From NCBI RefSeq assembly GCF_000346505.1, contig NZ_ANOH01000263.1:34896-98895 (forward strand): a stretch of DNA of 64,000 nucleotides, written 5' to 3'. The DNA is from Aporhodopirellula sallentina SM41 (lineage in GTDB: Bacteria; Planctomycetota; Planctomycetia; Pirellulales; Pirellulaceae). The notes below the pieces were generated by a model, which saw only the letters and a program-made list of their open reading frames with translations, was not told the origin of the DNA and did no database searches. Below are positions 1 through 64,000 of the stretch, piece after piece (position 1 is the first letter of the stretch; every line of letters begins with the position of its first letter). Both the position numbers and the translations under genes were made by a program.

Positions 1-643
1 CAGTGTAGGGCCACCCCCCTCCCGTGTCTTGAACCCTGAGCAGCCAACTGACAGTACGCTGGACTCCCGGGTAGTCGACTCGAAAGCCGGCCCTATCCAG
101 CGTCCAGAGCGCGAGCATGGCATATTGCGTCTGAGAAATGTCGCCTTGCTGCATCCCCGGATACCCGTAAGCACCATTTCGGTACTGGACACGGCGAAAA
201 TATTGCTCAAATACCTGCAACTGCTTGCGGTACTTAACACGATCCACCTCGGCCAGCAGCAACACAGAAACACTGGCGGCATAGACCAATTTGCTCTCAT
301 GCCCCTCGTTGTCACGCCCACCGAGTTGCGCCGCGATGGTAAGTGCTGACCGCACCCCCTGTGCGACGACGCTGCTATCAGGGTCATGCTTCACCTTCAT
401 GTGGGCGTAAGCGATGAGCGCATGTTCGCCGTAGCCCCCTGTAAACACATTCTCCAGCGAATAATGCGTCTTCACACCGAAGTTTTTCTCGATGTATGCG
501 ACCCCATCATCTACGGTGCCTTTGACCTCTGCACCAACCGCAGCATAGGCAGGCGTGGGACTCGCAAGCGTCAAAAGAAAGACCGCAGCAATCGCGACAG
601 ACAGGCAGACAACAACAGAACTTGAAACAATCGGCGATTTCAT
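1..643 (-). CDS. Secreted alpha/alpha-toroid protein with squalene-cyclase-type repeats (3' end beyond the window)
   Basis: An open frame runs from an ATG at 643 leftward off the window edge (214 codons seen, no stop). Residues 1-34 are a classical Sec signal peptide: a basic start, a long hydrophobic core and cleavage after TPAYA. The mature part has helical repeats typical of the prenyltransferase/squalene-cyclase toroid fold, including a textbook QW motif near the edge (WLLRVQDTGGGW). Such proteins are common in planctomycetes, where many lack the catalytic Asp motif of cyclases and have no known reaction. It is divergent from the ABC exporter genes at 1093. It shares its fold class with the protein at 3310-4539, so a role in the same surface-glycan locus is possible but unproven. 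The enzyme class cannot be decided without the C-terminus. Confidence 0.75.
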   Translation of the reverse strand, partial: MKSPIVSSSVVVCLSVAIAAVFLLTLASPTPAYAAVGAEVKGTVDDGVAYIEKNFGVKTHYSLENVFTGGYGEHALIAYAHMKVKHDPDSSVVAQGVRSALTIAAQLGGRDNEGHESKLVYAASVSVLLLAEVDRVKYRKQLQVFEQYFRRVQYRNGAYGYPGMQQGDISQTQYAMLALWTLDRAGFRVDYPGVQRTVSWLLRVQDTGGGWPYT

Positions 644-1092
644 ATGTATCTAGCAAGAACGAACACGTTCACATCCAAATTACAAAAGGCAATCATAGCG
701 TATCGCGAGCGAGACTTCCCAAATTTGCAAGGCAAAATCCACGGAATTCTCGGCCCCGATCCGAACGGCAAAGGTGAACCAATCCCGCATTGGAAAAACG
801 CGGGCCCGCCCTTCGGCAACTCAAACTCCCCCGGTCCTGTCCAAACTCCGGCACTTGGAAAGGCCGCCCCAAAGTAAAATGGCGACTGGTCTTTCGGCCT
901 GTCGCCTTTTCCCCGAGCCCCTAACCGGAGAGAGGCAATACACTGCTGATGCGAAATAATTCGATCCACCGCACGAACAAGGCCCCATGGACACACCGTT
1001 CCCTGGGAATCAGCAACCCGATATGATTGTTCGTCCATCACTGCAGAAATGAACGCCTCGACGCAGCGAAGCCCTCCCCGTGAACACAGCCA
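644..1092. other. Intergenic region between divergent genes
   Basis: This 449-base stretch separates the leftward secreted toroid gene from the rightward exporter permease and must hold both promoters. I could not fix a convincing -35/-10 pair. A 77-codon open frame runs 644-877 on the plus strand, but its Pro/Gly-rich translation resembles no family and its ATG abuts the divergent ATG, so I do not call it a gene. A hairpin with a T run follows it at 881-910. Confidence 0.5.
881..910 (+). terminator. Terminator-like hairpin upstream of the polysaccharide export genes
   Basis: GGCGAC (881-886) pairs with GTCGCC (901-906). A T/T mismatch and a further GG/CC pair extend the stem around an 8-base loop, and TTTT follows at 907-910. 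It would stop rightward transcripts before the exporter genes. The opposite strand is also followed by a T-rich stretch, so it could act leftward on the leader of the gene at 643. No confident gene lies just upstream on the plus strand, so its target is unclear. Confidence 0.45.
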
Positions 1093-1968
1093 ATGACCGG
1101 TAGAACGGAACCAGATGAAAGCGCGCACGAAGCCGAACCCTGGGACAGGGTAATCAGCCCCTCCTCTGCTGTCTCACCCCTGCCATTCCATGAGATCTGG
1201 AAATACCGCGACCTACTTTTCCTGCTCACCAAACGTGACATCATCGCGTTTTATAAACAAACTCTTCTGGGCCCATTGTGGTTCTTTGTTCAACCAATCC
1301 TGACAAGCCTCATCTACGTGCTGGTATTCGGACGAATCGCCCGCTTGTCTACCGACGGAGTTCCACAACTCGCGTTCTACTTATGTGGCGTGACGTTCTG
1401 GAATTACTTTGCAGAGTGTTTCAACAAGACTGCAACTGTTTTCAAAGACAACGCGCATGTTTTTGGGAAGGTTTATTTCCCACGCATCATCATGCCGCTC
1501 TCGATCGTCTTGTCGAACCTTGTACGGTTTTTAGTTCAGTTCTTACTGCTGCTCTGTTGCGTCGCATGGTACTGGCACTTGGGGCACATTCGGCCCAATG
1601 CATACATCCTATGCATTCCTCTCCTGGTTGCCGTAATGGCTTCACTTGGTCTGTCATTTGGAATGCTATTTTCGTCCGTGACCACGAAATACCGAGACAT
1701 GATCTTCCTGCTGCAATTCGGAGTACAACTCCTGATGTACGCAACCCCTGTCGTCTACCCTTCTTCTGAGATCCCCAACGCTGCGGCCAAAGCCCTCTCG
1801 TGGAACCCTCTCGGTCCGATCTTTGAAATGGCCCGATACGGTTTACTGGGCGCAGGAGAGGTGTCAATGACTTCTATCGCCTACACGGTTTGCTTTGCCG
1901 CAGTCGCTACCCTGGTATCAGCATTGGTCTTCGATCAGGTTCAACGAACGGCGATGGACACCATCTAA
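1093..1968 (+). CDS. wzm: ABC-2 type polysaccharide export permease (Wzm-like)
   Basis: This 291-aa inner-membrane protein is the channel subunit of an ABC exporter that moves a lipid-linked polysaccharide (O-antigen or capsule type) across the cytoplasmic membrane. A cytoplasmic N-terminus of about 35 residues precedes the family entry motif (HEIWKYRDLLFLLTKRD). The short KQTLLGPLWFFVQP segment and roughly six membrane helices follow. The C-terminus (VQRTAMDTI) matches the usual ending of the family. The partner ATPase starts 42 bases downstream. Length and order (permease then ATPase) are normal for Wzm/Wzt pairs. The exported glycan cannot be deduced. Confidence 0.9.
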   Translation: MTGRTEPDESAHEAEPWDRVISPSSAVSPLPFHEIWKYRDLLFLLTKRDIIAFYKQTLLGPLWFFVQPILTSLIYVLVFGRIARLSTDGVPQLAFYLCGVTFWNYFAECFNKTATVFKDNAHVFGKVYFPRIIMPLSIVLSNLVRFLVQFLLLLCCVAWYWHLGHIRPNAYILCIPLLVAVMASLGLSFGMLFSSVTTKYRDMIFLLQFGVQLLMYATPVVYPSSEIPNAAAKALSWNPLGPIFEMARYGLLGAGEVSMTSIAYTVCFAAVATLVSALVFDQVQRTAMDTI

Positions 1969-2009
1969 GCCCACACTGCATCAGACTGCTCAATCTTAGG
2001 CCAGCAACC

Positions 2010-3299
2010 ATGACAATCGCCATCCAATTTGAAGGCGTATCAAAACGCTACCGAATTGGCCAAATCGGCACAGGCACGCTGTCCCACGACTTGCATCGCA
2101 CACTCGCAAAGATGCTGGGCAAGCCAGACCCTTTCGCAAAAATTGGCCAAGAAAACACCACCTCGAACACACCGAATAATGAATACGTACTCGCCCTGCA
2201 TGACATATCAATCAACATAAACCAGGGTGAAGTTTTTGGCATCATTGGGCACAATGGCGCAGGAAAAAGCACTTTTCTCAAGTTGCTTTCCCAAATCACC
2301 GCTCCAACCTCTGGCGCTATTCGGTCGCGTGGTCGAATAGCGAGCCTCCTCGAAGTTGGAACAGGCTTTCACCCCGAACTCACCGGACGGGAGAACATCT
2401 ACGTCAACGGTGCCGTACTCGGGATGAACCGAAAAGAGATCAGTGCAGAACTGGAGCGTATTGTGGAGTTCAGTGGCTGCAGCAAATACCTCGACACGCC
2501 TGTCAAACGATATAGCAGCGGCATGACAACACGCCTGGGCTTTGCAGTTGCGGCACATCTTCGCTGCGAGATCCTAATTATCGACGAAGTCCTCGCTGTT
2601 GGCGATGCCGCCTTTCAAGATCGGTGCATCGGCAGAATCAACGAGATTACCTCAGGGGGACGAACGACGGTCCTGGTCAGTCACAACATGGCACTCATGA
2701 GGCGACTGGCAAACAGATGCATGCTATTACAACAGGGCAAGTCCACATGCGTTGGAGCCACAGCAGATGTCATCTCGACATACCTACAGGGAAGCCAACA
2801 CGGTGAAAGCCCAGGCTTCCGATCGCTGGCCTCACACCCAAATCGACTAGCTGGCATGAAACCACTGTTGCAAGCCGTGAAACTACACGACATCAGCGGT
2901 GAGCAAACATCCACGTTTATCCAGGGAACTCCGATCAAGATCGAGATAAACTACGACGCCAGCAAACACCCCGAACAGCTATCCGGAATTGGATTCATCG
3001 TTCACAGCATCACCGGTGCGCGAGTAGGCGGCTTCAATTCATATATGGCAACTCAACCGCCTCATCAAATACCACAATCTGGCATCACAACGTTCACCGT
3101 CAATTCTCCAGCCCTGACGCCCGGCGTCTATCGCCTCACTATTTCGATAGGATCGCATCAATCGCGACTCATCGACAAAATTGAACCCGCGATCGATTTC
3201 CGGATTGAACCTGATGACATTTACGCAACAGGATACCTGCTAACTGCAGAAGACGGCGTGGTCGCCTTCGAATGCGATTTTTCATCGACCGAAAGCTGA
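2010..3299 (+). CDS. wzt: ABC exporter ATPase with C-terminal glycan-binding domain (Wzt-like)
   Basis: This 429-aa ATPase powers the Wzm channel. Walker A is GHNGAGKST (residues 80-88), the signature is the YSSGM variant usual for Wzt (168-172), Walker B is EILIIDE (187-193) and the H-loop is at His225. After about residue 270 a C-terminal beta-rich domain resembles the Wzt carbohydrate-binding domain, which in characterised systems recognises the non-reducing end of the finished chain. I start at the ATG at 2010 (TIAIQFEGVSKRY) because this fits the family N-terminus; an open frame extending 40 codons further back overlaps the permease gene. The presence of the C-terminal domain suggests export of a terminally modified glycan, which fits the nearby methyltransferase genes. 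Confidence 0.9.
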   Translation: MTIAIQFEGVSKRYRIGQIGTGTLSHDLHRTLAKMLGKPDPFAKIGQENTTSNTPNNEYVLALHDISININQGEVFGIIGHNGAGKSTFLKLLSQITAPTSGAIRSRGRIASLLEVGTGFHPELTGRENIYVNGAVLGMNRKEISAELERIVEFSGCSKYLDTPVKRYSSGMTTRLGFAVAAHLRCEILIIDEVLAVGDAAFQDRCIGRINEITSGGRTTVLVSHNMALMRRLANRCMLLQQGKSTCVGATADVISTYLQGSQHGESPGFRSLASHPNRLAGMKPLLQAVKLHDISGEQTSTFIQGTPIKIEINYDASKHPEQLSGIGFIVHSITGARVGGFNSYMATQPPHQIPQSGITTFTVNSPALTPGVYRLTISIGSHQSRLIDKIEPAIDFRIEPDDIYATGYLLTAEDGVVAFECDFSSTES

Positions 3300-3309
3300 A
3301 TAAGCAACC

Positions 3310-4539
3310 ATGCGAGTCTCAAGAGATACCCTAACCTATTGGCGTGGCAAGCTTGGAAGAATAGCAGGAGGCCCCTGCACTTGCAAAAAAAGCGAAGAAG
3401 AAACGAGAATTCTCGAAGAGACACTGTCTACCTACGCGGCGGGAACAAAAAGGTACGCGACTTTTGATTTCCCTCTATTCAAAGACAGTGTTTCAAAATT
3501 CGTAAAATCACTGAAACATACTGAACAGGCTTTTCTCTATTCTGCATCGTGCAACTCTCCAACGATGTACTCAAACGCGTTTGCTATCCTTACGCTAGCT
3601 GGCCTCGGTGTGGATCTGCAGCCAGCTTCCTCTAGATGGAAAGAGTCTCTCGATAAATACCAATGTGAAGAAGACGGACTTTTTCGCGATCCATGCATCA
3701 ACAACTCCTTATTTGAACAGAACGATTGGTGGGGCGCCAGACACTTTGCGCTTATCGCGACTGCCGCATACGATGCGATTGGCTCTACTCCCAAATACCC
3801 ATTTCGTTTTGCAAACGCATTCACATCCGAAAGTGCAGTCTCGCAACTGATCCAGGACACAGACTGGTCGATGAATGGTGACGACGATAACAAACTAATG
3901 AACGTTGGCGGACTACTTCAATACTCTCGCGACCGACTACAAAACACCAACGCAAAAAACGCCGTCTCACTGCTACTGCAATTGCTCATTGATCGCATCA
4001 ACCCATCCACAGGACTTTGGGGTGAGGCAGATCTCGATGAACCGAGCGAGCGATCCCGCGCCGTGCAATTCGCCTACCATCTATACTGTCTTCTCATCTA
4101 CGACAACCAGAAACTCCCCTATCCAGAACCGCTAATAGACAGCGTACTCGCAACCCAAAATGAACTCGGGGGGTTCGCCCCCAGACGAAATTCAAGTGCC
4201 TGCGAAGACATCGACTCCGTCCATCTACTTGCAGCTGCAACGCGTCAAACGAACTACCGCTCCGACGAAATCAAAGACGCTCTAAGGCACTTCCTGTGCT
4301 GGGTCTTCGCGAACCAAAACACGGACGGCGGATTCGTATTCCGCAGGCAAGATGCGTTCGTCTATGGGCATCCCCAAATGAGCTCTCGAGCAAACGAATC
4401 CCATTTGTTTGCAACATGGTTCCGCTGCCTTTCAATCGCCCTAGCGTTCGAGGCTACTTCGCCCAAAACAAACCCTTTTCACCTGCACAAGTCACCTGGT
4501 TACTACTGCGGATTCTCCGGCGGAGCACACGAATGCTAG
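3310..4539 (+). CDS. Cytoplasmic alpha/alpha-toroid protein of the polysaccharide locus
   Basis: This 409-aa protein begins 10 bases after wzt, so it is almost certainly co-transcribed. It has no signal peptide. Several segments read as terpenoid-cyclase/prenyltransferase-type toroid repeats: helix pairs each ending in a Gly-rich turn, as in QNELGGFAPR, NQNTDGGFVF and STGLWGEADL. A CEDIDSVHLL segment resembles the metal-binding zone of the barrel but does not establish a cyclase. I see no signature of a known glycan enzyme. Its position between exporter and modification genes suggests a glycan- or lipid-linked role; this is inference. It may be distantly related to the secreted toroid protein at 1-643. 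Confidence 0.75.
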   Translation: MRVSRDTLTYWRGKLGRIAGGPCTCKKSEEETRILEETLSTYAAGTKRYATFDFPLFKDSVSKFVKSLKHTEQAFLYSASCNSPTMYSNAFAILTLAGLGVDLQPASSRWKESLDKYQCEEDGLFRDPCINNSLFEQNDWWGARHFALIATAAYDAIGSTPKYPFRFANAFTSESAVSQLIQDTDWSMNGDDDNKLMNVGGLLQYSRDRLQNTNAKNAVSLLLQLLIDRINPSTGLWGEADLDEPSERSRAVQFAYHLYCLLIYDNQKLPYPEPLIDSVLATQNELGGFAPRRNSSACEDIDSVHLLAAATRQTNYRSDEIKDALRHFLCWVFANQNTDGGFVFRRQDAFVYGHPQMSSRANESHLFATWFRCLSIALAFEATSPKTNPFHLHKSPGYYCGFSGGAHEC

Positions 4540-5129
4540 GAACGCTACTTCGACCCATTAGTTTGGCATCCAGAGGCCTTTGGAAAGCATCTAAAATTGA
4601 AACCCATCTCACCGCAGATGAAAAAGAGATGCTCTTCCAACTAGCCCGCCAATCCAATGGGCGGGCAGTTGAAGTTGGTTCGTACCTGGGCGCTTCAAGC
4701 TGCTTCCTTGCCGCCGGACTCTCCGGAAAGCCTAACGCCACGCTGAGTTGCGTCGACACTTGGCAGAACGACGCAATGACAGAAGGTGCTCGTGACACCT
4801 ACGCCGCGTTCTTAGCAAACACGAAACGTTACCAACAGACAATACGCGCGCTCCGCGGAACGAGCCAAGACGTCGCAAGATCGTACTCTGGTACCATCGA
4901 CATTCTTTTCCTTGATGCTGACCACAGTTACGAAGGCGTCAAGGGTGATTGGGATGCCTGGTCGCCCCATCTTGCCGACAATGCAACAGTAGTCTTCCAC
5001 GATTCCGGATGGGCTGAAGGTGTCAAAAGAGTGATTCAAGAAGACATTAAACCGATCTCCGAATTTGATGCCTGCCTTCCAAACATGCACTGGGCCACAG
5101 TTAACGCGTGCACCAAAGGGGAGCGTTAG
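4533..5129 (+). CDS. Class I SAM-dependent methyltransferase (Methyltransf_24-like)
   Basis: This 198-aa protein has the SAM-binding glycine motif at residues 44-55 (RAVEVGSYLGAS) and the acidic strand-4 motif ILFLDADHSYEGV at 124-136, with the distal HDSGWAEGV segment. This pattern is typical of the CmcI/Methyltransf_24 group of O-methyltransferases. I start at the ATG at 4533, overlapping the end of the toroid gene by 7 bases; the open frame extends further upstream but lies inside that gene. The next gene starts immediately after its stop codon. In this locus it may methylate a sugar or a chain end, a modification known in some systems to signal export through Wzt. The substrate is unknown. 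Confidence 0.85.
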   Translation: MLGTLLRPISLASRGLWKASKIETHLTADEKEMLFQLARQSNGRAVEVGSYLGASSCFLAAGLSGKPNATLSCVDTWQNDAMTEGARDTYAAFLANTKRYQQTIRALRGTSQDVARSYSGTIDILFLDADHSYEGVKGDWDAWSPHLADNATVVFHDSGWAEGVKRVIQEDIKPISEFDACLPNMHWATVNACTKGER

Positions 5130-6137
5130 ATGACCTTGGCCCCACAAATTTCCGTCATTATACCAACATCGAAACCTCTCACGAGCATTAGCCGAACGCT
5201 GGAATCCATCTCTCGCTACGCCTCCGAGGGCCTCGAGGTGCTCGTAGTGCAAAATGGACTCAATGAAAATCCGAACCAAAGGGATTCATACACAACCAAA
5301 CTTGCAGGTTTTGAGTTTCGTATAATCCAAGAAGAAGTGCCTGGACTTCTTGCCGGGCGCCATCGCGGCGTAAAGGAGAGCCAATTTGACATCCTTACCT
5401 TCATCGATGATGACGTGGAAGTTGACGAGCACTGGCTACAAGCAATATCGAACAACTTTCGCGACACCACTGTTGACCTAGTCGGAGGCCCAAGCAGTCC
5501 ACTGTACGAATCTCCCCCTCCCGACTGGCTTGAAAAATTCGTTTACCGCCACGAGAACACATGGCGGTGTTCATACCTAAGCCTTCTTGATTACGGAAAC
5601 GAACGCAAAGAAATTGATCCGAGCCTGATTTGGGGCTTAAACTTTTCAATCCGCAGAAACACCCTACTCGCGCTAGGGGGCTTCCACCCCGATGGTGTAC
5701 CATGGCGACTACGCCAGTTCCGAGGTAACGGTGAAGCCGCCGTCACAACAAAGGCCAAAGCAAGCAACAAAACCGCCATCTACGACCCGAATGTCTCGGT
5801 AGTTCACATAGTCCCCAAGGACAGATTATCTATCGAGTACATTGAGAAGCGGTCATACCTTCAAGGGATCTCTGACTCATACTCGTTTCTGCGCAAAAAA
5901 CACAAAGAACAATCCGTCACCAAGCCTGCAACAATTGTGACAAAGAGAGAGAGAGCAGTGCGACTCGCCAAGAAGCTATTGAAGTCTCCAGAGGCACCAG
6001 CCGACACAGCCCTCTTCAAAAGTCGCGTTGCTTATCAAAAAGGCTATCAATTCCACCAACGACAATTCCACTCGAACAAACTGGTACAGGATTGGGTTTT
6101 GCGTCCTGACTATTGGACATACTCTTACCCGAAATAA
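5130..6137 (+). CDS. Family 2 glycosyltransferase
   Basis: This 335-aa protein has a GT-A fold. The N-terminal strand ISVIIPTSKP starts the nucleotide-sugar domain, and the metal-binding triplet lies in FIDDDVEVDE (Asp93-Asp95). A later GLNFSIRR segment is typical of GT2 acceptor regions. The usual C-terminal ED motif is replaced by NGEAAV. A charged tail of about 90 residues follows and no membrane helix is evident. The ATG directly follows the TAG of the methyltransferase gene, which indicates translational coupling. It should transfer a sugar during repeat-unit or cap assembly; donor and acceptor cannot be read from the sequence. Confidence 0.88.
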   Translation: MTLAPQISVIIPTSKPLTSISRTLESISRYASEGLEVLVVQNGLNENPNQRDSYTTKLAGFEFRIIQEEVPGLLAGRHRGVKESQFDILTFIDDDVEVDEHWLQAISNNFRDTTVDLVGGPSSPLYESPPPDWLEKFVYRHENTWRCSYLSLLDYGNERKEIDPSLIWGLNFSIRRNTLLALGGFHPDGVPWRLRQFRGNGEAAVTTKAKASNKTAIYDPNVSVVHIVPKDRLSIEYIEKRSYLQGISDSYSFLRKKHKEQSVTKPATIVTKRERAVRLAKKLLKSPEAPADTALFKSRVAYQKGYQFHQRQFHSNKLVQDWVLRPDYWTYSYPK

Positions 6138-6152
6138 TTCCGTTACGAAAAC

Positions 6153-6587
6153 ATGAGCATCGAACACGTCAAGCATCTTGACCAGACTATTGGGATCATC
6201 ATCCGGTCAGAGTTCCATTCCGATGGGATTGAGTTCTTCACGCCGAGCATGTTTTCGCAACAACTCGGATATATGAATCGCCCCACCGGGTACAAAATTG
6301 ATCCGCACGTACACAATCCGGTCCAACGTGAAGTCCTTTGGACACAAGAAGTCTTGCTTGTCAAATCAGGCAAAGTTCGAATCGACTTTTACACCGATGG
6401 ACGCCACTACCTCGAAAGCCGCATCGCTTCCACCGGAGACGTTGTCTTGCTGGCGGCCGGAGGACATGGCTTCGAAATGCTCGAACCCACCGAGATGATT
6501 GAAGTTAAACAGGGGCCTTACTCAGGTGATCAGGACAAAACCCGCTTCGATCCTGTTAGTGACGAAATGGTGAAGATTAATGACTGA
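6153..6587 (+). CDS. Cupin-fold protein of the polysaccharide locus
   Basis: This 144-aa protein has a single double-stranded beta-helix pattern. A KIDPHVHNP segment (about residues 49-57) gives the two histidines of cupin motif 1, VLLVKSGKVRIDFYTDG (about 66-83) is the next strand pair, and GDVVLLAAGGHGFEML (about 94-109) is cupin motif 2 with its histidine. Small cupins of this kind occur often in LPS and sialic-acid-type clusters, mostly without an assigned reaction. It starts 15 bases after the glycosyltransferase gene and its end overlaps the next methyltransferase by 8 bases. Isomerase, epimerase or binding roles are all possible. Confidence 0.7.
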   Translation: MSIEHVKHLDQTIGIIIRSEFHSDGIEFFTPSMFSQQLGYMNRPTGYKIDPHVHNPVQREVLWTQEVLLVKSGKVRIDFYTDGRHYLESRIASTGDVVLLAAGGHGFEMLEPTEMIEVKQGPYSGDQDKTRFDPVSDEMVKIND

Positions 6588-7383
6588 GGCCTTCGACCTG
6601 TCTTCACGCTACTATGACTTGCTATACCGTGACAAAGACTACGCTCAGGAAACCGAGTATCTTTGCAACCTGATAAAGCGCGATTGCGCTATCAAGAATG
6701 CCCCTGCGCCTTCCTCGCTTCTCGAACTAGGTTGCGGTACCGGCGGCCACGCGCTGTGGCTGACACAGCGTGGCTGCAATGTCGTGGGTGTCGACATGAG
6801 CGCACGGATGCTTGAACGTGCAGAAAAACGCTTCGCAAGCAAGACAACCAAAAAGGTGGATCCTGTGGCAGGATTTTTTAAATCACATCTGGGAGACATC
6901 CGCTCTTTTCGTGTCAACCAAAAATTTGACGCAGTAGCGTCTTTGTTTCATGTAGCCAGCTACCAAGTATCCAACAGCGACGTTGCGAACTATTTCCAAA
7001 CAGCTTCCATTCACTTGAAGCCCGGCGGCTTGTTTGTGTTTGATCTTTGGTACGGGCCAGCAGTCCTCACCCAGTTGCCGGCAACACGTGTCAAGCGTGT
7101 GTCGGACGATCAAATCGATGTCGTCAGAATTGCAGAACCGAAGCTAATCGAACGCGAAAACAAGGTCGAAGTAAAATATACGATTTATGTTACTGACCGC
7201 AAATCGCAACACACTCAGCGACTGGAGGAGACCCACTCAATGCGATACTTCTTTGAGCCTGAATTAGACAACCTCGCTTCACAACATGGCTTAGAAATCG
7301 CGTCCCAAGAGGAATGGATGACTGGAGAAACACCGTCCAGGGCAACCTGGGGAGTCGTGTTCACCGCGAGGAAACGGGACTAG
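6580..7383 (+). CDS. Class I SAM-dependent methyltransferase
   Basis: This 267-aa protein has a clear SAM motif I (LLELGCGTGGHAL, from residue 47) and the acidic ribose-binding loop VVGVDMSARML. A KPGGLFVFDLWYG segment forms the later core strand, and the C-terminal subdomain is beta-rich. An N-terminal YYDLLYRDKDY helix is typical of small-molecule and sugar methyltransferases. It overlaps the cupin gene by 8 bases, so it belongs to the same transcript. No C-terminal membrane or lectin domain is seen. The substrate is probably a nucleotide sugar or glycan; this is inferred from context. Confidence 0.85.
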   Translation: MTEAFDLSSRYYDLLYRDKDYAQETEYLCNLIKRDCAIKNAPAPSSLLELGCGTGGHALWLTQRGCNVVGVDMSARMLERAEKRFASKTTKKVDPVAGFFKSHLGDIRSFRVNQKFDAVASLFHVASYQVSNSDVANYFQTASIHLKPGGLFVFDLWYGPAVLTQLPATRVKRVSDDQIDVVRIAEPKLIERENKVEVKYTIYVTDRKSQHTQRLEETHSMRYFFEPELDNLASQHGLEIASQEEWMTGETPSRATWGVVFTARKRD

Positions 7384-7591
7384 CAGTCCGCCTCTTGCGA
7401 ATCCCGCAACATGAACTCGGCGTGTTTCTGATACAAATTGCGATTCAATACACCGCAAGCTCAACCTTCAGCACAACCGTCCAATGACCTCGGTTAAACA
7501 TACCGACATGCCTCCACCCAACTAAAAAGCGACGAAGCTTGCTAGACCAACACCGCCAAAAAATTCGCCCGGTGCAACCACAGGTCGCCGA

Positions 7592-8392
7592 ATGAACCCT
7601 ATAGAACTTGCATTCCGAGTCACCCCAAGACCTGTCAAAGATTCAGCAAAAGCTCTTTTAGATGGAGCTCAACGGTGGTCGTTTTGGAGACAATTGCATC
7701 GAGCATCGCCTCTGATTATCTACCAAATGGGGAAGGTAGGTTCTTCGTCAATTTACGAATCACTCAAACGACACTACGACGGACCGGTTTTTCACGCACA
7801 CTCATTGTCTCCACGAGTCGTCGAAAAAACTCATCGTTGGCTATATCAGTGGACTGTTGTCGAGAAACAGCCTGCTCGAGTTATTTCCCTTACCAGAGAA
7901 CCGATAAGCAGAAATATCTCCGAGTTCTTCCAAAACCTCGAGGTGTTTTTCGACGAATCGCCTGCAAACATACAACAATCACCAGAAGAACTTCAGAAAA
8001 CATTTCTTGCCAAACATTGGCACGATTGGTCATTGAATTGGTTCGACACCGAAATCAACGCAAACTTTAACATTGATGTTTACGACAAAGCGTTCCCAGA
8101 AACAGGGACCTGCCAATACTCCCACCAGAACATTGAATTGCTGGTCTTGAGATCTGAACTTGATGACAAAGATAAAGTCACGGCAATATGTAATTTCTTG
8201 TCACTGGAGCGGTTCAAACTCGTAAACAAGAACATTGGTCAGCAGAAAGATTACTCACAAACTTACAAACTCTTCCTCGAGCGAGCACGCTTCCCTCGGG
8301 AATACATCGATATGATTTGCGAATCGAAGTATTTCCGACATTTTTATTCTGCGGAAGAGATTGCTGCGGCAAGAAAACGTTGGTCAGCTTGA
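7592..8392 (+). CDS. Sulfotransferase-like capsular polysaccharide protein
   Basis: This 266-aa protein has the two PAPS-binding signatures of the sulfotransferase fold. A 5'-phosphosulfate loop lies at residues 43-55 (IYQMGKVGSSSIY), and a 3'-phosphate site lies at about 98-112 (ISLTREPISRNISEF, with Arg102 and Ser110). Proteins with this QMGKVGSSS loop are often annotated as putative capsular polysaccharide synthesis proteins. It sits 208 bases beyond the methyltransferase gene on the same strand. That spacer has no gene or clear terminator, and the gene may have its own promoter. Codon use is noticeably AT-rich. Sulfation of a surface glycan is the likely role, unproven. Confidence 0.72.
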   Translation: MNPIELAFRVTPRPVKDSAKALLDGAQRWSFWRQLHRASPLIIYQMGKVGSSSIYESLKRHYDGPVFHAHSLSPRVVEKTHRWLYQWTVVEKQPARVISLTREPISRNISEFFQNLEVFFDESPANIQQSPEELQKTFLAKHWHDWSLNWFDTEINANFNIDVYDKAFPETGTCQYSHQNIELLVLRSELDDKDKVTAICNFLSLERFKLVNKNIGQQKDYSQTYKLFLERARFPREYIDMICESKYFRHFYSAEEIAAARKRWSA

Positions 8393-8491
8393 TCGCGTCA
8401 AATCAATTCATTTCAGCACTCTCGGGCAGATTCGAAGACCGAGGCAGAGGGTGTGGTCCTATTCCAACGTACTTATCCGACCACGCCCAAC

Positions 8492-9430
8492 CTACATCCG
8501 GGTGCTGGTGCCTTTGGTGAGGGCCATGAAGGCGGATTCGAGGTCGAGTTCTTCTTCGGCAAAGCGGCGGAGGCCGATGCCGTTTTCGATGAGTAGTTTG
8601 GGGAGTTCGCTGTAGTCGTCGGTGTCGCTGTTGAGGATCACGCGGACGGCGTCGTCGCCGGGTTGGGTGGATTGGACGATCGGGTGGCCGGTAAAGAGAT
8701 CCGCGATCTTCTGCATCTGATCGCGTTGGCTCGGCTGGATAATCAACACGGTGTGCTCGCGGACCATTCGGATCACCTCGGTAACCTTTGCGTTCTGCTT
8801 CAGTTCACCACGATCGATAATGCCGACCTTGTTACAGACATCGGCAAGCTCCGGAAGAATATGGCTGCTAACGATCACGGTCTTGCCCATCTCGCCGAGT
8901 CGACGCAATAGGTTCCGCATCTCAATCCGGGCACGCGGATCGAGTCCCGACAATGGTTCGTCGAGCAACAGCACCTGTGGGTCGTGCAACAACGTCCGCG
9001 CCAATCCGAGTCGCTGCGTTTGCCCGCGAGAGAGCGTATTGGCGAATGCATCGCGTTTGAAATCGAGGTCAACGATGTCGAGCATTTCGTTGACGCGTTT
9101 GCGCCGGTCTTCGCCGCCGATCCGGTATGCGGCGGCAAAGAACTCGAGGTACTCCACCACGGTCATGTCGTCATAGACACCAAAGAAGTCGGGCATGTAA
9201 CCGACCAACCGACGAATCTCTTTCGGCTGGGTGTGGACACTGTGATCGCAAACGTAAGCCTCGCCCCAACTCGGTTCGAGCAGCGTCGCGATAATCCGCA
9301 TCGTCGTCGTTTTCCCGGCACCGTTCGGCCCGATGAACCCGAACAAATCGCCAGCTTCCAAATCCAAGTCGATCGATTTAATGGCAAAGGCGTCGCCATA
9401 CTTCTTGGTCAAGTCAACGGTTTTAATCAC
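8492..9430 (-). CDS. ABC transporter ATP-binding protein (ABC-2/NodI type)
   Basis: This 312-aa ATPase has Walker A GPNGAGKTT (34-42), the signature variant LSRGQ (133-137), Walker B VLLLDEP with catalytic Glu158, and the switch histidine in VSSHI. A C-terminal regulatory part of about 90 residues ends the protein. The family normally works with an ABC-2 permease. No permease gene lies on either side: downstream, convergent, is the sulfotransferase-like gene, and upstream is a 777-aa non-permease membrane protein. In related planctomycete loci (established pattern as I recall it) an ABC-2 permease usually accompanies these two genes, so a rearrangement near 8400-8490 is possible. The gap to the upstream gene is 113 bases. 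Confidence 0.9.
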   Translation of the reverse strand: MIKTVDLTKKYGDAFAIKSIDLDLEAGDLFGFIGPNGAGKTTTMRIIATLLEPSWGEAYVCDHSVHTQPKEIRRLVGYMPDFFGVYDDMTVVEYLEFFAAAYRIGGEDRRKRVNEMLDIVDLDFKRDAFANTLSRGQTQRLGLARTLLHDPQVLLLDEPLSGLDPRARIEMRNLLRRLGEMGKTVIVSSHILPELADVCNKVGIIDRGELKQNAKVTEVIRMVREHTVLIIQPSQRDQMQKIADLFTGHPIVQSTQPGDDAVRVILNSDTDDYSELPKLLIENGIGLRRFAEEELDLESAFMALTKGTSTRM

Positions 9431-9543
9431 GACGATTGCAAACTAGTAGAAGATAAGGAAGAAAGTAAACGACACCGCACGAAGACGAGCTGACCGACAA
9501 CCCATTACTCAGAACCAAACGACTCGCTATCACGACACAAACA

Positions 9544-11877
9544 TTACCGCCGAACCTGCTTCACAGGCAGGATTACCCGCACCCAAGTTTGGGTATCACC
9601 CTTCGGCACTGCTTCGGTGCTTGAAGACGCATCGCCGCCTTCACCGGAAACACCAACATCGAACGTCAACCACGGCTCTCGACAACGCCCCACCAACACA
9701 CACTGTTCCTCGGTTAACAAATCCGTCATATCAAGATGCCCAAGGATCTGATTCTGTAGCCCGGTGTAATCAACGCCTCCGACGACTTCATGAAACATCA
9801 ACATCTCGGCGAGTCGTTCGGGCTGGTCGCTTCGCGTTACATCCCACGCTTCGGTCTGCGAGGAACTCTCCAATGCCCGCTGGCGAGACAGTTGCCAACG
9901 AAAGTTCTTTTGCCGCAGTTGGTCAACATCCTTGACCGTCGCCCCAGCAGGAAAACGCGTCGGCAGCAGATAGACAATGTTTCGATAGATCAACATCGAA
10001 TCGAGCAAGTCGACGTCGAGTGGATTGACGAGCCGCCCCTGCAATGAGTCCGAGGTGCGACGGCGTTCAATCGGCACCGCATCCACCGAAGTATCAAACT
10101 GCATCCGAGCGGCAATCGACTTGCTGCTCCGCGGAGCCAACTCGAGAGACTCGACGCGGCTAGTCAGTTGGAAATCCGTCTGCGTGGACGACTCTGAATC
10201 GCTGGCATTCGTTCCCACGACCGGCACGCGGAGCGGACTGCTCCAAGAGTCGATCTGGATGCCCCCCATCGACCGGCCCGGTGCGCCAAATGGGCTGATC
10301 ACTTGGTACTGAACGTCTTTTGCGAGCTTGTTCAACGCGGGGCTTCGCTGAGCAGCAACGTTGACGGTCTGCGCGGGATGCGAATAAACGTAGGCCCAAT
10401 GAAACAACCTACCTCCCTGGTTGGACGCATCGATGTCGAGAAACTCAAACGCATTGGCCCGCAACAAACTGTCTGACGACGCATCCGCCTCAATACCCTC
10501 TGACGCCGCCTGCCCGCCCGATTCATCGACGGCATCCGAGCGCGGGCTCGCGGCGAACACCAGCGCGACCGACATGACGACGGCGACTACCGGAAACGTC
10601 GCCCAGCCGAGCAACGGATTACCGAGCACGCGTCGAACCAATAGATAGTCCAGCGGAGCGACCAACGCGATCAACGAGGCGATGATCAGAGCGATAATCG
10701 AGAAGCTAACATTTCGCTTGGTTGAAAACCGGTCCAGCGTCCGACGGACCTGCCCGGACAGATCCGAATAACCGCCCAAACGGAAACTGCTACCGGTTTC
10801 GGTGCGATCTTCCACGAGCAGGTCGCCTGTCAACTTGGTGATCAAATCAAGACGCTCGGGCCAATCGACAAACGGCGATGCATCCAAGTCAGCCGAAACG
10901 ATCGTCACGCTCCCCATCCCGATCGTGTAACGTGCGGCCAAGGGCAACCCGATTCGGCGAGACGTACGGCCAGCGATCAACGTTTCCCCCACGCTCGACA
11001 AAGCAATGCCACCGGCACCGATGGTCTTGGGCAGTCGCCATCCGTCGAATGCCTTCAGTCGAGTCTGGCTGTTCGCAAACGTTTCCAATCCGGACGGATC
11101 CATCCGAACAACCGACGACGAAACGACACTCTTTGGCAACAGTTCAGTCAACCAAGAAGACGCCTCGAATGTTTTTGGGGCCGATCCGCCGAGCGTTAAG
11201 AAGAGCTTGCCCCCGCCTCTGACCCAATCGTGGATCGCTGCACCTTGGGACGTCGACAATTCCTCGAGCACCTTCGCACCTGAACCGGTAACGACGATCA
11301 GGTCGACGCCGGAAAAACCGAGAACGTGGTCAGGAACGCTTTCAGGCTGAACGACGGTTGTGACGGCGATCGACGCATCGCGATCGAGCAGCTCGTTTGC
11401 TCCGATTGATTCGATGCCCATGGGATCACCGAAAACGACCACCCACGGCATCTCATCGGGGATCATCGCCGGACCTTCCGCGGGCGTGCCGGTTTCCGGG
11501 AAGCGAGTTTTCAACACCACTTCGCCGGCATCCGATTTCTCGTCAGACGTGCTCGAAACCGCGGAAGTGCGGATCGTTAGTGGCGCAGCCTCAGTGCCTG
11601 GAACGCAGTAGCCGAAAACTTGTTCGCCGTCGGCCCCGGCAAGGAAGCTCTGTTCATAGACGACAACTCCTCCGTCGCCGTCGGTCGTTTCCAGGACCGC
11701 GTTGTCGACCGGTTTGAATCGCACCGCAGTCCAACGGCCGGCGCGATAGTGGCCGTCGATCCCGACAAAGTCAGTCGCGGGAGCTTCGGCGGGCGGGTCT
11801 TGTGCGTTCACCTCGTTCGAGGCCGGCCCAACCGATGCCAGGAAGACCGCCGCGATCATCAACACAAATACTATCAC
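9544..11877 (-). CDS. Large exported/membrane protein with class I amidotransferase-like domain
   Basis: This 777-aa protein starts at a GTG whose bases overlap the TGA of the MazG-like gene (GTGA), so translation is coupled. Residues 1-26 look like a signal peptide or anchor. Residues about 147-235 (VVVFGDPMG to HDWVRGGGKLFLTLGG) resemble the glutamine-amidotransferase-like fold found in planctomycete membrane proteins and in gliding-type auxiliary ABC components. Two membrane helices lie at about 391-413 and 424-443. The remaining 330 residues are predicted outside the cytoplasm, without a recognised domain. The adjoining ABC ATPase suggests an auxiliary role in an ABC system. The exact function is unknown. 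Confidence 0.8.
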   Translation of the reverse strand: MIVFVLMIAAVFLASVGPASNEVNAQDPPAEAPATDFVGIDGHYRAGRWTAVRFKPVDNAVLETTDGDGGVVVYEQSFLAGADGEQVFGYCVPGTEAAPLTIRTSAVSSTSDEKSDAGEVVLKTRFPETGTPAEGPAMIPDEMPWVVVFGDPMGIESIGANELLDRDASIAVTTVVQPESVPDHVLGFSGVDLIVVTGSGAKVLEELSTSQGAAIHDWVRGGGKLFLTLGGSAPKTFEASSWLTELLPKSVVSSSVVRMDPSGLETFANSQTRLKAFDGWRLPKTIGAGGIALSSVGETLIAGRTSRRIGLPLAARYTIGMGSVTIVSADLDASPFVDWPERLDLITKLTGDLLVEDRTETGSSFRLGGYSDLSGQVRRTLDRFSTKRNVSFSIIALIIASLIALVAPLDYLLVRRVLGNPLLGWATFPVVAVVMSVALVFAASPRSDAVDESGGQAASEGIEADASSDSLLRANAFEFLDIDASNQGGRLFHWAYVYSHPAQTVNVAAQRSPALNKLAKDVQYQVISPFGAPGRSMGGIQIDSWSSPLRVPVVGTNASDSESSTQTDFQLTSRVESLELAPRSSKSIAARMQFDTSVDAVPIERRRTSDSLQGRLVNPLDVDLLDSMLIYRNIVYLLPTRFPAGATVKDVDQLRQKNFRWQLSRQRALESSSQTEAWDVTRSDQPERLAEMLMFHEVVGGVDYTGLQNQILGHLDMTDLLTEEQCVLVGRCREPWLTFDVGVSGEGGDASSSTEAVPKGDTQTWVRVILPVKQVRR

Positions 11878-12194
11878 GGCTTCTCATCCAAGCTGCATTC
11901 ACATTCAAAACGTTGGCATCCGGGGCACCCCTGCCCGTATTTCGCCGACAAAGCCTCGGCCAAGTTCACGTCGGCGACGTTCGCGATGGTGAACAACCAA
12001 GCGATCACGTCGGCAAATTCTTCCTGCAGGTTTTCTCGATCGTTGCCTCGCAGAGCCGACGCCAACTCGCCAACCTCTTCCATCAACCACATGAAGGTGC
12101 CGTCGATGCCACGCGCAACGTCTTTGTCGTAATACATCTTGCGGATGTGCTGCTGCAAATCTTCGATAGAAAGATCGCGGGTGGATTTCGGCAT
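11874..12194 (-). CDS. MazG-like nucleotide pyrophosphohydrolase with cysteine-rich tail
   Basis: This 106-aa protein has the divalent-metal motif of the all-alpha NTP pyrophosphatase superfamily: E40-x-x-E43 (EEVGE) and E59-x-x-D62 (EEFADVIAWL). These enzymes hydrolyse NTPs to NMP and PPi, often as house-cleaning enzymes. After the core there is a four-cysteine tail (C90, C93, C98, C100 in CPGCQRFECEC) that could bind zinc. I start at the ATG at 12194; a TTG five codons further upstream gives no better ribosome-binding site. Its TGA overlaps the GTG of the 777-aa gene. Which nucleotide it acts on is not evident. Confidence 0.82.
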   Translation of the reverse strand: MPKSTRDLSIEDLQQHIRKMYYDKDVARGIDGTFMWLMEEVGELASALRGNDRENLQEEFADVIAWLFTIANVADVNLAEALSAKYGQGCPGCQRFECECSLDEKP

Positions 12195-12460
12195 GTTAAA
12201 TTGACGCAATAGACGAGGTGTTTGGAGCGACCGGGCCCACTCGTTTCGGAAAAACGCATAAAATCCGGGTCACAATCTGGCCAGCTCATGGGCCTGGACG
12301 GGATGACGCTTTATCCTTCACGGGCGAACGCGTGTCCAAACAGTCTAACGTGGTATTTCGTTGGAGGGAGACCGGGCCTGGGAACGGCCAGTCGCCAGAC
12401 GTTCACACGAGGCATTTTGTTCGCTCGAATCCGCCTTTTTGCGTAGGACTTTCCTCTTTC

Positions 12461-13582
12461 ATGCCCGAGTCTTCCCTGAATCGCTACCCGTTCTATTGTC
12501 CGCGGTTCTGGCATGGGATGCGGCCATCTGCGTGGTGGCGGCTGCTGCGACGTGGAGGGTTCGCCATTAGCCCCTCTCGAGTGCCGTTGGCATGCTCGGT
12601 TTCAACGGCCACCCCGTTCAACACCCTGCTAATGGGGATGCAGAACCTCATCTACCGTCGCCGAATTCGCGAAGCCGAACTGCACGGGCCGCCGGTTTTC
12701 ATCATCGGGCACTGGCGCAGCGGCACGACGCTGCTGCATGAGTTGATGGTCCGGGACGAACGATTCAGCAGCCCGTCGACGTTTCAATGTTTCGCACCGT
12801 CGCATTTCCTGCTGACCGAGTGGTTCTTTCAGCGATTCGCCAAGTGGCTGCTGCCGGGCAAGCGGCCGATGGACAACATGGACACCGGATGGGACCGGCC
12901 ACAGGAGGACGAATTCGCACTGGTCAACCTCGGATTGCCATCGCCCTATCGCCGGATTGCTTTCCCACGGGAGGGCGCCGTCGACATGGAGTACTTGGAT
13001 TTCGAAGGGGTCGATGAAGCCGCACGCCAGCAATGGGTCGACACGCTACGGTCGTTTCTTCACCGCGTGAGCGCATCGACGACGCGGCCGCTCGTCATCA
13101 AGAGTCCAACGCACACCGGCCGGGTGGGACATCTCGCTGCCGCGTTCCCTCAGGCGAGGTTCATTCACATCACACGCGACCCGAGGGCGTTGTTCCCCAG
13201 CACGTGCCGATTGTGGCGTAGCCTCGACGACGTTCAAGGACTCCAAGCCCCCGCGCCAACCAGCGACGACGGGATCGAAGAATATGTCCTCGATTGCCTG
13301 GAAAAAATGTACCGCGCCTTCCATCAACAAAAACAGCAAATCGACCAGCATCACCTGATCAACATTCGGTACGAAGACCTGATTGCCGATCCGGTGGACA
13401 CTCTACAAACCATCTACGATTCGCTGCGCCTGGCGGACTTTGAAACGGTCCGCGAAGACATCCAAACCTGGGCCGAAACCGAACACAAGTCCTACCAAAC
13501 CAACGCTCACCAACTATCCTCGGAACAAGAAAAATTGCTTCGAGAGCGTTGGGGCGAATACTTCGACGAGTACGGCTATTGA
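12461..13582 (+). CDS. Sulfotransferase family protein
   Basis: This 373-aa protein has the 5'-phosphosulfate-binding loop IIGHWRSGTTLLHELM (about 81-96) and the 3'-phosphate signature FIHITRDPRALFPS in the middle. A DTGWDRPQEDEFAL segment, commonly seen in planctomycete and marine members, lies between them. It should transfer sulfate from PAPS to an unknown acceptor. I start at the ATG at 12461 (PESSLNRYPFY); the open frame extends to 12218 but that part has low-complexity composition and no homology-like features. A hydrophobic FNTLLMGMQNL stretch is too short for a confident membrane anchor. It is divergent from the MazG-like gene and separate from the sulfotransferase-like protein at 7592. 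Confidence 0.85.
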   Translation: MPESSLNRYPFYCPRFWHGMRPSAWWRLLRRGGFAISPSRVPLACSVSTATPFNTLLMGMQNLIYRRRIREAELHGPPVFIIGHWRSGTTLLHELMVRDERFSSPSTFQCFAPSHFLLTEWFFQRFAKWLLPGKRPMDNMDTGWDRPQEDEFALVNLGLPSPYRRIAFPREGAVDMEYLDFEGVDEAARQQWVDTLRSFLHRVSASTTRPLVIKSPTHTGRVGHLAAAFPQARFIHITRDPRALFPSTCRLWRSLDDVQGLQAPAPTSDDGIEEYVLDCLEKMYRAFHQQKQQIDQHHLINIRYEDLIADPVDTLQTIYDSLRLADFETVREDIQTWAETEHKSYQTNAHQLSSEQEKLLRERWGEYFDEYGY

Positions 13583-13739
13583 TCGGGCCGATCGCTCACG
13601 ATTAAAGAGACAGCATGAGCGTGCAGGGGCTCGCCTGAGCAGCAGCATGGATGCAGCAGGATTCAGTCCATCTGCTCGGTAACCGAGTCCGATCGCCAGC
13701 CCAATCCGAACCACCTTCTTTCTAAACGAGTGCACCGCG

Positions 13740-15269
13740 ATGACCTTTACGGAACATCAAACCTCACTACTGCATTGGTTTCGAGCACGCGATTTTCATG
13801 CATTAAAAGGTCGTGCGTCAGGTCGTGTTCTGGCAAATGGATTCGTGCAGACCACAGGGCTCATTCAGATTGCGGGACTCGCGTTTGCAATCAGCATCGT
13901 CGGCTGCTCGAGCCAAACGAAGACGCCGCCTGCCGACGACACCGCCGCCGCGGTCGATAGTTCCACTGAGTTGCCGGCGCAAGAAGACACGACGCAGAAG
14001 AAAGACGACGCCCCGTTTGTTTTTGAGGCGCAGGCGTATGAAGCGAGTGCTGAACAGTTGCTCGATGCCCGGCTGCCAATCGAACAAACGAGCGAAGGTT
14101 GGATTCGACTCTTCGATGGACACACCATGTTCGGATGGGTGATCGCCGGCGAAGCCAACTGGAGAATCGAAAACAACGCTCTCGTTGCCGACCGAGGCCG
14201 GCCATGCTTGCTGACAACAACGACACAGTGGTCGGACTACGAACTCGAATTGGAGTTTCGTTGCGACACAGAAACCAACTCAGGCGTCTTTCTTCGGACA
14301 GAAATCGAGCCGCGTGATGTCGCGTCGCGGTGTTTCGAAGTGAACATCGCACCGCAAGACAACCCATTCCCGACCGGTGGCATTGTACAGCGCAAAAAGG
14401 GAACACCCTTTACAACTTCGTCGGACCAATGGCACACGATGAACATGGTTTGTGATGGGAAAAACGTCACCGTCAAAATCGACGAAAAAACAACCTGCGA
14501 ACTCGTTGACGCAGAGTCCGCTGCCAGAGGTTACATCGGGTTGCAGTTTCGTTCGGGCAAGATCCAATTCCGCAACATCCGTTTACGTCCGATCGGACTG
14601 GAAAACCTGATCGACGAAGAACTCACCCGATGGAAACAGTATCCCGAGATGCCAGGCGATTTCACCGTCAACGACAAAGAACACTTGGTCGTCGATGGCG
14701 GGAAACAACAACTCGAATCAAACGACACTTACGGCGACTTCGTACTTCTCGCCGATTACAAGATGGACAACCCAAAGTCGAACTCGGGAATCTTCTTTCG
14801 ATCCATCCCTGGCGACGAGATGATGGGATACGAGTGCCAAGTCAACAACGAAACCGTTGACGACAATCCGCTGCAACCGGCGGACTGTGGCGCCGGCGGT
14901 ATCTTTCGCAGACAGAACGCAAGGATTGTCGCGGGGGAACCGAAGCGTTGGAATTCAATCCTTTTATCGGCCGACGGATCGCACTTCGCGGCTTGGGTGA
15001 ACGGCCTGCAAGTGACCGACGTTTACGATGATCGCAAAATGCACGAGAACCCTCGCAAAGGCCTGCGTCTCCAACCGGGAACCATCATCATCCAAGGCCA
15101 CGACGAAACGACCCAAGCGACGTATCGTCAGTTGTCCATCACGCCGTTGCCGGCACCTGAGCCTGTAACTTCCGACAGCCCCGTGTCGTCCAACAGCCCT
15201 GAATCCTCTGAAAACCCAGTGTCTTCTGAGAGCTCGGCGTCTTCTGAAAACAAAGATGAAAGCGAGTAG
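13740..15269 (+). CDS. Lipoprotein with two DUF1080 (3-keto-disaccharide hydrolase-like) domains
   Basis: This protein of up to 509 aa has a hydrophobic segment ending in a lipobox (ISIVGC, Cys56). The ATG at 13740 gives an unusually long n-region; a GTG at 13845 would give a normal 20-residue lipoprotein signal and may be the real start. Two concanavalin-like DUF1080 domains follow in tandem, about 117-292 (begins GWIRLFDGHTMFGW) and about 320-480. DUF1080 domains are greatly expanded in planctomycetes; some act on 3-keto-glycosides and others seem to bind sugars. The last 30 residues are a Ser/Glu/Pro repeat tail. The stop overlaps the next gene by 14 bases, suggesting joint action on sugars outside the cytoplasm. 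Confidence 0.87.
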   Translation: MTFTEHQTSLLHWFRARDFHALKGRASGRVLANGFVQTTGLIQIAGLAFAISIVGCSSQTKTPPADDTAAAVDSSTELPAQEDTTQKKDDAPFVFEAQAYEASAEQLLDARLPIEQTSEGWIRLFDGHTMFGWVIAGEANWRIENNALVADRGRPCLLTTTTQWSDYELELEFRCDTETNSGVFLRTEIEPRDVASRCFEVNIAPQDNPFPTGGIVQRKKGTPFTTSSDQWHTMNMVCDGKNVTVKIDEKTTCELVDAESAARGYIGLQFRSGKIQFRNIRLRPIGLENLIDEELTRWKQYPEMPGDFTVNDKEHLVVDGGKQQLESNDTYGDFVLLADYKMDNPKSNSGIFFRSIPGDEMMGYECQVNNETVDDNPLQPADCGAGGIFRRQNARIVAGEPKRWNSILLSADGSHFAAWVNGLQVTDVYDDRKMHENPRKGLRLQPGTIIIQGHDETTQATYRQLSITPLPAPEPVTSDSPVSSNSPESSENPVSSESSASSENKDESE

Positions 15270-16320
15270 AAACGTGGTGCCCGGTCAATCTCGACGCCGA
15301 TTCCTTCAGTCCACCAGCCGAGGCCTCCTTGAGTCGGGTTTGTTCGCCGGCGTCTTTGCCTCCATGGCTAGCGCGTGCCGAGCCGACTCGCCAACGGACC
15401 ACAACGAGCCCGCCGATCACACTCACTCGGCGAAAGAGACCCAGACGCCCGAAATCGCTCTCAACACGAGCACGATCCGTGGCCATGGGCTCCCCGTTGA
15501 TCAGCAGATTCGCGTCACCGCCGACGCAGGTTTTGATGCCATTGAACCGTGGATCCGCGATTTACGGGCGTACGTTGACGGTGGCGGCAGGCTTCGCGAT
15601 CTTCGTCAACAACTCGATGACTCAGGCATTCGGGTCGCAGGAGCGATCGGTTTCGCACGGTGGATTGTCAACGAACCGGCGGAGCGACAAGCCGGGCTCG
15701 ATGAAGCGCGACGCGACATGGAATTGGTTCGCGAATTGGGCGGAACCATGATGGCGGCTCCTCCGATTGGTGCCCATAACGTGAACGCGTTGCGTCAAAA
15801 CGGTCCGATTGAGTTGCCTGTTATCGCGGAACGCTATCGAACGCTTCTCCAGCTCGGCGAAGAAGTCGGCGTGACTCCGCTGCTCGAGTTGTGGGGGTTC
15901 TCGCCGACGTTGAGTCGTTTGGGGGAGTTGGCCTACGTGGCCACCGCGGCCGAACATCCAAACGCTGCCGTGCTGCCTGACTTCTATCACATTTACAAAG
16001 GAGGTAACGATCTGCAGTCACTCGCCATGATCGAAGCCTCCCGGATGCCGTTGTTCCATATCAACGACTACCCCAGCGAACCACCAATCGAAACCATTGC
16101 GGATAAAGACCGCGTCTTCCCCGGCGACGGCGTATGTCCTCTCGTGGATACGATTGCGATGCTGCTCCAGAACGGTTTCTCGGGCACGTTTTCGCTCGAA
16201 CTGTTTAACCCCGAATACTGGAAACAGCCGGTCGCGGAAGTAACGCGTGAGGGTTACCGCAAGTCGAAACTGGTGATCGAAGCGGCCATCGCTAAGGCAA
16301 CCGCAGACTCGCAATCGTAA
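15256..16320 (+). CDS. Tat-exported sugar isomerase/epimerase-like TIM-barrel protein
   Basis: This 354-aa protein has a twin-arginine signal (SRRRFLQS, near residue 13) with a hydrophobic region and a Cys at about 41 that might be a lipid site. The rest matches the AP-endonuclease-2 TIM barrel of xylose-isomerase-like epimerases. Metal-ligand type segments are FDAIEPWI, the ELWGF strand, VLPDFYHIYKGG, LFHINDYP and the terminal SLELFNPEYW. The start overlaps the DUF1080 gene by 14 bases. Such exported epimerase-like proteins often sit beside DUF1080 or GFO/IDH genes in planctomycetes. The substrate is unknown, probably a sugar or keto-sugar. Its last 29 bases overlap the end of the convergent gene. 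Confidence 0.85.
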   Translation: MKASRNVVPGQSRRRFLQSTSRGLLESGLFAGVFASMASACRADSPTDHNEPADHTHSAKETQTPEIALNTSTIRGHGLPVDQQIRVTADAGFDAIEPWIRDLRAYVDGGGRLRDLRQQLDDSGIRVAGAIGFARWIVNEPAERQAGLDEARRDMELVRELGGTMMAAPPIGAHNVNALRQNGPIELPVIAERYRTLLQLGEEVGVTPLLELWGFSPTLSRLGELAYVATAAEHPNAAVLPDFYHIYKGGNDLQSLAMIEASRMPLFHINDYPSEPPIETIADKDRVFPGDGVCPLVDTIAMLLQNGFSGTFSLELFNPEYWKQPVAEVTREGYRKSKLVIEAAIAKATADSQS

Positions 16321-17680
16321 ACGGAATCCGCTGCTGTTCGATTTGGTAGTGCTGGCGCACGATCTCCATATCGATCCCCGCACGCCGCCGAGCCTCCGCG
16401 ATAGTCAGTGAACGCAGTTCCTTGAGCGGTTGTTTGTACAAATCCGCTGCACCGGTTTTCTTTCCACACTGGACGCCCAAATCAAACGCGGGCTGCAGAA
16501 ATCCAGGGATTCGATACGGTTCGGGATACACGCGAGCCATCAAAAACTTGAACGCGTGATACTGAATACGGCTCACTTTCTTTGCCGTCCCCATCGCGAA
16601 TCCGAGCACAAACGCTTCGTCTTGGTCCTGCAAACCGCGTCCGAGAAGGACATGCAGCACGTCATGATCGTGCAAGTCAATGGCTCCGCGAAACCGGATC
16701 GGGCTGGTCGGATTTTCAAACAGCCGAACGATCCAAGGAATCGCTGAGGCGGGCGCCGCGGGCATCGACTCGATCAGTTCACCGACCGTACGATCGTCGT
16801 CATCGACACCGGGATACCATGCCAACCAAAGATCCGTCTCGGTGTAGTGTTTTCGAGGACGACCGTCCTCATCGTACAACCAAACACTGGTATCAAAGAG
16901 GCTGAGAATTGTTTCAGGTCGCGGTTGATTCGACGCCGTGATCACCGCGGCTGACGAACCGAGATTCAAATAGTCTAAGACGATACTCTCGATCTCGAGC
17001 ATGACCGACGGCTTGGTATCCGACAGGCCGCCGGACCGAGACAGACACTCCGAGATTTCCAACATCGCATCGCGAGACCACTGGCGAAGCACCTTTTGAT
17101 TGTTCGCTCGGTATTCGCGTTTCAGCAATCCGGCATGGTTCGCGGCACGGATGGTTGCCAACGTCAGCGCGATGTCAGACGATTCGGCGTTGGCTCGCCC
17201 GGACCCGCGGGCCGATGCCTCCCAATCGACCGCGTCGGATTGATCGGACACCGCAACAACACACCGGCAAGCTCCGTCGACGTCTTCACGTTGATGCGAA
17301 ATCACATGCAACGGCTTTCGACAAAGCATCGACACCGCTCCCGCGATCGCCAGAATATCCGACTCCCCGCGAGCAACGAGCACTTCACCGCCGGCGTCCG
17401 CCCACCGATCACCGTTCCCGTCTGCAGGGGCCTGTTCTTCGTCGGCGATTGGTTTGGGCGGCGCGATCCGCGTCCGCGGTTCGGCTTCTTTGGGAGACGT
17501 TTTGTCGCCGGTCGCCACAATCTGCTCGGCGACTTCTTCCACGGGAAAACGCGTGAGCCGTTTAACGCGCAGCCTGCACTCAACGGTCTCCGGTGGCGTG
17601 CCGGAAACGTCCACTTCACGCACCTCCACCATCGCAATACGCAGTGGCAAAGTTTGCCGGGAAGAAAGTTGTTCCGACAT
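16292..17680 (-). CDS. Protein with a C-terminal Coq4-type zinc motif domain
   Basis: This 462-aa protein has an AAGGAA ribosome-binding site before its ATG. Residues 1-100 are charged and variable, and 100-310 fit no family I recognise. From about residue 315 the sequence resembles Coq4: the motif H-D-x-x-H-x11-E is met exactly by His339, Asp340, His343 and Glu355 (HDVLHVLLGRGLQDQDE). A later AFDLGVQCGKK and a PLKELRSLTI segment also read like the Coq4 C-terminus. Coq4 is a zinc scaffold and decarboxylase of ubiquinone synthesis in eukaryotes. Planctomycetes are generally regarded as menaquinone users, so a different role is likely. The gene ends tail-to-tail inside the convergent epimerase-like gene. 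Confidence 0.7.
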   Translation of the reverse strand: MSEQLSSRQTLPLRIAMVEVREVDVSGTPPETVECRLRVKRLTRFPVEEVAEQIVATGDKTSPKEAEPRTRIAPPKPIADEEQAPADGNGDRWADAGGEVLVARGESDILAIAGAVSMLCRKPLHVISHQREDVDGACRCVVAVSDQSDAVDWEASARGSGRANAESSDIALTLATIRAANHAGLLKREYRANNQKVLRQWSRDAMLEISECLSRSGGLSDTKPSVMLEIESIVLDYLNLGSSAAVITASNQPRPETILSLFDTSVWLYDEDGRPRKHYTETDLWLAWYPGVDDDDRTVGELIESMPAAPASAIPWIVRLFENPTSPIRFRGAIDLHDHDVLHVLLGRGLQDQDEAFVLGFAMGTAKKVSRIQYHAFKFLMARVYPEPYRIPGFLQPAFDLGVQCGKKTGAADLYKQPLKELRSLTIAEARRRAGIDMEIVRQHYQIEQQRIPFTIASLRLP

Positions 17681-17984
17681 GGAAATTCCTTGGGGACGAA
17701 ATCACCACACTGTTTCACTCTACAGAGCCTGCAGAGTCGCATTACACATTATACGCTTTCCCCGAAACGATGGTTTCTCGCAAGATCACCCACATCGCAT
17801 GAAATGCTCGACCTTTCTCGATCGTCACGCCCACCCGAAAGCACGCCCACTCTAAAAGATTGTCACATCCCCCCGGAACGTGCGAATCCTGCCGCAAACG
17901 CTCCGCCTCCTGTATTCCTGTGATCTTTGATACGATCGACGCGTCCGCCGTCAGCCCCATTTCTGCACCCGTGTTCCGACTTTC
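17681..17984. other. Divergent intergenic region
   Basis: This 304-base region lies between the leftward Coq4-motif gene and the rightward dehydrogenase gene. It must carry both promoters. I see the AAGGAA ribosome-binding site of the leftward gene close to 17681. I found no strong hairpin, repeat or additional gene. Confidence 0.5.
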
Positions 17985-19058
17985 ATGATGAACGACCAAA
18001 CATTCGAAACGATTCGACGCATCGTTTTGTGCTATCCCGTCGAGTCACATCACGTGACGCAAATCAAAGAAACACTCGTCGCATGCAAAGACGATCCCGC
18101 TATCCCGATGAATCACGACATTGAGGTGATCGACGCGGGCCAGGAACGGGTTGATGAGATGTTGCCTACCGCGGATATCTTTATCGGTCACGCCAAGGTG
18201 CCGGTGGATTGGGACCGTGCTCTCGCTACAAAACGACTGCGATGGATTCAGTCTTCCGCCGCAGGCCTCGACCATTGCTTGGTCCCCGGCGTCATCGCCG
18301 ATCCCGATATTATCGTCAGCAGCGCGTCGGGACTGTTTGCCCCACAGGTTGCCGAGCAAACCTTTGCGTTGCTGTTCGGGCTGCTTCGACGCATCGGGCT
18401 GTTTGAGCGGGCTCGTCAAATTCCCGAGTTCATCCGTCGCCCGACCGACGACCTTCGGGGAAAGACCGTTGGAATCGTGGGACTCGGTGGTAACGGACGC
18501 GAGATTGCCAAGATGCTCCGACCTTGGGAGGTCAAGATTCTCGCGACCGACTACTACCCCGAAAACCAACCGGCCGATGTTGATGAGTTGTGGCCGACCA
18601 GCCGAACCGATGAACTATTCGCATCGTCCGACATTGTGATTTTGACCTTGCCGCTGAATGCATCGACGCGGCACTACGTCGGTGAAAAGCAATTCGCGGC
18701 GATGAAACCCGGCAGCTACTTCGTGAACGTTGCCCGTGGAGCGGTTGTCGATGAGGCGGCACTTGTCGCGGCGCTCTCCCGTGGACACCTCGCCGCTGCC
18801 GGTGTCGACGTGACCGAAACGGAACCTCTGCCGCCGGAGAGTCCGTTGTGGACCGACCCAAACGTACTAATCACTCCGCATGTCGGCGCGCAGTCCTATC
18901 GCCGCGTTGACGACACGACGGATCTCGTCTGCCTGAACCTTCGGCGGTATTTTTCGGGCCTGCCGATTTACAACCGCGTCGACAAAACCCTTGGTTTTCC
19001 GCACCCGAGCGATTCATACCGAGTTGCCTCCGCCGAGGCGACGAACACATCAATTTGA
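17985..19058 (+). CDS. D-isomer-specific 2-hydroxyacid dehydrogenase
   Basis: This 357-aa NAD(P)-dependent oxidoreductase interconverts a 2-keto acid and a D-2-hydroxy acid. The Rossmann motif is GIVGLGGNGREIA (around 163-175). The catalytic triad is visible as Arg251 (NVARGAVVDE), Glu280 (TETEPLP) and His299 (ITPHVGA). The N-terminal catalytic half ends at about residue 155. Two adjacent ATG codons (17985 and 17988) are possible starts. The short insert after GLGGNG is normal. Substrate specificity (glyoxylate, phosphoglycerate, other) cannot be assigned. It is followed by a 447-base region without a sure gene. Confidence 0.9.
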   Translation: MMNDQTFETIRRIVLCYPVESHHVTQIKETLVACKDDPAIPMNHDIEVIDAGQERVDEMLPTADIFIGHAKVPVDWDRALATKRLRWIQSSAAGLDHCLVPGVIADPDIIVSSASGLFAPQVAEQTFALLFGLLRRIGLFERARQIPEFIRRPTDDLRGKTVGIVGLGGNGREIAKMLRPWEVKILATDYYPENQPADVDELWPTSRTDELFASSDIVILTLPLNASTRHYVGEKQFAAMKPGSYFVNVARGAVVDEAALVAALSRGHLAAAGVDVTETEPLPPESPLWTDPNVLITPHVGAQSYRRVDDTTDLVCLNLRRYFSGLPIYNRVDKTLGFPHPSDSYRVASAEATNTSI

Positions 19059-19505
19059 ACATCCGAACCGATTCATTTTCCCAGCCGATTAATTATTCGA
19101 ACTGACGAATGACTCAAAAGAGGCCGCCGAGCCCTTCGGGCGCCTCGCAATTCCTTTCAACCGACGAGTTTGACCGTGAGCAGCAACCGCCCGCCGAATC
19201 CGTCCCATGCCATCGTCACGCACAGCGGACGTGCCGTCGGTCCAATGATGATGCCCGAACAAAACGGGGAATCATTCGTGGAAGAATTTAACCGCACCTA
19301 CCGGTCCATCGGGCTGTCGGTGACGCTGAACGAACATGGACGCCCTTTAGTATCCCAGGTGAAAGGTTTACACTCTCCGATCGAGTGCAGCTCTCCCGGA
19401 CACGTCGATGCCGTCGCATCGGGAACCGCGTGATCATGCACCCATGCGTCGGCACCGCGCCAACGCGATTGTGACTTTGACCGGGCGATTTTGATCGAGA
19501 ATACC
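19059..19505. other. Intergenic region with a hairpin and doubtful small frames
   Basis: Between the dehydrogenase and the DUF3127 gene there is no certain gene. A GC-rich stem-loop (GAGGC at 19120-19124 with GCCTC at 19142-19146, around a CCCTTCGGG core) may end the dehydrogenase transcript, but no T run follows. A weak open frame at 19170-19433 is listed separately. Confidence 0.4.
19170..19433 (+). CDS. Possible small hypothetical protein
   Basis: This 87-codon frame starts at a TTG without a good ribosome-binding site. The translation is hydrophilic, with a segment (EEFNRTYRSIGLSVTL) that could be structured, but it matches no family I know. A second overlapping frame covers part of the same bases. 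It is on the same strand as its neighbours and could precede the DUF3127 gene in a transcript. I give it low confidence; conservation in relatives would decide. Confidence 0.2.
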   Translation: MTVSSNRPPNPSHAIVTHSGRAVGPMMMPEQNGESFVEEFNRTYRSIGLSVTLNEHGRPLVSQVKGLHSPIECSSPGHVDAVASGTA

Positions 19506-19874
19506 ATGAGTGATGCAAAAGTACGTGGCGTTGTCCACTTGATTGAGGAAACTAAAACCTACGGACAGAAAGGTTTTCGCAAACGGCTAGTCGTTTTGGA
19601 ACAGGACAAAGGCAGCTTCACGAACTACGTTCCCGTGGAATTCACTCGCGACGCATGCGACAGCGTAGACGAAATGAAAAAAGGTGACGAAGTCGAAGTG
19701 ACCTACCGCCTGAACGGCCGGCGTTGGCAAAAAGACGCCAACAGTGAGGTGAAATTCTTCGTCAACGTGGAGGCGATGTCATTCCAGGTGGTTGGCGGTG
19801 GCGGAGCATCCGCCGGATCGGCCAACGACGCCTTCGCCGAAGCAGGTGGGGAAGAAGACGACGCACCGTTCTAA
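19506..19874 (+). CDS. DUF3127 OB-fold-like protein
   Basis: This 122-aa protein starts at the ATG at 19506 with GAGA six bases upstream; an in-frame TTG 15 bases earlier is less likely. Residues 1-95 follow the DUF3127 pattern: a VRGVVHLI strand, a KRLVVLEQ strand, the central NYVPVEF, the turn MKKGDEVEVTYRLNGR and a final FFVNVEAMSF strand. DUF3127 resembles an OB-fold, and its members are sometimes found in phage and DNA-binding contexts. The tail is Gly/Ala-rich and ends acidic (EEDDAPF). That is reminiscent of the acidic tip of single-strand-binding proteins, but this is only a resemblance. Function is unknown. A structured region and the sigma-factor operon follow. Confidence 0.75.
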   Translation: MSDAKVRGVVHLIEETKTYGQKGFRKRLVVLEQDKGSFTNYVPVEFTRDACDSVDEMKKGDEVEVTYRLNGRRWQKDANSEVKFFVNVEAMSFQVVGGGGASAGSANDAFAEAGGEEDDAPF

Positions 19875-19919
19875 AGCGAGGCGACCACCGTCGTTACAGC
19901 GATAAAGCCTGCAAACAAA

Positions 19920-20052
19920 GCCAGCAAACTGTGCTGGCACAGGGGTTGGCAAACCCAGCCGGCGAAAGCGGGCTGAGCCCCCGCCGCGAAGTTTTCTCGA
20001 AATAACTTCGTAATAATTAGACAAACCTCGCCCCAACGCGCATCTTGTGGGG
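19920..20052 (+). promoter_or_regulatory. Array of stem-loops in the leader of the sigma-factor operon
   Basis: Four consecutive perfect or near-perfect hairpins can be drawn. GCCAGC/GCTGGC is at 19920-19938. GGGTT/AACCC with a GGCA loop is at 19943-19956. AGCCGGC/GCGGGCT with a GAAA loop and one G-G mismatch is at 19957-19974. CGAAGTT/AACTTCG is at 19987-20010. A fifth pairing, CCCCA (20031-20035) with TGGGG (20048-20052), would cover the only ribosome-binding-like G run before the ATG at 20055. This could be a regulatory leader, a terminator zone for the DUF3127 gene, or partly chance, since the stems are only 5-7 pairs. No known riboswitch was recognised. Confidence 0.35.
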
Positions 20053-20054
20053 TG

Positions 20055-20654
20055 ATGAACCAATTTACCCCACCGCCGTCCGGCGCCACCTTCTCCCAGC
20101 GGGTGCGCACGTCCGCTCGCCAGCTCGCTGAGCTCGGCGAGGATTCCATCAGCGGATTGATCGACCTGACCTCGTTGCGGTTGGTGCGTTTCGCAACCAC
20201 CCTAACGCGGAACCAACACGACGCCGAGGATGCGGTTCAGGCAACGTTGGTCAAGATTGCGGCTCAACCCAAACGCCTGCATCAATGCACGGATCCGTGG
20301 GCCTATCTGCTCCGCATGGTTCGCAACGAATCAATGCTGATCATGAGGCGACGTCCCCGCTGGAACCTGATCGGTGATGTATGTGACCTGCTAACACGCT
20401 GCCGCGTCGATGAACTCGAACGCGAGGAAAGCTACCGCGAAATTTGGCGGGCGATGCGGAAATTGCCGACGCAGCAAAGCGAAGTCGTTGTGCTGAAGAT
20501 CTGGGAGGAGATGACGTTCGCTGAAATCGCCGGCGTCCTGGACATCTCCCCTTCGACCGCAGCGAGCCGGTATCGATACGCGATCGCGAAACTCAACTGC
20601 CAACTTCGCGAAAATCTTTCCCAACCGCACGAGGATCTGCAACAGCATGTTTGA
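20055..20654 (+). CDS. ECF-type RNA polymerase sigma factor
   Basis: This 199-aa protein has the two domains of extracytoplasmic-function sigma factors. Region 2 has the segment RLVRFATTLTRNQHDAEDAVQ with DPWAYLLRMVRNE after it. Region 4 holds the helix-turn-helix EEMTFAEIAGVLDISPSTAASRY split across its helices. I choose the ATG at 20055; a GTG directly before it is the alternative. Its end overlaps the next gene by 8 bases, and a run of overlapping pseudopilin-type genes follows. It therefore probably controls this operon, possibly its own promoter. It is of the short planctomycete type without extra C-terminal domains. Confidence 0.9.
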   Translation: MNQFTPPPSGATFSQRVRTSARQLAELGEDSISGLIDLTSLRLVRFATTLTRNQHDAEDAVQATLVKIAAQPKRLHQCTDPWAYLLRMVRNESMLIMRRRPRWNLIGDVCDLLTRCRVDELEREESYREIWRAMRKLPTQQSEVVVLKIWEEMTFAEIAGVLDISPSTAASRYRYAIAKLNCQLRENLSQPHEDLQQHV

Positions 20655-21219
20655 TCCTTCGCAATGGCCCGACAAATCCGAATCTCACGAATCATCCCAG
20701 GGCGATGCATTCTTCGACGAGATGAAGGAACTGTATGGAGATGATTCGCATGGGCCGCACTTCGCCGATGAAACCATCCACAACGGCGTCGAACTCGAAG
20801 AGTTAATTCGTGGCGCGGGGCGCTACGTACGCCCCGGTGACCAACTCCGCGCCCGCATTCTCGAGCGTGTTTCGCATCGACGAGAACGACGACGGATTTG
20901 GCAACGCGTCTTGGGTGGTTTCACCCTGTCATGCACCATCGCTCTGGCGTTGATCATCATCGGCCGGTCTGCAATGACCTTCATGCCGCGTGGGCCTTCG
21001 TCGAGCGACCTGCATTCCCAAGCCACGCGTCGAGCCAACGCCGACGGAGTCGCTTGGGAATGGGCGTTGACCGAAGTCGTCTACGATTGGCGACGCTCCG
21101 CCGCAACCAACCTTTCGCGAGCAACACCCGCGCCGCAAACGTCAGCCACGAACCAACCGGAAAGCGATCGCCCAAGCGTTCCAACATCACGTACACATCG
21201 TGACGGGTCGTTACGATGA
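20647..21219 (+). CDS. Single-pass membrane protein, candidate anti-sigma factor
   Basis: This 190-aa protein has a cytoplasmic N-terminal part of about 85 residues, one membrane helix at about 88-107 (FTLSCTIALALIIIG) and a periplasmic-side C-terminus rich in Ser, Thr, Arg and Pro. This topology and the 8-base overlap with the sigma-factor gene fit an anti-sigma factor. I do not see the HxxxCxxC zinc motif of ZAS anti-sigma factors, so the assignment rests on context. The basic stretch before the helix (HRRERRRIWQR) would act as the membrane stop. It could instead be a component of the pseudopilin machinery. Its last bases (ATGA) are shared with the next start. Confidence 0.6.
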   Translation: MFDPSQWPDKSESHESSQGDAFFDEMKELYGDDSHGPHFADETIHNGVELEELIRGAGRYVRPGDQLRARILERVSHRRERRRIWQRVLGGFTLSCTIALALIIIGRSAMTFMPRGPSSSDLHSQATRRANADGVAWEWALTEVVYDWRRSAATNLSRATPAPQTSATNQPESDRPSVPTSRTHRDGSLR

Positions 21220-22196
21220 ACGATCCCAACTCGGCGAAGCGCGAAACACAGCCGGACAAAAGAGCGGAACGTTTGCGATCGTATCACCAGTCCCTGCGAG
21301 CCGCTGTGATTGCCGGCGTTAAACTCGACCTCGGCACGCTCCGTCATCCCGGCACACCATCGCCGCAGCGAAACGACGCTGTGCCAAATTCAGCACACCT
21401 CGGCGGGATCGCGAACCTTGCCAAACTCTCTCGTCTCGAACCGATGCTCGCCGAGGCGATTCGGAAGAGCGATGACACCCAACAGGCCGCGAATTCGCAG
21501 AGCGACGATCCGGCGAACGGGTTACCCACCGCCTATGTCTCAGCGTTTCACTTTTTCGAACAAACCGGCCGGATCGATTTGGTTTTGGATTCGCTGTCGT
21601 TGCCCTCCGCGGTCAATCGAGACCTCGCCAGCGCAATTCGCCCGGTCTGTTTTTACATGGCGTTGCTACTGTTGGCAGGGACGGGTGGCCTGACGGTCTT
21701 TGCCACGATTTCAGGCCCCAGGATGACCGCCATTCGCAACGACATGGCATTGCAACCCATCGCCGAAGTGAGTGAGTCTTGGTTGGCTTCCCCGGACATT
21801 AGTCCGCTTTTGATTGTCCTCCCGATCTTGACCGTGGGCATGATTTTGCTGGGAACCACCACGAAAGGTTCCGCGGCAATCGTTGGGCTTCTGGGAGGAA
21901 AACGCTATCGCATCGATCGTTCTCGATTCGTACTTGCGAACATTGAAAAGGCCCGAGGTCCGCGTTCGCAATCAGAGCCCGACGGACGCAACAGTCGCTT
22001 GTCGTTGGTGGCCGCGCACGCGTCCACGCTCGCTCAGCATCGCCTCACCCGCCTGCGCATCGGACTGCCCACAATCCTGATCGCGATACTCGGTGGTGGC
22101 GGTGTTCTTATCTACTGCCTGATCCTTTTTGGTCCACTCATCTGGCTCATCCACGACATGGCAACCATTCCAATCGAGCAAGGGATGTTACCTTGA
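21216..22196 (+). CDS. Divergent GspF/PilC-like membrane platform protein (first of three)
   Basis: This 326-aa protein has three hydrophobic regions at about 142-165, 194-215 and 280-312. The arrangement is that of one half of a type II secretion or type IV pilus platform protein. The segment after the first helix (ISGPRMTAIRNDM) stands where the neighbours have IVPTFEQMFDEF, and the C-terminal long helix matches theirs. Cytoplasmic helices before the first membrane segment contain SAFHFFEQTGRIDLVLDSL, comparable to the gain-of-extension motif region of GspF. It is much more diverged than the next two proteins and lacks obvious conserved Pro-Thr-Phe. It starts by ATGA overlap and ends by TTGA overlap. 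Confidence 0.6.
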   Translation: MNDPNSAKRETQPDKRAERLRSYHQSLRAAVIAGVKLDLGTLRHPGTPSPQRNDAVPNSAHLGGIANLAKLSRLEPMLAEAIRKSDDTQQAANSQSDDPANGLPTAYVSAFHFFEQTGRIDLVLDSLSLPSAVNRDLASAIRPVCFYMALLLLAGTGGLTVFATISGPRMTAIRNDMALQPIAEVSESWLASPDISPLLIVLPILTVGMILLGTTTKGSAAIVGLLGGKRYRIDRSRFVLANIEKARGPRSQSEPDGRNSRLSLVAAHASTLAQHRLTRLRIGLPTILIAILGGGGVLIYCLILFGPLIWLIHDMATIPIEQGMLP

Positions 22197-23404
22197 CCGA
22201 TATTGCTCGAACCGATGTGCAGCCACCTCAATGGATCCGCGCGTGGCTACCTCACCGCGACAAAATCGTTTCGGCGTTAACGCTTTCCGCCGATGCTGTT
22301 TCCGGATCATCTCAACAACAGATTCACCAACTCGCCGACGAAGTAGCCTTCCTGAACGAAGATGCCGACGTCCTTCTCAATCCGTTCGCGTTGGAAATCT
22401 TCCTCAACCTGGAAGCCGTCCCCGTCCTCGACGGGCCTTTCACACCCTCGGTGTCAAAAGAATCTTCGCCAACCCCCGCGGAGACTGACCCTGAGCAAAC
22501 TGGCACGGTCGAACCGCCGCTGGATCTCGAATCTCGGATTCAATCGGCGGTCAACTCCACACTCCTGGCTCACATTCGTATTCAATCGCGCGGCCAACGA
22601 ATCCTCACCGTGATCGCTTATCCGCTCGTCGTGATGACGGTTTGCATGGGCGTTCTGATCTTTGCGGGGCTTTTGATCGTTCCAACGTTCGAACAAATGT
22701 TTGACGAATTCGGTTTGAAACTCCCATTCTTTACACAACTGTTGTTCCGTTTCTCAAACATTGTTCAGTCGCCATTCACTTACGTTGTGCTGTTTGGGTT
22801 AACAGCGATCGTTGCATTGGCAGCCTGGCTGCGTTGGGGAACCAACTCGCCTTTGTACGCCCGGTCCCCTCGACGAGGAACCCGTGTGCAATTTCGGCCA
22901 ACCGCACCTCGCTCAACACGCGGCACGTGCGCCGATTGGGCGTGGCACCTGTCGCTGTTGATGCGAACTGGACTTTCGAAGGCGGATGCCATCGAAGTTG
23001 CCGGCGTCGCGTCCGCACAAAAGTGGTTGTGTCGAGGCAGTCAGTTTTGGGCCGATGCGATCCGCATGGGAGACGATCCTTTTCACGGTGTCACTCATTT
23101 CCGTCGGGTGCCGTGCCACATGCTCGCGGACGCTCTCTCGATCGATGTTGCCCTTGCACCGCAACGGCAACCGGACCCCAGCAAAACACCTCCAACTCCG
23201 GGTACTCAGGAGACGCTGAATCAATACCAAGCCAACATCCTTCGTGAAATCGCGGAACTGTATTGGGATCGGGACCGACATGTCACCATTTGGCGTTTAG
23301 GTTGGGTGTCGCCACTGATCGTTTTCTGTGTCGGTTTCATCATTTGGTTCGTGGTGATCGCCTTGTTCGCTCCGCTGGTGAGTCTCATTTCGGGGTTAAC
23401 ATGA
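22193..23404 (+). CDS. GspF/PilC-like type II secretion platform protein (second)
   Basis: This 403-aa protein starts at a TTG overlapping the previous stop (TTGA), with GGGA about ten bases before it; there is no early in-frame ATG. The membrane domain has the canonical signature after the first helix (IVPTFEQMFDEFGLKLP, about residues 160-176), then a second helix, a cytoplasmic helical domain and the C-terminal helix pair region. The N-terminal 130 residues replace the first F domain of normal GspF (about 400 aa with two F domains) and are not clearly homologous. In characterised systems GspF anchors the assembly ATPase and pseudopilus. No ATPase gene is nearby. Confidence 0.8.
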   Translation: MTDIARTDVQPPQWIRAWLPHRDKIVSALTLSADAVSGSSQQQIHQLADEVAFLNEDADVLLNPFALEIFLNLEAVPVLDGPFTPSVSKESSPTPAETDPEQTGTVEPPLDLESRIQSAVNSTLLAHIRIQSRGQRILTVIAYPLVVMTVCMGVLIFAGLLIVPTFEQMFDEFGLKLPFFTQLLFRFSNIVQSPFTYVVLFGLTAIVALAAWLRWGTNSPLYARSPRRGTRVQFRPTAPRSTRGTCADWAWHLSLLMRTGLSKADAIEVAGVASAQKWLCRGSQFWADAIRMGDDPFHGVTHFRRVPCHMLADALSIDVALAPQRQPDPSKTPPTPGTQETLNQYQANILREIAELYWDRDRHVTIWRLGWVSPLIVFCVGFIIWFVVIALFAPLVSLISGLT

Positions 23405-24456
23405 GCAGCAGCGAACCCTTCTTTTTCCAAGTCACTCTACCGCACGAACGTGCTCTGGTTCGTGTTCTATCCATGGCAACGCGGCGACGTCTCCATGCCG
23501 CGAGGATGGTGGAACGGTTAGCGTGCGAGTTCAAACGACGCCCCGCACGAGCCTTGAATCAAGTCGCCCGACTGTTGGCTGAAGGCACACCGATTGTTGA
23601 CGCACTCGAACAAACCCCGCGAGCGCTCGATCCGACTGCGGTGTTGCTACTGCGGCTTGCCTCCCAAACCGGGACGTTCTCCGAAACACTGGATTCATTG
23701 ATCGCGGAAGACGAACAAACCGACGCCGCCAATGAAGTTCGCACAGCCTCGATCGAGAACCAACTCTATCAAGTCGCAGTCGGGTTCTTGATGGCGTGGC
23801 TGCTCATTGCGTTTTTGCTGACGTTCATCGTCCCAACATTCCAAAAGATGTTCGAGGAATTCGGAATCGACCTACCCGGTTCGATGTTGTTGCTGATCGC
23901 AATTGGCGATTATTGGCCGGTCTTAATGTTGCTCTCCCTCGTGTTGCTATTCACCATCTTAATCTTCGGTCCGCTCGTTATCGGACGACCGCGATGGGCA
24001 ATGGAATTTGGGCGCAGACGTTTGCACGCCCGTGCCGACCTGCTATCGCTACTCGCAACAATCCTTCAGTCGGGCCGCCCGCTCGCATCCGGGATCGACA
24101 CGTTGTCTCGCATTCATCCGGTCAGTCGAATACGCACGCGTCTGGTCAAAGTATCCAAGTCGATCGATCAGGGTGAAGATACTTGGCGAGCCCTCTCGGC
24201 ACAAAAATTCATTGGCAACGCCCAGATGCACGCGTTCCAAACGACGCAGGACCAAACAGCACAGGCATGGCTGCTACGCTTTGAAGCTCGCCGAACCAAC
24301 ATCTGGATCGAACTCCGCAGCAACTTTCTTGCTCGATGCATCTCGCTTGCGACGCTCCTGTTGCTCGCCGCGGTTGTCCTACTAGCCTCCGTGGCAGTTT
24401 TCACGTCGGTATACGGTTTGGTGAGTGGACTCGCTTGTGTGGGCTTTATCGGATGA
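23401..24456 (+). CDS. GspF/PilC-like type II secretion platform protein (third)
   Basis: This 351-aa protein starts at the ATG at 23401 in an ATGA overlap. Its N-terminal cytoplasmic F domain is recognisable: LNQVARLLAEGTPIVDALEQTP, followed by LLLRLASQTGTFSETLDSL. The first helix ends in the family signature IVPTFQKMFEEFGIDLPG (about 145-162). Another helix and a short second cytoplasmic domain (LLATILQSGRPLASGIDTL) follow, with a C-terminal helix. It is the most canonical of the three F proteins. Two near-full F proteins side by side suggests a heteromeric platform. It ends in an ATGA overlap with the first pseudopilin gene. Confidence 0.85.
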   Translation: MSSSEPFFFQVTLPHERALVRVLSMATRRRLHAARMVERLACEFKRRPARALNQVARLLAEGTPIVDALEQTPRALDPTAVLLLRLASQTGTFSETLDSLIAEDEQTDAANEVRTASIENQLYQVAVGFLMAWLLIAFLLTFIVPTFQKMFEEFGIDLPGSMLLLIAIGDYWPVLMLLSLVLLFTILIFGPLVIGRPRWAMEFGRRRLHARADLLSLLATILQSGRPLASGIDTLSRIHPVSRIRTRLVKVSKSIDQGEDTWRALSAQKFIGNAQMHAFQTTQDQTAQAWLLRFEARRTNIWIELRSNFLARCISLATLLLLAAVVLLASVAVFTSVYGLVSGLACVGFIG

Positions 24457-24878
24457 AACACACCAAACCCAGAATCAATCATGATCGCTGGAACAGGCCC
24501 CGCAAGGGGTTCACGATGCTGGAATGCGTCGTTGCGGCGTCGATCCTAATGGTGGCGATGAGCACCGTCGCTACGTTCGCGTATCGCGTTCATCGCCTAT
24601 GGATGGATGTTGCCGATCAACGCATCGCGATGAACGAACTGACCAACCAAATCGAATTCATCACACAACTGCCGGTCGAAGAAATCGATGACGCGATCGC
24701 CGGCATCACACCTTCCGCGATCGCCGCAATCAGCCTGGACCATCCGGAGCTTTCCGCCACACGCACTCAAGATAAATTTGGCGACCGGATTACCGTTACG
24801 CTGCGTTGGCGATCAACCAACCCGATTCCTCCGGTTCGATTGGTAGGCTGGATCAACTCGAAGGAGTCGACACCATGA
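24453..24878 (+). CDS. Minor pseudopilin (GspI-like)
   Basis: This 141-aa protein starts at the ATG at 24453 (ATGA overlap). It has a type III (prepilin) signal: basic residues, then cleavage after Gly19 before FTMLE, with the essential Glu at +5 (Glu24) inside a hydrophobic helix (CVVAASILMVAMSTVATF). The body after the helix is short, about 90 residues, as in GspI/PilV-type minor pseudopilins. It needs a prepilin peptidase, which is not encoded in the window. It is followed by a second pseudopilin in an ATGA overlap. Confidence 0.82.
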   Translation: MKHTKPRINHDRWNRPRKGFTMLECVVAASILMVAMSTVATFAYRVHRLWMDVADQRIAMNELTNQIEFITQLPVEEIDDAIAGITPSAIAAISLDHPELSATRTQDKFGDRITVTLRWRSTNPIPPVRLVGWINSKESTP

Positions 24879-25477
24879 CATTGAGTTTAACAGCACGGCG
24901 AGGCTCTTCTCTGATCGAAATCATGGTGGTGCTGTCAGTCTCATCGACCCTTCTGGTCCTCGCGGTCGGATGGATCCATCAGTCAATCCGGCTCGCCTCA
25001 ATCCTGCGAAGCCACGAACGTCACCACCAAAGCGTGCTGCGGTTGTCGAGACAATTCCGTGACGACGCACACCTAGCCGCTCAGGTGATTCAGAATGAGA
25101 ACGAGATTCGCTTTTTGGCAGAAAACTCAGAAATCCGATATCAGATCGACGATTTGACGGTCACTCGGATTCACCAGACGCCATCCGACGATGCACCACC
25201 ACATCGTGAAAGCTATCAACTCGCTGTTCGTTCTGAAGCTTCGTTCGATTTGCTTCCTGATTCCGATTGGGTCGTTCTTACCGTACGTCGCCGCCGTCCA
25301 CCACACGCAGCAGCAGAACCACACACAAGCAACCCCGATGCGTCCGCCGATTCAACACCACGTGAATCCGAAAAGGTTAGCCTACCGACCGACCTCGTCG
25401 TTCGCGCCGCGGTTGGACGTTGGTCCGATGAGCGATCTGACAACAAAGCCCCACCGCGTGAGGATTCTCTGCCGTGA
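24875..25477 (+). CDS. Minor pseudopilin (GspJ/PilW-like)
   Basis: This 200-aa protein starts at the ATG at 24875 (ATGA overlap). The prepilin signal is RRG/SSLIEIMVVL, cleaved after Gly10 with Glu15 at +5. Serine at +1 is unusual, as most prepilins have Phe or Met. The body begins with a helix (LASILRSHERHHQSVLRLSRQF, in two parts) and a beta-rich region, with a polar C-terminus. The length fits GspJ or PilW. It ends in a GTGA overlap with the next gene. Confidence 0.75.
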   Translation: MTLSLTARRGSSLIEIMVVLSVSSTLLVLAVGWIHQSIRLASILRSHERHHQSVLRLSRQFRDDAHLAAQVIQNENEIRFLAENSEIRYQIDDLTVTRIHQTPSDDAPPHRESYQLAVRSEASFDLLPDSDWVVLTVRRRRPPHAAAEPHTSNPDASADSTPRESEKVSLPTDLVVRAAVGRWSDERSDNKAPPREDSLP

Positions 25478-25920
25478 CAAATCAACATCGCACGCATTCG
25501 CGAAGCGATCGCGGAACAGTCCTGATTGCCGTGTTGGTCTGCTTGACCGTTGCGTCAGCCATCACGGGTGTTGCGTTGCAGTCGAGCCTACGCTCGCGGC
25601 GTCACATGAACGTCCAATGGCAACTCGAGCAAACTCGTTTGCTTCTGGATGCCGGGATTCGACGTGCCATGACCCGCGGTGCAGACAACCCTGATTACGA
25701 AGGTGAATCATGGAGTGTTGATGATGCACTGGAGGCGTTTCCGGTGGCGAACGTTGAGATTCGCCCAACCCAAGACGACGCCTCCGAAAACAGCAACTTG
25801 CGACTTTATCGCGTCACGGCTTTGATCCAAAACCGCGACCGTATCCCGGTGCAAACGAAACGTTCTCAAATCATTCGAATCCACCGCAAACCAACAGCCA
25901 CCCCGCTCATCAATCCCTAG
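25474..25920 (+). CDS. PilX/GspK-like pseudopilin without the +5 glutamate
   Basis: This 148-aa protein starts at a GTG in a GTGA overlap. Its N-terminus (SDRGTVLIAVLVCLTVASAI) is of the prepilin type, with cleavage expected after Gly14. The +5 residue is Ala19 rather than Glu, as seen in GspK, the tip pseudopilin, and in some PilX proteins. The body is much shorter than GspK (about 300 aa) and lacks the large insert. With the two preceding proteins it could form the tip complex of a pseudopilus. It is followed nine bases later by the DUF1559 pseudopilin gene. Confidence 0.72.
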   Translation: MTNQHRTHSRSDRGTVLIAVLVCLTVASAITGVALQSSLRSRRHMNVQWQLEQTRLLLDAGIRRAMTRGADNPDYEGESWSVDDALEAFPVANVEIRPTQDDASENSNLRLYRVTALIQNRDRIPVQTKRSQIIRIHRKPTATPLINP

Positions 25921-25929
25921 GAGCTCATC

Positions 25930-26832
25930 ATGACACGTCCCTCTTATCGCAAACCGAACGCCTTCACCTTGGTGGAATTGCTAGTGGTGATTGCGATCAT
26001 CGGTGTTCTCGTCGGACTGTTGCTGCCGGCTGTGCAGGCCGCCCGGGAAGCGGCCCGTCGCTGTTCCTGTGCCAACAATCTCGCACAACTCGGGTTGGCA
26101 ACACACAACTACGAGTTCTCGATGGAGCACCTGCCTTCGGGCTCAATCAACCCGGACGGCCCCATCTTGAACGAACCCATCGGCCAGCACGTCGGCTATC
26201 TCGTTCAGCTATGCCCCTACATTGAACAACAGGGAATCGCTAATCAGTTTGACATGTCCCTGGGCACATACGCCCCCGAAAACGCGCCCGCACGAAAACA
26301 AACAATCTCGAGTTTCCTGTGCCCTTCGTTTCCCTACGGCGAAAATGATGATGGCTCGTCAGGACTAACCAACTACGCGGGATGCCACCACGACACTGAA
26401 GCTCCCATTGCGGAGGACAATCAAGGACTCCTGTTTCTCAACAGCAAGGTACGCTACGGCGACATCACCGACGGCAGTTCGCACACGATCCTGATCGGTG
26501 AAATGCTCCCCGAACGATCGAGCCTCGGCTGGGCATCAGGCACCCGAGCGTCGCTGCGCAATACAGGCACATTCGGTGGATCCATCATGTCAGCGGAAGG
26601 AAGGATGACAAACGGCAATGCAGCAAACATCAACAACGCCACCGAAACAAATGCGACCGACGGGGAAGACAACAAGGAATACGTCGGCGGCTTCGCGAGC
26701 AAGCACCAAGGAGGCGCGCAGTTTTGCTTTGCTGACGGATCCATCCGATTCCTGACTCACTCAATCGACCCTATTCTGTTTCACAATCTCGGCAACCGCG
26801 AAGACGGTGCGATGATGGGAACCGAATACTAA
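25930..26832 (+). CDS. DUF1559 pseudopilin (planctomycete major-pilin-like protein)
   Basis: This 300-aa protein has the prepilin N-terminus KPNA/FTLVELLVVIAIIGVL, with Glu16 at +5 and Ala instead of Gly at -1. The characteristic DUF1559 stretch GLLLPAVQAAREAARR and CANNLAQLGLATHNYE follow. The C-terminus has the family ending QFCFADGSIRFLTHSID. DUF1559 proteins occur in very many copies in planctomycetes and their job is unknown. This one is the last gene of the sigma-factor operon and the only large pseudopilin there. It may be the fibre subunit or a substrate of the F-protein platform. Confidence 0.9.
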   Translation: MTRPSYRKPNAFTLVELLVVIAIIGVLVGLLLPAVQAAREAARRCSCANNLAQLGLATHNYEFSMEHLPSGSINPDGPILNEPIGQHVGYLVQLCPYIEQQGIANQFDMSLGTYAPENAPARKQTISSFLCPSFPYGENDDGSSGLTNYAGCHHDTEAPIAEDNQGLLFLNSKVRYGDITDGSSHTILIGEMLPERSSLGWASGTRASLRNTGTFGGSIMSAEGRMTNGNAANINNATETNATDGEDNKEYVGGFASKHQGGAQFCFADGSIRFLTHSIDPILFHNLGNREDGAMMGTEY

Positions 26833-26882
26833 CCTCTCGCCCGAAACGCTCGGCAAGTTGATCAGCCAACGGGCATCTGGCA

Positions 26883-28184
26883 TCACCAGTACTTCGCGAC
26901 GACGTTTCGCATCGCGTCGAGCTGATTCATCCATTCTTCTTCGCGTGTCCCGTCCCAGCGATCCGAGCATGAACGCAACACACCGCGGATTTCATGGCTC
27001 CATCCCTGCTGTTCCGCGATCGCTATCGCGAGCTTCAACTGATAACGTGCCTGAGGCAGCACCGGCACACCCCGAGCCTGCAACGACAACGCACCGAGAT
27101 CGAACTCTCGCCATGCATCCTGATCGTCCCCGTCTCGGAGGGCGTCGCGTAGTCCGAGCGGCATCTCCGCGATAACTCTGCGGTGCACTTCTACCGAAAC
27201 ACGACTGTTGTGCGGCGAGTACAAAGCCCACGACAGCCAGTGATCCCAGCGCCAATTCGCTTGATCGTATCGACCACGACGCTCGGTCAGAGGCAACACA
27301 ACGGCGGCCAGCACAATCACCGAGGCCAACATGACGCGAACAGAACGACCTGCCATCGATTCGTCCCTTTGTGTCGTCCCGTGCACTTCGTCCGGTTTGG
27401 CGTGCTCTGGCATGACGAACAGCAGATACGCTTGCCCGGCGAGGACCGCGTTCCAACAAAGCACCCCGAGGCTGTGATGCATTCCCCATGGTGACAGAAT
27501 CACGATCAACCCAAAGTGCATCGTGATCGCGAGCACACCGCCTCCTCGACGCGTACGCGGGAAAACCAGCAGGATCGCAAGCAACAACTCCACCGCCGGA
27601 AAACCTCCTGCGGCAATCAAACGCGTGCGATGATCCCACTGGCTGATATCAACCGGCGTCCAACGAGTCACCGTACCGAGAAAGTCTTGCCCAACGGTGT
27701 GCAAGAACTGAAAGTCGAATTTTCCGATCGAGCTGTAAAGGTAAACACTGATCATTAACACGCGAAGCGCGGTCAGCCAAAGACTTGACGGCAACAACAC
27801 AAACAAACACGCGTAAAGGAACGACTGGTATGCCCATGGTTGCAGTCGATGCTGATCGGTAGCAAAACCGAGCAACAACATCACCGCGATTGCCAACCAT
27901 CCTGTGCGCCGGAGCATCCCATTCCGGCCGCTGAAGAAAACAACACCACAACCAACCATCAGCAACGGCATTAACGAGACCGTGACGAACGTTCCTAGCC
28001 AACTTGGAACGCCGAAGAGCGGAACGGCGGGATAGAATTCGCTCTGCGTCCAAGCCCCGGGCAGCCAAAGTCGGTACGACACGCCGAGCAGCAGTGCCAG
28101 CGCACCACTCCAATAGCGAGAAACCAATTCGGCGCGATCGGGTTGCTTATTCGTGGAATTCATCGACCAGCCATCGAGGATCAT
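26883..28184 (-). CDS. Polytopic membrane protein (HTTM/DoxX-MauE-like)
   Basis: This 433-aa protein has about eight membrane helices in its first 310 residues and a soluble C-terminal part of about 120 residues. The segment VYLYSSIGKFDFQFLHTVG and the conserved-looking ITMHFGLIVILSPWGMHH recall the HTTM and MauE/DoxX-type membrane families. The match is loose and I name no function. It starts at an ATG whose bases overlap the TGA of the DNA glycosylase gene (ATGA), so the two are co-translated. It converges with the DUF1559 gene, with 50 bases between the ends. Confidence 0.7.
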   Translation of the reverse strand: MILDGWSMNSTNKQPDRAELVSRYWSGALALLLGVSYRLWLPGAWTQSEFYPAVPLFGVPSWLGTFVTVSLMPLLMVGCGVVFFSGRNGMLRRTGWLAIAVMLLLGFATDQHRLQPWAYQSFLYACLFVLLPSSLWLTALRVLMISVYLYSSIGKFDFQFLHTVGQDFLGTVTRWTPVDISQWDHRTRLIAAGGFPAVELLLAILLVFPRTRRGGGVLAITMHFGLIVILSPWGMHHSLGVLCWNAVLAGQAYLLFVMPEHAKPDEVHGTTQRDESMAGRSVRVMLASVIVLAAVVLPLTERRGRYDQANWRWDHWLSWALYSPHNSRVSVEVHRRVIAEMPLGLRDALRDGDDQDAWREFDLGALSLQARGVPVLPQARYQLKLAIAIAEQQGWSHEIRGVLRSCSDRWDGTREEEWMNQLDAMRNVVAKYW

Positions 28185-28828
28185 CTTTTTCGGTTAAACA
28201 GATACAACGTCCAAATCATCTTCGTCGCCGCAGACCGATACGGTCGCCATATCTCCGCCCGCTCCACGATTTCCTCGACCGAAGAACCTACTGCTGGATC
28301 GAGCTCCTGGATCCCTTTGACGAGCGCGAGATCGCCGATCGGCAAAATATCCTCGCGACGCAATGCCATCAACAAAAAGATATCGGCAGTCCAATTCCCG
28401 AGCCCCATCCTCGCGGTAATCGATTCTCGAACCGCTTCGTTGTTCATCCTGGCTAGCGCAGAGATCGAGAACTTTCGCAGGCGAACATCTTCCGCCAACA
28501 GATTCACATACCGGGCCTTCTGTCGACTCAACCCGCAGCCGCGTAGATCCTCGTCGGTGAGCCGGAGAATGCGCTTCGCATTGACCAGGCCGCCGCACTG
28601 CGTTTTCAAACGATCAAACGTTGATTTAGCCGACGCTAAAGAAACTTGCTGCTCGAGGATAATCCGGGTGAGCGTGGCAAACGTGGGCGGACGCGTCCAC
28701 GGGAGAGGTTCGCCGACCTTCTTGCGAACGGCGTCAACTTGCCGGTCGCGACGGCACACAATGTCCAACGGGTTCTCGGAGGGATGCTGGCTAGACAACG
28801 TGTCTCGATCGCAAAGGCGGGGTCTCAA
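28181..28828 (-). CDS. DNA-3-methyladenine glycosylase II-type protein (HhH-GPD)
   Basis: This 215-aa base-excision glycosylase cuts alkylated bases from DNA. The helix-hairpin-helix is visible as MGLGNWTADIFLL (about 141-153), and the catalytic aspartate is Asp166 in ILPIGDLALVKGI. There is no lysine before the hairpin of the bifunctional type, and no iron-sulphur cysteine loop, so it is monofunctional AlkA-like. It lacks the N-terminal AlkA domain and is shorter than E. coli AlkA (282 aa), which is common in bacteria. The start is the most upstream ATG; a later start is possible because the first 20 residues are not conserved-looking. It is coupled to the downstream membrane-protein gene. 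Confidence 0.88.
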   Translation of the reverse strand: MRPRLCDRDTLSSQHPSENPLDIVCRRDRQVDAVRKKVGEPLPWTRPPTFATLTRIILEQQVSLASAKSTFDRLKTQCGGLVNAKRILRLTDEDLRGCGLSRQKARYVNLLAEDVRLRKFSISALARMNNEAVRESITARMGLGNWTADIFLLMALRREDILPIGDLALVKGIQELDPAVGSSVEEIVERAEIWRPYRSAATKMIWTLYLFNRKR

Positions 28829-28874
28829 CGCAAACGCGGCGAGACAACAAATGCCTCGCCGCGTGCGATGGATT

Positions 28875-28909
28875 CAATAAAAGGAGCGCTGATAATTAAA
28901 CAGCAGCGC
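28875..28909 (-). terminator. Putative intrinsic terminator after the aldolase gene
   Basis: On the minus strand GCGCTG pairs with CAGCGC around a 12-base loop that contains the stop codon of the aldolase gene. It is followed by a short T-rich run (TCCTTTTATT). The stem is only six pairs, so the call is moderate. Confidence 0.4.
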
Positions 28910-29918
28910 CGAGCGAAGCACGAAGTTTCGCAGCGTTTCCGGCTTGGCCGAACGCGGTCATGCGAGCGACACAAACGTCTTTCATTGCGGCACGTGCTGG
29001 TTTCAGGTAAGCACGTGGGTCGAATGCCGATGGGTCTTCGGAGAAGACCTTGCGGATCGCACCGGTGATGGCCATCCGGCAATCGGTGTCGACGTTGATC
29101 TTGCGAACACCGCTCTTGATACCACGTTGAATTTCTTCAACAGGCACGCCGTAGGTTTGCTTCATTTCGCCACCATACTTGTTGATGATGTCTTGCAATT
29201 CCTGTGGCACGCTGCTGCTGCCGTGCATGACCAAGTGAGTGTTTGGCAATTTAGCGTGGATCTCTTCGATACGATCCATCGCGAGCACTTCACCGGTCGG
29301 CTTCGAGGTGAACTTGTACGCGCCGTGGCTGGTTCCGATCGCGACTGCGAGTGCGTCGACGCCGGTTTCTTCAACGAAGCGTTTGGCTTCATCGGGATCG
29401 GTCAAGAGTTGGTCATGGGTCAATTCGCCGACTGCACCGTGGCCGTCTTCTTGTTCGCCTTCACCGCTTTCGAGCGATCCGAGGCAACCGAGTTCGCCTT
29501 CGACGCTGACGCCACGAGCGTGAGCGGCTTTGACGACTTCGGCGGTAACGCGAACGTTGTAATCGTAATCGGCAGGGGTCTTGCCGTCGGCTTCGAGCGA
29601 ACCGTCCATCATGACGCTGGTGAAGCCGTTTTCGATTGCCGACAGGCAAGTCTCAGGGCTGTTGCCGTGGTCTTGGTGCATGACGGTCGGAATGTGTGGA
29701 TACAATTCCGTTGCTGCCATCATCAGGTGGCGAAGGTAGTTGTCTTGCGTGTAAGAGCGGGCACCGCGAGACGCTTGGATGATGACCGGAGAATCGGTTT
29801 CTTCGGCGGCTTCCATGATCGCCTGAATCTGTTCCATGTTGTTGACGTTGAAAGCAGCAACGCCATAGTTGTTTTCGGCTGCGTGATCGAGAACAACACG
29901 AAGGGGTACGAGTGCCAT
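28896..29918 (-). CDS. fba: Class II fructose-1,6-bisphosphate aldolase
   Basis: This 340-aa zinc enzyme splits fructose-1,6-bisphosphate to DHAP and glyceraldehyde-3-phosphate in glycolysis and catalyses the reverse in gluconeogenesis. The family N-terminus is [13 protein letters not shown] and the active-site region TVMHQDHG includes Asp83 and zinc ligand His84. The glutamate of VEGELG, the phosphate-binding GTSHGAYK and HGSSS segments, and NVDTDCRMA are all present. The length fits the Calvin-cycle-type (CbbA-like) subgroup. I start at the ATG at 29918, which has an AGGA site about ten bases upstream; a longer frame to 29996 has no support. It is a single gene with its own leader. Confidence 0.96.
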
Positions 29919-30272
29919 GGTGGATAGTTCCTCTGAAAGAAGATGGGGAAACGTTAGGTTGAAACGATCCGCCGCGCGAGTGCCCCACAGGAACAAATAG
30001 CCGCGAATTCAGGGGCAATTATCGCCCCCAAGGCCGGATTCGCAAGGGGCGCACACTTTCACGCCATTGCTGCCGCAATCCCCACCCACGCAGGCGTTTT
30101 CGGGGGATTGAGCCCCCGTGACGCGTCAACGTGTCACAGACCCCGCATAGTCCCACCTTTCGCGCCGAGATTTCACAATCCGACGCGACCTCGCGTTCCG
30201 GCCCGGCCGCAGACCGAGCAGCCGCAAACCGAGCGGCCGAGTCGATGGGAACAATTGTCTACGCCAGCGAGT
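29919..30272. other. Intergenic region with two GC-rich hairpins
   Basis: This 354-base region lies between the isocitrate dehydrogenase stop and the aldolase start. It contains GGGGC/GCCCC around a 7-base loop at 30012-30028, within the likely aldolase leader. It also contains CGGGGG/CCCCCG around a 6-base loop at 30101-30118. Neither is followed by a T run on the minus strand. No additional gene is supported. Confidence 0.45.
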
Positions 30273-32899
<2,627 letters not shown>

Positions 32900-33529
32900 A
32901 TGACGGATGTCATCCAAGCTACCAAACGAGACTCCACCGGAACCGCAGCGACCAACCGCCTGCGTCGAAATGGACTAGTTCCCGCCGTTCTCTACGGCCA
33001 CGGCGAATCCAACGAACACTTGGCGATCCCTGCCGTTCAGGTCAAGGGTTTGCTGCGTCACCACTCCAAAATGATCAAACTGACGGGCGACGTGAACGAA
33101 AACGCCTTGGTCAGCGAAATGCAGTGGGACGCACTCGGTATCGAAGTCCTGCACCTCGACTTGATCCGCGTGAACCTCAAAGAAAAAGTCGAAGTGACGG
33201 TTTCGATCGAAACCCACGGCGAAGCCGCTGGTACCCGCGAAGGCGGAATCCTGCTCGAAAACCTCCACGAAGTTGACGTGCGATGCTCCGCCGGAGCGAT
33301 CCCGGAAAGCCTCGTTTTGGATGTCAACGACCTTCACGTCGGCCAACACGCGACCGCCAATGACCTGCAATTGCCTGAAGGCGTTGAACTGGTCACCGAT
33401 GGCGAAACCGTCATCGTGCACGTCGAAGCCGCCCGCACCGAAGAGCCCACCGAAGATGCCGGTGACAGCATCGGGGCTGAACCGGAAGTCATCAGCAAAG
33501 GCGGTGGCGGAGACGACGAAGAGGCGTGA
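32900..33529 (+). CDS. rplY: 50S ribosomal protein bL25 (CTC/TL5 type)
   Basis: This 209-aa 5S rRNA-binding ribosomal protein has the two-domain general-stress-protein CTC type. The N-terminal L25 domain includes TNRLRRNGLVPAVLYGHGE, and the C-terminal TL5 beta domain runs from about 95 to 185. It ends in an acidic and glycine-rich tail (GGGGDDEEA). I choose the ATG at 32900; the frame stays open upstream but that part is not L25-like. Its TGA overlaps the GTG of pth (GTGA). Confidence 0.94.
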   Translation: MTDVIQATKRDSTGTAATNRLRRNGLVPAVLYGHGESNEHLAIPAVQVKGLLRHHSKMIKLTGDVNENALVSEMQWDALGIEVLHLDLIRVNLKEKVEVTVSIETHGEAAGTREGGILLENLHEVDVRCSAGAIPESLVLDVNDLHVGQHATANDLQLPEGVELVTDGETVIVHVEAARTEEPTEDAGDSIGAEPEVISKGGGGDDEEA

Positions 33530-34095
33530 AGCTGATCGTCGGGCTGGGGAATCCCGGTCGGAAGTACGAACAAACACGCCATAACGTCGGATTTATGGTC
33601 GCGGAACAACTGTGCCGCGAATTCTCGGGTTCGTCCCCGAGCAAAAAATTTGATGGCGAAATTAGTGAAATTCGTATCGGCTCCGAAAAAGGGCTGGTAC
33701 TTTGTCCCCACACCTTCATGAACGCCAGCGGAAAAAGTATCCGCAAAGCGTTCGATTTTTACAAACTTAACCTCGAGGATCTGATCGTAATTTGCGACGA
33801 TTTGAATTTGGCGACTGGCCGAATCCGAATCCGCCGCGGCGGCTCAGCCGGTGGCCAAAAAGGCCTCGCCGATACCATCGCTCACCTCGGTACAGACCAG
33901 TACCCGAGACTGCGAATCGGGATCGATCGCCCGCCCGCGAAATGGCAAGTTGTCGATTACGTCCTCGGAAACTTTAACGAAGAGGAACGGCCAGAAATCG
34001 AATTGGCCATCATGCGATCCTGCGACGCAATCCGTTGCTGGGCGACCGAAGGAATCACCGAAGCCATGAGTCGCTTCAACTCCAACGCCGCCTAA
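33526..34095 (+). CDS. pth: Peptidyl-tRNA hydrolase
   Basis: This 189-aa enzyme releases tRNA from stalled peptidyl-tRNA. It starts at a GTG in the overlap with rplY. The family motifs are complete: the N-terminal LIVGLGNPG, catalytic His19 with Asn20 in TRHNVGF, the FMNASGKS loop, and Asp91/Asp92 in VICDDLNL. The GGSAGGQKGL loop and the RLRIGIDRP strand are also present. Pairing with rplY and rpsF is a common bacterial arrangement. Confidence 0.96.
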   Translation: MKLIVGLGNPGRKYEQTRHNVGFMVAEQLCREFSGSSPSKKFDGEISEIRIGSEKGLVLCPHTFMNASGKSIRKAFDFYKLNLEDLIVICDDLNLATGRIRIRRGGSAGGQKGLADTIAHLGTDQYPRLRIGIDRPPAKWQVVDYVLGNFNEEERPEIELAIMRSCDAIRCWATEGITEAMSRFNSNAA

Positions 34096-34169
34096 AGCAT
34101 TCCTCATCCAATCTCAATTTTTCGTCTTTTCCATTCCAACCATCTTCCGATTTCCCCGCGATCTGTCCC

Positions 34170-34583
34170 GTGGCTAACGTCAAAACCTACGAAACACTGT
34201 TCATCCTCGACAGCAATCACTATGCCCGCGATCCCGGTGGCGTGAGCAAACAACTCGAGGAACTCATCGCTGAAGCCGGCGGCGAAGTCCTCGTCAGCCG
34301 GATGTGGATGGAGCAAAAGCTTGCCTATCCAATCGACAAGCACCAAAAAGGTACGTACTACCTCATCTACTTCAGCATGGATGGACCAAACCTGCCGAAA
34401 CTCGCACGCTCCTTCCAGTTGTGTGAACCGGTCATCCGTGAACTGACCATCCGCCTCGACCCACGCTTGGTCGAACCAATCCTGGCGAACGCCCGTGGCG
34501 AACACTTCAACGGCCCTGCCGGCGGTGAAGCAGAAGACGGTGCCGCGGAAGCATCCGACGAACCAGCGGTTGCCGACGCCTAA
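34170..34583 (+). CDS. rpsF: 30S ribosomal protein bS6
   Basis: This 137-aa protein starts at the GTG at 34170 (ANVKTYETLFILD), the normal S6 N-terminus. Upstream in-frame codons are not S6-like. The RNA-binding core has KLAYPIDKHQKGTYYLIYF, and an acidic Ala/Glu-rich tail follows (AEDGAAEASDEP), as in many S6 proteins. It is followed by ssb and rplI, the standard rpsF-ssb-rplI order, although rpsR is missing between them. It lies 74 bases after pth. Confidence 0.95.
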   Translation: MANVKTYETLFILDSNHYARDPGGVSKQLEELIAEAGGEVLVSRMWMEQKLAYPIDKHQKGTYYLIYFSMDGPNLPKLARSFQLCEPVIRELTIRLDPRLVEPILANARGEHFNGPAGGEAEDGAAEASDEPAVADA

Positions 34584-34656
34584 ACGCGACGTCGCGTAAC
34601 GCCGACGAACCGATAGCCGACGCCCGCAAGCCGACGACAAGAGGAATCACGAAACC

Positions 34657-35142
34657 ATGGCAAGCTTTAACCGCGTAATGTTGATGGGTAACCTAACCCG
34701 CGACATCGAGCTGCGCTACTTGCCTAGCGGCATGGCGGTTTCAGAATTCGGATTGGCCGTTAATGACAAACGCAAAAACAGCGAAGGCCAATGGGTCGAC
34801 GATGTCAACTTCTTCGACATCACTCTGTTCGGACGGACCGCGGAAGTCGCCAGCGAGTACCTTTCCAAAGGTTCCCCGATCTTCATCGAAGGACGCCTGA
34901 AATACGATTCCTGGGAAAAAGACGGCCAAAAACGCTCCAAGGTCAAGGTGATCGGCGAGCGAATGCAAATGATCGGCGGACGAAGTGACGGTGGCGGAAA
35001 CCCCGGAGGCAGCTCGGTCCGCGAATCGACTCCCCCACCGCAACGCTATGTCAATACAAACGACAACGCACCACCGCCCGCCCGCGACGCACAACCGACC
35101 GGAGGCGGACCGGGATACGACGAACCGGAAATTCCGTTCTAA
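34657..35142 (+). CDS. ssb: Single-stranded DNA-binding protein
   Basis: This 161-aa protein has an N-terminal OB fold of about 110 residues ([18 protein letters not shown], then [11 protein letters not shown] and [17 protein letters not shown]). A Gly/Pro-rich flexible linker leads to the conserved acidic tip EPEIPF, which recruits repair and replication proteins. The length is normal. It lies in the rpsF-ssb-rplI cluster with a 73-base gap to rpsF. Confidence 0.96.
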
Positions 35143-35253
35143 AAAACCAACCGGCGTCGGCCTAACACCGAAACGCCCAACACGGATCCCCCGGGCAACC
35201 ACCCGCTCCGCAAATTCCGAAACACTATTTCTTACAACCCATTCGCAGTCACC

Positions 35254-35265
35254 CCCGTTTTATAG
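35254..35265 (+). promoter_or_regulatory. CCCGTTTTATAG motif upstream of rplI
   Basis: This 12-base motif ends about ten bases before the rplI ATG and occurs identically at 54661-54672, about the same distance upstream of rplQ. The TATAG part could be a -10 element giving a short leader. I see no matching -35 box in either place. Confidence 0.3.
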
Positions 35266-35275
35266 TTAATCCGCT

Positions 35276-35818
35276 ATGTCCAAAGCTGCCACTCGTCGAG
35301 CCAACAGCCATTTCAAACGACTTCCCAAAGGAAATAACGGCGGGATTCAGTTGCTATTGATTCACAACGTCGAACACCTCGGAAAACAAGGTGACTTGGT
35401 GGAAGTGAAGCCCGGCTTCGCACTGAACTACCTGTTGCCGCAAGGCCTCGCCACCATCGCGACCGACCACCACAAACGAATGGTCGAGAAGCACCGCGAG
35501 AAACTTCGCGAAATCGAAATCCAAAAGCTCAAAAGCTACCAAGACCAAGCCGACGAACTCGCCAAGCAATCGATCACGATCGAAGCCAACGCGAACGACG
35601 AAGGTCACCTCTACGGCAGCGTCGGACCTCACGAAATCGTCGACTCGCTCAAGAGCGTCGGAATCCACTTGGCCCAAGACCAAATTCGTCTCGACGGACC
35701 ACTCAAAGAACTCGGTCTCTACACCGTCAAAGTGCACCTGCACAGCGAAGTGGAAGCGAGCCTCAAGGTTTGGGTCGTGCCAACCGTCGCTTCGGAAACC
35801 GGCGAACCCGGAGCCTAG
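35276..35818 (+). CDS. rplI: 50S ribosomal protein bL9
   Basis: This 180-aa protein has the L9 N-terminal domain IQLLLIHNVEHLGKQGDLVEVKPGFALNYL (in parts), the long connecting helix and a C-terminal rRNA-binding domain (NDEGHLYGSVG). L9 normally begins at the first strand (VILL-type), but here about 23 extra basic residues precede it (SKAATRRANSHFKRLPKG). There is no in-frame ATG at the usual point, so the extension is probably real and may touch rRNA. It is the last protein gene of the rplY operon. Confidence 0.94.
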   Translation: MSKAATRRANSHFKRLPKGNNGGIQLLLIHNVEHLGKQGDLVEVKPGFALNYLLPQGLATIATDHHKRMVEKHREKLREIEIQKLKSYQDQADELAKQSITIEANANDEGHLYGSVGPHEIVDSLKSVGIHLAQDQIRLDGPLKELGLYTVKVHLHSEVEASLKVWVVPTVASETGEPGA

Positions 35819-35821
35819 GCT

Positions 35822-35939
35822 CCGACCCTCAGTCGGCTACCAGGTGGCCCGTAGTGGATCTTGTTAAAGATCCCTCAAACCACCTCCCAAACCGAAAAAA
35901 AATCCATTCAAAAAAACACAGGCCTGCTTTCGAGCAGCC
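35822..35939 (+). promoter_or_regulatory. Three hairpins between rplI and the tRNA gene
   Basis: CCGAC/GTCGG lies at 35822-35836, just after the rplI stop. A perfect seven-pair hairpin, GGATCTT/AAGATCC with a GTTA loop, is at 35856-35873. A GGC-TGCT/AGCA-GCC hairpin with a TTCG loop and one bulge is at 35921-35939, seven bases before the tRNA. They may end the operon or serve in processing of a joint rplI-tRNA transcript. No T run follows the first two. Confidence 0.4.
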
Positions 35940-35945
35940 TGCCAC

Positions 35946-36029
35946 GGGGCCGTGGCGGAACTGGCAGACGCGCTGGATTTAGGATCCAGTTCCTTTACTG
36001 GAGTGCAGGTTCGATTCCTGTCGGCCCTA
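35946..36029 (+). tRNA. tRNA-Leu, anticodon UAG
   Basis: This 84-base gene folds as a class II tRNA. The acceptor stem GGGGCCG pairs with CGGCCCT (one G-U pair) and the discriminator is A. The D-arm core is GCGGAACTGGCAGACGC. The anticodon stem CTGGA/TCCAG holds the loop TTTAGGA, with anticodon TAG. There is a long variable arm, and the T-arm is GCAGG-TTCGATT-CCTGT. The CCA end is not encoded (ACT follows). It reads CUA and other CUN leucine codons. A terminator follows 15 bases later. Confidence 0.97.
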
Positions 36030-36040
36030 CTGATTGACGA

Positions 36041-36337
36041 TCAAGCACCCGAGTCACACGACCCGGGTGCTTTTTTCGTGCGCCGAGGTATCGCCGACGC
36101 CCATGAAACCGCGCCGACCATCTTGAGATTGGACACACCCAATCCCCGTAGCTGAATTCGCTCGAACTCAAACCACCGAAGCCTGGCGACATCGGCTACG
36201 TCATCTGAAAAATACCCTGCATACATTTGGAGCCGATCCACCGGCATTTGGCCTTCGGTCGTAGCATCCAAAAACTCACGCCAAATCACAGCCAAACACT
36301 GCGGCGTTTCTTTATGGATCGTCTCGGTAGCCGGCAT
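36041..36337 (-). CDS. Doubtful small protein frame downstream of the secreted-protein gene
   Basis: This 98-codon frame starts 26 bases inside the end of the 36312-37229 gene and would overlap the tRNA terminator at its own end. The middle (RLQMYAGYFSDDVADVARLRWFEFERIQLRGL) reads like protein in pieces, but no family is recognised. The overlap with the terminator argues against it. I leave it as a possibility only. Confidence 0.2.
   Translation of the reverse strand: MPATETIHKETPQCLAVIWREFLDATTEGQMPVDRLQMYAGYFSDDVADVARLRWFEFERIQLRGLGVSNLKMVGAVSWASAIPRRTKKAPGSCDSGA
36045..36076 (+). terminator. Intrinsic terminator after tRNA-Leu
   Basis: GCACCCG (36045-36051) pairs perfectly with CGGGTGC (36064-36070) around a 12-base loop and is followed by six T (36071-36076). 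It ends the tRNA transcript. Confidence 0.88.
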
Positions 36338-37229
36338 CGAAATAAATCTTCGCAGCCTCTCGATAAGGTGGCTCCCACCCGAGTTCCTGCAACAGATCGC
36401 GACGTTTCTTGAGATACCATTTCACGTCGATCGAACCTTGATGCTTCTCGAGCAACTCGAGTGCGAGGCCCTTTTCTCCCGAACGTCGCAGCATCCGATC
36501 TTCCAACAAAATGAACTCCGCTCTCGGGCCTCCGGTTTGTTCATTGAGTTGGCGATAGACCTCGTAGAGCCTGCGTTGATAGGCGACTGGATCTTCAATC
36601 GGCCATCGCTCTCGCACGACAGGAATCTCTCGATAGGCCAACGCCCGACCGAGCCGATAGCGAGCGTACGCGAGCACCCAATCCCTATCGGTATTCAATT
36701 GCTCGACTGGTGTTGCATGAGGCCGTGCTGACGGCACCAACGCCTCGGACAAAGCATCCACGAAACGCTGTGAAGCAGGAATGATCTCTCTCAAGTTCTC
36801 CTTGCGCTCCTCATTCGTATCGATCTGACGCAAGCCCGCTTGAAGAGCGATCAAACGTTGCCACTCCTGCTTGGCAACTCCCTCCGGACGCTTCAAATTA
36901 GCCAGCAACGGTTCCTCGACGAGTTCCCTATCGCCCTTCTCATCGTCGTCCTCCGTAGCAGAAGAGCTCGTCGGCATCTTAGACATCTCGCCGGGTTCCC
37001 ACCGGCGCAGCCAAGTTCGCTGCGCGAGCAACTCCAATCGCGTCTCCTCGGAATCGACGCTTTGAAGCTTTTCGTTGATCACTTCCAACTGGCTGCTGCG
37101 CCATTTTGCTGCCGACGGCTCATCGGCCACTGTGGTCGTGTTTACAGACGCGAACAACGCAAGTGCCGAGACCACCTTCAATAGGCATCGACTCATTCCG
37201 ACCGCTATGGAATCCAGTTTGTCATACAT
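36312..37229 (-). CDS. Secreted protein of unknown function
   Basis: This protein of up to 305 aa has a signal peptide in its first 35 residues (LLKVVSALALFASVNT, cleavage near VADE). An ATG at 37196 would give a more normal signal length than the one at 37229. The mature part is rich in Glu, Arg and Leu and almost wholly helical. Segments such as VLAYARYRLGRALAY and LALELLEKHQGSIDVKW suggest solenoid or TPR-like helices. No catalytic motif is seen. It lies 42 bases from the end of the YihY-type gene on the same strand, so they may share a transcript. Confidence 0.65.
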   Translation of the reverse strand: MYDKLDSIAVGMSRCLLKVVSALALFASVNTTTVADEPSAAKWRSSQLEVINEKLQSVDSEETRLELLAQRTWLRRWEPGEMSKMPTSSSATEDDDEKGDRELVEEPLLANLKRPEGVAKQEWQRLIALQAGLRQIDTNEERKENLREIIPASQRFVDALSEALVPSARPHATPVEQLNTDRDWVLAYARYRLGRALAYREIPVVRERWPIEDPVAYQRRLYEVYRQLNEQTGGPRAEFILLEDRMLRRSGEKGLALELLEKHQGSIDVKWYLKKRRDLLQELGWEPPYREAAKIYFDAGYRDDP

Positions 37230-37271
37230 CGGTAGGGGTTATTCCTGCGGGGTCAAAGGCCTACGAAGGTT

Positions 37272-38942
37272 CTAAGCGATCACATCCGCCAACGTTTGCT
37301 CACCGGCCGCGTTTCGCTCGGCGAGTTTTAAGTTAGCGAGTGTTTTCCATGCCCGATGGCTGTTGGTCGGCCGCGCTTGATGAGCCAGCTTCAACACGTC
37401 GGAGATCAAGATCCGTTCTGCCGGCCGCGCCAACGTCAGTCGGTCTTCTTCACCTGCGCTGCCAGGAACTCGCCATAGGCACCCACCACTGATCAGGTGA
37501 TTCTCCATTTCATGGATAACACGGCTACTGAGCCCCAATTGCTCTGCCAATTCCTGTCGGCCGATCGCCTTGCCTTCGCTGAACGCGCTGGCAACCTCCG
37601 TCATGATCGGCAACATCCAATCGGGATCGCCCGCCGGCAGCGACTCGCCGTCATCAAGTTTTCCGTTGAGCCGTCGGCCGCGCATCGTTTGCGTCGTGTA
37701 GGTCAGGATCAAACCGAACAACACAATCAACCATGTTACATAAATCCAAAATAGGAACAGAGGTATTAATCCCAAGGATCCGTACAACGCCGAATACGGA
37801 ACCGCCTTACTGACGTAGATTTGAAACCCGTATTTTGCAAATTCCCAGAGTACGGCACCCACGGCAGCGCCAATCGCTGCCGCCCTGAGAGAAACATGCG
37901 TATTGGGCATCAGGGCGTAAAGTAAAAACAACAACACCCATCCGGCGAGCAGTGACAAGGCATGCTGCAAAATCCACGTCGGGCGAGACCCCGCCCCGAT
38001 CGTGTTGAACCAATCGACGACTTGGCCCGACATGTAGAGGCTCAGCGCGAGCAACCCGCTGCCGAGTGTAATGATCGACCAATGAATCGCGAGACGAATG
38101 TGAATCGGTCGCTGGCTCGGGGCGTCGTAGATAATGTTGAACAGGTTCTCAGTCGCATCCGCGAGCGCGACCGCGGCGTACAAAAACAACAACAAACCGA
38201 ACACACCGATCGATGCGAAATCAAGCGACGCGATTTGCGACGTCACATCGTGCAGCGTCCTGCGAATGCTCGCCCGTGCCTCCATCGCCGTCGCGGCTTC
38301 TCCCGCCTTTTTCTCGACAGCATCCACCAATGCATCGTCAACCGCAGGATTTTCATTGGCGTCAGTGCTTCCACCGGCAACAGATTCATCAGCCGCAGCA
38401 GTGCCTTCCCCCGCGAGTTGGCTTTGACTGACAATCGATGAATCGTCGCCGGACGGGTTTAGCTCCGGCCCCTCCAACCCGACACCGTCGGACTCTTGAT
38501 CCTCGCCTCGCGATCCCTCAAACGGCTCGCCGCCGTTGATTGCCTGCTCACCTCGGGCGAGCGTCTCGGCGATTTGACGTTCGGTCTCCTCCTCCGCGAG
38601 CCTCTCTTCTCTTTCGATCTCAGTGGCTTCATCGGCGAGATACTCGATCGGAATTTCCGGGACCCCAAAGAACGAGTAGAGCTGATTCTCGACTCGCGTT
38701 TGAACATCTTCGAGCCCGCCGACGACCCGAAACATCACCAACCCCAACACCACAACAGGAATCAGCGAGAAGATTGTCCGATAGGTCAGTTCCGCTGCCA
38801 TTCCTTCGGCACGGTGTCGTTCGAGTTGCCTGCCGCAGTAGACGACCAACTCCCATGTATAGCGAAGCTGATGCTGGCGTTTGGAGAGTTCTTCACGTGG
38901 CCTGCGGATCGCATCACGCAAATACGTAATCCAGTTAGCCAA
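37272..38942 (-). CDS. YihY/BrkB-family membrane protein with acidic insert and C-terminal winged-helix-like part
   Basis: This protein is about 556 aa when started at the TTG at 38942, which overlaps the stop of the upstream dehydrogenase gene and has GAGGTG five bases before it; the start is uncertain. YihY proteins have six helices. The first follows GMAAELTYRTIFSLIPVVVLG, and the rest begin near ASIGVFGLLLFLYAAVALADATENLFN and end with the IYVTWLIVLFGLILTYT helix. Between helices 1 and 2 there is a very acidic, Gly/Ser/Glu-rich insert of about 130 residues that is not usual. The last 110 residues contain a winged-helix-like stretch (IGRQELAEQLGLSSRVIHEM) as found in longer family members. 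Its function is not established. Confidence 0.83.
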   Translation of the reverse strand: MANWITYLRDAIRRPREELSKRQHQLRYTWELVVYCGRQLERHRAEGMAAELTYRTIFSLIPVVVLGLVMFRVVGGLEDVQTRVENQLYSFFGVPEIPIEYLADEATEIEREERLAEEETERQIAETLARGEQAINGGEPFEGSRGEDQESDGVGLEGPELNPSGDDSSIVSQSQLAGEGTAAADESVAGGSTDANENPAVDDALVDAVEKKAGEAATAMEARASIRRTLHDVTSQIASLDFASIGVFGLLLFLYAAVALADATENLFNIIYDAPSQRPIHIRLAIHWSIITLGSGLLALSLYMSGQVVDWFNTIGAGSRPTWILQHALSLLAGWVLLFLLYALMPNTHVSLRAAAIGAAVGAVLWEFAKYGFQIYVSKAVPYSALYGSLGLIPLFLFWIYVTWLIVLFGLILTYTTQTMRGRRLNGKLDDGESLPAGDPDWMLPIMTEVASAFSEGKAIGRQELAEQLGLSSRVIHEMENHLISGGCLWRVPGSAGEEDRLTLARPAERILISDVLKLAHQARPTNSHRAWKTLANLKLAERNAAGEQTLADVIA

Positions 38943-39918
38943 GGGGCACCTCGCATCGCAGCGGCCGACCTTCGATCCCAGCCAGAATATTGTCCACCGC
39001 AATCTCAGCCATGCCACAACGACTCGTGTCGGTTGCGCTGCCAATGTGAGGCAAGATGATCACGCCAGGCAAACCGACCAACGGATGCGAAGGCGGCAAA
39101 GGTTCCGGCGTGGTAACGTCCAACCCGGCGGCAAAGATTTGTTTGCTCGAGATCGCCTCCACCAACGCGTCTTGATCGATCACTTCACCTCGAGCCGTGT
39201 TCACCAAGACCGCGTTGGGTTTCATCTTTTCAAAAGCCGCCGCATCCAGAAGATTCCGAGTATCGTCCGTGAGAGCAACGTGAACCGAAATGAAATCACT
39301 CTCGGCCAACAATTGATCGAGCTCGACGCGGCGACCGCCGAGCGATTCGTTCACGTCCTCCTGTTCGGAGCGCGACGTATACAAGAGTCTCATGTTCCAT
39401 CCTCGAACCATCCTTTCGGCGAACGCTTTCCCGATTCGTCCCATGCCGACCACACCAACGGTCTTGCCTTCGGGTTCGACGCCGAGCAATGCCGCCGGCT
39501 TCCAAGCTCCCCATCGTCCCTCGCGCACCTCCGCAGAACCTTCTTCAACACGCCGGGCCGCCGCGAGCAACAACGTTACCGCGAGATCAGCCGTCGATCC
39601 GGTCAACACATCGGGAGTGTTGCCGACACGCACACCATGTTCTTTCGCGGCCGACAGATCGATGTTGTTGAATCCCACCGCGTAGTTACTGACCACCCGC
39701 AGTTGCTCGCCGGCGGCGTCCATCACCTTTGCATCAATCCGGTCGCTCAACATCGTCAGGAGCCCATCGCAACCGACAACATTCTCGAGCAACTGTTCCG
39801 GCGTCGGAGGCAACTCCTCGGGCCAAACCAAAACGTCATGTAATTCGCAGAGCCGATCTAAAGCCCTACCGGGGATCTGACGCGTGACAAAAATTCGACT
39901 TCGGGATGTTTCGCTCAT
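38935..39918 (-). CDS. 2-hydroxyacid dehydrogenase, glyoxylate/hydroxypyruvate reductase type
   Basis: This 327-aa NAD(P)H enzyme is similar to GyaR/GRHPR. The N-terminus RIFVTRQIPGRALDRL is typical of glyoxylate reductases. The Rossmann motif is VVGMGRIGKAFA, and the catalytic residues are Arg in NTARGEVIDQD, Glu in TTPEPLPPSHP and His in ILPHIGSAT. I start at the ATG at 39918 (SETSRSRIF); a TTG ten codons earlier is weaker. It would reduce glyoxylate or hydroxypyruvate. Its end overlaps the YihY-type start by 8 bases. It is distinct from the dehydrogenase at 17985. Confidence 0.9.
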   Translation of the reverse strand: MSETSRSRIFVTRQIPGRALDRLCELHDVLVWPEELPPTPEQLLENVVGCDGLLTMLSDRIDAKVMDAAGEQLRVVSNYAVGFNNIDLSAAKEHGVRVGNTPDVLTGSTADLAVTLLLAAARRVEEGSAEVREGRWGAWKPAALLGVEPEGKTVGVVGMGRIGKAFAERMVRGWNMRLLYTSRSEQEDVNESLGGRRVELDQLLAESDFISVHVALTDDTRNLLDAAAFEKMKPNAVLVNTARGEVIDQDALVEAISSKQIFAAGLDVTTPEPLPPSHPLVGLPGVIILPHIGSATDTSRCGMAEIAVDNILAGIEGRPLRCEVPLG

Positions 39919-40126
39919 TTTTTCAAATCTATTTTCATTTTGGCACAAAGCTGATTCGTTGACTCCTCGACTTTGCCTTTGGCTGAAACCGCGAAATTTA
40001 GGTAGGTTTGGCCTTCGCTACGGTTGCCGACACCGCCATAATTACAACGTGGAGTTCTCATCGACGGTAAGATGATACGATGCGGCACTGCGTCGGCCTT
40101 CTCAGACGGACACAACACGAACCACT

Positions 40127-41962
40127 ATGCGAGAATACAGGATGAATCGAGAAAACATCATAACGGAGTCCTCCCCAACCCACGACCGAATGGAGTCCTC
40201 GGATTCACATCGATTCGCATTTATCCCGGTTGGTTCATCGCATTTTCATCGAATTTCTAGAATCGTCGCCATCGGTTGTGGATTCGCATGCTGCGGATTC
40301 ATCGCCCTATCGTCGTTGCAGGCACAAGAGACCCCCGTCCCCTCACCACCGCCGATCAACGCTGAGATCGACCCGGGCCAAGCCGACCTCGATGAAGCCG
40401 TTCTTAAACGGATCGACGCAGAAACCAACCGCGATCTCGAAGCGGTCGCCGCGCTCATTGAATCCGCACTCGCAAAGGGACTCAGCGAAGAGAACGATGC
40501 GTTCGCCCGAAAGATGCTAGGCAGCGTCCAACTGCAACGTGGACAAGGCCTCGCCGCCGCCATCATCCGTTTACGCGGCCGACAGCAACTCCAAGCCAAA
40601 ACCGAAGCCGCCGAGGCACTCAGCGAAGCGGTCAAACACGATCCGGAACTCGCCGAAGCTCATATGCTGATCGCGCAGCTCAACCTGCTGCCCGATGGCG
40701 ATACCGATCAAATTAGAAAATCGACCACCGCCGCGATCAAACTCTACGAAGACAACCCGCAGGAACAAAGCAAAGCGTATCTGCTGCGGGCGGTCACCCA
40801 CACCGATGTCGAAGAGAAACTCAAGGACCTGAAATCGGCAATCGAAGCCGACCCCAAAAACACCGGCGCACTACGCGAACGCGCCGGTGCCCTCCTTCAA
40901 AAAGGCGACGTTGACGGCGCAGTGAAAGACCTGCAAGCCGTCCTCGAACTCGACCCCACCAACCAACAAATCGCTCAAGCGACCGTTCAACAATTGGTCG
41001 ACCTCGACCGAGCCGATGAAGCCGTTGAACTGCTTGGCAAAACGATCGCCGCCAGCCCGAGCGAAGGTCTCTACCGATTGCGTGCCATCCTGTATCGCAT
41101 GCTCGGCAAAGAAGACGACGCGTTCGCGGATCTGAACAAAGCTCTCGCGATGCAGCCCCGCGATCCGATTTCGCTACTGCAACGTGCTGAAATCGCACTC
41201 GGCCGCGACGACGTGAAGTCAGCCAAACGAGACCTCAAGGCAGCCACCGACATCGCACCGCAGGTGGAACAAATCGATCAAGCCATCGTCGTCCGTTGCT
41301 TTATCGCAATCGAAGAAGGACGCATGGCAGACGCGATCAACGACATGCAAATCCTGATCGAACGCAACCCGAACGACACGTTCCGTCAGATCCAACTCGC
41401 GAGCCTCTACCTCCAAGACGACCGACCTCGCAAGGCGATCGAAACCCTGACTGGCGTGCTGGCTTCGGAACCGAACAACGCATCCGTATTGAGATCCCGC
41501 GCCGACGCTTACCTGGCTGTTGGTGAACACATCAACGCAATCGCAGACTACGAAAAAGCACTCAGCTCGATCGACAACGACGACAATGAAGAGAACCAAC
41601 GAATTTTGTCCGGAATCCTCAATAACCTGGCATGGGTTTTGGCAACTTCCCCACAAGACGATGTTCGCAACGGCGAGCGTGCCGTCGAACTGGGCAAACG
41701 AGCCGTCGAACTGACCGAAGAGCAAGAAGCCCATATCCTCAGCACACTGGCCGCCGGGTACGCCGAAAGCGGTGACTTCGAAAACGCGATTCTCTGGAGC
41801 GAAAAGGCGGTCGAACAAGGTGCCGCCGAAGACAACGAGCAACTCGATCAACTCAAAAAAGAACTCGATTCGTACCGCCGCAACGAACCGTGGCGAGAAA
41901 AACAAGAGACGGAAGAAAACCAACTGCCGATCCTTGCTCCAGAAGACCTGATCGACACCTGA
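40127..41962 (+). CDS. Secreted TPR-repeat protein
   Basis: This protein is up to 611 aa long (ATG at 40127 or 40142). After a polar stretch of about 45 residues a hydrophobic segment (VAIGCGFACCGFIALSSLQA) ends in a cleavable-looking AQE, so it is probably exported despite the long n-region. From about residue 140 at least nine tetratricopeptide-like helix pairs follow, e.g. ALRERAGALLQKGDVDGAVKDL and VLRSRADAYLAVGEHINAIADYE in parts. The last repeats (LNNLAWVLATSP, HILSTLAAGYAESGDFENAI) are typical of planctomycete TPR proteins. It probably scaffolds protein contacts; the partner is unknown. It stands alone between divergent and convergent genes. Confidence 0.83.
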   Translation: MREYRMNRENIITESSPTHDRMESSDSHRFAFIPVGSSHFHRISRIVAIGCGFACCGFIALSSLQAQETPVPSPPPINAEIDPGQADLDEAVLKRIDAETNRDLEAVAALIESALAKGLSEENDAFARKMLGSVQLQRGQGLAAAIIRLRGRQQLQAKTEAAEALSEAVKHDPELAEAHMLIAQLNLLPDGDTDQIRKSTTAAIKLYEDNPQEQSKAYLLRAVTHTDVEEKLKDLKSAIEADPKNTGALRERAGALLQKGDVDGAVKDLQAVLELDPTNQQIAQATVQQLVDLDRADEAVELLGKTIAASPSEGLYRLRAILYRMLGKEDDAFADLNKALAMQPRDPISLLQRAEIALGRDDVKSAKRDLKAATDIAPQVEQIDQAIVVRCFIAIEEGRMADAINDMQILIERNPNDTFRQIQLASLYLQDDRPRKAIETLTGVLASEPNNASVLRSRADAYLAVGEHINAIADYEKALSSIDNDDNEENQRILSGILNNLAWVLATSPQDDVRNGERAVELGKRAVELTEEQEAHILSTLAAGYAESGDFENAILWSEKAVEQGAAEDNEQLDQLKKELDSYRRNEPWREKQETEENQLPILAPEDLIDT

Positions 41963-42033
41963 TACCAGGCGTTCGGCAACACGTTTAATGAAACGCGCGA
42001 TCGTCGGAATTCAATCCTGCGATCGCCCTCGAC

Positions 42034-42444
42034 TCAGCTCCGCTTCGGACGCCGCACCGATGGATCGTCCACCGCGTAGGCGGCCACCTCAAACGGATTG
42101 CCGCGATACCCGTCGCGTCCAAGTACGTAGAGAAACAACGAAGCCCCGAGATAAGCAGGCAAAAAGAATGGTCCCCAACACGCATATTGATGCACGTGGA
42201 CACGTTCATGAGCCCGGGTGACCTCGAGCATCTCGCGATCTCGGCCGAGGACCACGTGCCCAAGTGTCATCGCCGCCGCGGGGACAAACATCTTTGCCAA
42301 CGCTGCGGCAACGCGAGGTCCGTGGATTTCGAGCACGCCATCGACACGTTCAAAACGGCCGCCGAGCAACAACCCGACCGCGATCCCTAGCAACGTGTTT
42401 GGCCCCGCCCAAAAATAGCCGAGCCACCGGAAAACAACCTTCAT
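42034..42444 (-). CDS. Small membrane protein with HExxH metalloprotease-like motif
   Basis: This 136-aa protein has an N-terminal hydrophobic segment (TLLGIAVGLLLGG), a second near 48-68 and a third at about 91-108. A zinc-protease-like motif, H79-E-R-V-H83 (RAHERVHVHQY), lies between them, with a possible third ligand at Glu119 (NPFEVAAYA). The arrangement HExxH, a hydrophobic stretch and then PFE is seen in a group of small uncharacterised bacterial membrane proteins. Whether it cleaves peptides is unknown. It lies 39 bases downstream of the pyruvate kinase gene on the same strand. Confidence 0.7.
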   Translation of the reverse strand: MKVVFRWLGYFWAGPNTLLGIAVGLLLGGRFERVDGVLEIHGPRVAAALAKMFVPAAAMTLGHVVLGRDREMLEVTRAHERVHVHQYACWGPFFLPAYLGASLFLYVLGRDGYRGNPFEVAAYAVDDPSVRRPKRS

Positions 42445-42483
42445 CGATTCGATACCTCTTGGAACATCGAATCATTGTAGGTG

Positions 42484-43944
42484 TTACGGCACCTGACGGA
42501 GTTGCAGCGTGTCGATAATTTTGTCGTCCGCTAACGCGTTGGTGATCACGCCGAGCCACACGCCGGACGGACACCATTTGTTGTTGCGCAGTCGTTCTAA
42601 AGCGTTTCGTATTGTGATCTCAGGGTCATCCGAAAACGGCATGTAGAACGGCTCCACTCCCCATGGCAACAACATCTGCCGGAAGGTCGATTCAACGTCC
42701 GTGAACGCGAAAATCGGAATCCCACGCGGACGCAGCGCGCCGAGGACATACGCCAAAAAACCGCTTCGCGTGAACACAACAATCCCTGACTGCCCGAGAT
42801 CCTGTGCCAGGATTGCCGACGAACGGAGCATCTTGTCCTTCGGTGCACGCAACTCAATCCGTCCGTTGAGCTGACTACTCACCGAGGGCTCGATGCTCAA
42901 CAAAATACTTTTGAGCACCTCCACCGATTCCACAGGATAATTCCCTGTGGTCGTTTCCCCCGACAGCATGACCGCGTCTGCTTGCTCGCGGACCGCGTTG
43001 CAAACGTCTGATATTTCCGCCCGCGTTGGAATCGGCGACTCGATCATCGACTCCAACAAGTGAGTCGCAATGATGACCGGCTTTCCTTCGGCCTGACACG
43101 CCTGCACCAACTCCGTCTGCACCAACGGCAAACGGTGATAGTCAATTTCGATTCCGAGATCTCCTCGCGCGACCATGATTGAATCAGCCGCGCGGATAAT
43201 GTCTTTCATGTTCCGAACACCGGCTTGCTCTTCGATCTTGGCGATGATGCGGGCTGGTGAGTCATGCTCTTGCAAAAACGTTCGCAGTGCTTCCACATCG
43301 TCCGCACGACGTACAAACGACAAGGCAACGAAGTCGATACCGGCCTCGATGCCCGCTCGCAAATCGCTCTGATCCTTCTCGGTCAACGCAGGCAGACGGA
43401 CCTCCACACCCGGCAAATTGATATGCCGCCGAGAGCCCAACGTTCCCGGCGTGAGCGCCTCACAGCGAACGGTGTGCTCATCGGTATCGAGAATCCGCAG
43501 CCTCATCAAACCGCTGTCCACCAACACCGTCGCGCCGACCTCCACGTCCTGAGGCAACAGCGGGTAGTTGACCGTGACGCTCGCGCATTCTTCCGTAGCA
43601 ACGTCTTCCTCGCGGACACACAAACGGAGGATATCCCCTTTCGCCAGAGGAATTGGTGATTCGACTGGACCGGTTCGAATTTCAGGTCCCTTCACGTCGA
43701 TCATCATCGCGACGTGCCGACCGATCTTCTCTGACACACGTCGAACTCGTCCGACAACATCCTTCACCCATTCGCCTGTGCCGTGGGCCATGTTCAACCG
43801 CATCACATCCACACCGCTGCGTATCAACTCCGTCAGCATCTCTTCGGATTCGGTCGCCGGTCCGATCGTTGCAATGATCTTGGTGTGTCGGTACGCCGAC
43901 ATCACAGCGGGAGTTGACGAGTGGACGGTGTTGGATTCAGGCAT
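42484..43944 (-). CDS. pyk: Pyruvate kinase
   Basis: This 486-aa enzyme makes pyruvate and ATP from phosphoenolpyruvate and ADP. The barrel motifs are present: KIIATIGPATES with RLNMAHG (usually NFSHG), MIDVKGPEIRTG, the catalytic lysine region IIAKIEEQAGV, the metal site MVARGDLGIEI, and the ESMIESPIPTRAEISDV helix. The B domain and the C-terminal allosteric domain follow. Compared with common enzymes IIATHLLESM has His for Gln, and SGETTTGNYP has T for A. The start at 43944 leaves a short N-terminal tail of about 16 residues. It probably has its own promoter in the 348-base gap upstream. Confidence 0.95.
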   Translation of the reverse strand: MPESNTVHSSTPAVMSAYRHTKIIATIGPATESEEMLTELIRSGVDVMRLNMAHGTGEWVKDVVGRVRRVSEKIGRHVAMMIDVKGPEIRTGPVESPIPLAKGDILRLCVREEDVATEECASVTVNYPLLPQDVEVGATVLVDSGLMRLRILDTDEHTVRCEALTPGTLGSRRHINLPGVEVRLPALTEKDQSDLRAGIEAGIDFVALSFVRRADDVEALRTFLQEHDSPARIIAKIEEQAGVRNMKDIIRAADSIMVARGDLGIEIDYHRLPLVQTELVQACQAEGKPVIIATHLLESMIESPIPTRAEISDVCNAVREQADAVMLSGETTTGNYPVESVEVLKSILLSIEPSVSSQLNGRIELRAPKDKMLRSSAILAQDLGQSGIVVFTRSGFLAYVLGALRPRGIPIFAFTDVESTFRQMLLPWGVEPFYMPFSDDPEITIRNALERLRNNKWCPSGVWLGVITNALADDKIIDTLQLRQVP

Positions 43945-44292
43945 AGTCTACGATCTCAAATCGGTGGGGGTTACCACGTGATTCGCCACTGCGAACCAAA
44001 CCAATTCATTCCCAAAAAGGAAACAAAACGCACGTACTGCACGACAACAGAGGACCTCCCGTGCGGATAACGTTATACCCCGAGTATCCTCAAAAACGCA
44101 TCAACGAGACGCCCCGCGCACAGCGAAGTGTTCCTGGCAAACCAAAGACAGACTTCACGGGACATTTCGCCCCGTTACCACTCTCCACCCGCGACTTGGT
44201 TGCGGCACACAAGCCGCAGCACATGGCCTCGCAATCAGAAAACGCTGGCGCGCCGCATTACGCCACGACGCCGCCTGAGTTCGCGAGAACAG
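43945..44292. other. Intergenic region between dus and pyk
   Basis: This 348-base region holds the pyk leader and the end of the dus transcript (both minus strand). A six-pair hairpin, TGCGGC/GCCGCA around ACACAA, is at 44201-44218; it lacks a T run. No gene is supported. Confidence 0.45.
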
Positions 44293-45411
44293 CTACCCTT
44301 CCTCTTGAGAGCCATGCAGCTCTCGCGGGATGTACCGCCCCGGACCATCCACGGAGTAATGCTCGGCTACCGCGTTCTCGAAATCGGAACGTGTCTTGAG
44401 GCGCGAGAACGACAACCTCACCTGCTCGTAGCGAGGATGGTTTTGCGAGTATTTGATGCAGAATTTCCGCATCAGCAACGGAGCACGCTCCACCGTGTAG
44501 GTCTCCTCGCAGAGGTCAAAATGCGTTCGCATCACGTCCGCCTGTTCATGCAGCGTCGGAGGAGGTGACAGCTCCAGCCCATCGGCCAAACGGCGTGCCT
44601 GCTGGAAAATCCACGGGTTTCCGATCGCTCCGCGGGCCACGGTAACACCGTCGACCCCGGTTTTCCGAATCATGTTTAAACAATCCTCGGCAGTAAACAA
44701 ATCACCGCTACCGAGAATCTTGAAGCCACGTCCCTCGACATGCCGAGTCACCTCGCTCAAGAACTCCCACCGACTCGGCCCGATGTATCGTTGGACCACC
44801 GTCCGGCCGTGTACCGTGGCAGCCGCGAGCCCGGCGTCCATCGCACCATCGAGGATTTCAAAGAACTGGTCGCGTGCCTCGTCGCTGTCGTCGATACCAC
44901 GTCGCATCTTCACCGTTACCGGAATCTCGTCAGGGACGATATCGCGTGTTCGTTTGAGGATATCGATCGCAACAGAAGGCTGGGACAGATGAAAACCTCC
45001 GCGACATCGCCCGAGCACCTTTTTTACCGGACAGCCAAAGTTGACATCGATCACGTCGAATCCGGCTTCGACTAACTTCATCGCACCGAGAGAAAACTGC
45101 TCGGGCTCGGCCCCCATCAGTTGCCCCCCGACAGGATGCTCTTCCTCCGCGATGTCGAGAAAATGCTTCGTCTTCTGCCGTTTGGTGAGCGACAATAAAA
45201 ACTGGTCGAGCATGACTTCGCAAACGCTGTAGCTCGCACCGTGCCGCCGGGCAATCACACGCATGGGCAAATCGCTGTAGCCGGACAGCGCCGCCTGAAC
45301 AACGGGAAACCCGATTTCGACATTTCCAATTGTCAGCGGACGCAGCCCCTCGGGGCTCGATCCCGAGGAACCAACATCACAGCGATCCGGAACATTCAAA
45401 CGTGCATTCAT
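44293..45411 (-). CDS. dus: tRNA-dihydrouridine synthase
   Basis: This 372-aa flavoenzyme reduces uridine to dihydrouridine in tRNA D-loops. The TIM-barrel features are the FMN-site start VVQAALSGYSDLPMR, the catalytic cysteine in DVNFGCPVKK, the VKMRRGID strand, TVHGRTVVQRY and the FMN-phosphate GSGDLF and ARGAIGNPWIF motifs. It is DusB-like in length. After GCPVKK the usual small-residue loop (AGAAL type) is replaced by GRCRGGFHL, adding a second cysteine. The first 20 residues are unconserved, so a later start is possible. It is divergent from the sulfatase-fold gene. Confidence 0.92.
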   Translation of the reverse strand: MNARLNVPDRCDVGSSGSSPEGLRPLTIGNVEIGFPVVQAALSGYSDLPMRVIARRHGASYSVCEVMLDQFLLSLTKRQKTKHFLDIAEEEHPVGGQLMGAEPEQFSLGAMKLVEAGFDVIDVNFGCPVKKVLGRCRGGFHLSQPSVAIDILKRTRDIVPDEIPVTVKMRRGIDDSDEARDQFFEILDGAMDAGLAAATVHGRTVVQRYIGPSRWEFLSEVTRHVEGRGFKILGSGDLFTAEDCLNMIRKTGVDGVTVARGAIGNPWIFQQARRLADGLELSPPPTLHEQADVMRTHFDLCEETYTVERAPLLMRKFCIKYSQNHPRYEQVRLSFSRLKTRSDFENAVAEHYSVDGPGRYIPRELHGSQEEG

Positions 45412-45539
45412 GAAAACAATTCTACCCGGGACTTCGTTTCACCCAACGGTCCGTTGTACCATCTGACGAGAATTGATCGAGAGGCAATCAGACCGCACGT
45501 GCCGCTGCGTCCTTGGGCAGAACGCGAAAGGAGCATTCT

Positions 45540-47519
45540 TTGAATCGTACGACCGAGCACCGCATCCTCATTTCGCAGTGGTGCATCTGGTGCGTTTGGT
45601 GCGTTTGGATGCTTCTGTTCGCAGTTTGGCATCCGTTCGATCTCCCAGGAAACGGACTTCTGGGAACCGAAATCGCCACTTCGGCACAACGCCCTGCAGC
45701 CGATGAAAACATCCTTTTCCGCGTCGCAGCCATCACCCTCCAATGTGTATCGCTGCAACTCATCTCGTTGCTCGTCGTGCTGGGTTGCTATCGGTGGCGG
45801 TCCCGATTTGCCGTCCGGATCGCTCCTTGGCTCTTCGCGCTCGCACCGACTTGGTACGCGATCGACGTTGTCGCTTACCGATGGACTGGCCTGCATCTGG
45901 TGTCATTCGAATCCTGGACGATATTGACCGAACATCTCCTTCGTGTGACACCGTTCTTCTCGTGGGGCATGCTACGCCCGATCGGCATCCTTCTGGTCGC
46001 CTTGCTCGCAGGCGGCATATCAGCACGCCTCGCCGCACGTGCCATCGGATCTCGCGGTGACACGAACACCTCGCCACGTCGGACACGCTACCAACACGCA
46101 ACCGTCGCGATGATCGTCGCAGGCGGGTTCGTAATCGCCATTTGGATGGCACTCGTCATCCAAACGAGCGATCGACTGCAGCGATCCATGCGCGAGCATC
46201 CGACTCGCCATCCGTGGGCGGCATTCATTCCGCAACCACACCCACCACGCGAGATCCCGACGTTCCAGTACGACGCAAAACAACTCGCCGAAAGAACACA
46301 AACTCGGATCGCACAGATGCGAATGAATGTCGCGCTGCCGATCCCGGAACCGCCGACATCCGATCGGCAAACGACGCAGCCTCCTGATGTACTAATCATC
46401 GTTTGTGAGTCGCTGCGACCAGAGATGCTCTCGCCTGAAGTCATGCCCAACGCGTTTCGCGCAGCATCCGGCGGGCTGATTCTGCGGAAGCACTATTCCG
46501 GCGGGAACGCAACGAGTTTGGGGATGTTCTCCATCGTCAGCGGCATGGAGGCGATCTGGTTTTACAAGTCCGACGTGCGGTTCGCACCATCGCTCAACCG
46601 ACTCTTTCATCAGGCGGGATACGAACTCGGTTTCTTCGCCGGCCACGACGATTGGGGCACGTTTCAAATGGACGCGTTTCTATCCCCGCAGCAGTTCGAA
46701 CGATTCGAGATCGAACCGATGGACTGGCTCGAATCCGACCGGCGAGCCATCGCGGCAACCGAGTCGTTCCTCACCCGTTCTCACGATTCGCCTCGTCCTC
46801 CGCGACTCGCGATTCTATTCCTCTACAGCACACATGCTCCCTTCGCAGTCGAAGCCCGGCATGCGACCGACCTTCCCAAGGCGACGGCTAACTACCCGAT
46901 TCCGTTCACGCCATCGTGGCGCGGCCGTGTTTGGAATCGCTACCGCAACGCAGCGAGAACGTTGGATGACGCAATCGCCCGTCTTCTGCGTCCGGATCGA
47001 GTCACGATCCTCACGGGAGATCACGGCGAAGCGTTTTTGGATGACGGCACCGTGGGTCACGGAACCAAGCTTTCCTCGGTACAAACCCGTGTCGCAGGAT
47101 TTCTGTCCGGCCCGGGGATCGCGGCCCGATCCATCAGCGCCCGGACAACACACGCGGACTTGTTGCCGACGTTACTCGCCGCGTGCAACTTCTCGCCATC
47201 CATGCCTTCGCAACTCGACGGCCTCGACCTGCGATCCGCGTCGACCGATCAACTGCAGAGCAGAACGATCTCCGTCTCTAACCTCATCGGCAAGGACGTG
47301 GTGCTGCTACCGCCGCGAAGTGGCAAGGAATCGATCCACCCGCTGGTTCACTCCGGTGCAGCAATTGGCATCCGAGTACGGTTCTCGCTACTGGACCAAA
47401 CCGTGTCTCCACTCGGCCCGATCAACGAACACGGTGATCTGATCCATCTCGACGAAACCACCTCACGCATACGGGGCGATGAAGTGGTTCATGAATGGCT
47501 AGAGACGCTAGCGAGATGA
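45540..47519 (+). CDS. Membrane-anchored sulfatase/phosphatase-fold protein (YejM/LtaS-like)
   Basis: This 659-aa protein starts at the TTG at 45540, which has a strong AAGGAG site at 45528-45533, six bases upstream. About five membrane helices fill residues 10-220. An alkaline-phosphatase-superfamily domain follows from about 275. Its elements are VLIIVCESLRPEM (metal-site strand), SGGNATSLGMFSIVSG (nucleophile region, Thr/Ser), FFAGHDDWG, and the C-terminal metal-site ILTGDHGEAFLDDG and VGHGTKLS. There is no CxPxR motif of true sulfatases, so it is not a formylglycine sulfatase. The layout resembles YejM/PbgA or lipoteichoic-acid synthase, so a role with membrane lipids or LPS control is plausible. 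Confidence 0.82.
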   Translation: MNRTTEHRILISQWCIWCVWCVWMLLFAVWHPFDLPGNGLLGTEIATSAQRPAADENILFRVAAITLQCVSLQLISLLVVLGCYRWRSRFAVRIAPWLFALAPTWYAIDVVAYRWTGLHLVSFESWTILTEHLLRVTPFFSWGMLRPIGILLVALLAGGISARLAARAIGSRGDTNTSPRRTRYQHATVAMIVAGGFVIAIWMALVIQTSDRLQRSMREHPTRHPWAAFIPQPHPPREIPTFQYDAKQLAERTQTRIAQMRMNVALPIPEPPTSDRQTTQPPDVLIIVCESLRPEMLSPEVMPNAFRAASGGLILRKHYSGGNATSLGMFSIVSGMEAIWFYKSDVRFAPSLNRLFHQAGYELGFFAGHDDWGTFQMDAFLSPQQFERFEIEPMDWLESDRRAIAATESFLTRSHDSPRPPRLAILFLYSTHAPFAVEARHATDLPKATANYPIPFTPSWRGRVWNRYRNAARTLDDAIARLLRPDRVTILTGDHGEAFLDDGTVGHGTKLSSVQTRVAGFLSGPGIAARSISARTTHADLLPTLLAACNFSPSMPSQLDGLDLRSASTDQLQSRTISVSNLIGKDVVLLPPRSGKESIHPLVHSGAAIGIRVRFSLLDQTVSPLGPINEHGDLIHLDETTSRIRGDEVVHEWLETLAR

Positions 47520-47525
47520 CACAAT

Positions 47526-47585
47526 CAGGGGCACGGCGCTCGTGAGGCTGGCAACTTCAACGCTTGCGACCGGACGGTGCCCCTG
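47526..47585. repeat. Nine-base inverted repeat between convergent genes
   Basis: CAGGGGCAC (47526-47534) and GTGCCCCTG (47577-47585) are perfect inverted copies separated by 42 bases. They sit exactly between the ends of the sulfatase-fold gene and the response-regulator gene. This could be a long-loop bidirectional terminator; no T run is seen. Confidence 0.35.
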
Positions 47586-47611
47586 GTCTGAAAACCGCCC
47601 GCTTTGCCGGC

Positions 47612-48289
47612 TCATTCCGCCGGCGTGTCTTCGAGGCTGACCTCGGCGGCGAGCAACAGTTTGTAGAGATCGACTTCGTTATCGATGTGCAATTTCGTGA
47701 AGATACTGCTGCGGTGCTTCGATGCCGTTTGAACGCTGATCTTCAGTTCGTGAGCGATCCCCTTGAGAGGCATCCCGTTGGCCAGCAACATGACGACTTC
47801 TCGCTCGCGTTTGGAAACCGTCTCGAGCAAACTGCGTGCGTCGCGACGCACTTGATGGCGGAAACGCTCGCGTTGGTTCTTCCGAATCGCTCTTTCCACC
47901 GAGTCGATGAACTGGACCGAGTCAAAGCCCTTTTCGATGAAGTCGAACACACCTTGCTGGAACGCGGTACGGCAGTTCTCGGCATCGCCGTGACCGGTGA
48001 CCAAAACGACCGGGACGATCAAATCCCGTTTGGCCATCTCAGCCTGCAATTCCAACCCGCTGATTCGCGGCATCCGCAAATCGGCGACGACGCAACCGAC
48101 CGTATCAACGTCGAGGGTTTCGAGCAGTCGCAGCGGATCGTCAAACGTTTGCGTCGCCAGCCCAGCTCGCTGGCACCAACGCTGCATGAGATCGAGCTCG
48201 ACTTCGTGATCGTCGACCAAAAAGACGGTAGGTTCGGGACCTTCCTCTTGAGTTGCTTCGTCCGAGCTAGTGGTGGACTGCGGTTGCAT
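47612..48289 (-). CDS. FixJ/NarL-type response regulator
   Basis: This 225-aa transcription regulator has a receiver domain (residues 20-140). Acidic residues Asp26/Asp27 (VFLVDDHEVE), phospho-acceptor Asp70 (VVADLRMPRISG), the switch Thr98 (VTGHGD) and Lys120 are present. The usual KP pair is KG here (FIEKGFD). The C-terminal LuxR-type helix-turn-helix starts at about 155 (LLETVSKREREVVMLLANGM) and ends with KISVQTASKHRSSIFTKL. No histidine kinase is adjacent, so it is an orphan regulator. Targets are not known. Confidence 0.92.
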   Translation of the reverse strand: MQPQSTTSSDEATQEEGPEPTVFLVDDHEVELDLMQRWCQRAGLATQTFDDPLRLLETLDVDTVGCVVADLRMPRISGLELQAEMAKRDLIVPVVLVTGHGDAENCRTAFQQGVFDFIEKGFDSVQFIDSVERAIRKNQRERFRHQVRRDARSLLETVSKREREVVMLLANGMPLKGIAHELKISVQTASKHRSSIFTKLHIDNEVDLYKLLLAAEVSLEDTPAE

Positions 48290-48392
48290 GCTGTTTCTTC
48301 CAAGTAGAAGAGGTTAGGTATCGAAACTTACCTCGGGACTTGCCGGACGACGCGCTCCCGATCCGCAACAATCTTGCGTGTCGCTCGAACCG

Positions 48393-49673
48393 CTAAATAC
48401 GTCCTAGCACAACACAAGCGTTGTGGCCGCCAAACCCAAAACTGTTACTCATGGCGATATCGACCTTTTGACTGCGCGCCTTGAGGGGCACGTAATCAAG
48501 ATCACATTCTGGATCAGGCGACTCGAGGTTGATTGTCGGAGCAATCGTTCCAGTCTGAATCGTCTTGCACAAAATCACGGCCTCAATCCCACCGCTCGCT
48601 CCGAGCGAGTGCCCCAGAGCACTCTTCGTGCTGCTGATCGCGACGTTCTTTGCGTGATCGCCGAGCACTGCTTTGATCGCCCGGGTTTCCGCTTTGTCGC
48701 CGAGCGGCGTACTGGTTCCGTGAGCATTAATGTAGTCGATTTCTTCGACCGCGTGGCCTGAATCAGAAATTGCGAGCCGCATCGCTTGGGCAGCACCGTT
48801 GCCTTCGGGGTCCGGTGCGGTGATGTGCCCGGCATCGCTCGTGGTCCCGTACCCGAGCACCTCGGCGTAGATCTTCGCTCCACGAGCCTTCGCTTGCTCG
48901 TATTCTTCGAAAATCATCAACCCCGCACCCTCAGCGAGAACGAAGCCATCGCGATCGGTGTCGAACGGGCGACTGGCACGCTGCGGCTCGTCATTGCGAG
49001 TCGACAACGCCTTCATGTTTTGGAACGCAGCGAGGCCCATGCGAGTGATCGCGGCTTCACTGCCGCCGGTGATCATCAAATCCGTCTCGCCGCTACGAAT
49101 GCTCCGAACGGCATCTCCCATCGCATTGGTCGCACTGGCACAAGCCGTTGCAACGGCAAAGTTCGGTCCTTTCAGACCATAACGGATCGACAGGTTTCCG
49201 CCCGCCGCGTTGACCATCATTTTCGGAACGGTGAACGGACTGACACGCGCCGGGCCCTTATTGAGCATCCGTTCGATCTGGTCCTCAATCTCGTTGAGGC
49301 CGCCAATCCCGGACCCGAGCACAACGCCACAGCGATGACGATCGACTTGGTCGAAATCGATACCACTGTCGGCGACCGCTTGCGCACCGGCGTGAACTGC
49401 GAACTGTGTGAAGCGATCGAGCCGTTTGGCCTCTTTCGCCTCCACGTGTTCAGTCACGTCGAAGTCAGGGATATCGCCGCCAAAGTGAACTTTGTAGCGG
49501 CTCGTGTCCATGATCGACAGTTCGTGGACACCGCTTTGGCCGGCGGTCAATCGTTCCCAAAACAAATCGACGTCGTTTGCTAACGATGTAACGACACCGA
49601 TTCCAGTGATCACCACACGTCGTGGATTTCCGTTGTTGGGAACGAGTCGAAAAGGTTCCGTTGAGACCGTCAT
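48393..49673 (-). CDS. fabF: 3-oxoacyl-ACP synthase II (KAS II)
   Basis: This 426-aa condensing enzyme elongates acyl-ACP with malonyl-ACP. The thiolase-fold triad is visible: Cys178 (VATACASATNAM), the first His in NAHGTSTPLGDKAE and the second in ALGHSLGASG. The N-terminus has a short unconserved stretch before RRVVITGIGVVTSL. It is last in the order rpmF-fabD-fabG-acpP-fabF, lying about 109 bases after acpP. Confidence 0.95.
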   Translation of the reverse strand: MTVSTEPFRLVPNNGNPRRVVITGIGVVTSLANDVDLFWERLTAGQSGVHELSIMDTSRYKVHFGGDIPDFDVTEHVEAKEAKRLDRFTQFAVHAGAQAVADSGIDFDQVDRHRCGVVLGSGIGGLNEIEDQIERMLNKGPARVSPFTVPKMMVNAAGGNLSIRYGLKGPNFAVATACASATNAMGDAVRSIRSGETDLMITGGSEAAITRMGLAAFQNMKALSTRNDEPQRASRPFDTDRDGFVLAEGAGLMIFEEYEQAKARGAKIYAEVLGYGTTSDAGHITAPDPEGNGAAQAMRLAISDSGHAVEEIDYINAHGTSTPLGDKAETRAIKAVLGDHAKNVAISSTKSALGHSLGASGGIEAVILCKTIQTGTIAPTINLESPDPECDLDYVPLKARSQKVDIAMSNSFGFGGHNACVVLGRI

Positions 49674-49782
49674 ACGTGGGCCGGTTTATCTTCGCAAAAG
49701 GGTGTCAACCACCGTGCGCATTGCAGGGGACGGTGACTGACGCCTAAGAATCGGTTACTGAAAAAGCAGACAGCTTAGAAAA

Positions 49783-50028
49783 CTAAGCGTCGTCGCCTTT
49801 TTCCTTCTCGATGAAGTCAACCGCTTCACCAACCTTCTGGATCTTCTCAGCGGAATCGTCTGGGATGCTGATATCGAACTCTTCTTCGAGCTCCATGACC
49901 AACTCGACCGTGTCGAGCGAGTCGGCACCGAGATCGTTCACAAAAGAGGTTTCGCGTGTGATTTTATCTTTGTCGACACCGAGTTGTTCTGAAACAATGT
50001 CGATAACGCGTTCTTCAATAGACGCCAC
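49783..50028 (-). CDS. acpP: Acyl carrier protein
   Basis: This 81-aa acidic four-helix protein starts at a GTG with GGAG eight bases upstream. The 4'-phosphopantetheine attachment site is Ser37 in [12 protein letters not shown]. It carries acyl chains for the adjacent FabF, FabG and FabD enzymes. Length and sequence are typical of primary-metabolism ACPs. Confidence 0.97.
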
Positions 50029-50328
50029 GGGCGTAACTCCAAAATGGATGGGGGTTGAGAGTAAACTTGTGTTGGTCGATAGGACGGGAAAAACGCCAGG
50101 ATCGAAAGCTTCGATGAACTTGGTGTTGTTTCGCGAAAGCGTGGTGGCCCAGGCTCCTCACAACAGGTATTGCCGAGATTCCCTTCTCGCCGGGGCGTGA
50201 AGATAGGGGAAACGGCTAAAACCCGTCAATATCCCGTGACATCAGATACATTCGAAAATCTACCCGAAACACGGCACCGATTGCAGCCGACGGACGAGAC
50301 CAAACTCCCCGCCGACCCAAACAGCCAT
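50029..50328. other. Intergenic region between fabG and acpP
   Basis: This 300-base stretch (minus-strand leader of acpP) is unusually long for the interior of a fab operon and could carry a separate acpP promoter. I see no hairpin of note and no gene. Confidence 0.4.
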
Positions 50329-51087
50329 CTAGCCGACCATGCCGCCGTCGACGACCAGGGTCTGACCGGAGATGTAACTCGCGTCTTTGCTAGCCAAGAA
50401 CAGAACCGCAGCGGCAACGTCCTCGGGCTGCCCCACACGCTTGGCGGGAATCCGTTTCTTGACTTCTTCCATCACGACGTCGCCGAGTTCAGCAGTCATT
50501 TCGCTGGCAATAAACCCAGGAGCGACCGCGTTGACCGTCACGCCGCGAGAGACCAGTTCCTTGCTCATCGTCCGCGTCATTCCGATCATCCCCGCCTTGC
50601 TGGCGGAGTAGTTGGCTTGGCCGGGATTGCCGATCAGCCCGGAGATGCTGGCCATGTTGATGATCCGGCCATATTTCTTACGCCGCATCACGCCGGCCGC
50701 TGCACGGCAGCAAACGAAACAACTCGTCAGGTTCGTCGCAATTACCGAATCCCACTCTTCATCGGACATCCCACGCATCAATTTGTCGCGGGTGATTCCT
50801 GCGTTATTTACCAGGATATCCAACCGGCCATGGGTCTTGTTCGTCTTCTCAATCGCTTCCGCCGCAGCGGTACGATCGGTGACGTCGCATGGCATTGCCT
50901 CGGCCGAACCGCCGACTGCTTCGATTTCCGCTACCGTCTTGGCCAACTTTTCCGCATTCCGAGCCAAACACACCACGTGAGCACCGTTTTGCCCCAATGC
51001 AACCGCCACCGCCTGGCCGAGCCCCTGACTCGCACCGGTAACAATCGCAACTTGGCCCTTGAGGTCGACCGATAGAGATAAATTCAT
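50329..51087 (-). CDS. fabG: 3-oxoacyl-ACP reductase
   Basis: This 252-aa NADPH-dependent short-chain dehydrogenase has the cofactor motif TGASQGLGQ (residues 18-26), the NNAG motif ([13 protein letters not shown]) and the catalytic Ser147, Tyr160 and Lys164 (MASISG and ANYSASKAG). It reduces 3-oxoacyl-ACP in fatty-acid elongation. It lies between fabD and acpP on the minus strand, 256 bases after fabD. Confidence 0.95.
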
Positions 51088-51343
51088 TTCAGATATATGT
51101 GGGGCTAAAGAAAACTAAGAAACAACCAGCAGCCGAAAAAGGTATCACAACACGGGCTGTTCTACCTCGGGGTGACCACCACGCCGGCAATGAACTCGCC
51201 CGACCATTCCGAGCGAAAATTTTTCTGATTCCGGCAGAGCAAACCGTCCGCCGCGTCGAGGTTGAAACACAGCCGACTGGCCGCGGATGAAAACAGGCGA
51301 GAGCCAACCGAGAACAGGCTCATTCGCATCACTGACGCCAACT

Positions 51344-52273
51344 CTAAGGCTGGTCGCCAAAACCATCCGTGGGAGTCTTCCGAGCGATCCGCTTGATCGT
51401 GCCACGAAGAACGCGGCCGGTTCCGGCTTCAAGGAAGCCCTCCACGCCGTCCTCGAGCATGCCACGAATCGATGCCTCCCACAAAACCGGGTTCACCACC
51501 TGACGTGACAGCAAATCGCGAATCTCGCCGGGCTCGGTGTGTGGCAACGCATCGACGTTGCTGTAGACCGGAATGCGGGTCGACTTGATCTCCACCGTCT
51601 CCAAGGCTTCCGAAAGCGTCGCTACCGCGTCCTGCATGAGCGGCGTGTGGAACGCGCCCGCAACGCTCAGCGGCACGACCTTCATCGCCCCCGCAGCCGT
51701 CGCAATCGGTTCCAACCGATCGAGTGCAGTCTGATGTCCTGAAACCGCAATATTGCCTGGGCACAGAAGGTTGGCCGGCTTCAGAATTTCATCGTCTTGG
51801 CGGCATTCCGCACAAACCTCGTCGAGCTTTTCCAGATCGAGGCCCAAAACGCTCGACATCCCCGAAGGGATCGCGTCGGCACACGCCTGCATCGCCTCGC
51901 CGCGTTTTTGCACCAAGCGCACGCCGTCCTCGAACGACAGACCGCCCGCGAAACACACCGCCGTGTACTCGCCAAGACTCAGGCCCGCCGCAGCACGAAT
52001 TTTCGATGCCACGTCTTCATGCAACTGCGCGTAGACCTCCGCCGCCGCCACTCCCGTGACAAACAACGCAGGCTGGCAATGCACCGTCTCGTTCAGTTTT
52101 TCCGCAGGCCCTTCGGCACAAAGCTGCTTCAGGTCATACCCGAGGACTTCACCGGCACGTTCGAACAAATCGTTCGCCACCGGATAGTTCTCGCACAACC
52201 ACGTGCCCATTCCAGGCACCTGAGCTCCTTGGCCGGGAAACAGGATCCCGGGGCTGGCAACATCAAAAGACAA
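51344..52273 (-). CDS. fabD: Malonyl-CoA:ACP transacylase
   Basis: This 309-aa enzyme loads malonyl groups onto ACP. The N-terminal ILFPGQGAQVPGMG and the nucleophile motif GLSLGEYTAV (Ser in G-x-S-x-G) are clear, with the later GAFHTPLM histidine segment. I place the start at the TTG at 52273, one base past the rpmF stop region, with the AGGAAGAG of the rpmF end as ribosome-binding site. A GTG further upstream lies inside rpmF. This gives the usual short N-terminus before FPGQG. Confidence 0.92.
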   Translation of the reverse strand: MSFDVASPGILFPGQGAQVPGMGTWLCENYPVANDLFERAGEVLGYDLKQLCAEGPAEKLNETVHCQPALFVTGVAAAEVYAQLHEDVASKIRAAAGLSLGEYTAVCFAGGLSFEDGVRLVQKRGEAMQACADAIPSGMSSVLGLDLEKLDEVCAECRQDDEILKPANLLCPGNIAVSGHQTALDRLEPIATAAGAMKVVPLSVAGAFHTPLMQDAVATLSEALETVEIKSTRIPVYSNVDALPHTEPGEIRDLLSRQVVNPVLWEASIRGMLEDGVEGFLEAGTGRVLRGTIKRIARKTPTDGFGDQP

Positions 52274-52274
52274 T

Positions 52275-52457
52275 TCAGGACTCTTCCTGCTGGACGACCG
52301 TGCGGCCTTGGTAATAACCACATTTTGGGCAAATGTGATGGGTCGGAACAGCCGAACTGCACTGTGGGCAATATCCGATCGAACGTTTCTTCAATCGGTC
52401 GTGACTACGCCGTTTGCCGGTGCGGCTGTTACTGTGTTTGCGTTTAGGGACTGCCAT
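52275..52457 (-). CDS. rpmF: 50S ribosomal protein bL32
   Basis: This 60-aa zinc-ribbon ribosomal protein has the basic N-terminus AVPKRKHSNSRTGKRRSHD and the two zinc pairs CPQC and CPKC, followed by GYYQGR. It is the first gene of the fab operon, as in many bacteria, although plsX and fabH do not follow it here. Confidence 0.95.
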   Translation of the reverse strand: MAVPKRKHSNSRTGKRRSHDRLKKRSIGYCPQCSSAVPTHHICPKCGYYQGRTVVQQEES

Positions 52458-52612
52458 GACAGGGGTCCAGGATAGGGATATGTGAGGGGGAAAATGCCGT
52501 TTTTGTTTCGAGCAATCGCGAAGAATAAACAGCCATCGCCTATTTCGTCAACGTCTGAGAGCACATTTGGGGCCTTCGAGAAAAAAATCCAAATTCCTTA
52601 TGAAGCTTCCAC

Positions 52613-52642
52613 TTGAGTAAAACGGGATTGGACTGCTATAGT
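52613..52642 (+). promoter_or_regulatory. Sigma-70-type promoter of the rpsM operon
   Basis: TTGAGT (52613-52618) and TATAGT (52637-52642) are separated by 18 bases and lie 48 bases before the rpsM ATG. The -10 box sits inside a small inverted repeat (GGACT/AGTCC, 52630-52644) that might bind a regulator. Confidence 0.55.
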
Positions 52643-52689
52643 CCGCGATTCAAATTTCAAAATCACGCAGCTGCTCTCGGAGTTTTGCC

Positions 52690-53073
52690 ATGCCCCGCTT
52701 GATGGGCGTTGACATCCCCAACGACAAACAGATTCAGTATTCCCTGACCTATCTCTACGGACTCGGCCTGTTTCGTGCGCGAGAAGTATGTGAAAAGCTA
52801 GGAATCGATCCGGCCACGCCGGCGAGCGAAATCAGCGACGAGGAAGTCGGTCAGATCGCCGCATTGCTCGAGCGTGACTACTTGGTCGAAGGGCCCCTTC
52901 GCCGCCAAGTCACCCAAAACATCAGCCGTCTGCGCGAGATCAAAGCTTACCGCGGCATTCGGCACCGCGTCGGGCTCCCCGTCCGCGGTCAACGCACCAA
53001 AACAAATGCCCGCACCCGCAAAGGTCCACGTAAGACCGTCGCCGGTAAGAAGGGCGTCAAGGATCTGCGCTAA
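52690..53073 (+). CDS. rpsM: 30S ribosomal protein uS13
   Basis: This 127-aa head protein of the small subunit has the typical N-terminus PRLMGVDIPNDKQIQYSLTY, a helix-two-turn-helix region and the basic C-terminal tail RGQRTKTNARTRKGPRKT. It is the first gene of a four-gene operon with its own promoter. The genes usually before it (secY, map, infA, rpmJ) are not present here. Confidence 0.96.
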   Translation: MPRLMGVDIPNDKQIQYSLTYLYGLGLFRAREVCEKLGIDPATPASEISDEEVGQIAALLERDYLVEGPLRRQVTQNISRLREIKAYRGIRHRVGLPVRGQRTKTNARTRKGPRKTVAGKKGVKDLR

Positions 53074-53131
53074 TTTCTCACGCAGTTCCCATTCCCATTT
53101 ATTTTCACCTCTGTTCGTTTGAGACCCACCG

Positions 53132-53515
53132 GTGGCAAAGACCAACAAGAAAAAACGAGTCCGTCGCAATGTCAGCAATGGCGTCGCGCACGTGCACGCA
53201 ACCTTCAACAACACCACGGTAACCATCACCGACACCAAAGGCGACACGCTTTGCTGGGCCAGTGCCGGAACCAGCGGATTTAAGGGCAGCCGTAAGAGCA
53301 CCCCATTCGCCGGACAATGTGCCGCCCAACAGGCTGCTGAAAAAGCAACCAAGTTCGGCATGCGTGATGTCGAAGTCCGTGTTAAAGGCCCCGGTTCGGG
53401 CCGCGAAAGTGCGATCACCGCCCTCCAGGCTGCTGGCTTGAACGTCAAATTGATCGAGGAAGTGACCCCGATCCCGCATAACGGCTGCCGCCCACGGAAG
53501 AAACGCCGCGTCTAA
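53132..53515 (+). CDS. rpsK: 30S ribosomal protein uS11
   Basis: This 127-aa platform protein starts at a GTG. It contains the conserved [31 protein letters not shown] and the C-terminal [15 protein letters not shown]. Spacing to rpsM is 58 bases. The gene rpsD, frequent after rpsK, is missing before rpoA. Confidence 0.96.
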
Positions 53516-53593
53516 TTCGCCGCATCCTTCCCGCCGCCCGTTGTCTTCAACGAATTCAATCCCGCAACCTCACAACGCCGAAAGCACCTCAAC

Positions 53594-54589
53594 ATGTCGA
53601 TGCATATCCGTTGGCGTGGCATGGAACTGCCCAGCACGCTCGAAGTCGATCGCGACACGCTGACTCAGACCTATGGCAAATTCTCTGCCGAACCGTTCGA
53701 ACGCGGGTTCGGTGCGAGCATCGGAAACAGCATGCGTCGCGTGCTCCTGAGCAGCCTTATGGGCAGCGCCGTTACCCAGATCAAAATTCGGGGCGCTCAG
53801 CATGAGTTCACCTCAATCCCTGGTGTTCTCGAAGATGTCACCGACATCGTGCTTAACGTGAAGGCACTCATCGTTCGCAACAACAGTGACGCCACCCGTG
53901 TCATCACTGTCGAAAGCAACTCCGCCGGCGTGATCACCGGTGGCGACATCGAAACCGATGCCGATGTGGAAGTCATCAACAAAGACCACGTCATCGCAAC
54001 CCTGACCGACGACAAACCATTCATGATGGAAATGGTTGTCGAGAACGGACGCGGCTACGTCCCAAGCACCGAACACAGCAGCGTCGACCACGAAATCGGA
54101 ATCATCCCGATCGATGCCGTCTTCAGCCCGATCGTTCGCGTTCGCTACGAAGTCGAAGCCACTCGTGTGGGTCAAAAGACAAACTACGACCGTCTGAACC
54201 TCGAAATTTGGACCGACGGCACGATCAACCCAGAAATGGCGTTGACCGAATCGGCCAAGATCTTCCGCAAACACCTCAACCCGTTCGTCCAATACCGCGA
54301 ACTCGGACCGAGCATCTTCTCGGCCGCCCGTGGTGGTGCCGGGTCTCCGGAAGCTCAACTCGAAGCGAAGCTCAACATGACGCTCGCCGATTTGCGTCTG
54401 TCCGTGCGTGCCAACAATTGCCTCGAGAGCGAGAACATCATGACCGTTCGCGATCTCGTTCAACGCAACGAAGACTCCCTTTTGGAAGTCCGCAACTTCG
54501 GCGACACCACGCTCAACGAAGTCCGCGAAAAACTTTCCCAGTACGGTCTTCACCTCGGCATGCGAGTGCCAAACCAGCCTCTCTTCTAA
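53594..54589 (+). CDS. rpoA: RNA polymerase alpha subunit
   Basis: This 331-aa protein has the N-terminal assembly domain ([20 protein letters not shown] and [14 protein letters not shown]) and, after a linker, the C-terminal DNA- and activator-binding domain ([22 protein letters not shown] with [13 protein letters not shown]). The length is normal. It follows rpsK by 78 bases. Confidence 0.97.
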
Positions 54590-54660
54590 GAGAGCCAACC
54601 GAATACAACGGGCCGGACACGAACGAGTACGGCCCAAATTAACTGTACCAATTCATTCCA

Positions 54661-54672
54661 CCCGTTTTATAG
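54661..54672 (+). promoter_or_regulatory. CCCGTTTTATAG motif upstream of rplQ
   Basis: This is the second copy of the 12-base motif found upstream of rplI (35254-35265). It lies nine bases before the rplQ ATG. It could be an internal promoter -10 region or an upstream translation signal. Confidence 0.3.
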
Positions 54673-54681
54673 ACATCTGAT

Positions 54682-55311
54682 ATGCGTCACCGTCGCAAAG
54701 GCCGCGTGCTTGGTCGATCTCCAGCACACCGCAAGGCAATGCTTAAGAATCTGTCCGCCGCGTTGTTCCTGACGGAACGAGACGCCAGCTTGGACGATAA
54801 CGCACCGAAAGTTCCAGGCCGAATTATCACGACCTTGCAAAAGGCCAAAGAAGTTCGCCCGCTGGTTGAAAAGTGCATCACTTTGGCGAAGAAAGCCAAC
54901 CTCGCTCGCGAAGAATCTCAACAATACGCAACCGATGCCGAACGCGGTACGGATGCTTACAAGCAATGGCGCAAGAGCGATCAGTGGCAAAAATGGGCCA
55001 ACGCCCGCGCCCCGTTCGTGAACGCTCAACGTCGCGCCGTTCAACTGATCGGTGACCGCGAAGCTGTCGCGATCCTCTTCGACACAGTCGCCCCTCGTTT
55101 TGCTGACCGTCCTGGCGGGTACACCCGCATCATGCGATTGGCCACCCCACGACTCGGTGACGGCGGCACTCGTGCGGTCCTCGAATTCGTCGGTAACGAA
55201 AACGACAAAGTCAAACGCACTTCGTCGAAACCTGCCTTCGAGTCGACTCCAGAAGACAGCGAGTCGAACGAAGCAGCACCAGAACAAAAAGAAGAAACCG
55301 CAACCACCTAA
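54682..55311 (+). CDS. rplQ: 50S ribosomal protein bL17 with long C-terminal extension
   Basis: This 209-aa protein has the L17 N-terminus MRHRRKGRVLGRSPAHRKAM and core (SAALFLTERDASLDDN; RIITTLQKAKEVRPL). L17 usually has about 120 to 130 residues. Here an insert of about 45 residues lies after the second helix, and a Glu/Lys-rich tail of about 35 residues (EDSESNEAAPEQKEE) follows the TRIMRLATPRLGDGG segment. It is the last gene of the operon. Confidence 0.95.
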   Translation: MRHRRKGRVLGRSPAHRKAMLKNLSAALFLTERDASLDDNAPKVPGRIITTLQKAKEVRPLVEKCITLAKKANLAREESQQYATDAERGTDAYKQWRKSDQWQKWANARAPFVNAQRRAVQLIGDREAVAILFDTVAPRFADRPGGYTRIMRLATPRLGDGGTRAVLEFVGNENDKVKRTSSKPAFESTPEDSESNEAAPEQKEETATT

Positions 55312-55354
55312 ACCGGTCGCGGTGAGGCGATTGCCTCGAAAAAACAGTTCACCC

Positions 55355-55384
55355 AAACGCCTCGATTCCGTCGAGGCGTTTTTT
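55355..55384 (+). terminator. Strong intrinsic terminator of the rpsM-rplQ operon
   Basis: AAACGCCTCGA (55355-55365) and TCGAGGCGTTT (55371-55381) form a perfect 11-pair stem with a five-base loop. The 3' arm runs into TTTTTT (55379-55384). Confidence 0.93.
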
Positions 55385-55500
55385 ATGCGCTCCCAGCACC
55401 TTCATTGCCACCCCAACTCTCAAGCAGTGGACTTGTCAAAGATCCTCGTGCACCAGAGTCTCCAACGATCCAATACCACCGCCGCCAAATCAACAAACAT

Positions 55501-58500
55501 CTAACTCTCCCACCTCGCCAACTCCGTCGCCAGTTGCTGCAACCGCTCGCGATGCCTCTCAATCCCCGCCAGGGCAGTCAACAGCAGCATTCCGGTCGTG
55601 ATACCGAAGACCCACCACGGCCACACCGCGTCGATCGACTGAGCGGCGTGCCAAACCATGCTTGTCACGCCCACGAACACAAACACCGCCCCGAGAAACA
55701 AGAACGGTTTCACCCGCAGCACAACACCGGCGAGCATTCCAAGCAGTGCCAAACAGACCAAAACAATCGGCCCCCACAATGACGTACCGATCTCACTGAG
55801 CAACATGTCGGCTGTACTACTAAGATAGATCGTCAACGTAGCACCGTATCGAATTGCCGCTCCCAAAGCCGGATCCAAACTGCCACGCTGCCAATGAGCG
55901 ACCGCGAGCACGCAAGCCGCCGGTGGAATCAGCCAGGCCTGCGGATGAGCCAGAAAATCCCAACCGGGCAGTTGAGTCAACGTCACCCACAACGCCGCGT
56001 TGGCGAGCACAACGGTCGCAACTCGCGGCAGCCCCTGCTTCCACATCACCGACATCAGACCGTAATACATCGCCCCAATCACCAGCAGCACCTCATACGG
56101 AACCGTTCCATCACCGAACGACCAGCCCCCAACACCTGACTGCCACTTCGTAGCGAACGAACCGCTCAACCAGAACCCGACGATCGGAATCATCGGCAGA
56201 AACATTGCCGTCTTACGCATCGTGCCTGCCACCACATTGTCGCCACGGCGAATCGCCCACTGTGTCACTCCAACACTGACGAACGCGATCCCCATCACGA
56301 TGTATGGCCAAACCTCCCGAAGCCCCATAAAGGCGATCTCGTTGCGACACAGATACAAGTGCAACCACGCGACGGCGGCGATCACCTGGGCGGCATAGAG
56401 CAAACTCCTCCGCATCGCATCATCCAACCCTAACCAGTGCGATCGCGTCCCAGGCCCCTCACCCGAACCGAGATCATCCGTCGCTGCTAGCGTCAGCATC
56501 CCCGGCTGCGCCGAAGCGCGACCGCTGACGACAACCACCACCGCGAACATCACTGCGAGGCCACCCAAAGTGATCGCCACGACCACGACCAACGACGTCG
56601 CGACATCTGGAATTCCCACGCCCGTCTGACGAACAGCCATTTCGGTGATCAGCATCGCGGCCAGAGAACCAACCGAGGCACACGCCGAGACGAGACTCCC
56701 GATTCTCATTGCCCCTTTCCAACGATCAAAGAAAGGGCCAGCCAACAATCGTGGCAAGGCGAGAGCAATCACCCCCGTCGTAAGAACAAACGCGATCAAC
56801 AATCGCATCGTCGCAGTCAGCAGCCAGCAGTCGCCTCCCGGTTGCCCCAGCACCGCCATCAAAGCCAGCGTCCACAATCCGCCGAGGACACTCAGTTTCC
56901 GTCGACGATTTGCAGACTCCGAATCACTCGGGCGAGTCTGCTCGGCGAGCATGAACAACGCCCAGACCAACATGGCGAGTGAGAATAGACAGACAATGCC
57001 CCAGTTCGTTCCCTCTCGCGACTGAACCGCTAACGCCAAACCAGCCGAGACGAAACTCCCCACCCCAAACAATCCAACGATCACCTGAACCGCCGCGGTC
57101 CCGAAACGATCTGCCCTAACGAGGCCATTGACCTGATCCGGCGCAACGACTCCCTCCAATTTCGTCCTCCAACGCTCGATTGACGGCAGCCCCCACACGA
57201 GAACGGTCGTCGCGAACGTCGGTGCGAAAACAAGCAACACCCAGTGCGGCCCGCTCTCCAACTCGCAGATGCGAGATAGACTCGCGGCACCAACGGCAGC
57301 CCCCAAGGCAAACAAGCCAACCGAGACGTTCCAAATGGACGCGCCCCGAGAATACCGCACCGATGGGCGCAACAAACAGGAACACGCAACAACCCATGCC
57401 ACCACCAACTGCAACGCTCCCATCGACGCAGCCAGCGGAACTCCGGTTACTGCCCCCCTCCCCACGTCGGCATCCAACAGAATGATGCTGTACACCAAGA
57501 GAGGCATTAGAAAAACGGACACGCCAACATCCGCTCGGAACGCTTGCTGGAATCCTTCTGTCGCCAGCCGATCACTTCTCCATAACACCACACAAGCCCC
57601 TATCCAAACGACGGTAGTGGTGACGCGAACGAGATCTCGCTCCCAAATCTGCGGATGAACAAGAAGCACGAACGCTCCTCCCAAGGCGACAAACCAACCG
57701 AGCAGATACGGCAACACAGTGACCGGATGCATCGGCTGAACCGAATCGGACTTCACAAAACGCATCAGTCCCACCGCGGAAATCGCAAGTGCAATCAGCA
57801 TCAACCACAGCACCCCGTATTCCTCACTCGTCGACAATGACAGATCTCCCTCGAGGCCCATCAACCCGAGCACGAAGATCGCTACCGCCTGCACCGCCAC
57901 ATGCCAAGCCTGCAACGGACTGGTCTGCAACGGACTGGTCTGCAACGAACTGGTCTGCAACGAACTGGTCTGGCGCCAAACCAGGATCGCAGACGCGAGG
58001 CAACCGACGACGCCACAAAGCATGACGACCAACAACGCGCTGCTCGCATCAATCCAGCCCATGAAGATTGCCACCACAGCGACATGGCCGCTCATCATCG
58101 GCAAGACAAACGGCCCGAACCGCGATGCGAACGTTCCCTCACCCCGCCAACGTGGCGACAGGAATGAGTCCTTCCGCGATCCAACCCAAACCGCGAGCAT
58201 CGAGGTTGCCGCGCCGATCGGCAAACTCCACTCCGCCACCCAGCCCGAACGGTTCAACACGCCCACGAAAACCGCCCCGGCCGAAACGAGCCCAACGAGC
58301 GTCACCCAGCCCCACGAAAACAAGGCACCCCGGTCCATATCGTTGGTTCGGATCGTTTGCTCGCGCCTCGCCTGCGAGTCCCCCTTCCGCGAAAACACAA
58401 CGATACCCAACCACGCCAACGACCCTAAAACAGATGCCTGCCACCAAACCACAACCGGCGTCTCAAACAGCACCGACACGCACAGTCCCACCGCTGCAGG

Positions 58501-61500
58501 AAGCAACATCGCCGACAGAATCCGGCGTGGATCAGCCCAACCGACTCCATCATCAGACCGCCTAGATGAGCCAGACCTGTAACAGGAGTCTGCCCTCGAT
58601 TCATCGATCCGATGGACACGACTTTGTCCGCTGCGGTAAAGCAACCCCATCGACGCCAACACCCACCAAATTGCAACCGCCAGGGTGCTCAACATCACCG
58701 GTTGCGAACGATGCATTAGCGGGTACCACCAATCGGCTCGCACGAGCACAACGGAGGCGAGCAACAACAACACACCGAGCGTCAGTTCACTCCACTGATC
58801 GACATCCGCGTTCCACTGCATCGTGTCTTTGAACCGGCGCTGATAACGCGAACTCAGCAACCAAAAACCAAGAACACCGACGCTTGCCATCGAGGTCGCG
58901 CTGATTAAACGTGTCGAAGGGGACACAAACCATTCATTAGAAACGACCACTGCCAAAAAGCTCGCGATCGCCACACCGATCGCCTGGCAAGCAATCTGCC
59001 ACGTACGATTCGGCTCTCGAACGCAATTCGCACCGACCAATCCGGCTAGCCCAATGAGCAGCAAACCCCGCCGGATCCATCGCTCTGCCACCTTGGCTGT
59101 GTCTTCAGAAAAATCGACCAACGCATCAGGATGCATCAACGGAGCACGCAGCACATCGAGGTATTGCCACAGCACACCGACGAACAAAAGCACCGTTGCC
59201 AACAACACAAACCAACCATCTGGCATCGCGATACGAGACCATTCGCGATCGTCGCTGAGCAAAATGTGACGTCGCCTAGGCAGCCAACGCACTGCTTCTC
59301 GCGCAACCGACCAAACGAAAGCTGTCCCGATCAACACCATCGCCGCGTTCCACAAAAGGATGGAATTCGACGAGTCGGAACGCTGCCACAGTTCGACTCC
59401 ACCGTAGTGTGTTACCCCGCCGAGAACCGCAACGCACGACATCAACATCGCAATTTGCAGATACCACCGCCTTGGCACGACCAATACCCCGCCCGCAATC
59501 ACCCCACTTGCCACGGCCGCTTGCCAACCGGCCATCCCCCACGTCGGAAATGCAACAGCCTCATTCCAACGAGCCACCGAATACTGGACGCAGAGGAAGG
59601 CAACGATTCCGCACGCTGCTCCGGCAGAGTGATCCAGCAACAACGCGACAGTTTGCCGAGCCTCTTTCTGCCAGATCAACGCCCCCACTATCGCCAAAAC
59701 CAACAGCGATCCCGCCAAGCCGATCAACGCGAAACCACCGGACTCGTACGCGATGAAAGGCCGACCAGCCTCCCAACGCACCAGGCCAAAACACACCGTC
59801 CAGAAAAACACGCCTGCCCCCGCCACACTCCAACCAAACCGCGGGTACGTGATCGCGATCCGGAAGGCGACCAACATCATGCTCAGCAACACAAACGCCA
59901 ACACCCACACAGGAACCCATCCCAGCCAACTCAGCGGTGCCACGCTGAGCACGACCGATTGAACGCACACCACGGTTGCCCAAATCGCACCAACCATCAT
60001 CCAACTGACAGTGCTCGTTTGCCCACCCTCCCGCTTGCTCAACCAAAATCCATCGCCTGCCCGCCAAGACTGAACCGCCCAAACGATGCCCGAAACGACC
60101 ATCAAACCAATTGCCACAATCAACTGATCACCACCGATCAATGCGTGCCAAATTGATACACCACTCCAACTCGCACCGCTGATCCAAACCGGCGCGGTCA
60201 GCAACGCCGCGATCCCAAGAGGCACGCTCGCCTCGGCGAATCGCGAGCGTCTGTGCAAAACAAAGCCCGTGATCGAGACGGCCCCCGCGATCGCGGCTGC
60301 ATGCGCCCAAACCCAACTCACACGCTCGATCGATGCAGGCAACACCAACAAAGCGCACCCCAGAGCGATCACACCAAAGACGACGCATAGAAAGCGATTG
60401 GTCGCGTGCGTAGCCTGCCCCGAAAACGTAGTCCGCCCCGATAACAGCCCCGCGAATCCAGCGTGCAGCATCGCGATCGCAACCCAAACAGGCACGATCA
60501 CGATCGCAATTTGAATCCACGCCTCCCTTCCATCGGCTCGATACAAGAACGCGGCGTACGCGATGACACTAGCAAGAGCAGCTACCGCCACTCCCAAACG
60601 CAACCAATGGTTCTCCCCAAACCGGACGCCACCTTTCACACGCACCGGCTTTCCGATCTCCCGCGATCGAAATTGCCTCCGCGCCGGAATGAGCAGCGAC
60701 AACGCGCTGACGAGCGCCGGAACGATCAGGAAACCTCCCGCGTTTCCTTCCAACCATCTCCCCACCGCGGGCAATAGCGGCAAACAGATCGACGGCGCCA
60801 TCACACTCGCGGTCAATGCGGTCGCCCCGCTCGGTCCCACCAAGGCAATCGATGATTGCCACAACAGCCAACCAACACCGACCGATGCCAATGCAATCAC
60901 ACCGAGATTCATCGGCGAGGCGAGAGAAACCGTATCCACATTCGCTCCCGCCGCCGACATCCCCGCCAACACCGAGAGCGGTACCAACAGGGTTGCGATA
61001 ATCAAAATGGCTCGCGACGTATGCTCCAACTTCCAACGACGCATCGTGTACAAGCCCGCGGCAAAAATTGCGGCATCGGCGGACATGAAAATAATCGATG
61101 GAACCACCCGGTGCGTCGACGTGAGTGTGCTCCACAAACTGACAACCAACCCGATCGAACAAATTACGATCATTAACCCGGCCACCAATTCGCCCCACCG
61201 AATATTGTGGTCGGCCAAGAACGAGGAAATGACGTCCGACAACGCACGCTTGGGCCCTGCCGGCGGAACCGCCGCTTCGACCTTTGCGGCTAACGAAGCC
61301 TCACGCGGCGCGATCGACTCGCCATCCGTCTCCCCAAGAGTCACCCGTTGCCCCGATGCCGCCGACTCGCTCGTGGCAACGTCGCTTGCCGCCACATCCG
61401 CCGCTGCCCCCTTCCCAACCTCACTGCCGACAACCGATCCGGCCACTGCGTCTTTCTCGGCAATCACATCCTTTACCGCGAGCGGCTCCTCGTTTGCGAA

Positions 61501-61956
61501 CGGCGTAAGCTCGTCGAGCTCCGCAAACGCAGACCTATCAGCACCGCTCTCAGTCGCCGCAGCGATACCCGCAAAGTCGCGAGCCTCCACCTTCAGCGAC
61601 TTCGCAGTCTCCACCGACACCTTGTCGGTCGAGGCGAGTGCATCCATCATCCGTTCGAACGCCGCGATGTCGTCCGCAGGATCAGGGAGTCGCGTCATGC
61701 TCTCACCCGTCGGCTGCGGTTGCTGTCCCGTCGGTCGCGTTCTTTCGTCCGCTTCTCGGTGCCCCGACGTGTCCAACAGGTTCGCTACGGGGTCCGAATG
61801 CCCCGTGAGAAATCGCAAAACCGCTCGAGCAACCACCCACGAAAGGTGTCCAAACGCGGTAACGAACGCCCAAACCACTAGGATGAAAAAGAGTGCAGAC
61901 ATCTGAACCGCCTCGGTGGAGACACGCAGGTACGATTGAATCAACGTAACCTTCAT
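55501..61956 (-). CDS. Giant multi-spanning membrane protein (2151 aa)
   Basis: The start is the ATG at 61956, with GAGGGG just upstream. One membrane helix lies near residues 20-42, followed by an acidic, Ala/Glu/Asp-rich cytoplasmic linker to about residue 230. From there to the C-terminus dozens of hydrophobic helices follow one another with short loops, many in pairs, and I see no conserved catalytic motif. The last residues form a coiled-coil-like helix (GIERHRERLQQLATEL). Planctomycetes encode such giant proteins, loosely comparable to DUF2339-type proteins, but the function is unknown. A run of TSSLQ/TSPLQ repeats lies in one loop. It converges with the rpsM operon and its own terminator is not evident. 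Confidence 0.85.
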   Translation of the reverse strand: MKVTLIQSYLRVSTEAVQMSALFFILVVWAFVTAFGHLSWVVARAVLRFLTGHSDPVANLLDTSGHREADERTRPTGQQPQPTGESMTRLPDPADDIAAFERMMDALASTDKVSVETAKSLKVEARDFAGIAAATESGADRSAFAELDELTPFANEEPLAVKDVIAEKDAVAGSVVGSEVGKGAAADVAASDVATSESAASGQRVTLGETDGESIAPREASLAAKVEAAVPPAGPKRALSDVISSFLADHNIRWGELVAGLMIVICSIGLVVSLWSTLTSTHRVVPSIIFMSADAAIFAAGLYTMRRWKLEHTSRAILIIATLLVPLSVLAGMSAAGANVDTVSLASPMNLGVIALASVGVGWLLWQSSIALVGPSGATALTASVMAPSICLPLLPAVGRWLEGNAGGFLIVPALVSALSLLIPARRQFRSREIGKPVRVKGGVRFGENHWLRLGVAVAALASVIAYAAFLYRADGREAWIQIAIVIVPVWVAIAMLHAGFAGLLSGRTTFSGQATHATNRFLCVVFGVIALGCALLVLPASIERVSWVWAHAAAIAGAVSITGFVLHRRSRFAEASVPLGIAALLTAPVWISGASWSGVSIWHALIGGDQLIVAIGLMVVSGIVWAVQSWRAGDGFWLSKREGGQTSTVSWMMVGAIWATVVCVQSVVLSVAPLSWLGWVPVWVLAFVLLSMMLVAFRIAITYPRFGWSVAGAGVFFWTVCFGLVRWEAGRPFIAYESGGFALIGLAGSLLVLAIVGALIWQKEARQTVALLLDHSAGAACGIVAFLCVQYSVARWNEAVAFPTWGMAGWQAAVASGVIAGGVLVVPRRWYLQIAMLMSCVAVLGGVTHYGGVELWQRSDSSNSILLWNAAMVLIGTAFVWSVAREAVRWLPRRRHILLSDDREWSRIAMPDGWFVLLATVLLFVGVLWQYLDVLRAPLMHPDALVDFSEDTAKVAERWIRRGLLLIGLAGLVGANCVREPNRTWQIACQAIGVAIASFLAVVVSNEWFVSPSTRLISATSMASVGVLGFWLLSSRYQRRFKDTMQWNADVDQWSELTLGVLLLLASVVLVRADWWYPLMHRSQPVMLSTLAVAIWWVLASMGLLYRSGQSRVHRIDESRADSCYRSGSSRRSDDGVGWADPRRILSAMLLPAAVGLCVSVLFETPVVVWWQASVLGSLAWLGIVVFSRKGDSQARREQTIRTNDMDRGALFSWGWVTLVGLVSAGAVFVGVLNRSGWVAEWSLPIGAATSMLAVWVGSRKDSFLSPRWRGEGTFASRFGPFVLPMMSGHVAVVAIFMGWIDASSALLVVMLCGVVGCLASAILVWRQTSSLQTSSLQTSPLQTSPLQAWHVAVQAVAIFVLGLMGLEGDLSLSTSEEYGVLWLMLIALAISAVGLMRFVKSDSVQPMHPVTVLPYLLGWFVALGGAFVLLVHPQIWERDLVRVTTTVVWIGACVVLWRSDRLATEGFQQAFRADVGVSVFLMPLLVYSIILLDADVGRGAVTGVPLAASMGALQLVVAWVVACSCLLRPSVRYSRGASIWNVSVGLFALGAAVGAASLSRICELESGPHWVLLVFAPTFATTVLVWGLPSIERWRTKLEGVVAPDQVNGLVRADRFGTAAVQVIVGLFGVGSFVSAGLALAVQSREGTNWGIVCLFSLAMLVWALFMLAEQTRPSDSESANRRRKLSVLGGLWTLALMAVLGQPGGDCWLLTATMRLLIAFVLTTGVIALALPRLLAGPFFDRWKGAMRIGSLVSACASVGSLAAMLITEMAVRQTGVGIPDVATSLVVVVAITLGGLAVMFAVVVVVSGRASAQPGMLTLAATDDLGSGEGPGTRSHWLGLDDAMRRSLLYAAQVIAAVAWLHLYLCRNEIAFMGLREVWPYIVMGIAFVSVGVTQWAIRRGDNVVAGTMRKTAMFLPMIPIVGFWLSGSFATKWQSGVGGWSFGDGTVPYEVLLVIGAMYYGLMSVMWKQGLPRVATVVLANAALWVTLTQLPGWDFLAHPQAWLIPPAACVLAVAHWQRGSLDPALGAAIRYGATLTIYLSSTADMLLSEIGTSLWGPIVLVCLALLGMLAGVVLRVKPFLFLGAVFVFVGVTSMVWHAAQSIDAVWPWWVFGITTGMLLLTALAGIERHRERLQQLATELARWES
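57911..57970 (-). repeat. Four-copy 15-base in-frame minisatellite inside the giant membrane protein gene
   Basis: The unit TGCAACGGACTGGTC occurs twice (57911-57940), then twice more with one G-to-A change (57941-57970). In the protein it gives TSSLQ twice and TSPLQ twice, in a polar loop between membrane helices. The 15-base period keeps the frame, so copy-number change would lengthen the loop without breaking the gene. Confidence 0.95.
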
Positions 61957-62151
61957 AGTGCCCCTCGGCGGTAGATTCTGCGCGCCGCGGACTTTTTATA
62001 GTCTTTTCCTTTTGCACTCTGCGACAATTTCCCGCACGAGACCGCATCGGCATCACACGAAACGGCATCACGTGCCGCTACCAATCGACGGCTTTGCGAG
62101 ATAACATGCGACTGCGTTCCCTTTCATTCCGCCTCATCATTCGGTTCTGTT

Positions 62152-63150
62152 TTGTCTCGCCGTTACCAACTTCTCGACTTCGGCAACGGACGCAAACTCG
62201 AGTCGCTAGCGGGCAGAGTCGTCGATCGGCCTTGCCCCGCGGCTGACAATATTCCGCCCCACAACCGATCCCTTTGGCGAAACCCAGACAGCTACTTCGA
62301 CCTGGAATCGAAAACCTGGACGCATCGCACACCGTGGCCTGAACAACTGCAAGTCGAAATTCCGAAAGCTCGCCATCCATCATCGCCCGAGCCTGCCCCC
62401 AACTCCTCGACCGACAACGTTCTATTGCGTGTCCCTGTTCAGCCGACTCCATTCGGACACATTGGGATTTTTCCCGAACAGATCGGAAACTGGCGGTGGC
62501 TGCACCGGACCGCCCCCGATGCGGATTCAATAACACGTTTGAAATCCGGCCAGGCTCTGAACCTTTTCGCCTATACCGGCGCTTCGACGATGACCATTGC
62601 CGGCGATGGAATGAAGGTCGCCCACGTCGACGCGGCCAAACCCAACGTGGAAGCAGCTAAACGAGTCGCCGCCGCAAACGGTTTGGATGAAGCACCGATT
62701 CGCTATCTGGTCGACGATGCGGCGGCGTTTGTTCAGCGCGAGATCCGCCGCGGCAATCGCTATCACACCATCGTGTTAGACCCGCCTGCGTACGGACACG
62801 GCCCCAAAAGCAAACGGGCCCCACGTTCATCGGAAAAAAATCGCTCATCAGGAAAACGCCCCGCCCGGCAAGCCAAAGCGTGGCGGATCCAACGCGACCT
62901 ACCTCTCCTGCTCGACAACTGCTTCGACCTTATCTCTGGCAAGTCGTTCCGCATCCTCGTCACGGGCCACTCCGCCGAGATGGATGAATCCGACGTCCGG
63001 CAATGGATGCGACGAAAGCTAGCCAACAGTCGTCTCGGCCGAATGCAACCGCAACTCAAAACCGGACGCATGACACTCACCGATCTCGACGGCAGAAAAC
63101 TCGACGCGGGCTTCTACGTCCGTTGCTGGACAGAAGAACCGTCCGCATAA
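62152..63150 (+). CDS. Class I SAM-dependent methyltransferase (RlmI/RlmK-like)
   Basis: This 332-aa protein starts at a TTG (SRRYQLLDFGNGRKLE). It has an N-terminal substrate part of about 135 residues, then SAM motif I in ALNLFAYTGASTMTIA (about 145-160), the acidic residue of VAHVDAAKPNVEAAK, and a catalytic-type motif IVLDPPAYGHG. This DPPxYGxG motif is found in rRNA methyltransferases of the RlmI/RlmK type; the PUA domain of RlmI is absent. A basic Arg/Lys/Ser-rich stretch (SKRAPRSSEKNRSSGKR) follows the motif and might bind RNA. The substrate is probably rRNA, unproven. Confidence 0.85.
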   Translation: MSRRYQLLDFGNGRKLESLAGRVVDRPCPAADNIPPHNRSLWRNPDSYFDLESKTWTHRTPWPEQLQVEIPKARHPSSPEPAPNSSTDNVLLRVPVQPTPFGHIGIFPEQIGNWRWLHRTAPDADSITRLKSGQALNLFAYTGASTMTIAGDGMKVAHVDAAKPNVEAAKRVAAANGLDEAPIRYLVDDAAAFVQREIRRGNRYHTIVLDPPAYGHGPKSKRAPRSSEKNRSSGKRPARQAKAWRIQRDLPLLLDNCFDLISGKSFRILVTGHSAEMDESDVRQWMRRKLANSRLGRMQPQLKTGRMTLTDLDGRKLDAGFYVRCWTEEPSA

Positions 63151-63179
63151 CGCATTGGCAATCCGCAACCTGTCGCCGG

Positions 63180-63527
63180 TCACCTCTTCCGCATCTGCTC
63201 CAACCGCCGGCGATGATGCAACATCGTCCGCACCACATCGATTCCCGCGAGCGCGACGATCGTGCACAGCACCAACATCGCACTCATCCAACACGCAATC
63301 CACCACACCCGACGCTCCGGGGTGGCCAGCGTCGCCACTAGAATCAACAGACCGCACAGAAAGAACAGTGCATTGACTCGGCGACGCGAACGGGTACGCC
63401 GACGCAGATAGATCTCATCGACAGGATCATCAAAAGAATCGTTGGGCCAACCGATTTGCTCGGTTCGAAACAACCAAACCGAGAAGAACATAAGGGTCGC
63501 CGCAATAATCAGTCCGCCGGCAAACAT
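63180..63527 (-). CDS. Small membrane protein of unknown function
   Basis: This 115-aa protein has an ATG at 63527 (FAGGLIIAATLMFFSVWLF) and a longer frame upstream that overlaps the peptidase gene. Three membrane helices lie at about 3-20, 53-72 and 78-100. A charged loop with a cluster of arginines (LRRRTRSRRRV) follows the first helix. No family is recognised. It lies 65 bases downstream of the peptidase gene on the same strand and may be co-transcribed. Confidence 0.6.
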   Translation of the reverse strand: MFAGGLIIAATLMFFSVWLFRTEQIGWPNDSFDDPVDEIYLRRRTRSRRRVNALFFLCGLLILVATLATPERRVWWIACWMSAMLVLCTIVALAGIDVVRTMLHHRRRLEQMRKR

Positions 63528-63592
63528 GCCAATAATCCTTCTGCAAAAGAGCCAGTCGCAAAACTTATCGACCCCGATATCAGCGACAGTGT

Positions 63593-64000
63593 CTACTTTT
63601 CCGACTGCTCCAGAATCCACTCGTGCACCGTCCAAGTTACCGCAGCGAGACTCGTCCCGCTACAATTTTCGGGGACATCCTTGGTCGTGTGCCAATACTG
63701 CGGTGCGCGGAACCCCGGTCGTGGGTAATCAAAGTCGATCAAGTCCGTTGTCGGAATCCCCGCAATCTGATTGAGCGGCAAATGATCGTCGCGAATGTCT
63801 TGCATCCGAGTCCGAGGCACAAACGCACGCACGCCCAAACGACGTGCGGTACGCCAAATCGACTTCGTTACATCGCGTGCGTACCGCAGACTGTTGCGTT
63901 CATAGAGCAACTGCAACTCTCGATCGCCCACCATGTCCAACAAAACACCTGCCTTGTAAGAAACCACCGGAGGTGACATGCGATATTGCTGTGCAAAGAA
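63593..64000 (-). CDS. M28-family peptidase/glutaminyl-cyclase-like protein (N-terminal part beyond the window)
   Basis: The frame is open to the right edge (about 136 residues seen). The segments VLLDMVGDRELQLLYERNS, DDHLPLNQIAGIPTTDLIDFDYP and the WHTTKDVPENC ending match the C-terminal half of M28 zinc peptidases of the glutaminyl-peptide-cyclotransferase-like group. The DDHLP and WHT segments carry active-site and zinc-site residues. The N-terminal half, with a possible signal peptide and the first zinc ligands, is not in the window. I cannot tell peptidase from cyclase. Confidence 0.8.
   Translation of the reverse strand, partial: FFAQQYRMSPPVVSYKAGVLLDMVGDRELQLLYERNSLRYARDVTKSIWRTARRLGVRAFVPRTRMQDIRDDHLPLNQIAGIPTTDLIDFDYPRPGFRAPQYWHTTKDVPENCSGTSLAAVTWTVHEWILEQSEK

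Follow-up and report, generated by a model that had tools for sequence, protein, structure and literature searches.

A sigma-factor-led planctomycete operon for three GspF-family platform proteins and four pseudopilins whose clade has probably lost its GspE motor

The operon and its gene products

The window analyzed here is a 64,000-nucleotide stretch of a contig of Aporhodopirellula sallentina SM41. A base-by-base check of its sigma-factor-led operon gives nine genes, all on the forward strand, namely, sig, anti, F1, F2, F3, P1, P2, P3, and D. The original prediction spoke of eight genes, which is a miscount because its own list (a sigma factor, an anti-sigma factor, three F proteins, three pseudopilins, and a DUF1559 protein) sums to nine; the junction types and the final nine-base gap that it described are correct to the base. 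The sig and anti genes overlap by 8 bases (20647-20654), ATGA overlaps are found at anti/F1, F2/F3, F3/P1, and P1/P2, a TTGA overlap at F1/F2 and a GTGA overlap at P2/P3, and a 9-base gap (25921-25929) separates P3 from the DUF1559 gene D.

The sig gene (20055-20654) codes for an ECF sigma factor, as TIGR02937 and the Pfam regions 2 and 4 (Sigma70_r2, E 3e-8; Sigma70_r4_2, E 7e-13) all exceed their cut-offs, and its counterpart in Rhodopirellula rubra (L035) is 86% identical. The open reading frame of sig opens at a GTG at 20052, and the ATG at 20055 is in the same frame. The anti gene (20647-21219) codes for a single-pass membrane protein that is a candidate anti-sigma factor by its position and its single hydrophobic segment; among the Pfam and NCBIfam profiles no family, the anti-sigma domain included, scored above cut-off. 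A single-pass protein, matched by position and by eye, is at the same place in five operons that contain the ATPase gene (L161-L163, L266, and L273).

The next three genes code for platform proteins of the GspF/PilC family. F1 (21216-22196) is a divergent member with three hydrophobic segments that was assigned by its family profile. The single F1 sequence had no match in Pfam; a profile of 41 F1 sequences matches PilC (3jc8) at E 3.7e-30 and the cytoplasmic domain of GspF (5nbg) at E 7.8e-10, and 17 of the 41 sequences match T2SSF. The AlphaFold model of F1 has a pLDDT of 85.1 and a pTM of 0.76. F2 (22193-23404), which has a TTG start, matches T2SSF above cut-off (E 9e-7), and conservation by region shows that it retains the Tyr-Pro pair of TMS1 and the periplasmic loop. 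F3 (23401-24456) matches T2SSF above cut-off in two stretches (E 6e-15) and PilC 3jc8 at E 2e-10.

Three minor pseudopilins follow. P1 (24453-24878) has the prepilin motif GFTMLE and matches N_methyl above the Pfam cut-off (E 3e-5), while P2 (24875-25477), with the prepilin-like GSSLIE, is under that cut-off and just above the NCBIfam cut-off for TIGR02532. P3 (25474-25920) is without Glu5 (GTVLIA) and is GspK-like, with a resemblance to GspK far below cut-off and a predicted model similar to minor pseudopilins. The last gene, D (25930-26832), codes for a DUF1559/H-X9-DG pseudopilin (PF07596, E 2e-59; N_methyl, E 3e-7; TIGR04294, above cut-off) that is likely the major subunit; its N-terminus matches GspG (TIGR01710) below cut-off.

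As originally predicted, none of the nine genes codes for an ATPase, a secretin, or a prepilin peptidase. All three are encoded elsewhere in the genome, the peptidase by two A24 genes. When 105 cassette stretches were searched with a secretin profile, the one match was on the opposite strand and nearly 4 kb away, so that none was linked to a cassette, and a one-sequence search of these stretches for a prepilin peptidase gave no match.

Conservation of the cassette and the position of the GspE gene

A four-row P1 profile brought in 72 relatives. Of 97 loci anchored on a P1-like hit, 91 carry five or all six of the genes F2, F3, P1, P2, P3, and D, and by this criterion these 91 cassettes were taken into a tree whose root was placed with the paralogous type-B cassettes. 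The genome searches with P1 profiles scored part of the first-look candidates (in the window's genome, for instance, 13 or 33 out of 104), and their misses are not firm. The window's operon belongs to clade A2 (37 rows, SH-aLRT 100), where the order F-F-F-P1-P2-P3-D is found in 37 of 37 rows after the earlier exclusion of rows that had fewer than five genes. The gene order of the cassette is more than chance. A sigma factor is upstream of 21 of the 37 A2 cassettes. The proposal of a conserved pseudopilin and platform cassette that lacks an ATPase and has its own sigma factor is supported in related genomes, and the functional setting that it offered for DUF1559 proteins is supported, as a fixed gene context, for one DUF1559 lineage.

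The gene for GspE (E) is never in the operon in A2. No match to GspE above 50 bits was found in any of the 37 cassettes within fetched stretches of 7.3-22 kb, although adjacency is not judgeable on one contig (G113) that stops 382 bases before F1. The sister clade of A2, family f3 (25 rows, SH-aLRT 99), has its cognate E within the operon in 15 rows. This short GspE gene lies between the anti-sigma-like gene and F1, giving the order sig-anti-E-F1 in L161-L163, L266, and L273, and L262 has one extra small frame ahead of E. Outside these two clades, E is part of the operon in the type-B rows and in G066 and G021, and G284 is without it. This distribution on the tree implies a single loss of E from the operon, at the root of A2. 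A motor-free origin is therefore not borne out by the sister clade. The counter-case raised at the outset, an adjacent GspE gene in relatives that is lost only here, is borne out in part, by the relatives, but the absence is clade-wide.

Loss from the operon could mean loss from the genome or relocation. With a threshold of E <= 1e-60 for the A-type and 1e-94 for the B-type, the cognate A-type short E was found in 5 of the 33 A2 genomes searched, being missing from 28, and in 16 of 16 A1 genomes, G053 being counted in both tallies (Fisher 6e-9, which is not a strict probability because the rows are related). The A1 rows without an adjacent GspE have the cognate gene elsewhere in the genome in 15 of 15 cases, as do 9 of the 10 sister-family genomes without an adjacent cognate E. 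For G084 (A1) and for G433, G434, and G453 (f3) "not adjacent" may reflect no more than a contig break, as the contig with the cassette stops at the F genes or close to them; in G084 an A-type E adjoins an F gene on another contig. Neither threshold was reached in 20 of the 33 A2 genomes, among them six single-contig assemblies (G006, G011, G028, G072, G103, and G105). It is likely from these searches that E was lost in A2 and not merely relocated.

Loss of platform conservation in A2

The DUF1559 protein, which is the most conserved of the seven cassette gene products in all three groups compared, was used as the yardstick. Its mean identity is 53.0, 53.0, and 50.1% in A2, f3E, and A1, respectively, and the mean identities of P1 to P3 are nearly alike across these groups. 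The platform proteins, F1 most of all, are less conserved in A2 than in f3E and A1: F1, 20.7% versus 36.6 and 35.5%; F2, 23.5% versus 31.2 and 31.0%; and F3, 26.2% versus 34.3 and 33.9%, some of these statistics being on fewer rows because F1 or F3 was absent, truncated, or of insufficient length (F1 in 14 of 18 A1 rows, F3 in 12 of 15 f3E rows). When the pairs were binned by DUF1559 identity, F1 was lower in A2 in each of the four bins, of which the top one is small, and the A2 values were almost unmoved after near-copies and E-bearing rows had been removed. In a distance-ratio version F3 was unaccelerated (2.81 versus 2.84, with a wide interval) and P3 was slightly faster in A2 (2.53 versus 2.10).

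By region, and with column tests that count related sequences as independent, the cytoplasmic columns show a loss of conservation of 0.223 in F1 and 0.139 in F2; for the membrane and periplasmic columns the loss is 0.068 and -0.002, respectively. The loss in F3 is not preferentially cytoplasmic (0.064 versus 0.120, p 0.98) and the first membrane segment of F1 is also less conserved (loss 0.196). Therefore, the pattern is not purely ATPase-facing, and docking of an ATPase by F3 is still conceivable. In the PulE:PulF model as published, both cytoplasmic domains of PulF touch the ATPase (PMC10790770). The conserved platform motifs are weakened in F1, F2, and F3 of A2; the F1 motif AG...G.L..A.E is in 0 of 37 A2 cassettes, whereas in the two groups that have E it is present in 12 of 15 and 12 of 14.

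The dN/dS of F1 to F3 in five A2 pairs was 0.08-0.28, with one F2 exception (0.53 on a dS of 0.01); two f3 pairs with E gave lower values (0.05-0.07 where unsaturated), but the A1 pair did not (0.17-0.37). Judged by these ratios, F1 to F3 remain under purifying selection in close A2 pairs. The coupling of F decay to E loss is imperfect: G065, G053, G036, G086, and G000 have an A-type E although their A2 F1 is without the strict motif, and in f3 the strict motif is absent from G142 and G254 although an A-type E is elsewhere in the genome.

A proposed platform without a dedicated motor

Based on these comparisons of sequences, we propose that the operon codes for a platform of three GspF proteins with four pseudopilins, and that A2 probably lost the GspE motor and probably works without a dedicated one; we give this reading a probability of about one half. 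That F1 and F2 of A2 have decayed in the domains that face the ATPase argues for the lack of a dedicated motor. F1, F2, and F3 would assemble into a single hetero-trimeric platform; PulF is described as a homotrimer in published work. A prepilin peptidase acting in trans would process P1 to P3 and D, P1, P2, and P3 would self-assemble into an I-J-K-like tip complex, and D would then be added. A short pseudopilus would be kept static in the envelope by this platform, with no ATP-driven extension, and the ECF sigma factor together with the neighboring membrane protein would switch the operon on an envelope signal. More tentatively, this one planctomycete lineage as a whole may have an ATPase-free type IV filament platform, a GspF hetero-trimer that kept its pilin-facing side and shed its motor-facing side and that carries a self-assembling, tip-started, sigma-switched DUF1559 pseudopilus.

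The main rival is a normal ATP-driven pseudopilus in which a housekeeping long GspE or PilB, acting in trans and probably through F3, replaces the cognate short GspE. All 119 family genomes have GspE-family matches, the cytoplasmic domains of F3 are not preferentially relaxed, the prepilin peptidase is likewise encoded elsewhere, and A1 shows that the ATPase gene can be apart from a platform that is still conserved. However, a new partner should re-conserve the docking surfaces of F1 and F2, but the F1 cytoplasmic columns in A2 have an identity of 0.19-0.20, close to the 0.16-0.19 of the least conserved F1 columns in the membrane and periplasm. The earlier suggestion of a borrowed, shared ATPase fits A1 best, where E is elsewhere and the platform is conserved, and is opposed in A2 by the decay of the ATPase-facing parts of F1 and F2. 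We regard trans supply in A2 as less probable than the motorless platform, which we favor.

It is improbable that the window's genome uses one of its own remaining short ATPases, either the type-B E on contig C305, which encodes E-F-F-F-pilins-DUF1559, or the E of an F-E pair that is apparently split across contigs C347 and C255. The C255 fragment does fall within the A-type ATPase clade (SH-aLRT 90-95), but its row is long-branched and cut off at the contig end, and this is not a general solution because 20 of the 33 A2 genomes are under both thresholds. That the operon is a decaying relic heading for loss, as its weakened platform motifs might suggest, is already disfavored and very improbable given the whole gene order in the A2 rows retained, the purifying selection in close pairs, and pilins and DUF1559 proteins conserved about as in the E-having clades.

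The A2 cassette offers a concrete candidate role for a single lineage of DUF1559 proteins, a family so expanded that 74 genes are given for R. baltica (PMC2754498) and 68 paralogues for Planctopirus limnophila (PMC10632474). What defines type IV filament machines is an ATPase that acts on the GspF/PilC platform, and A2 would be a natural experiment in which three platform proteins and four pilins are still selected after the loss of the cognate ATPase. With A1, whose genomes still encode the ATPase, as the control, A2 may help to tell the residues required for the motor (cytoplasmic domains of F1 and F2) from those required for the pilins (periplasmic loop of F2 and the membrane parts).

Comparison with known systems

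The Verru_Chthon cassettes (TIGR02596 and kin) are, as here, pilin-like and without export machinery. D scores 30 bits against the TIGR02596 cut-off of 70, and GspF proteins are not known in those cassettes. Nearly the same order, E-F-F-F-pilin-pilin-pilin-DUF1559, recurs in the type-B cassette that this genome also has (contig C305, L053) and in the relatives of that cassette, but they retain E, and the similarity is distant; the short C305 contig showed no sigma factor. With type IV pili (PilB/PilC/PilA) and the type IV filament superfamily the operon has the platform and pilins in common. The core described for all members of that superfamily is a pilin, a peptidase, a platform, and an extension ATPase (PMC6711533); here the pilins and platform are in the operon, the peptidase and other ATPases are solely elsewhere in the genome, and the core ATPase is absent from the operon across A2, with the cognate type absent in 28 of the 33 genomes searched. 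The type II secretion system (GspE-F-G-H-I-J-K; PulE/PulF) likewise combines a platform of the GspF family with pseudopilins that bear prepilin motifs. The minor set of the operon is a candidate I/J/K-like one, the N-terminus of D resembles GspG below cut-off, and in the sister clade E is also placed directly before F. The type II system differs in having one F gene where there are three here, and the operon, which is without E, secretin, and peptidase, has instead a DUF1559 protein as its likely major subunit and a leading ECF sigma factor.

Distribution and gene order of the cassette

The nine genes of the operon (window 20055..26832, + strand) code for an ECF sigma factor, a candidate anti-sigma factor, the GspF/PilC-family platform proteins F1, F2 and F3, the minor pseudopilins P1, P2 and P3, and the DUF1559 pseudopilin D. 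Among named records, Rhodopirellula rubra carries all nine in the same order, with identities of 48-86% by gene (F3, 73%) and with flanks that, judged by eye, resemble those of the window. Directly upstream on the same strand is a gene for a DUF3127 protein (19500-19874), and downstream is a convergent gene for a membrane protein with a MauE match (26883-28184, - strand), a protein resembling which, again by eye, adjoins the operon in R. rubra. A 2151-residue open frame (55501-61956, - strand) had no Pfam match at E 0.001. The cassettes of two MAGs, Ww147 and one from Pirellulaceae, run F1-F2-F3-P1-P2-P3-D and gave no sigma factor match.

A P1 profile matched 72 proteins in the protein database. 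In genome searches it had matches in 59 of the 119 genomes of the window's family, in 36 of the 61 genomes of f3, a second family of the class, and in 45 of 294 across the phylum; the weakest matches are doubtful, and absences are soft because only some candidates were scored. The F3 search gave matches in 118/119 family genomes because this query also picks up other GspF proteins. Several cassettes can occur in one genome (L144 and L147 in G087; L157, L251 and L252 in G053). The cassettes L160, L179, L235 and L272 end in several DUF1559 genes in a row, which suggests local amplification of the major subunit. The expansion of DUF1559 is noted in the available portions of PMC2754498, where it is named a solute-binding family, and of PMC10632474, where its function is called unknown. 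No earlier description of this cassette was found in the literature searched, and the word 'planctomycet' is absent from the searched text of PMC6668835.

GspE in the operon and elsewhere in the genomes

To place the GspE ATPase (E), 105 stretches were mapped, mostly of about 20 kb. In the sister family, f3, five loci (L161-L163, L266 and L273) have the order sigma, anti-sigma-like, GspE, F1, F2, F3, P1, P2, P3, D, the anti-sigma-like proteins being paired with that of the window by position and by eye; L262 has the same sigma-to-D order plus an extra small frame 5' of GspE, and other loci of this family are E-F1-F2-F3-P1-P2-P3-D. The E near L164/L165 is of a different, distant kind and is not cognate. 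In a 91-cassette tree with its root on the paralogous E-containing type B, where the root branch has low support (54), the window falls in clade A2 (37 rows, SH-aLRT 100). The lack of an ATPase gene in the operon, on which the original prediction was built, holds for all of A2 (E in 0/37 rows; the G113 contig stops 382 bases before F1). A cognate E is inside the operon in 15 of the 25 rows of the sister clade (SH-aLRT 99) and in 3 of the 18 rows of A1, the next clade, the other 15/15 having an A-type E, the cognate short GspE, elsewhere in the genome, at least one of them (G084) by a contig break. Outside these clades, type B, G066 and G021 carry E in the operon, and G284 lacks one there and has an A-type E elsewhere. 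The simplest reading is that E is ancestral and that the operon lost it a single time, at the base of A2.

All 119 family genomes have some GspE-family gene. The ATPase tree keeps apart the long PilB/GspE proteins, the B-type and the A-type, the last with both cassette and orphan members; some inner branches are weak. An A-type E, called by a match at E <= 1e-60 to the fragment on contig C255 of the window's genome, is present in 41/119 family genomes, namely, in 16/16 with A1 cassettes versus 5/33 with A2 cassettes. These five are G000 (the window's genome), G036, G053, G065 and G086; G053 has both A1 and A2 cassettes, in G036 and G086 the gene is part of a two-gene F-E unit, and in G000 such a unit is apparently split across contigs C347 and C255. 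Twenty A2 genomes, six of them single-contig assemblies, fell below threshold for both the A-type (E <= 1e-60) and the B-type query (1e-94). Where the sister family has no adjacent cognate E at the cassette, 9 of 10 genomes have one elsewhere (49-62% identity), about 2 kb away in G419 and possibly separated by a contig break in G433 and G434; none was found in the tenth, G453, whose assembly is 80% complete. Since a cognate E is found elsewhere in these nine but is missing from most A2 genomes, its loss, as read from sequence, is a mark of A2.

Short GspE genes at L281-L284, L287, L288 and L294 have no same-strand F, pilin or DUF1559 match within 9.5 kb; these are orphan motors, some in genomes with motorless cassettes. 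Two-gene F-E units with an A-type GspE and no pilin match nearby occur at L325, L326 and on contigs C347/C255 (L052, L055). Contig C305 of the window's genome carries a type-B cassette (L053:2-6085) with a short GspE, three F-like proteins, pilin-like proteins and DUF1559, and it has relatives in G045, G091, G115, G086, G111, G116 and G055.

Conservation of the platform proteins in A2

Mean identity of D, the yardstick, is 53.0% in A2, 53.0% in f3E (f3 rows with E in the operon) and 50.1% in A1, and P1, P2 and P3 are near-equal across the three. Mean identities in A2 versus the E-having groups (f3E/A1) are 20.7% versus 36.6/35.5% for F1, 23.5% versus 31.2/31.0% for F2 and 26.2% versus 34.3/33.9% for F3. 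Distance ratios to D are 3.92 in A2 versus 1.76 in f3E for F1, 3.21 versus 2.17 for F2, 2.81 versus 2.84 for F3 with a wide interval, and 2.53 versus 2.10 for P3. When pairs are binned by identity of D, A2 has the lower F1 and F3 values in 4/4 bins and the lower F2 values save in one comparison; taxon bootstrap intervals are disjoint for F1 and F2, and those of A2 and A1 overlap for F3. By our own hydrophobicity-derived topology, conservation in A2 is lost from the first membrane segment and cytoplasmic domains of F1 and from the cytoplasmic domains of F2, whose membrane and periplasmic columns are spared. The same comparison gave no cytoplasmic preference for F3, which, against the motorless reading, could be a docking site for a borrowed ATPase. 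These column tests are descriptive because distances are large and partly saturated and the groups are internally related.

The F1 motif AG...G.L..A.E is present in 24/29 E-having cassettes (f3E and A1) versus 0/37 in A2, and a looser form in 29/29 versus 2/37. Also against the motorless reading, the strict motif is absent from the A2 cassettes of G065, G053, G036, G086 and G000, and from G142 and G254 of f3, despite an A-type E in these genomes. For F1-F3, dN/dS was 0.08-0.28 in five A2 pairs, except one value of 0.53 resting on a dS of 0.01, 0.05-0.07 in two f3 pairs where unsaturated and 0.17-0.37 in an A1 pair; dS exceeded 1 in some pairs.

Proposed working and comparison with PulE:PulF

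Beyond gene content, we infer the following steps as the most likely. Three different GspF-type subunits would form one membrane platform, presumably a single hetero-trimer because PulF is a trimer (PMC10790770, in part). This platform would take up processed P1-P3 and D, and the tip proteins would nucleate a short pseudopilus with no ATP-driven extension, the dedicated ECF sigma factor and its membrane partner timing its production. The available portion of PMC6711533 counts the extension ATPase among the core parts of every type IV filament. In the PulE:PulF model, as given in the available portion of PMC10790770, both cytoplasmic domains contact the ATPase, and TMS1 and TMS3 of PulF line a channel at Tyr-168 and Glu-370, each with an adjacent Pro. 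F1 shows erosion of the Tyr-Pro pair of TMS1, which F2 retains, and the TMS3 prolines are retained in part.
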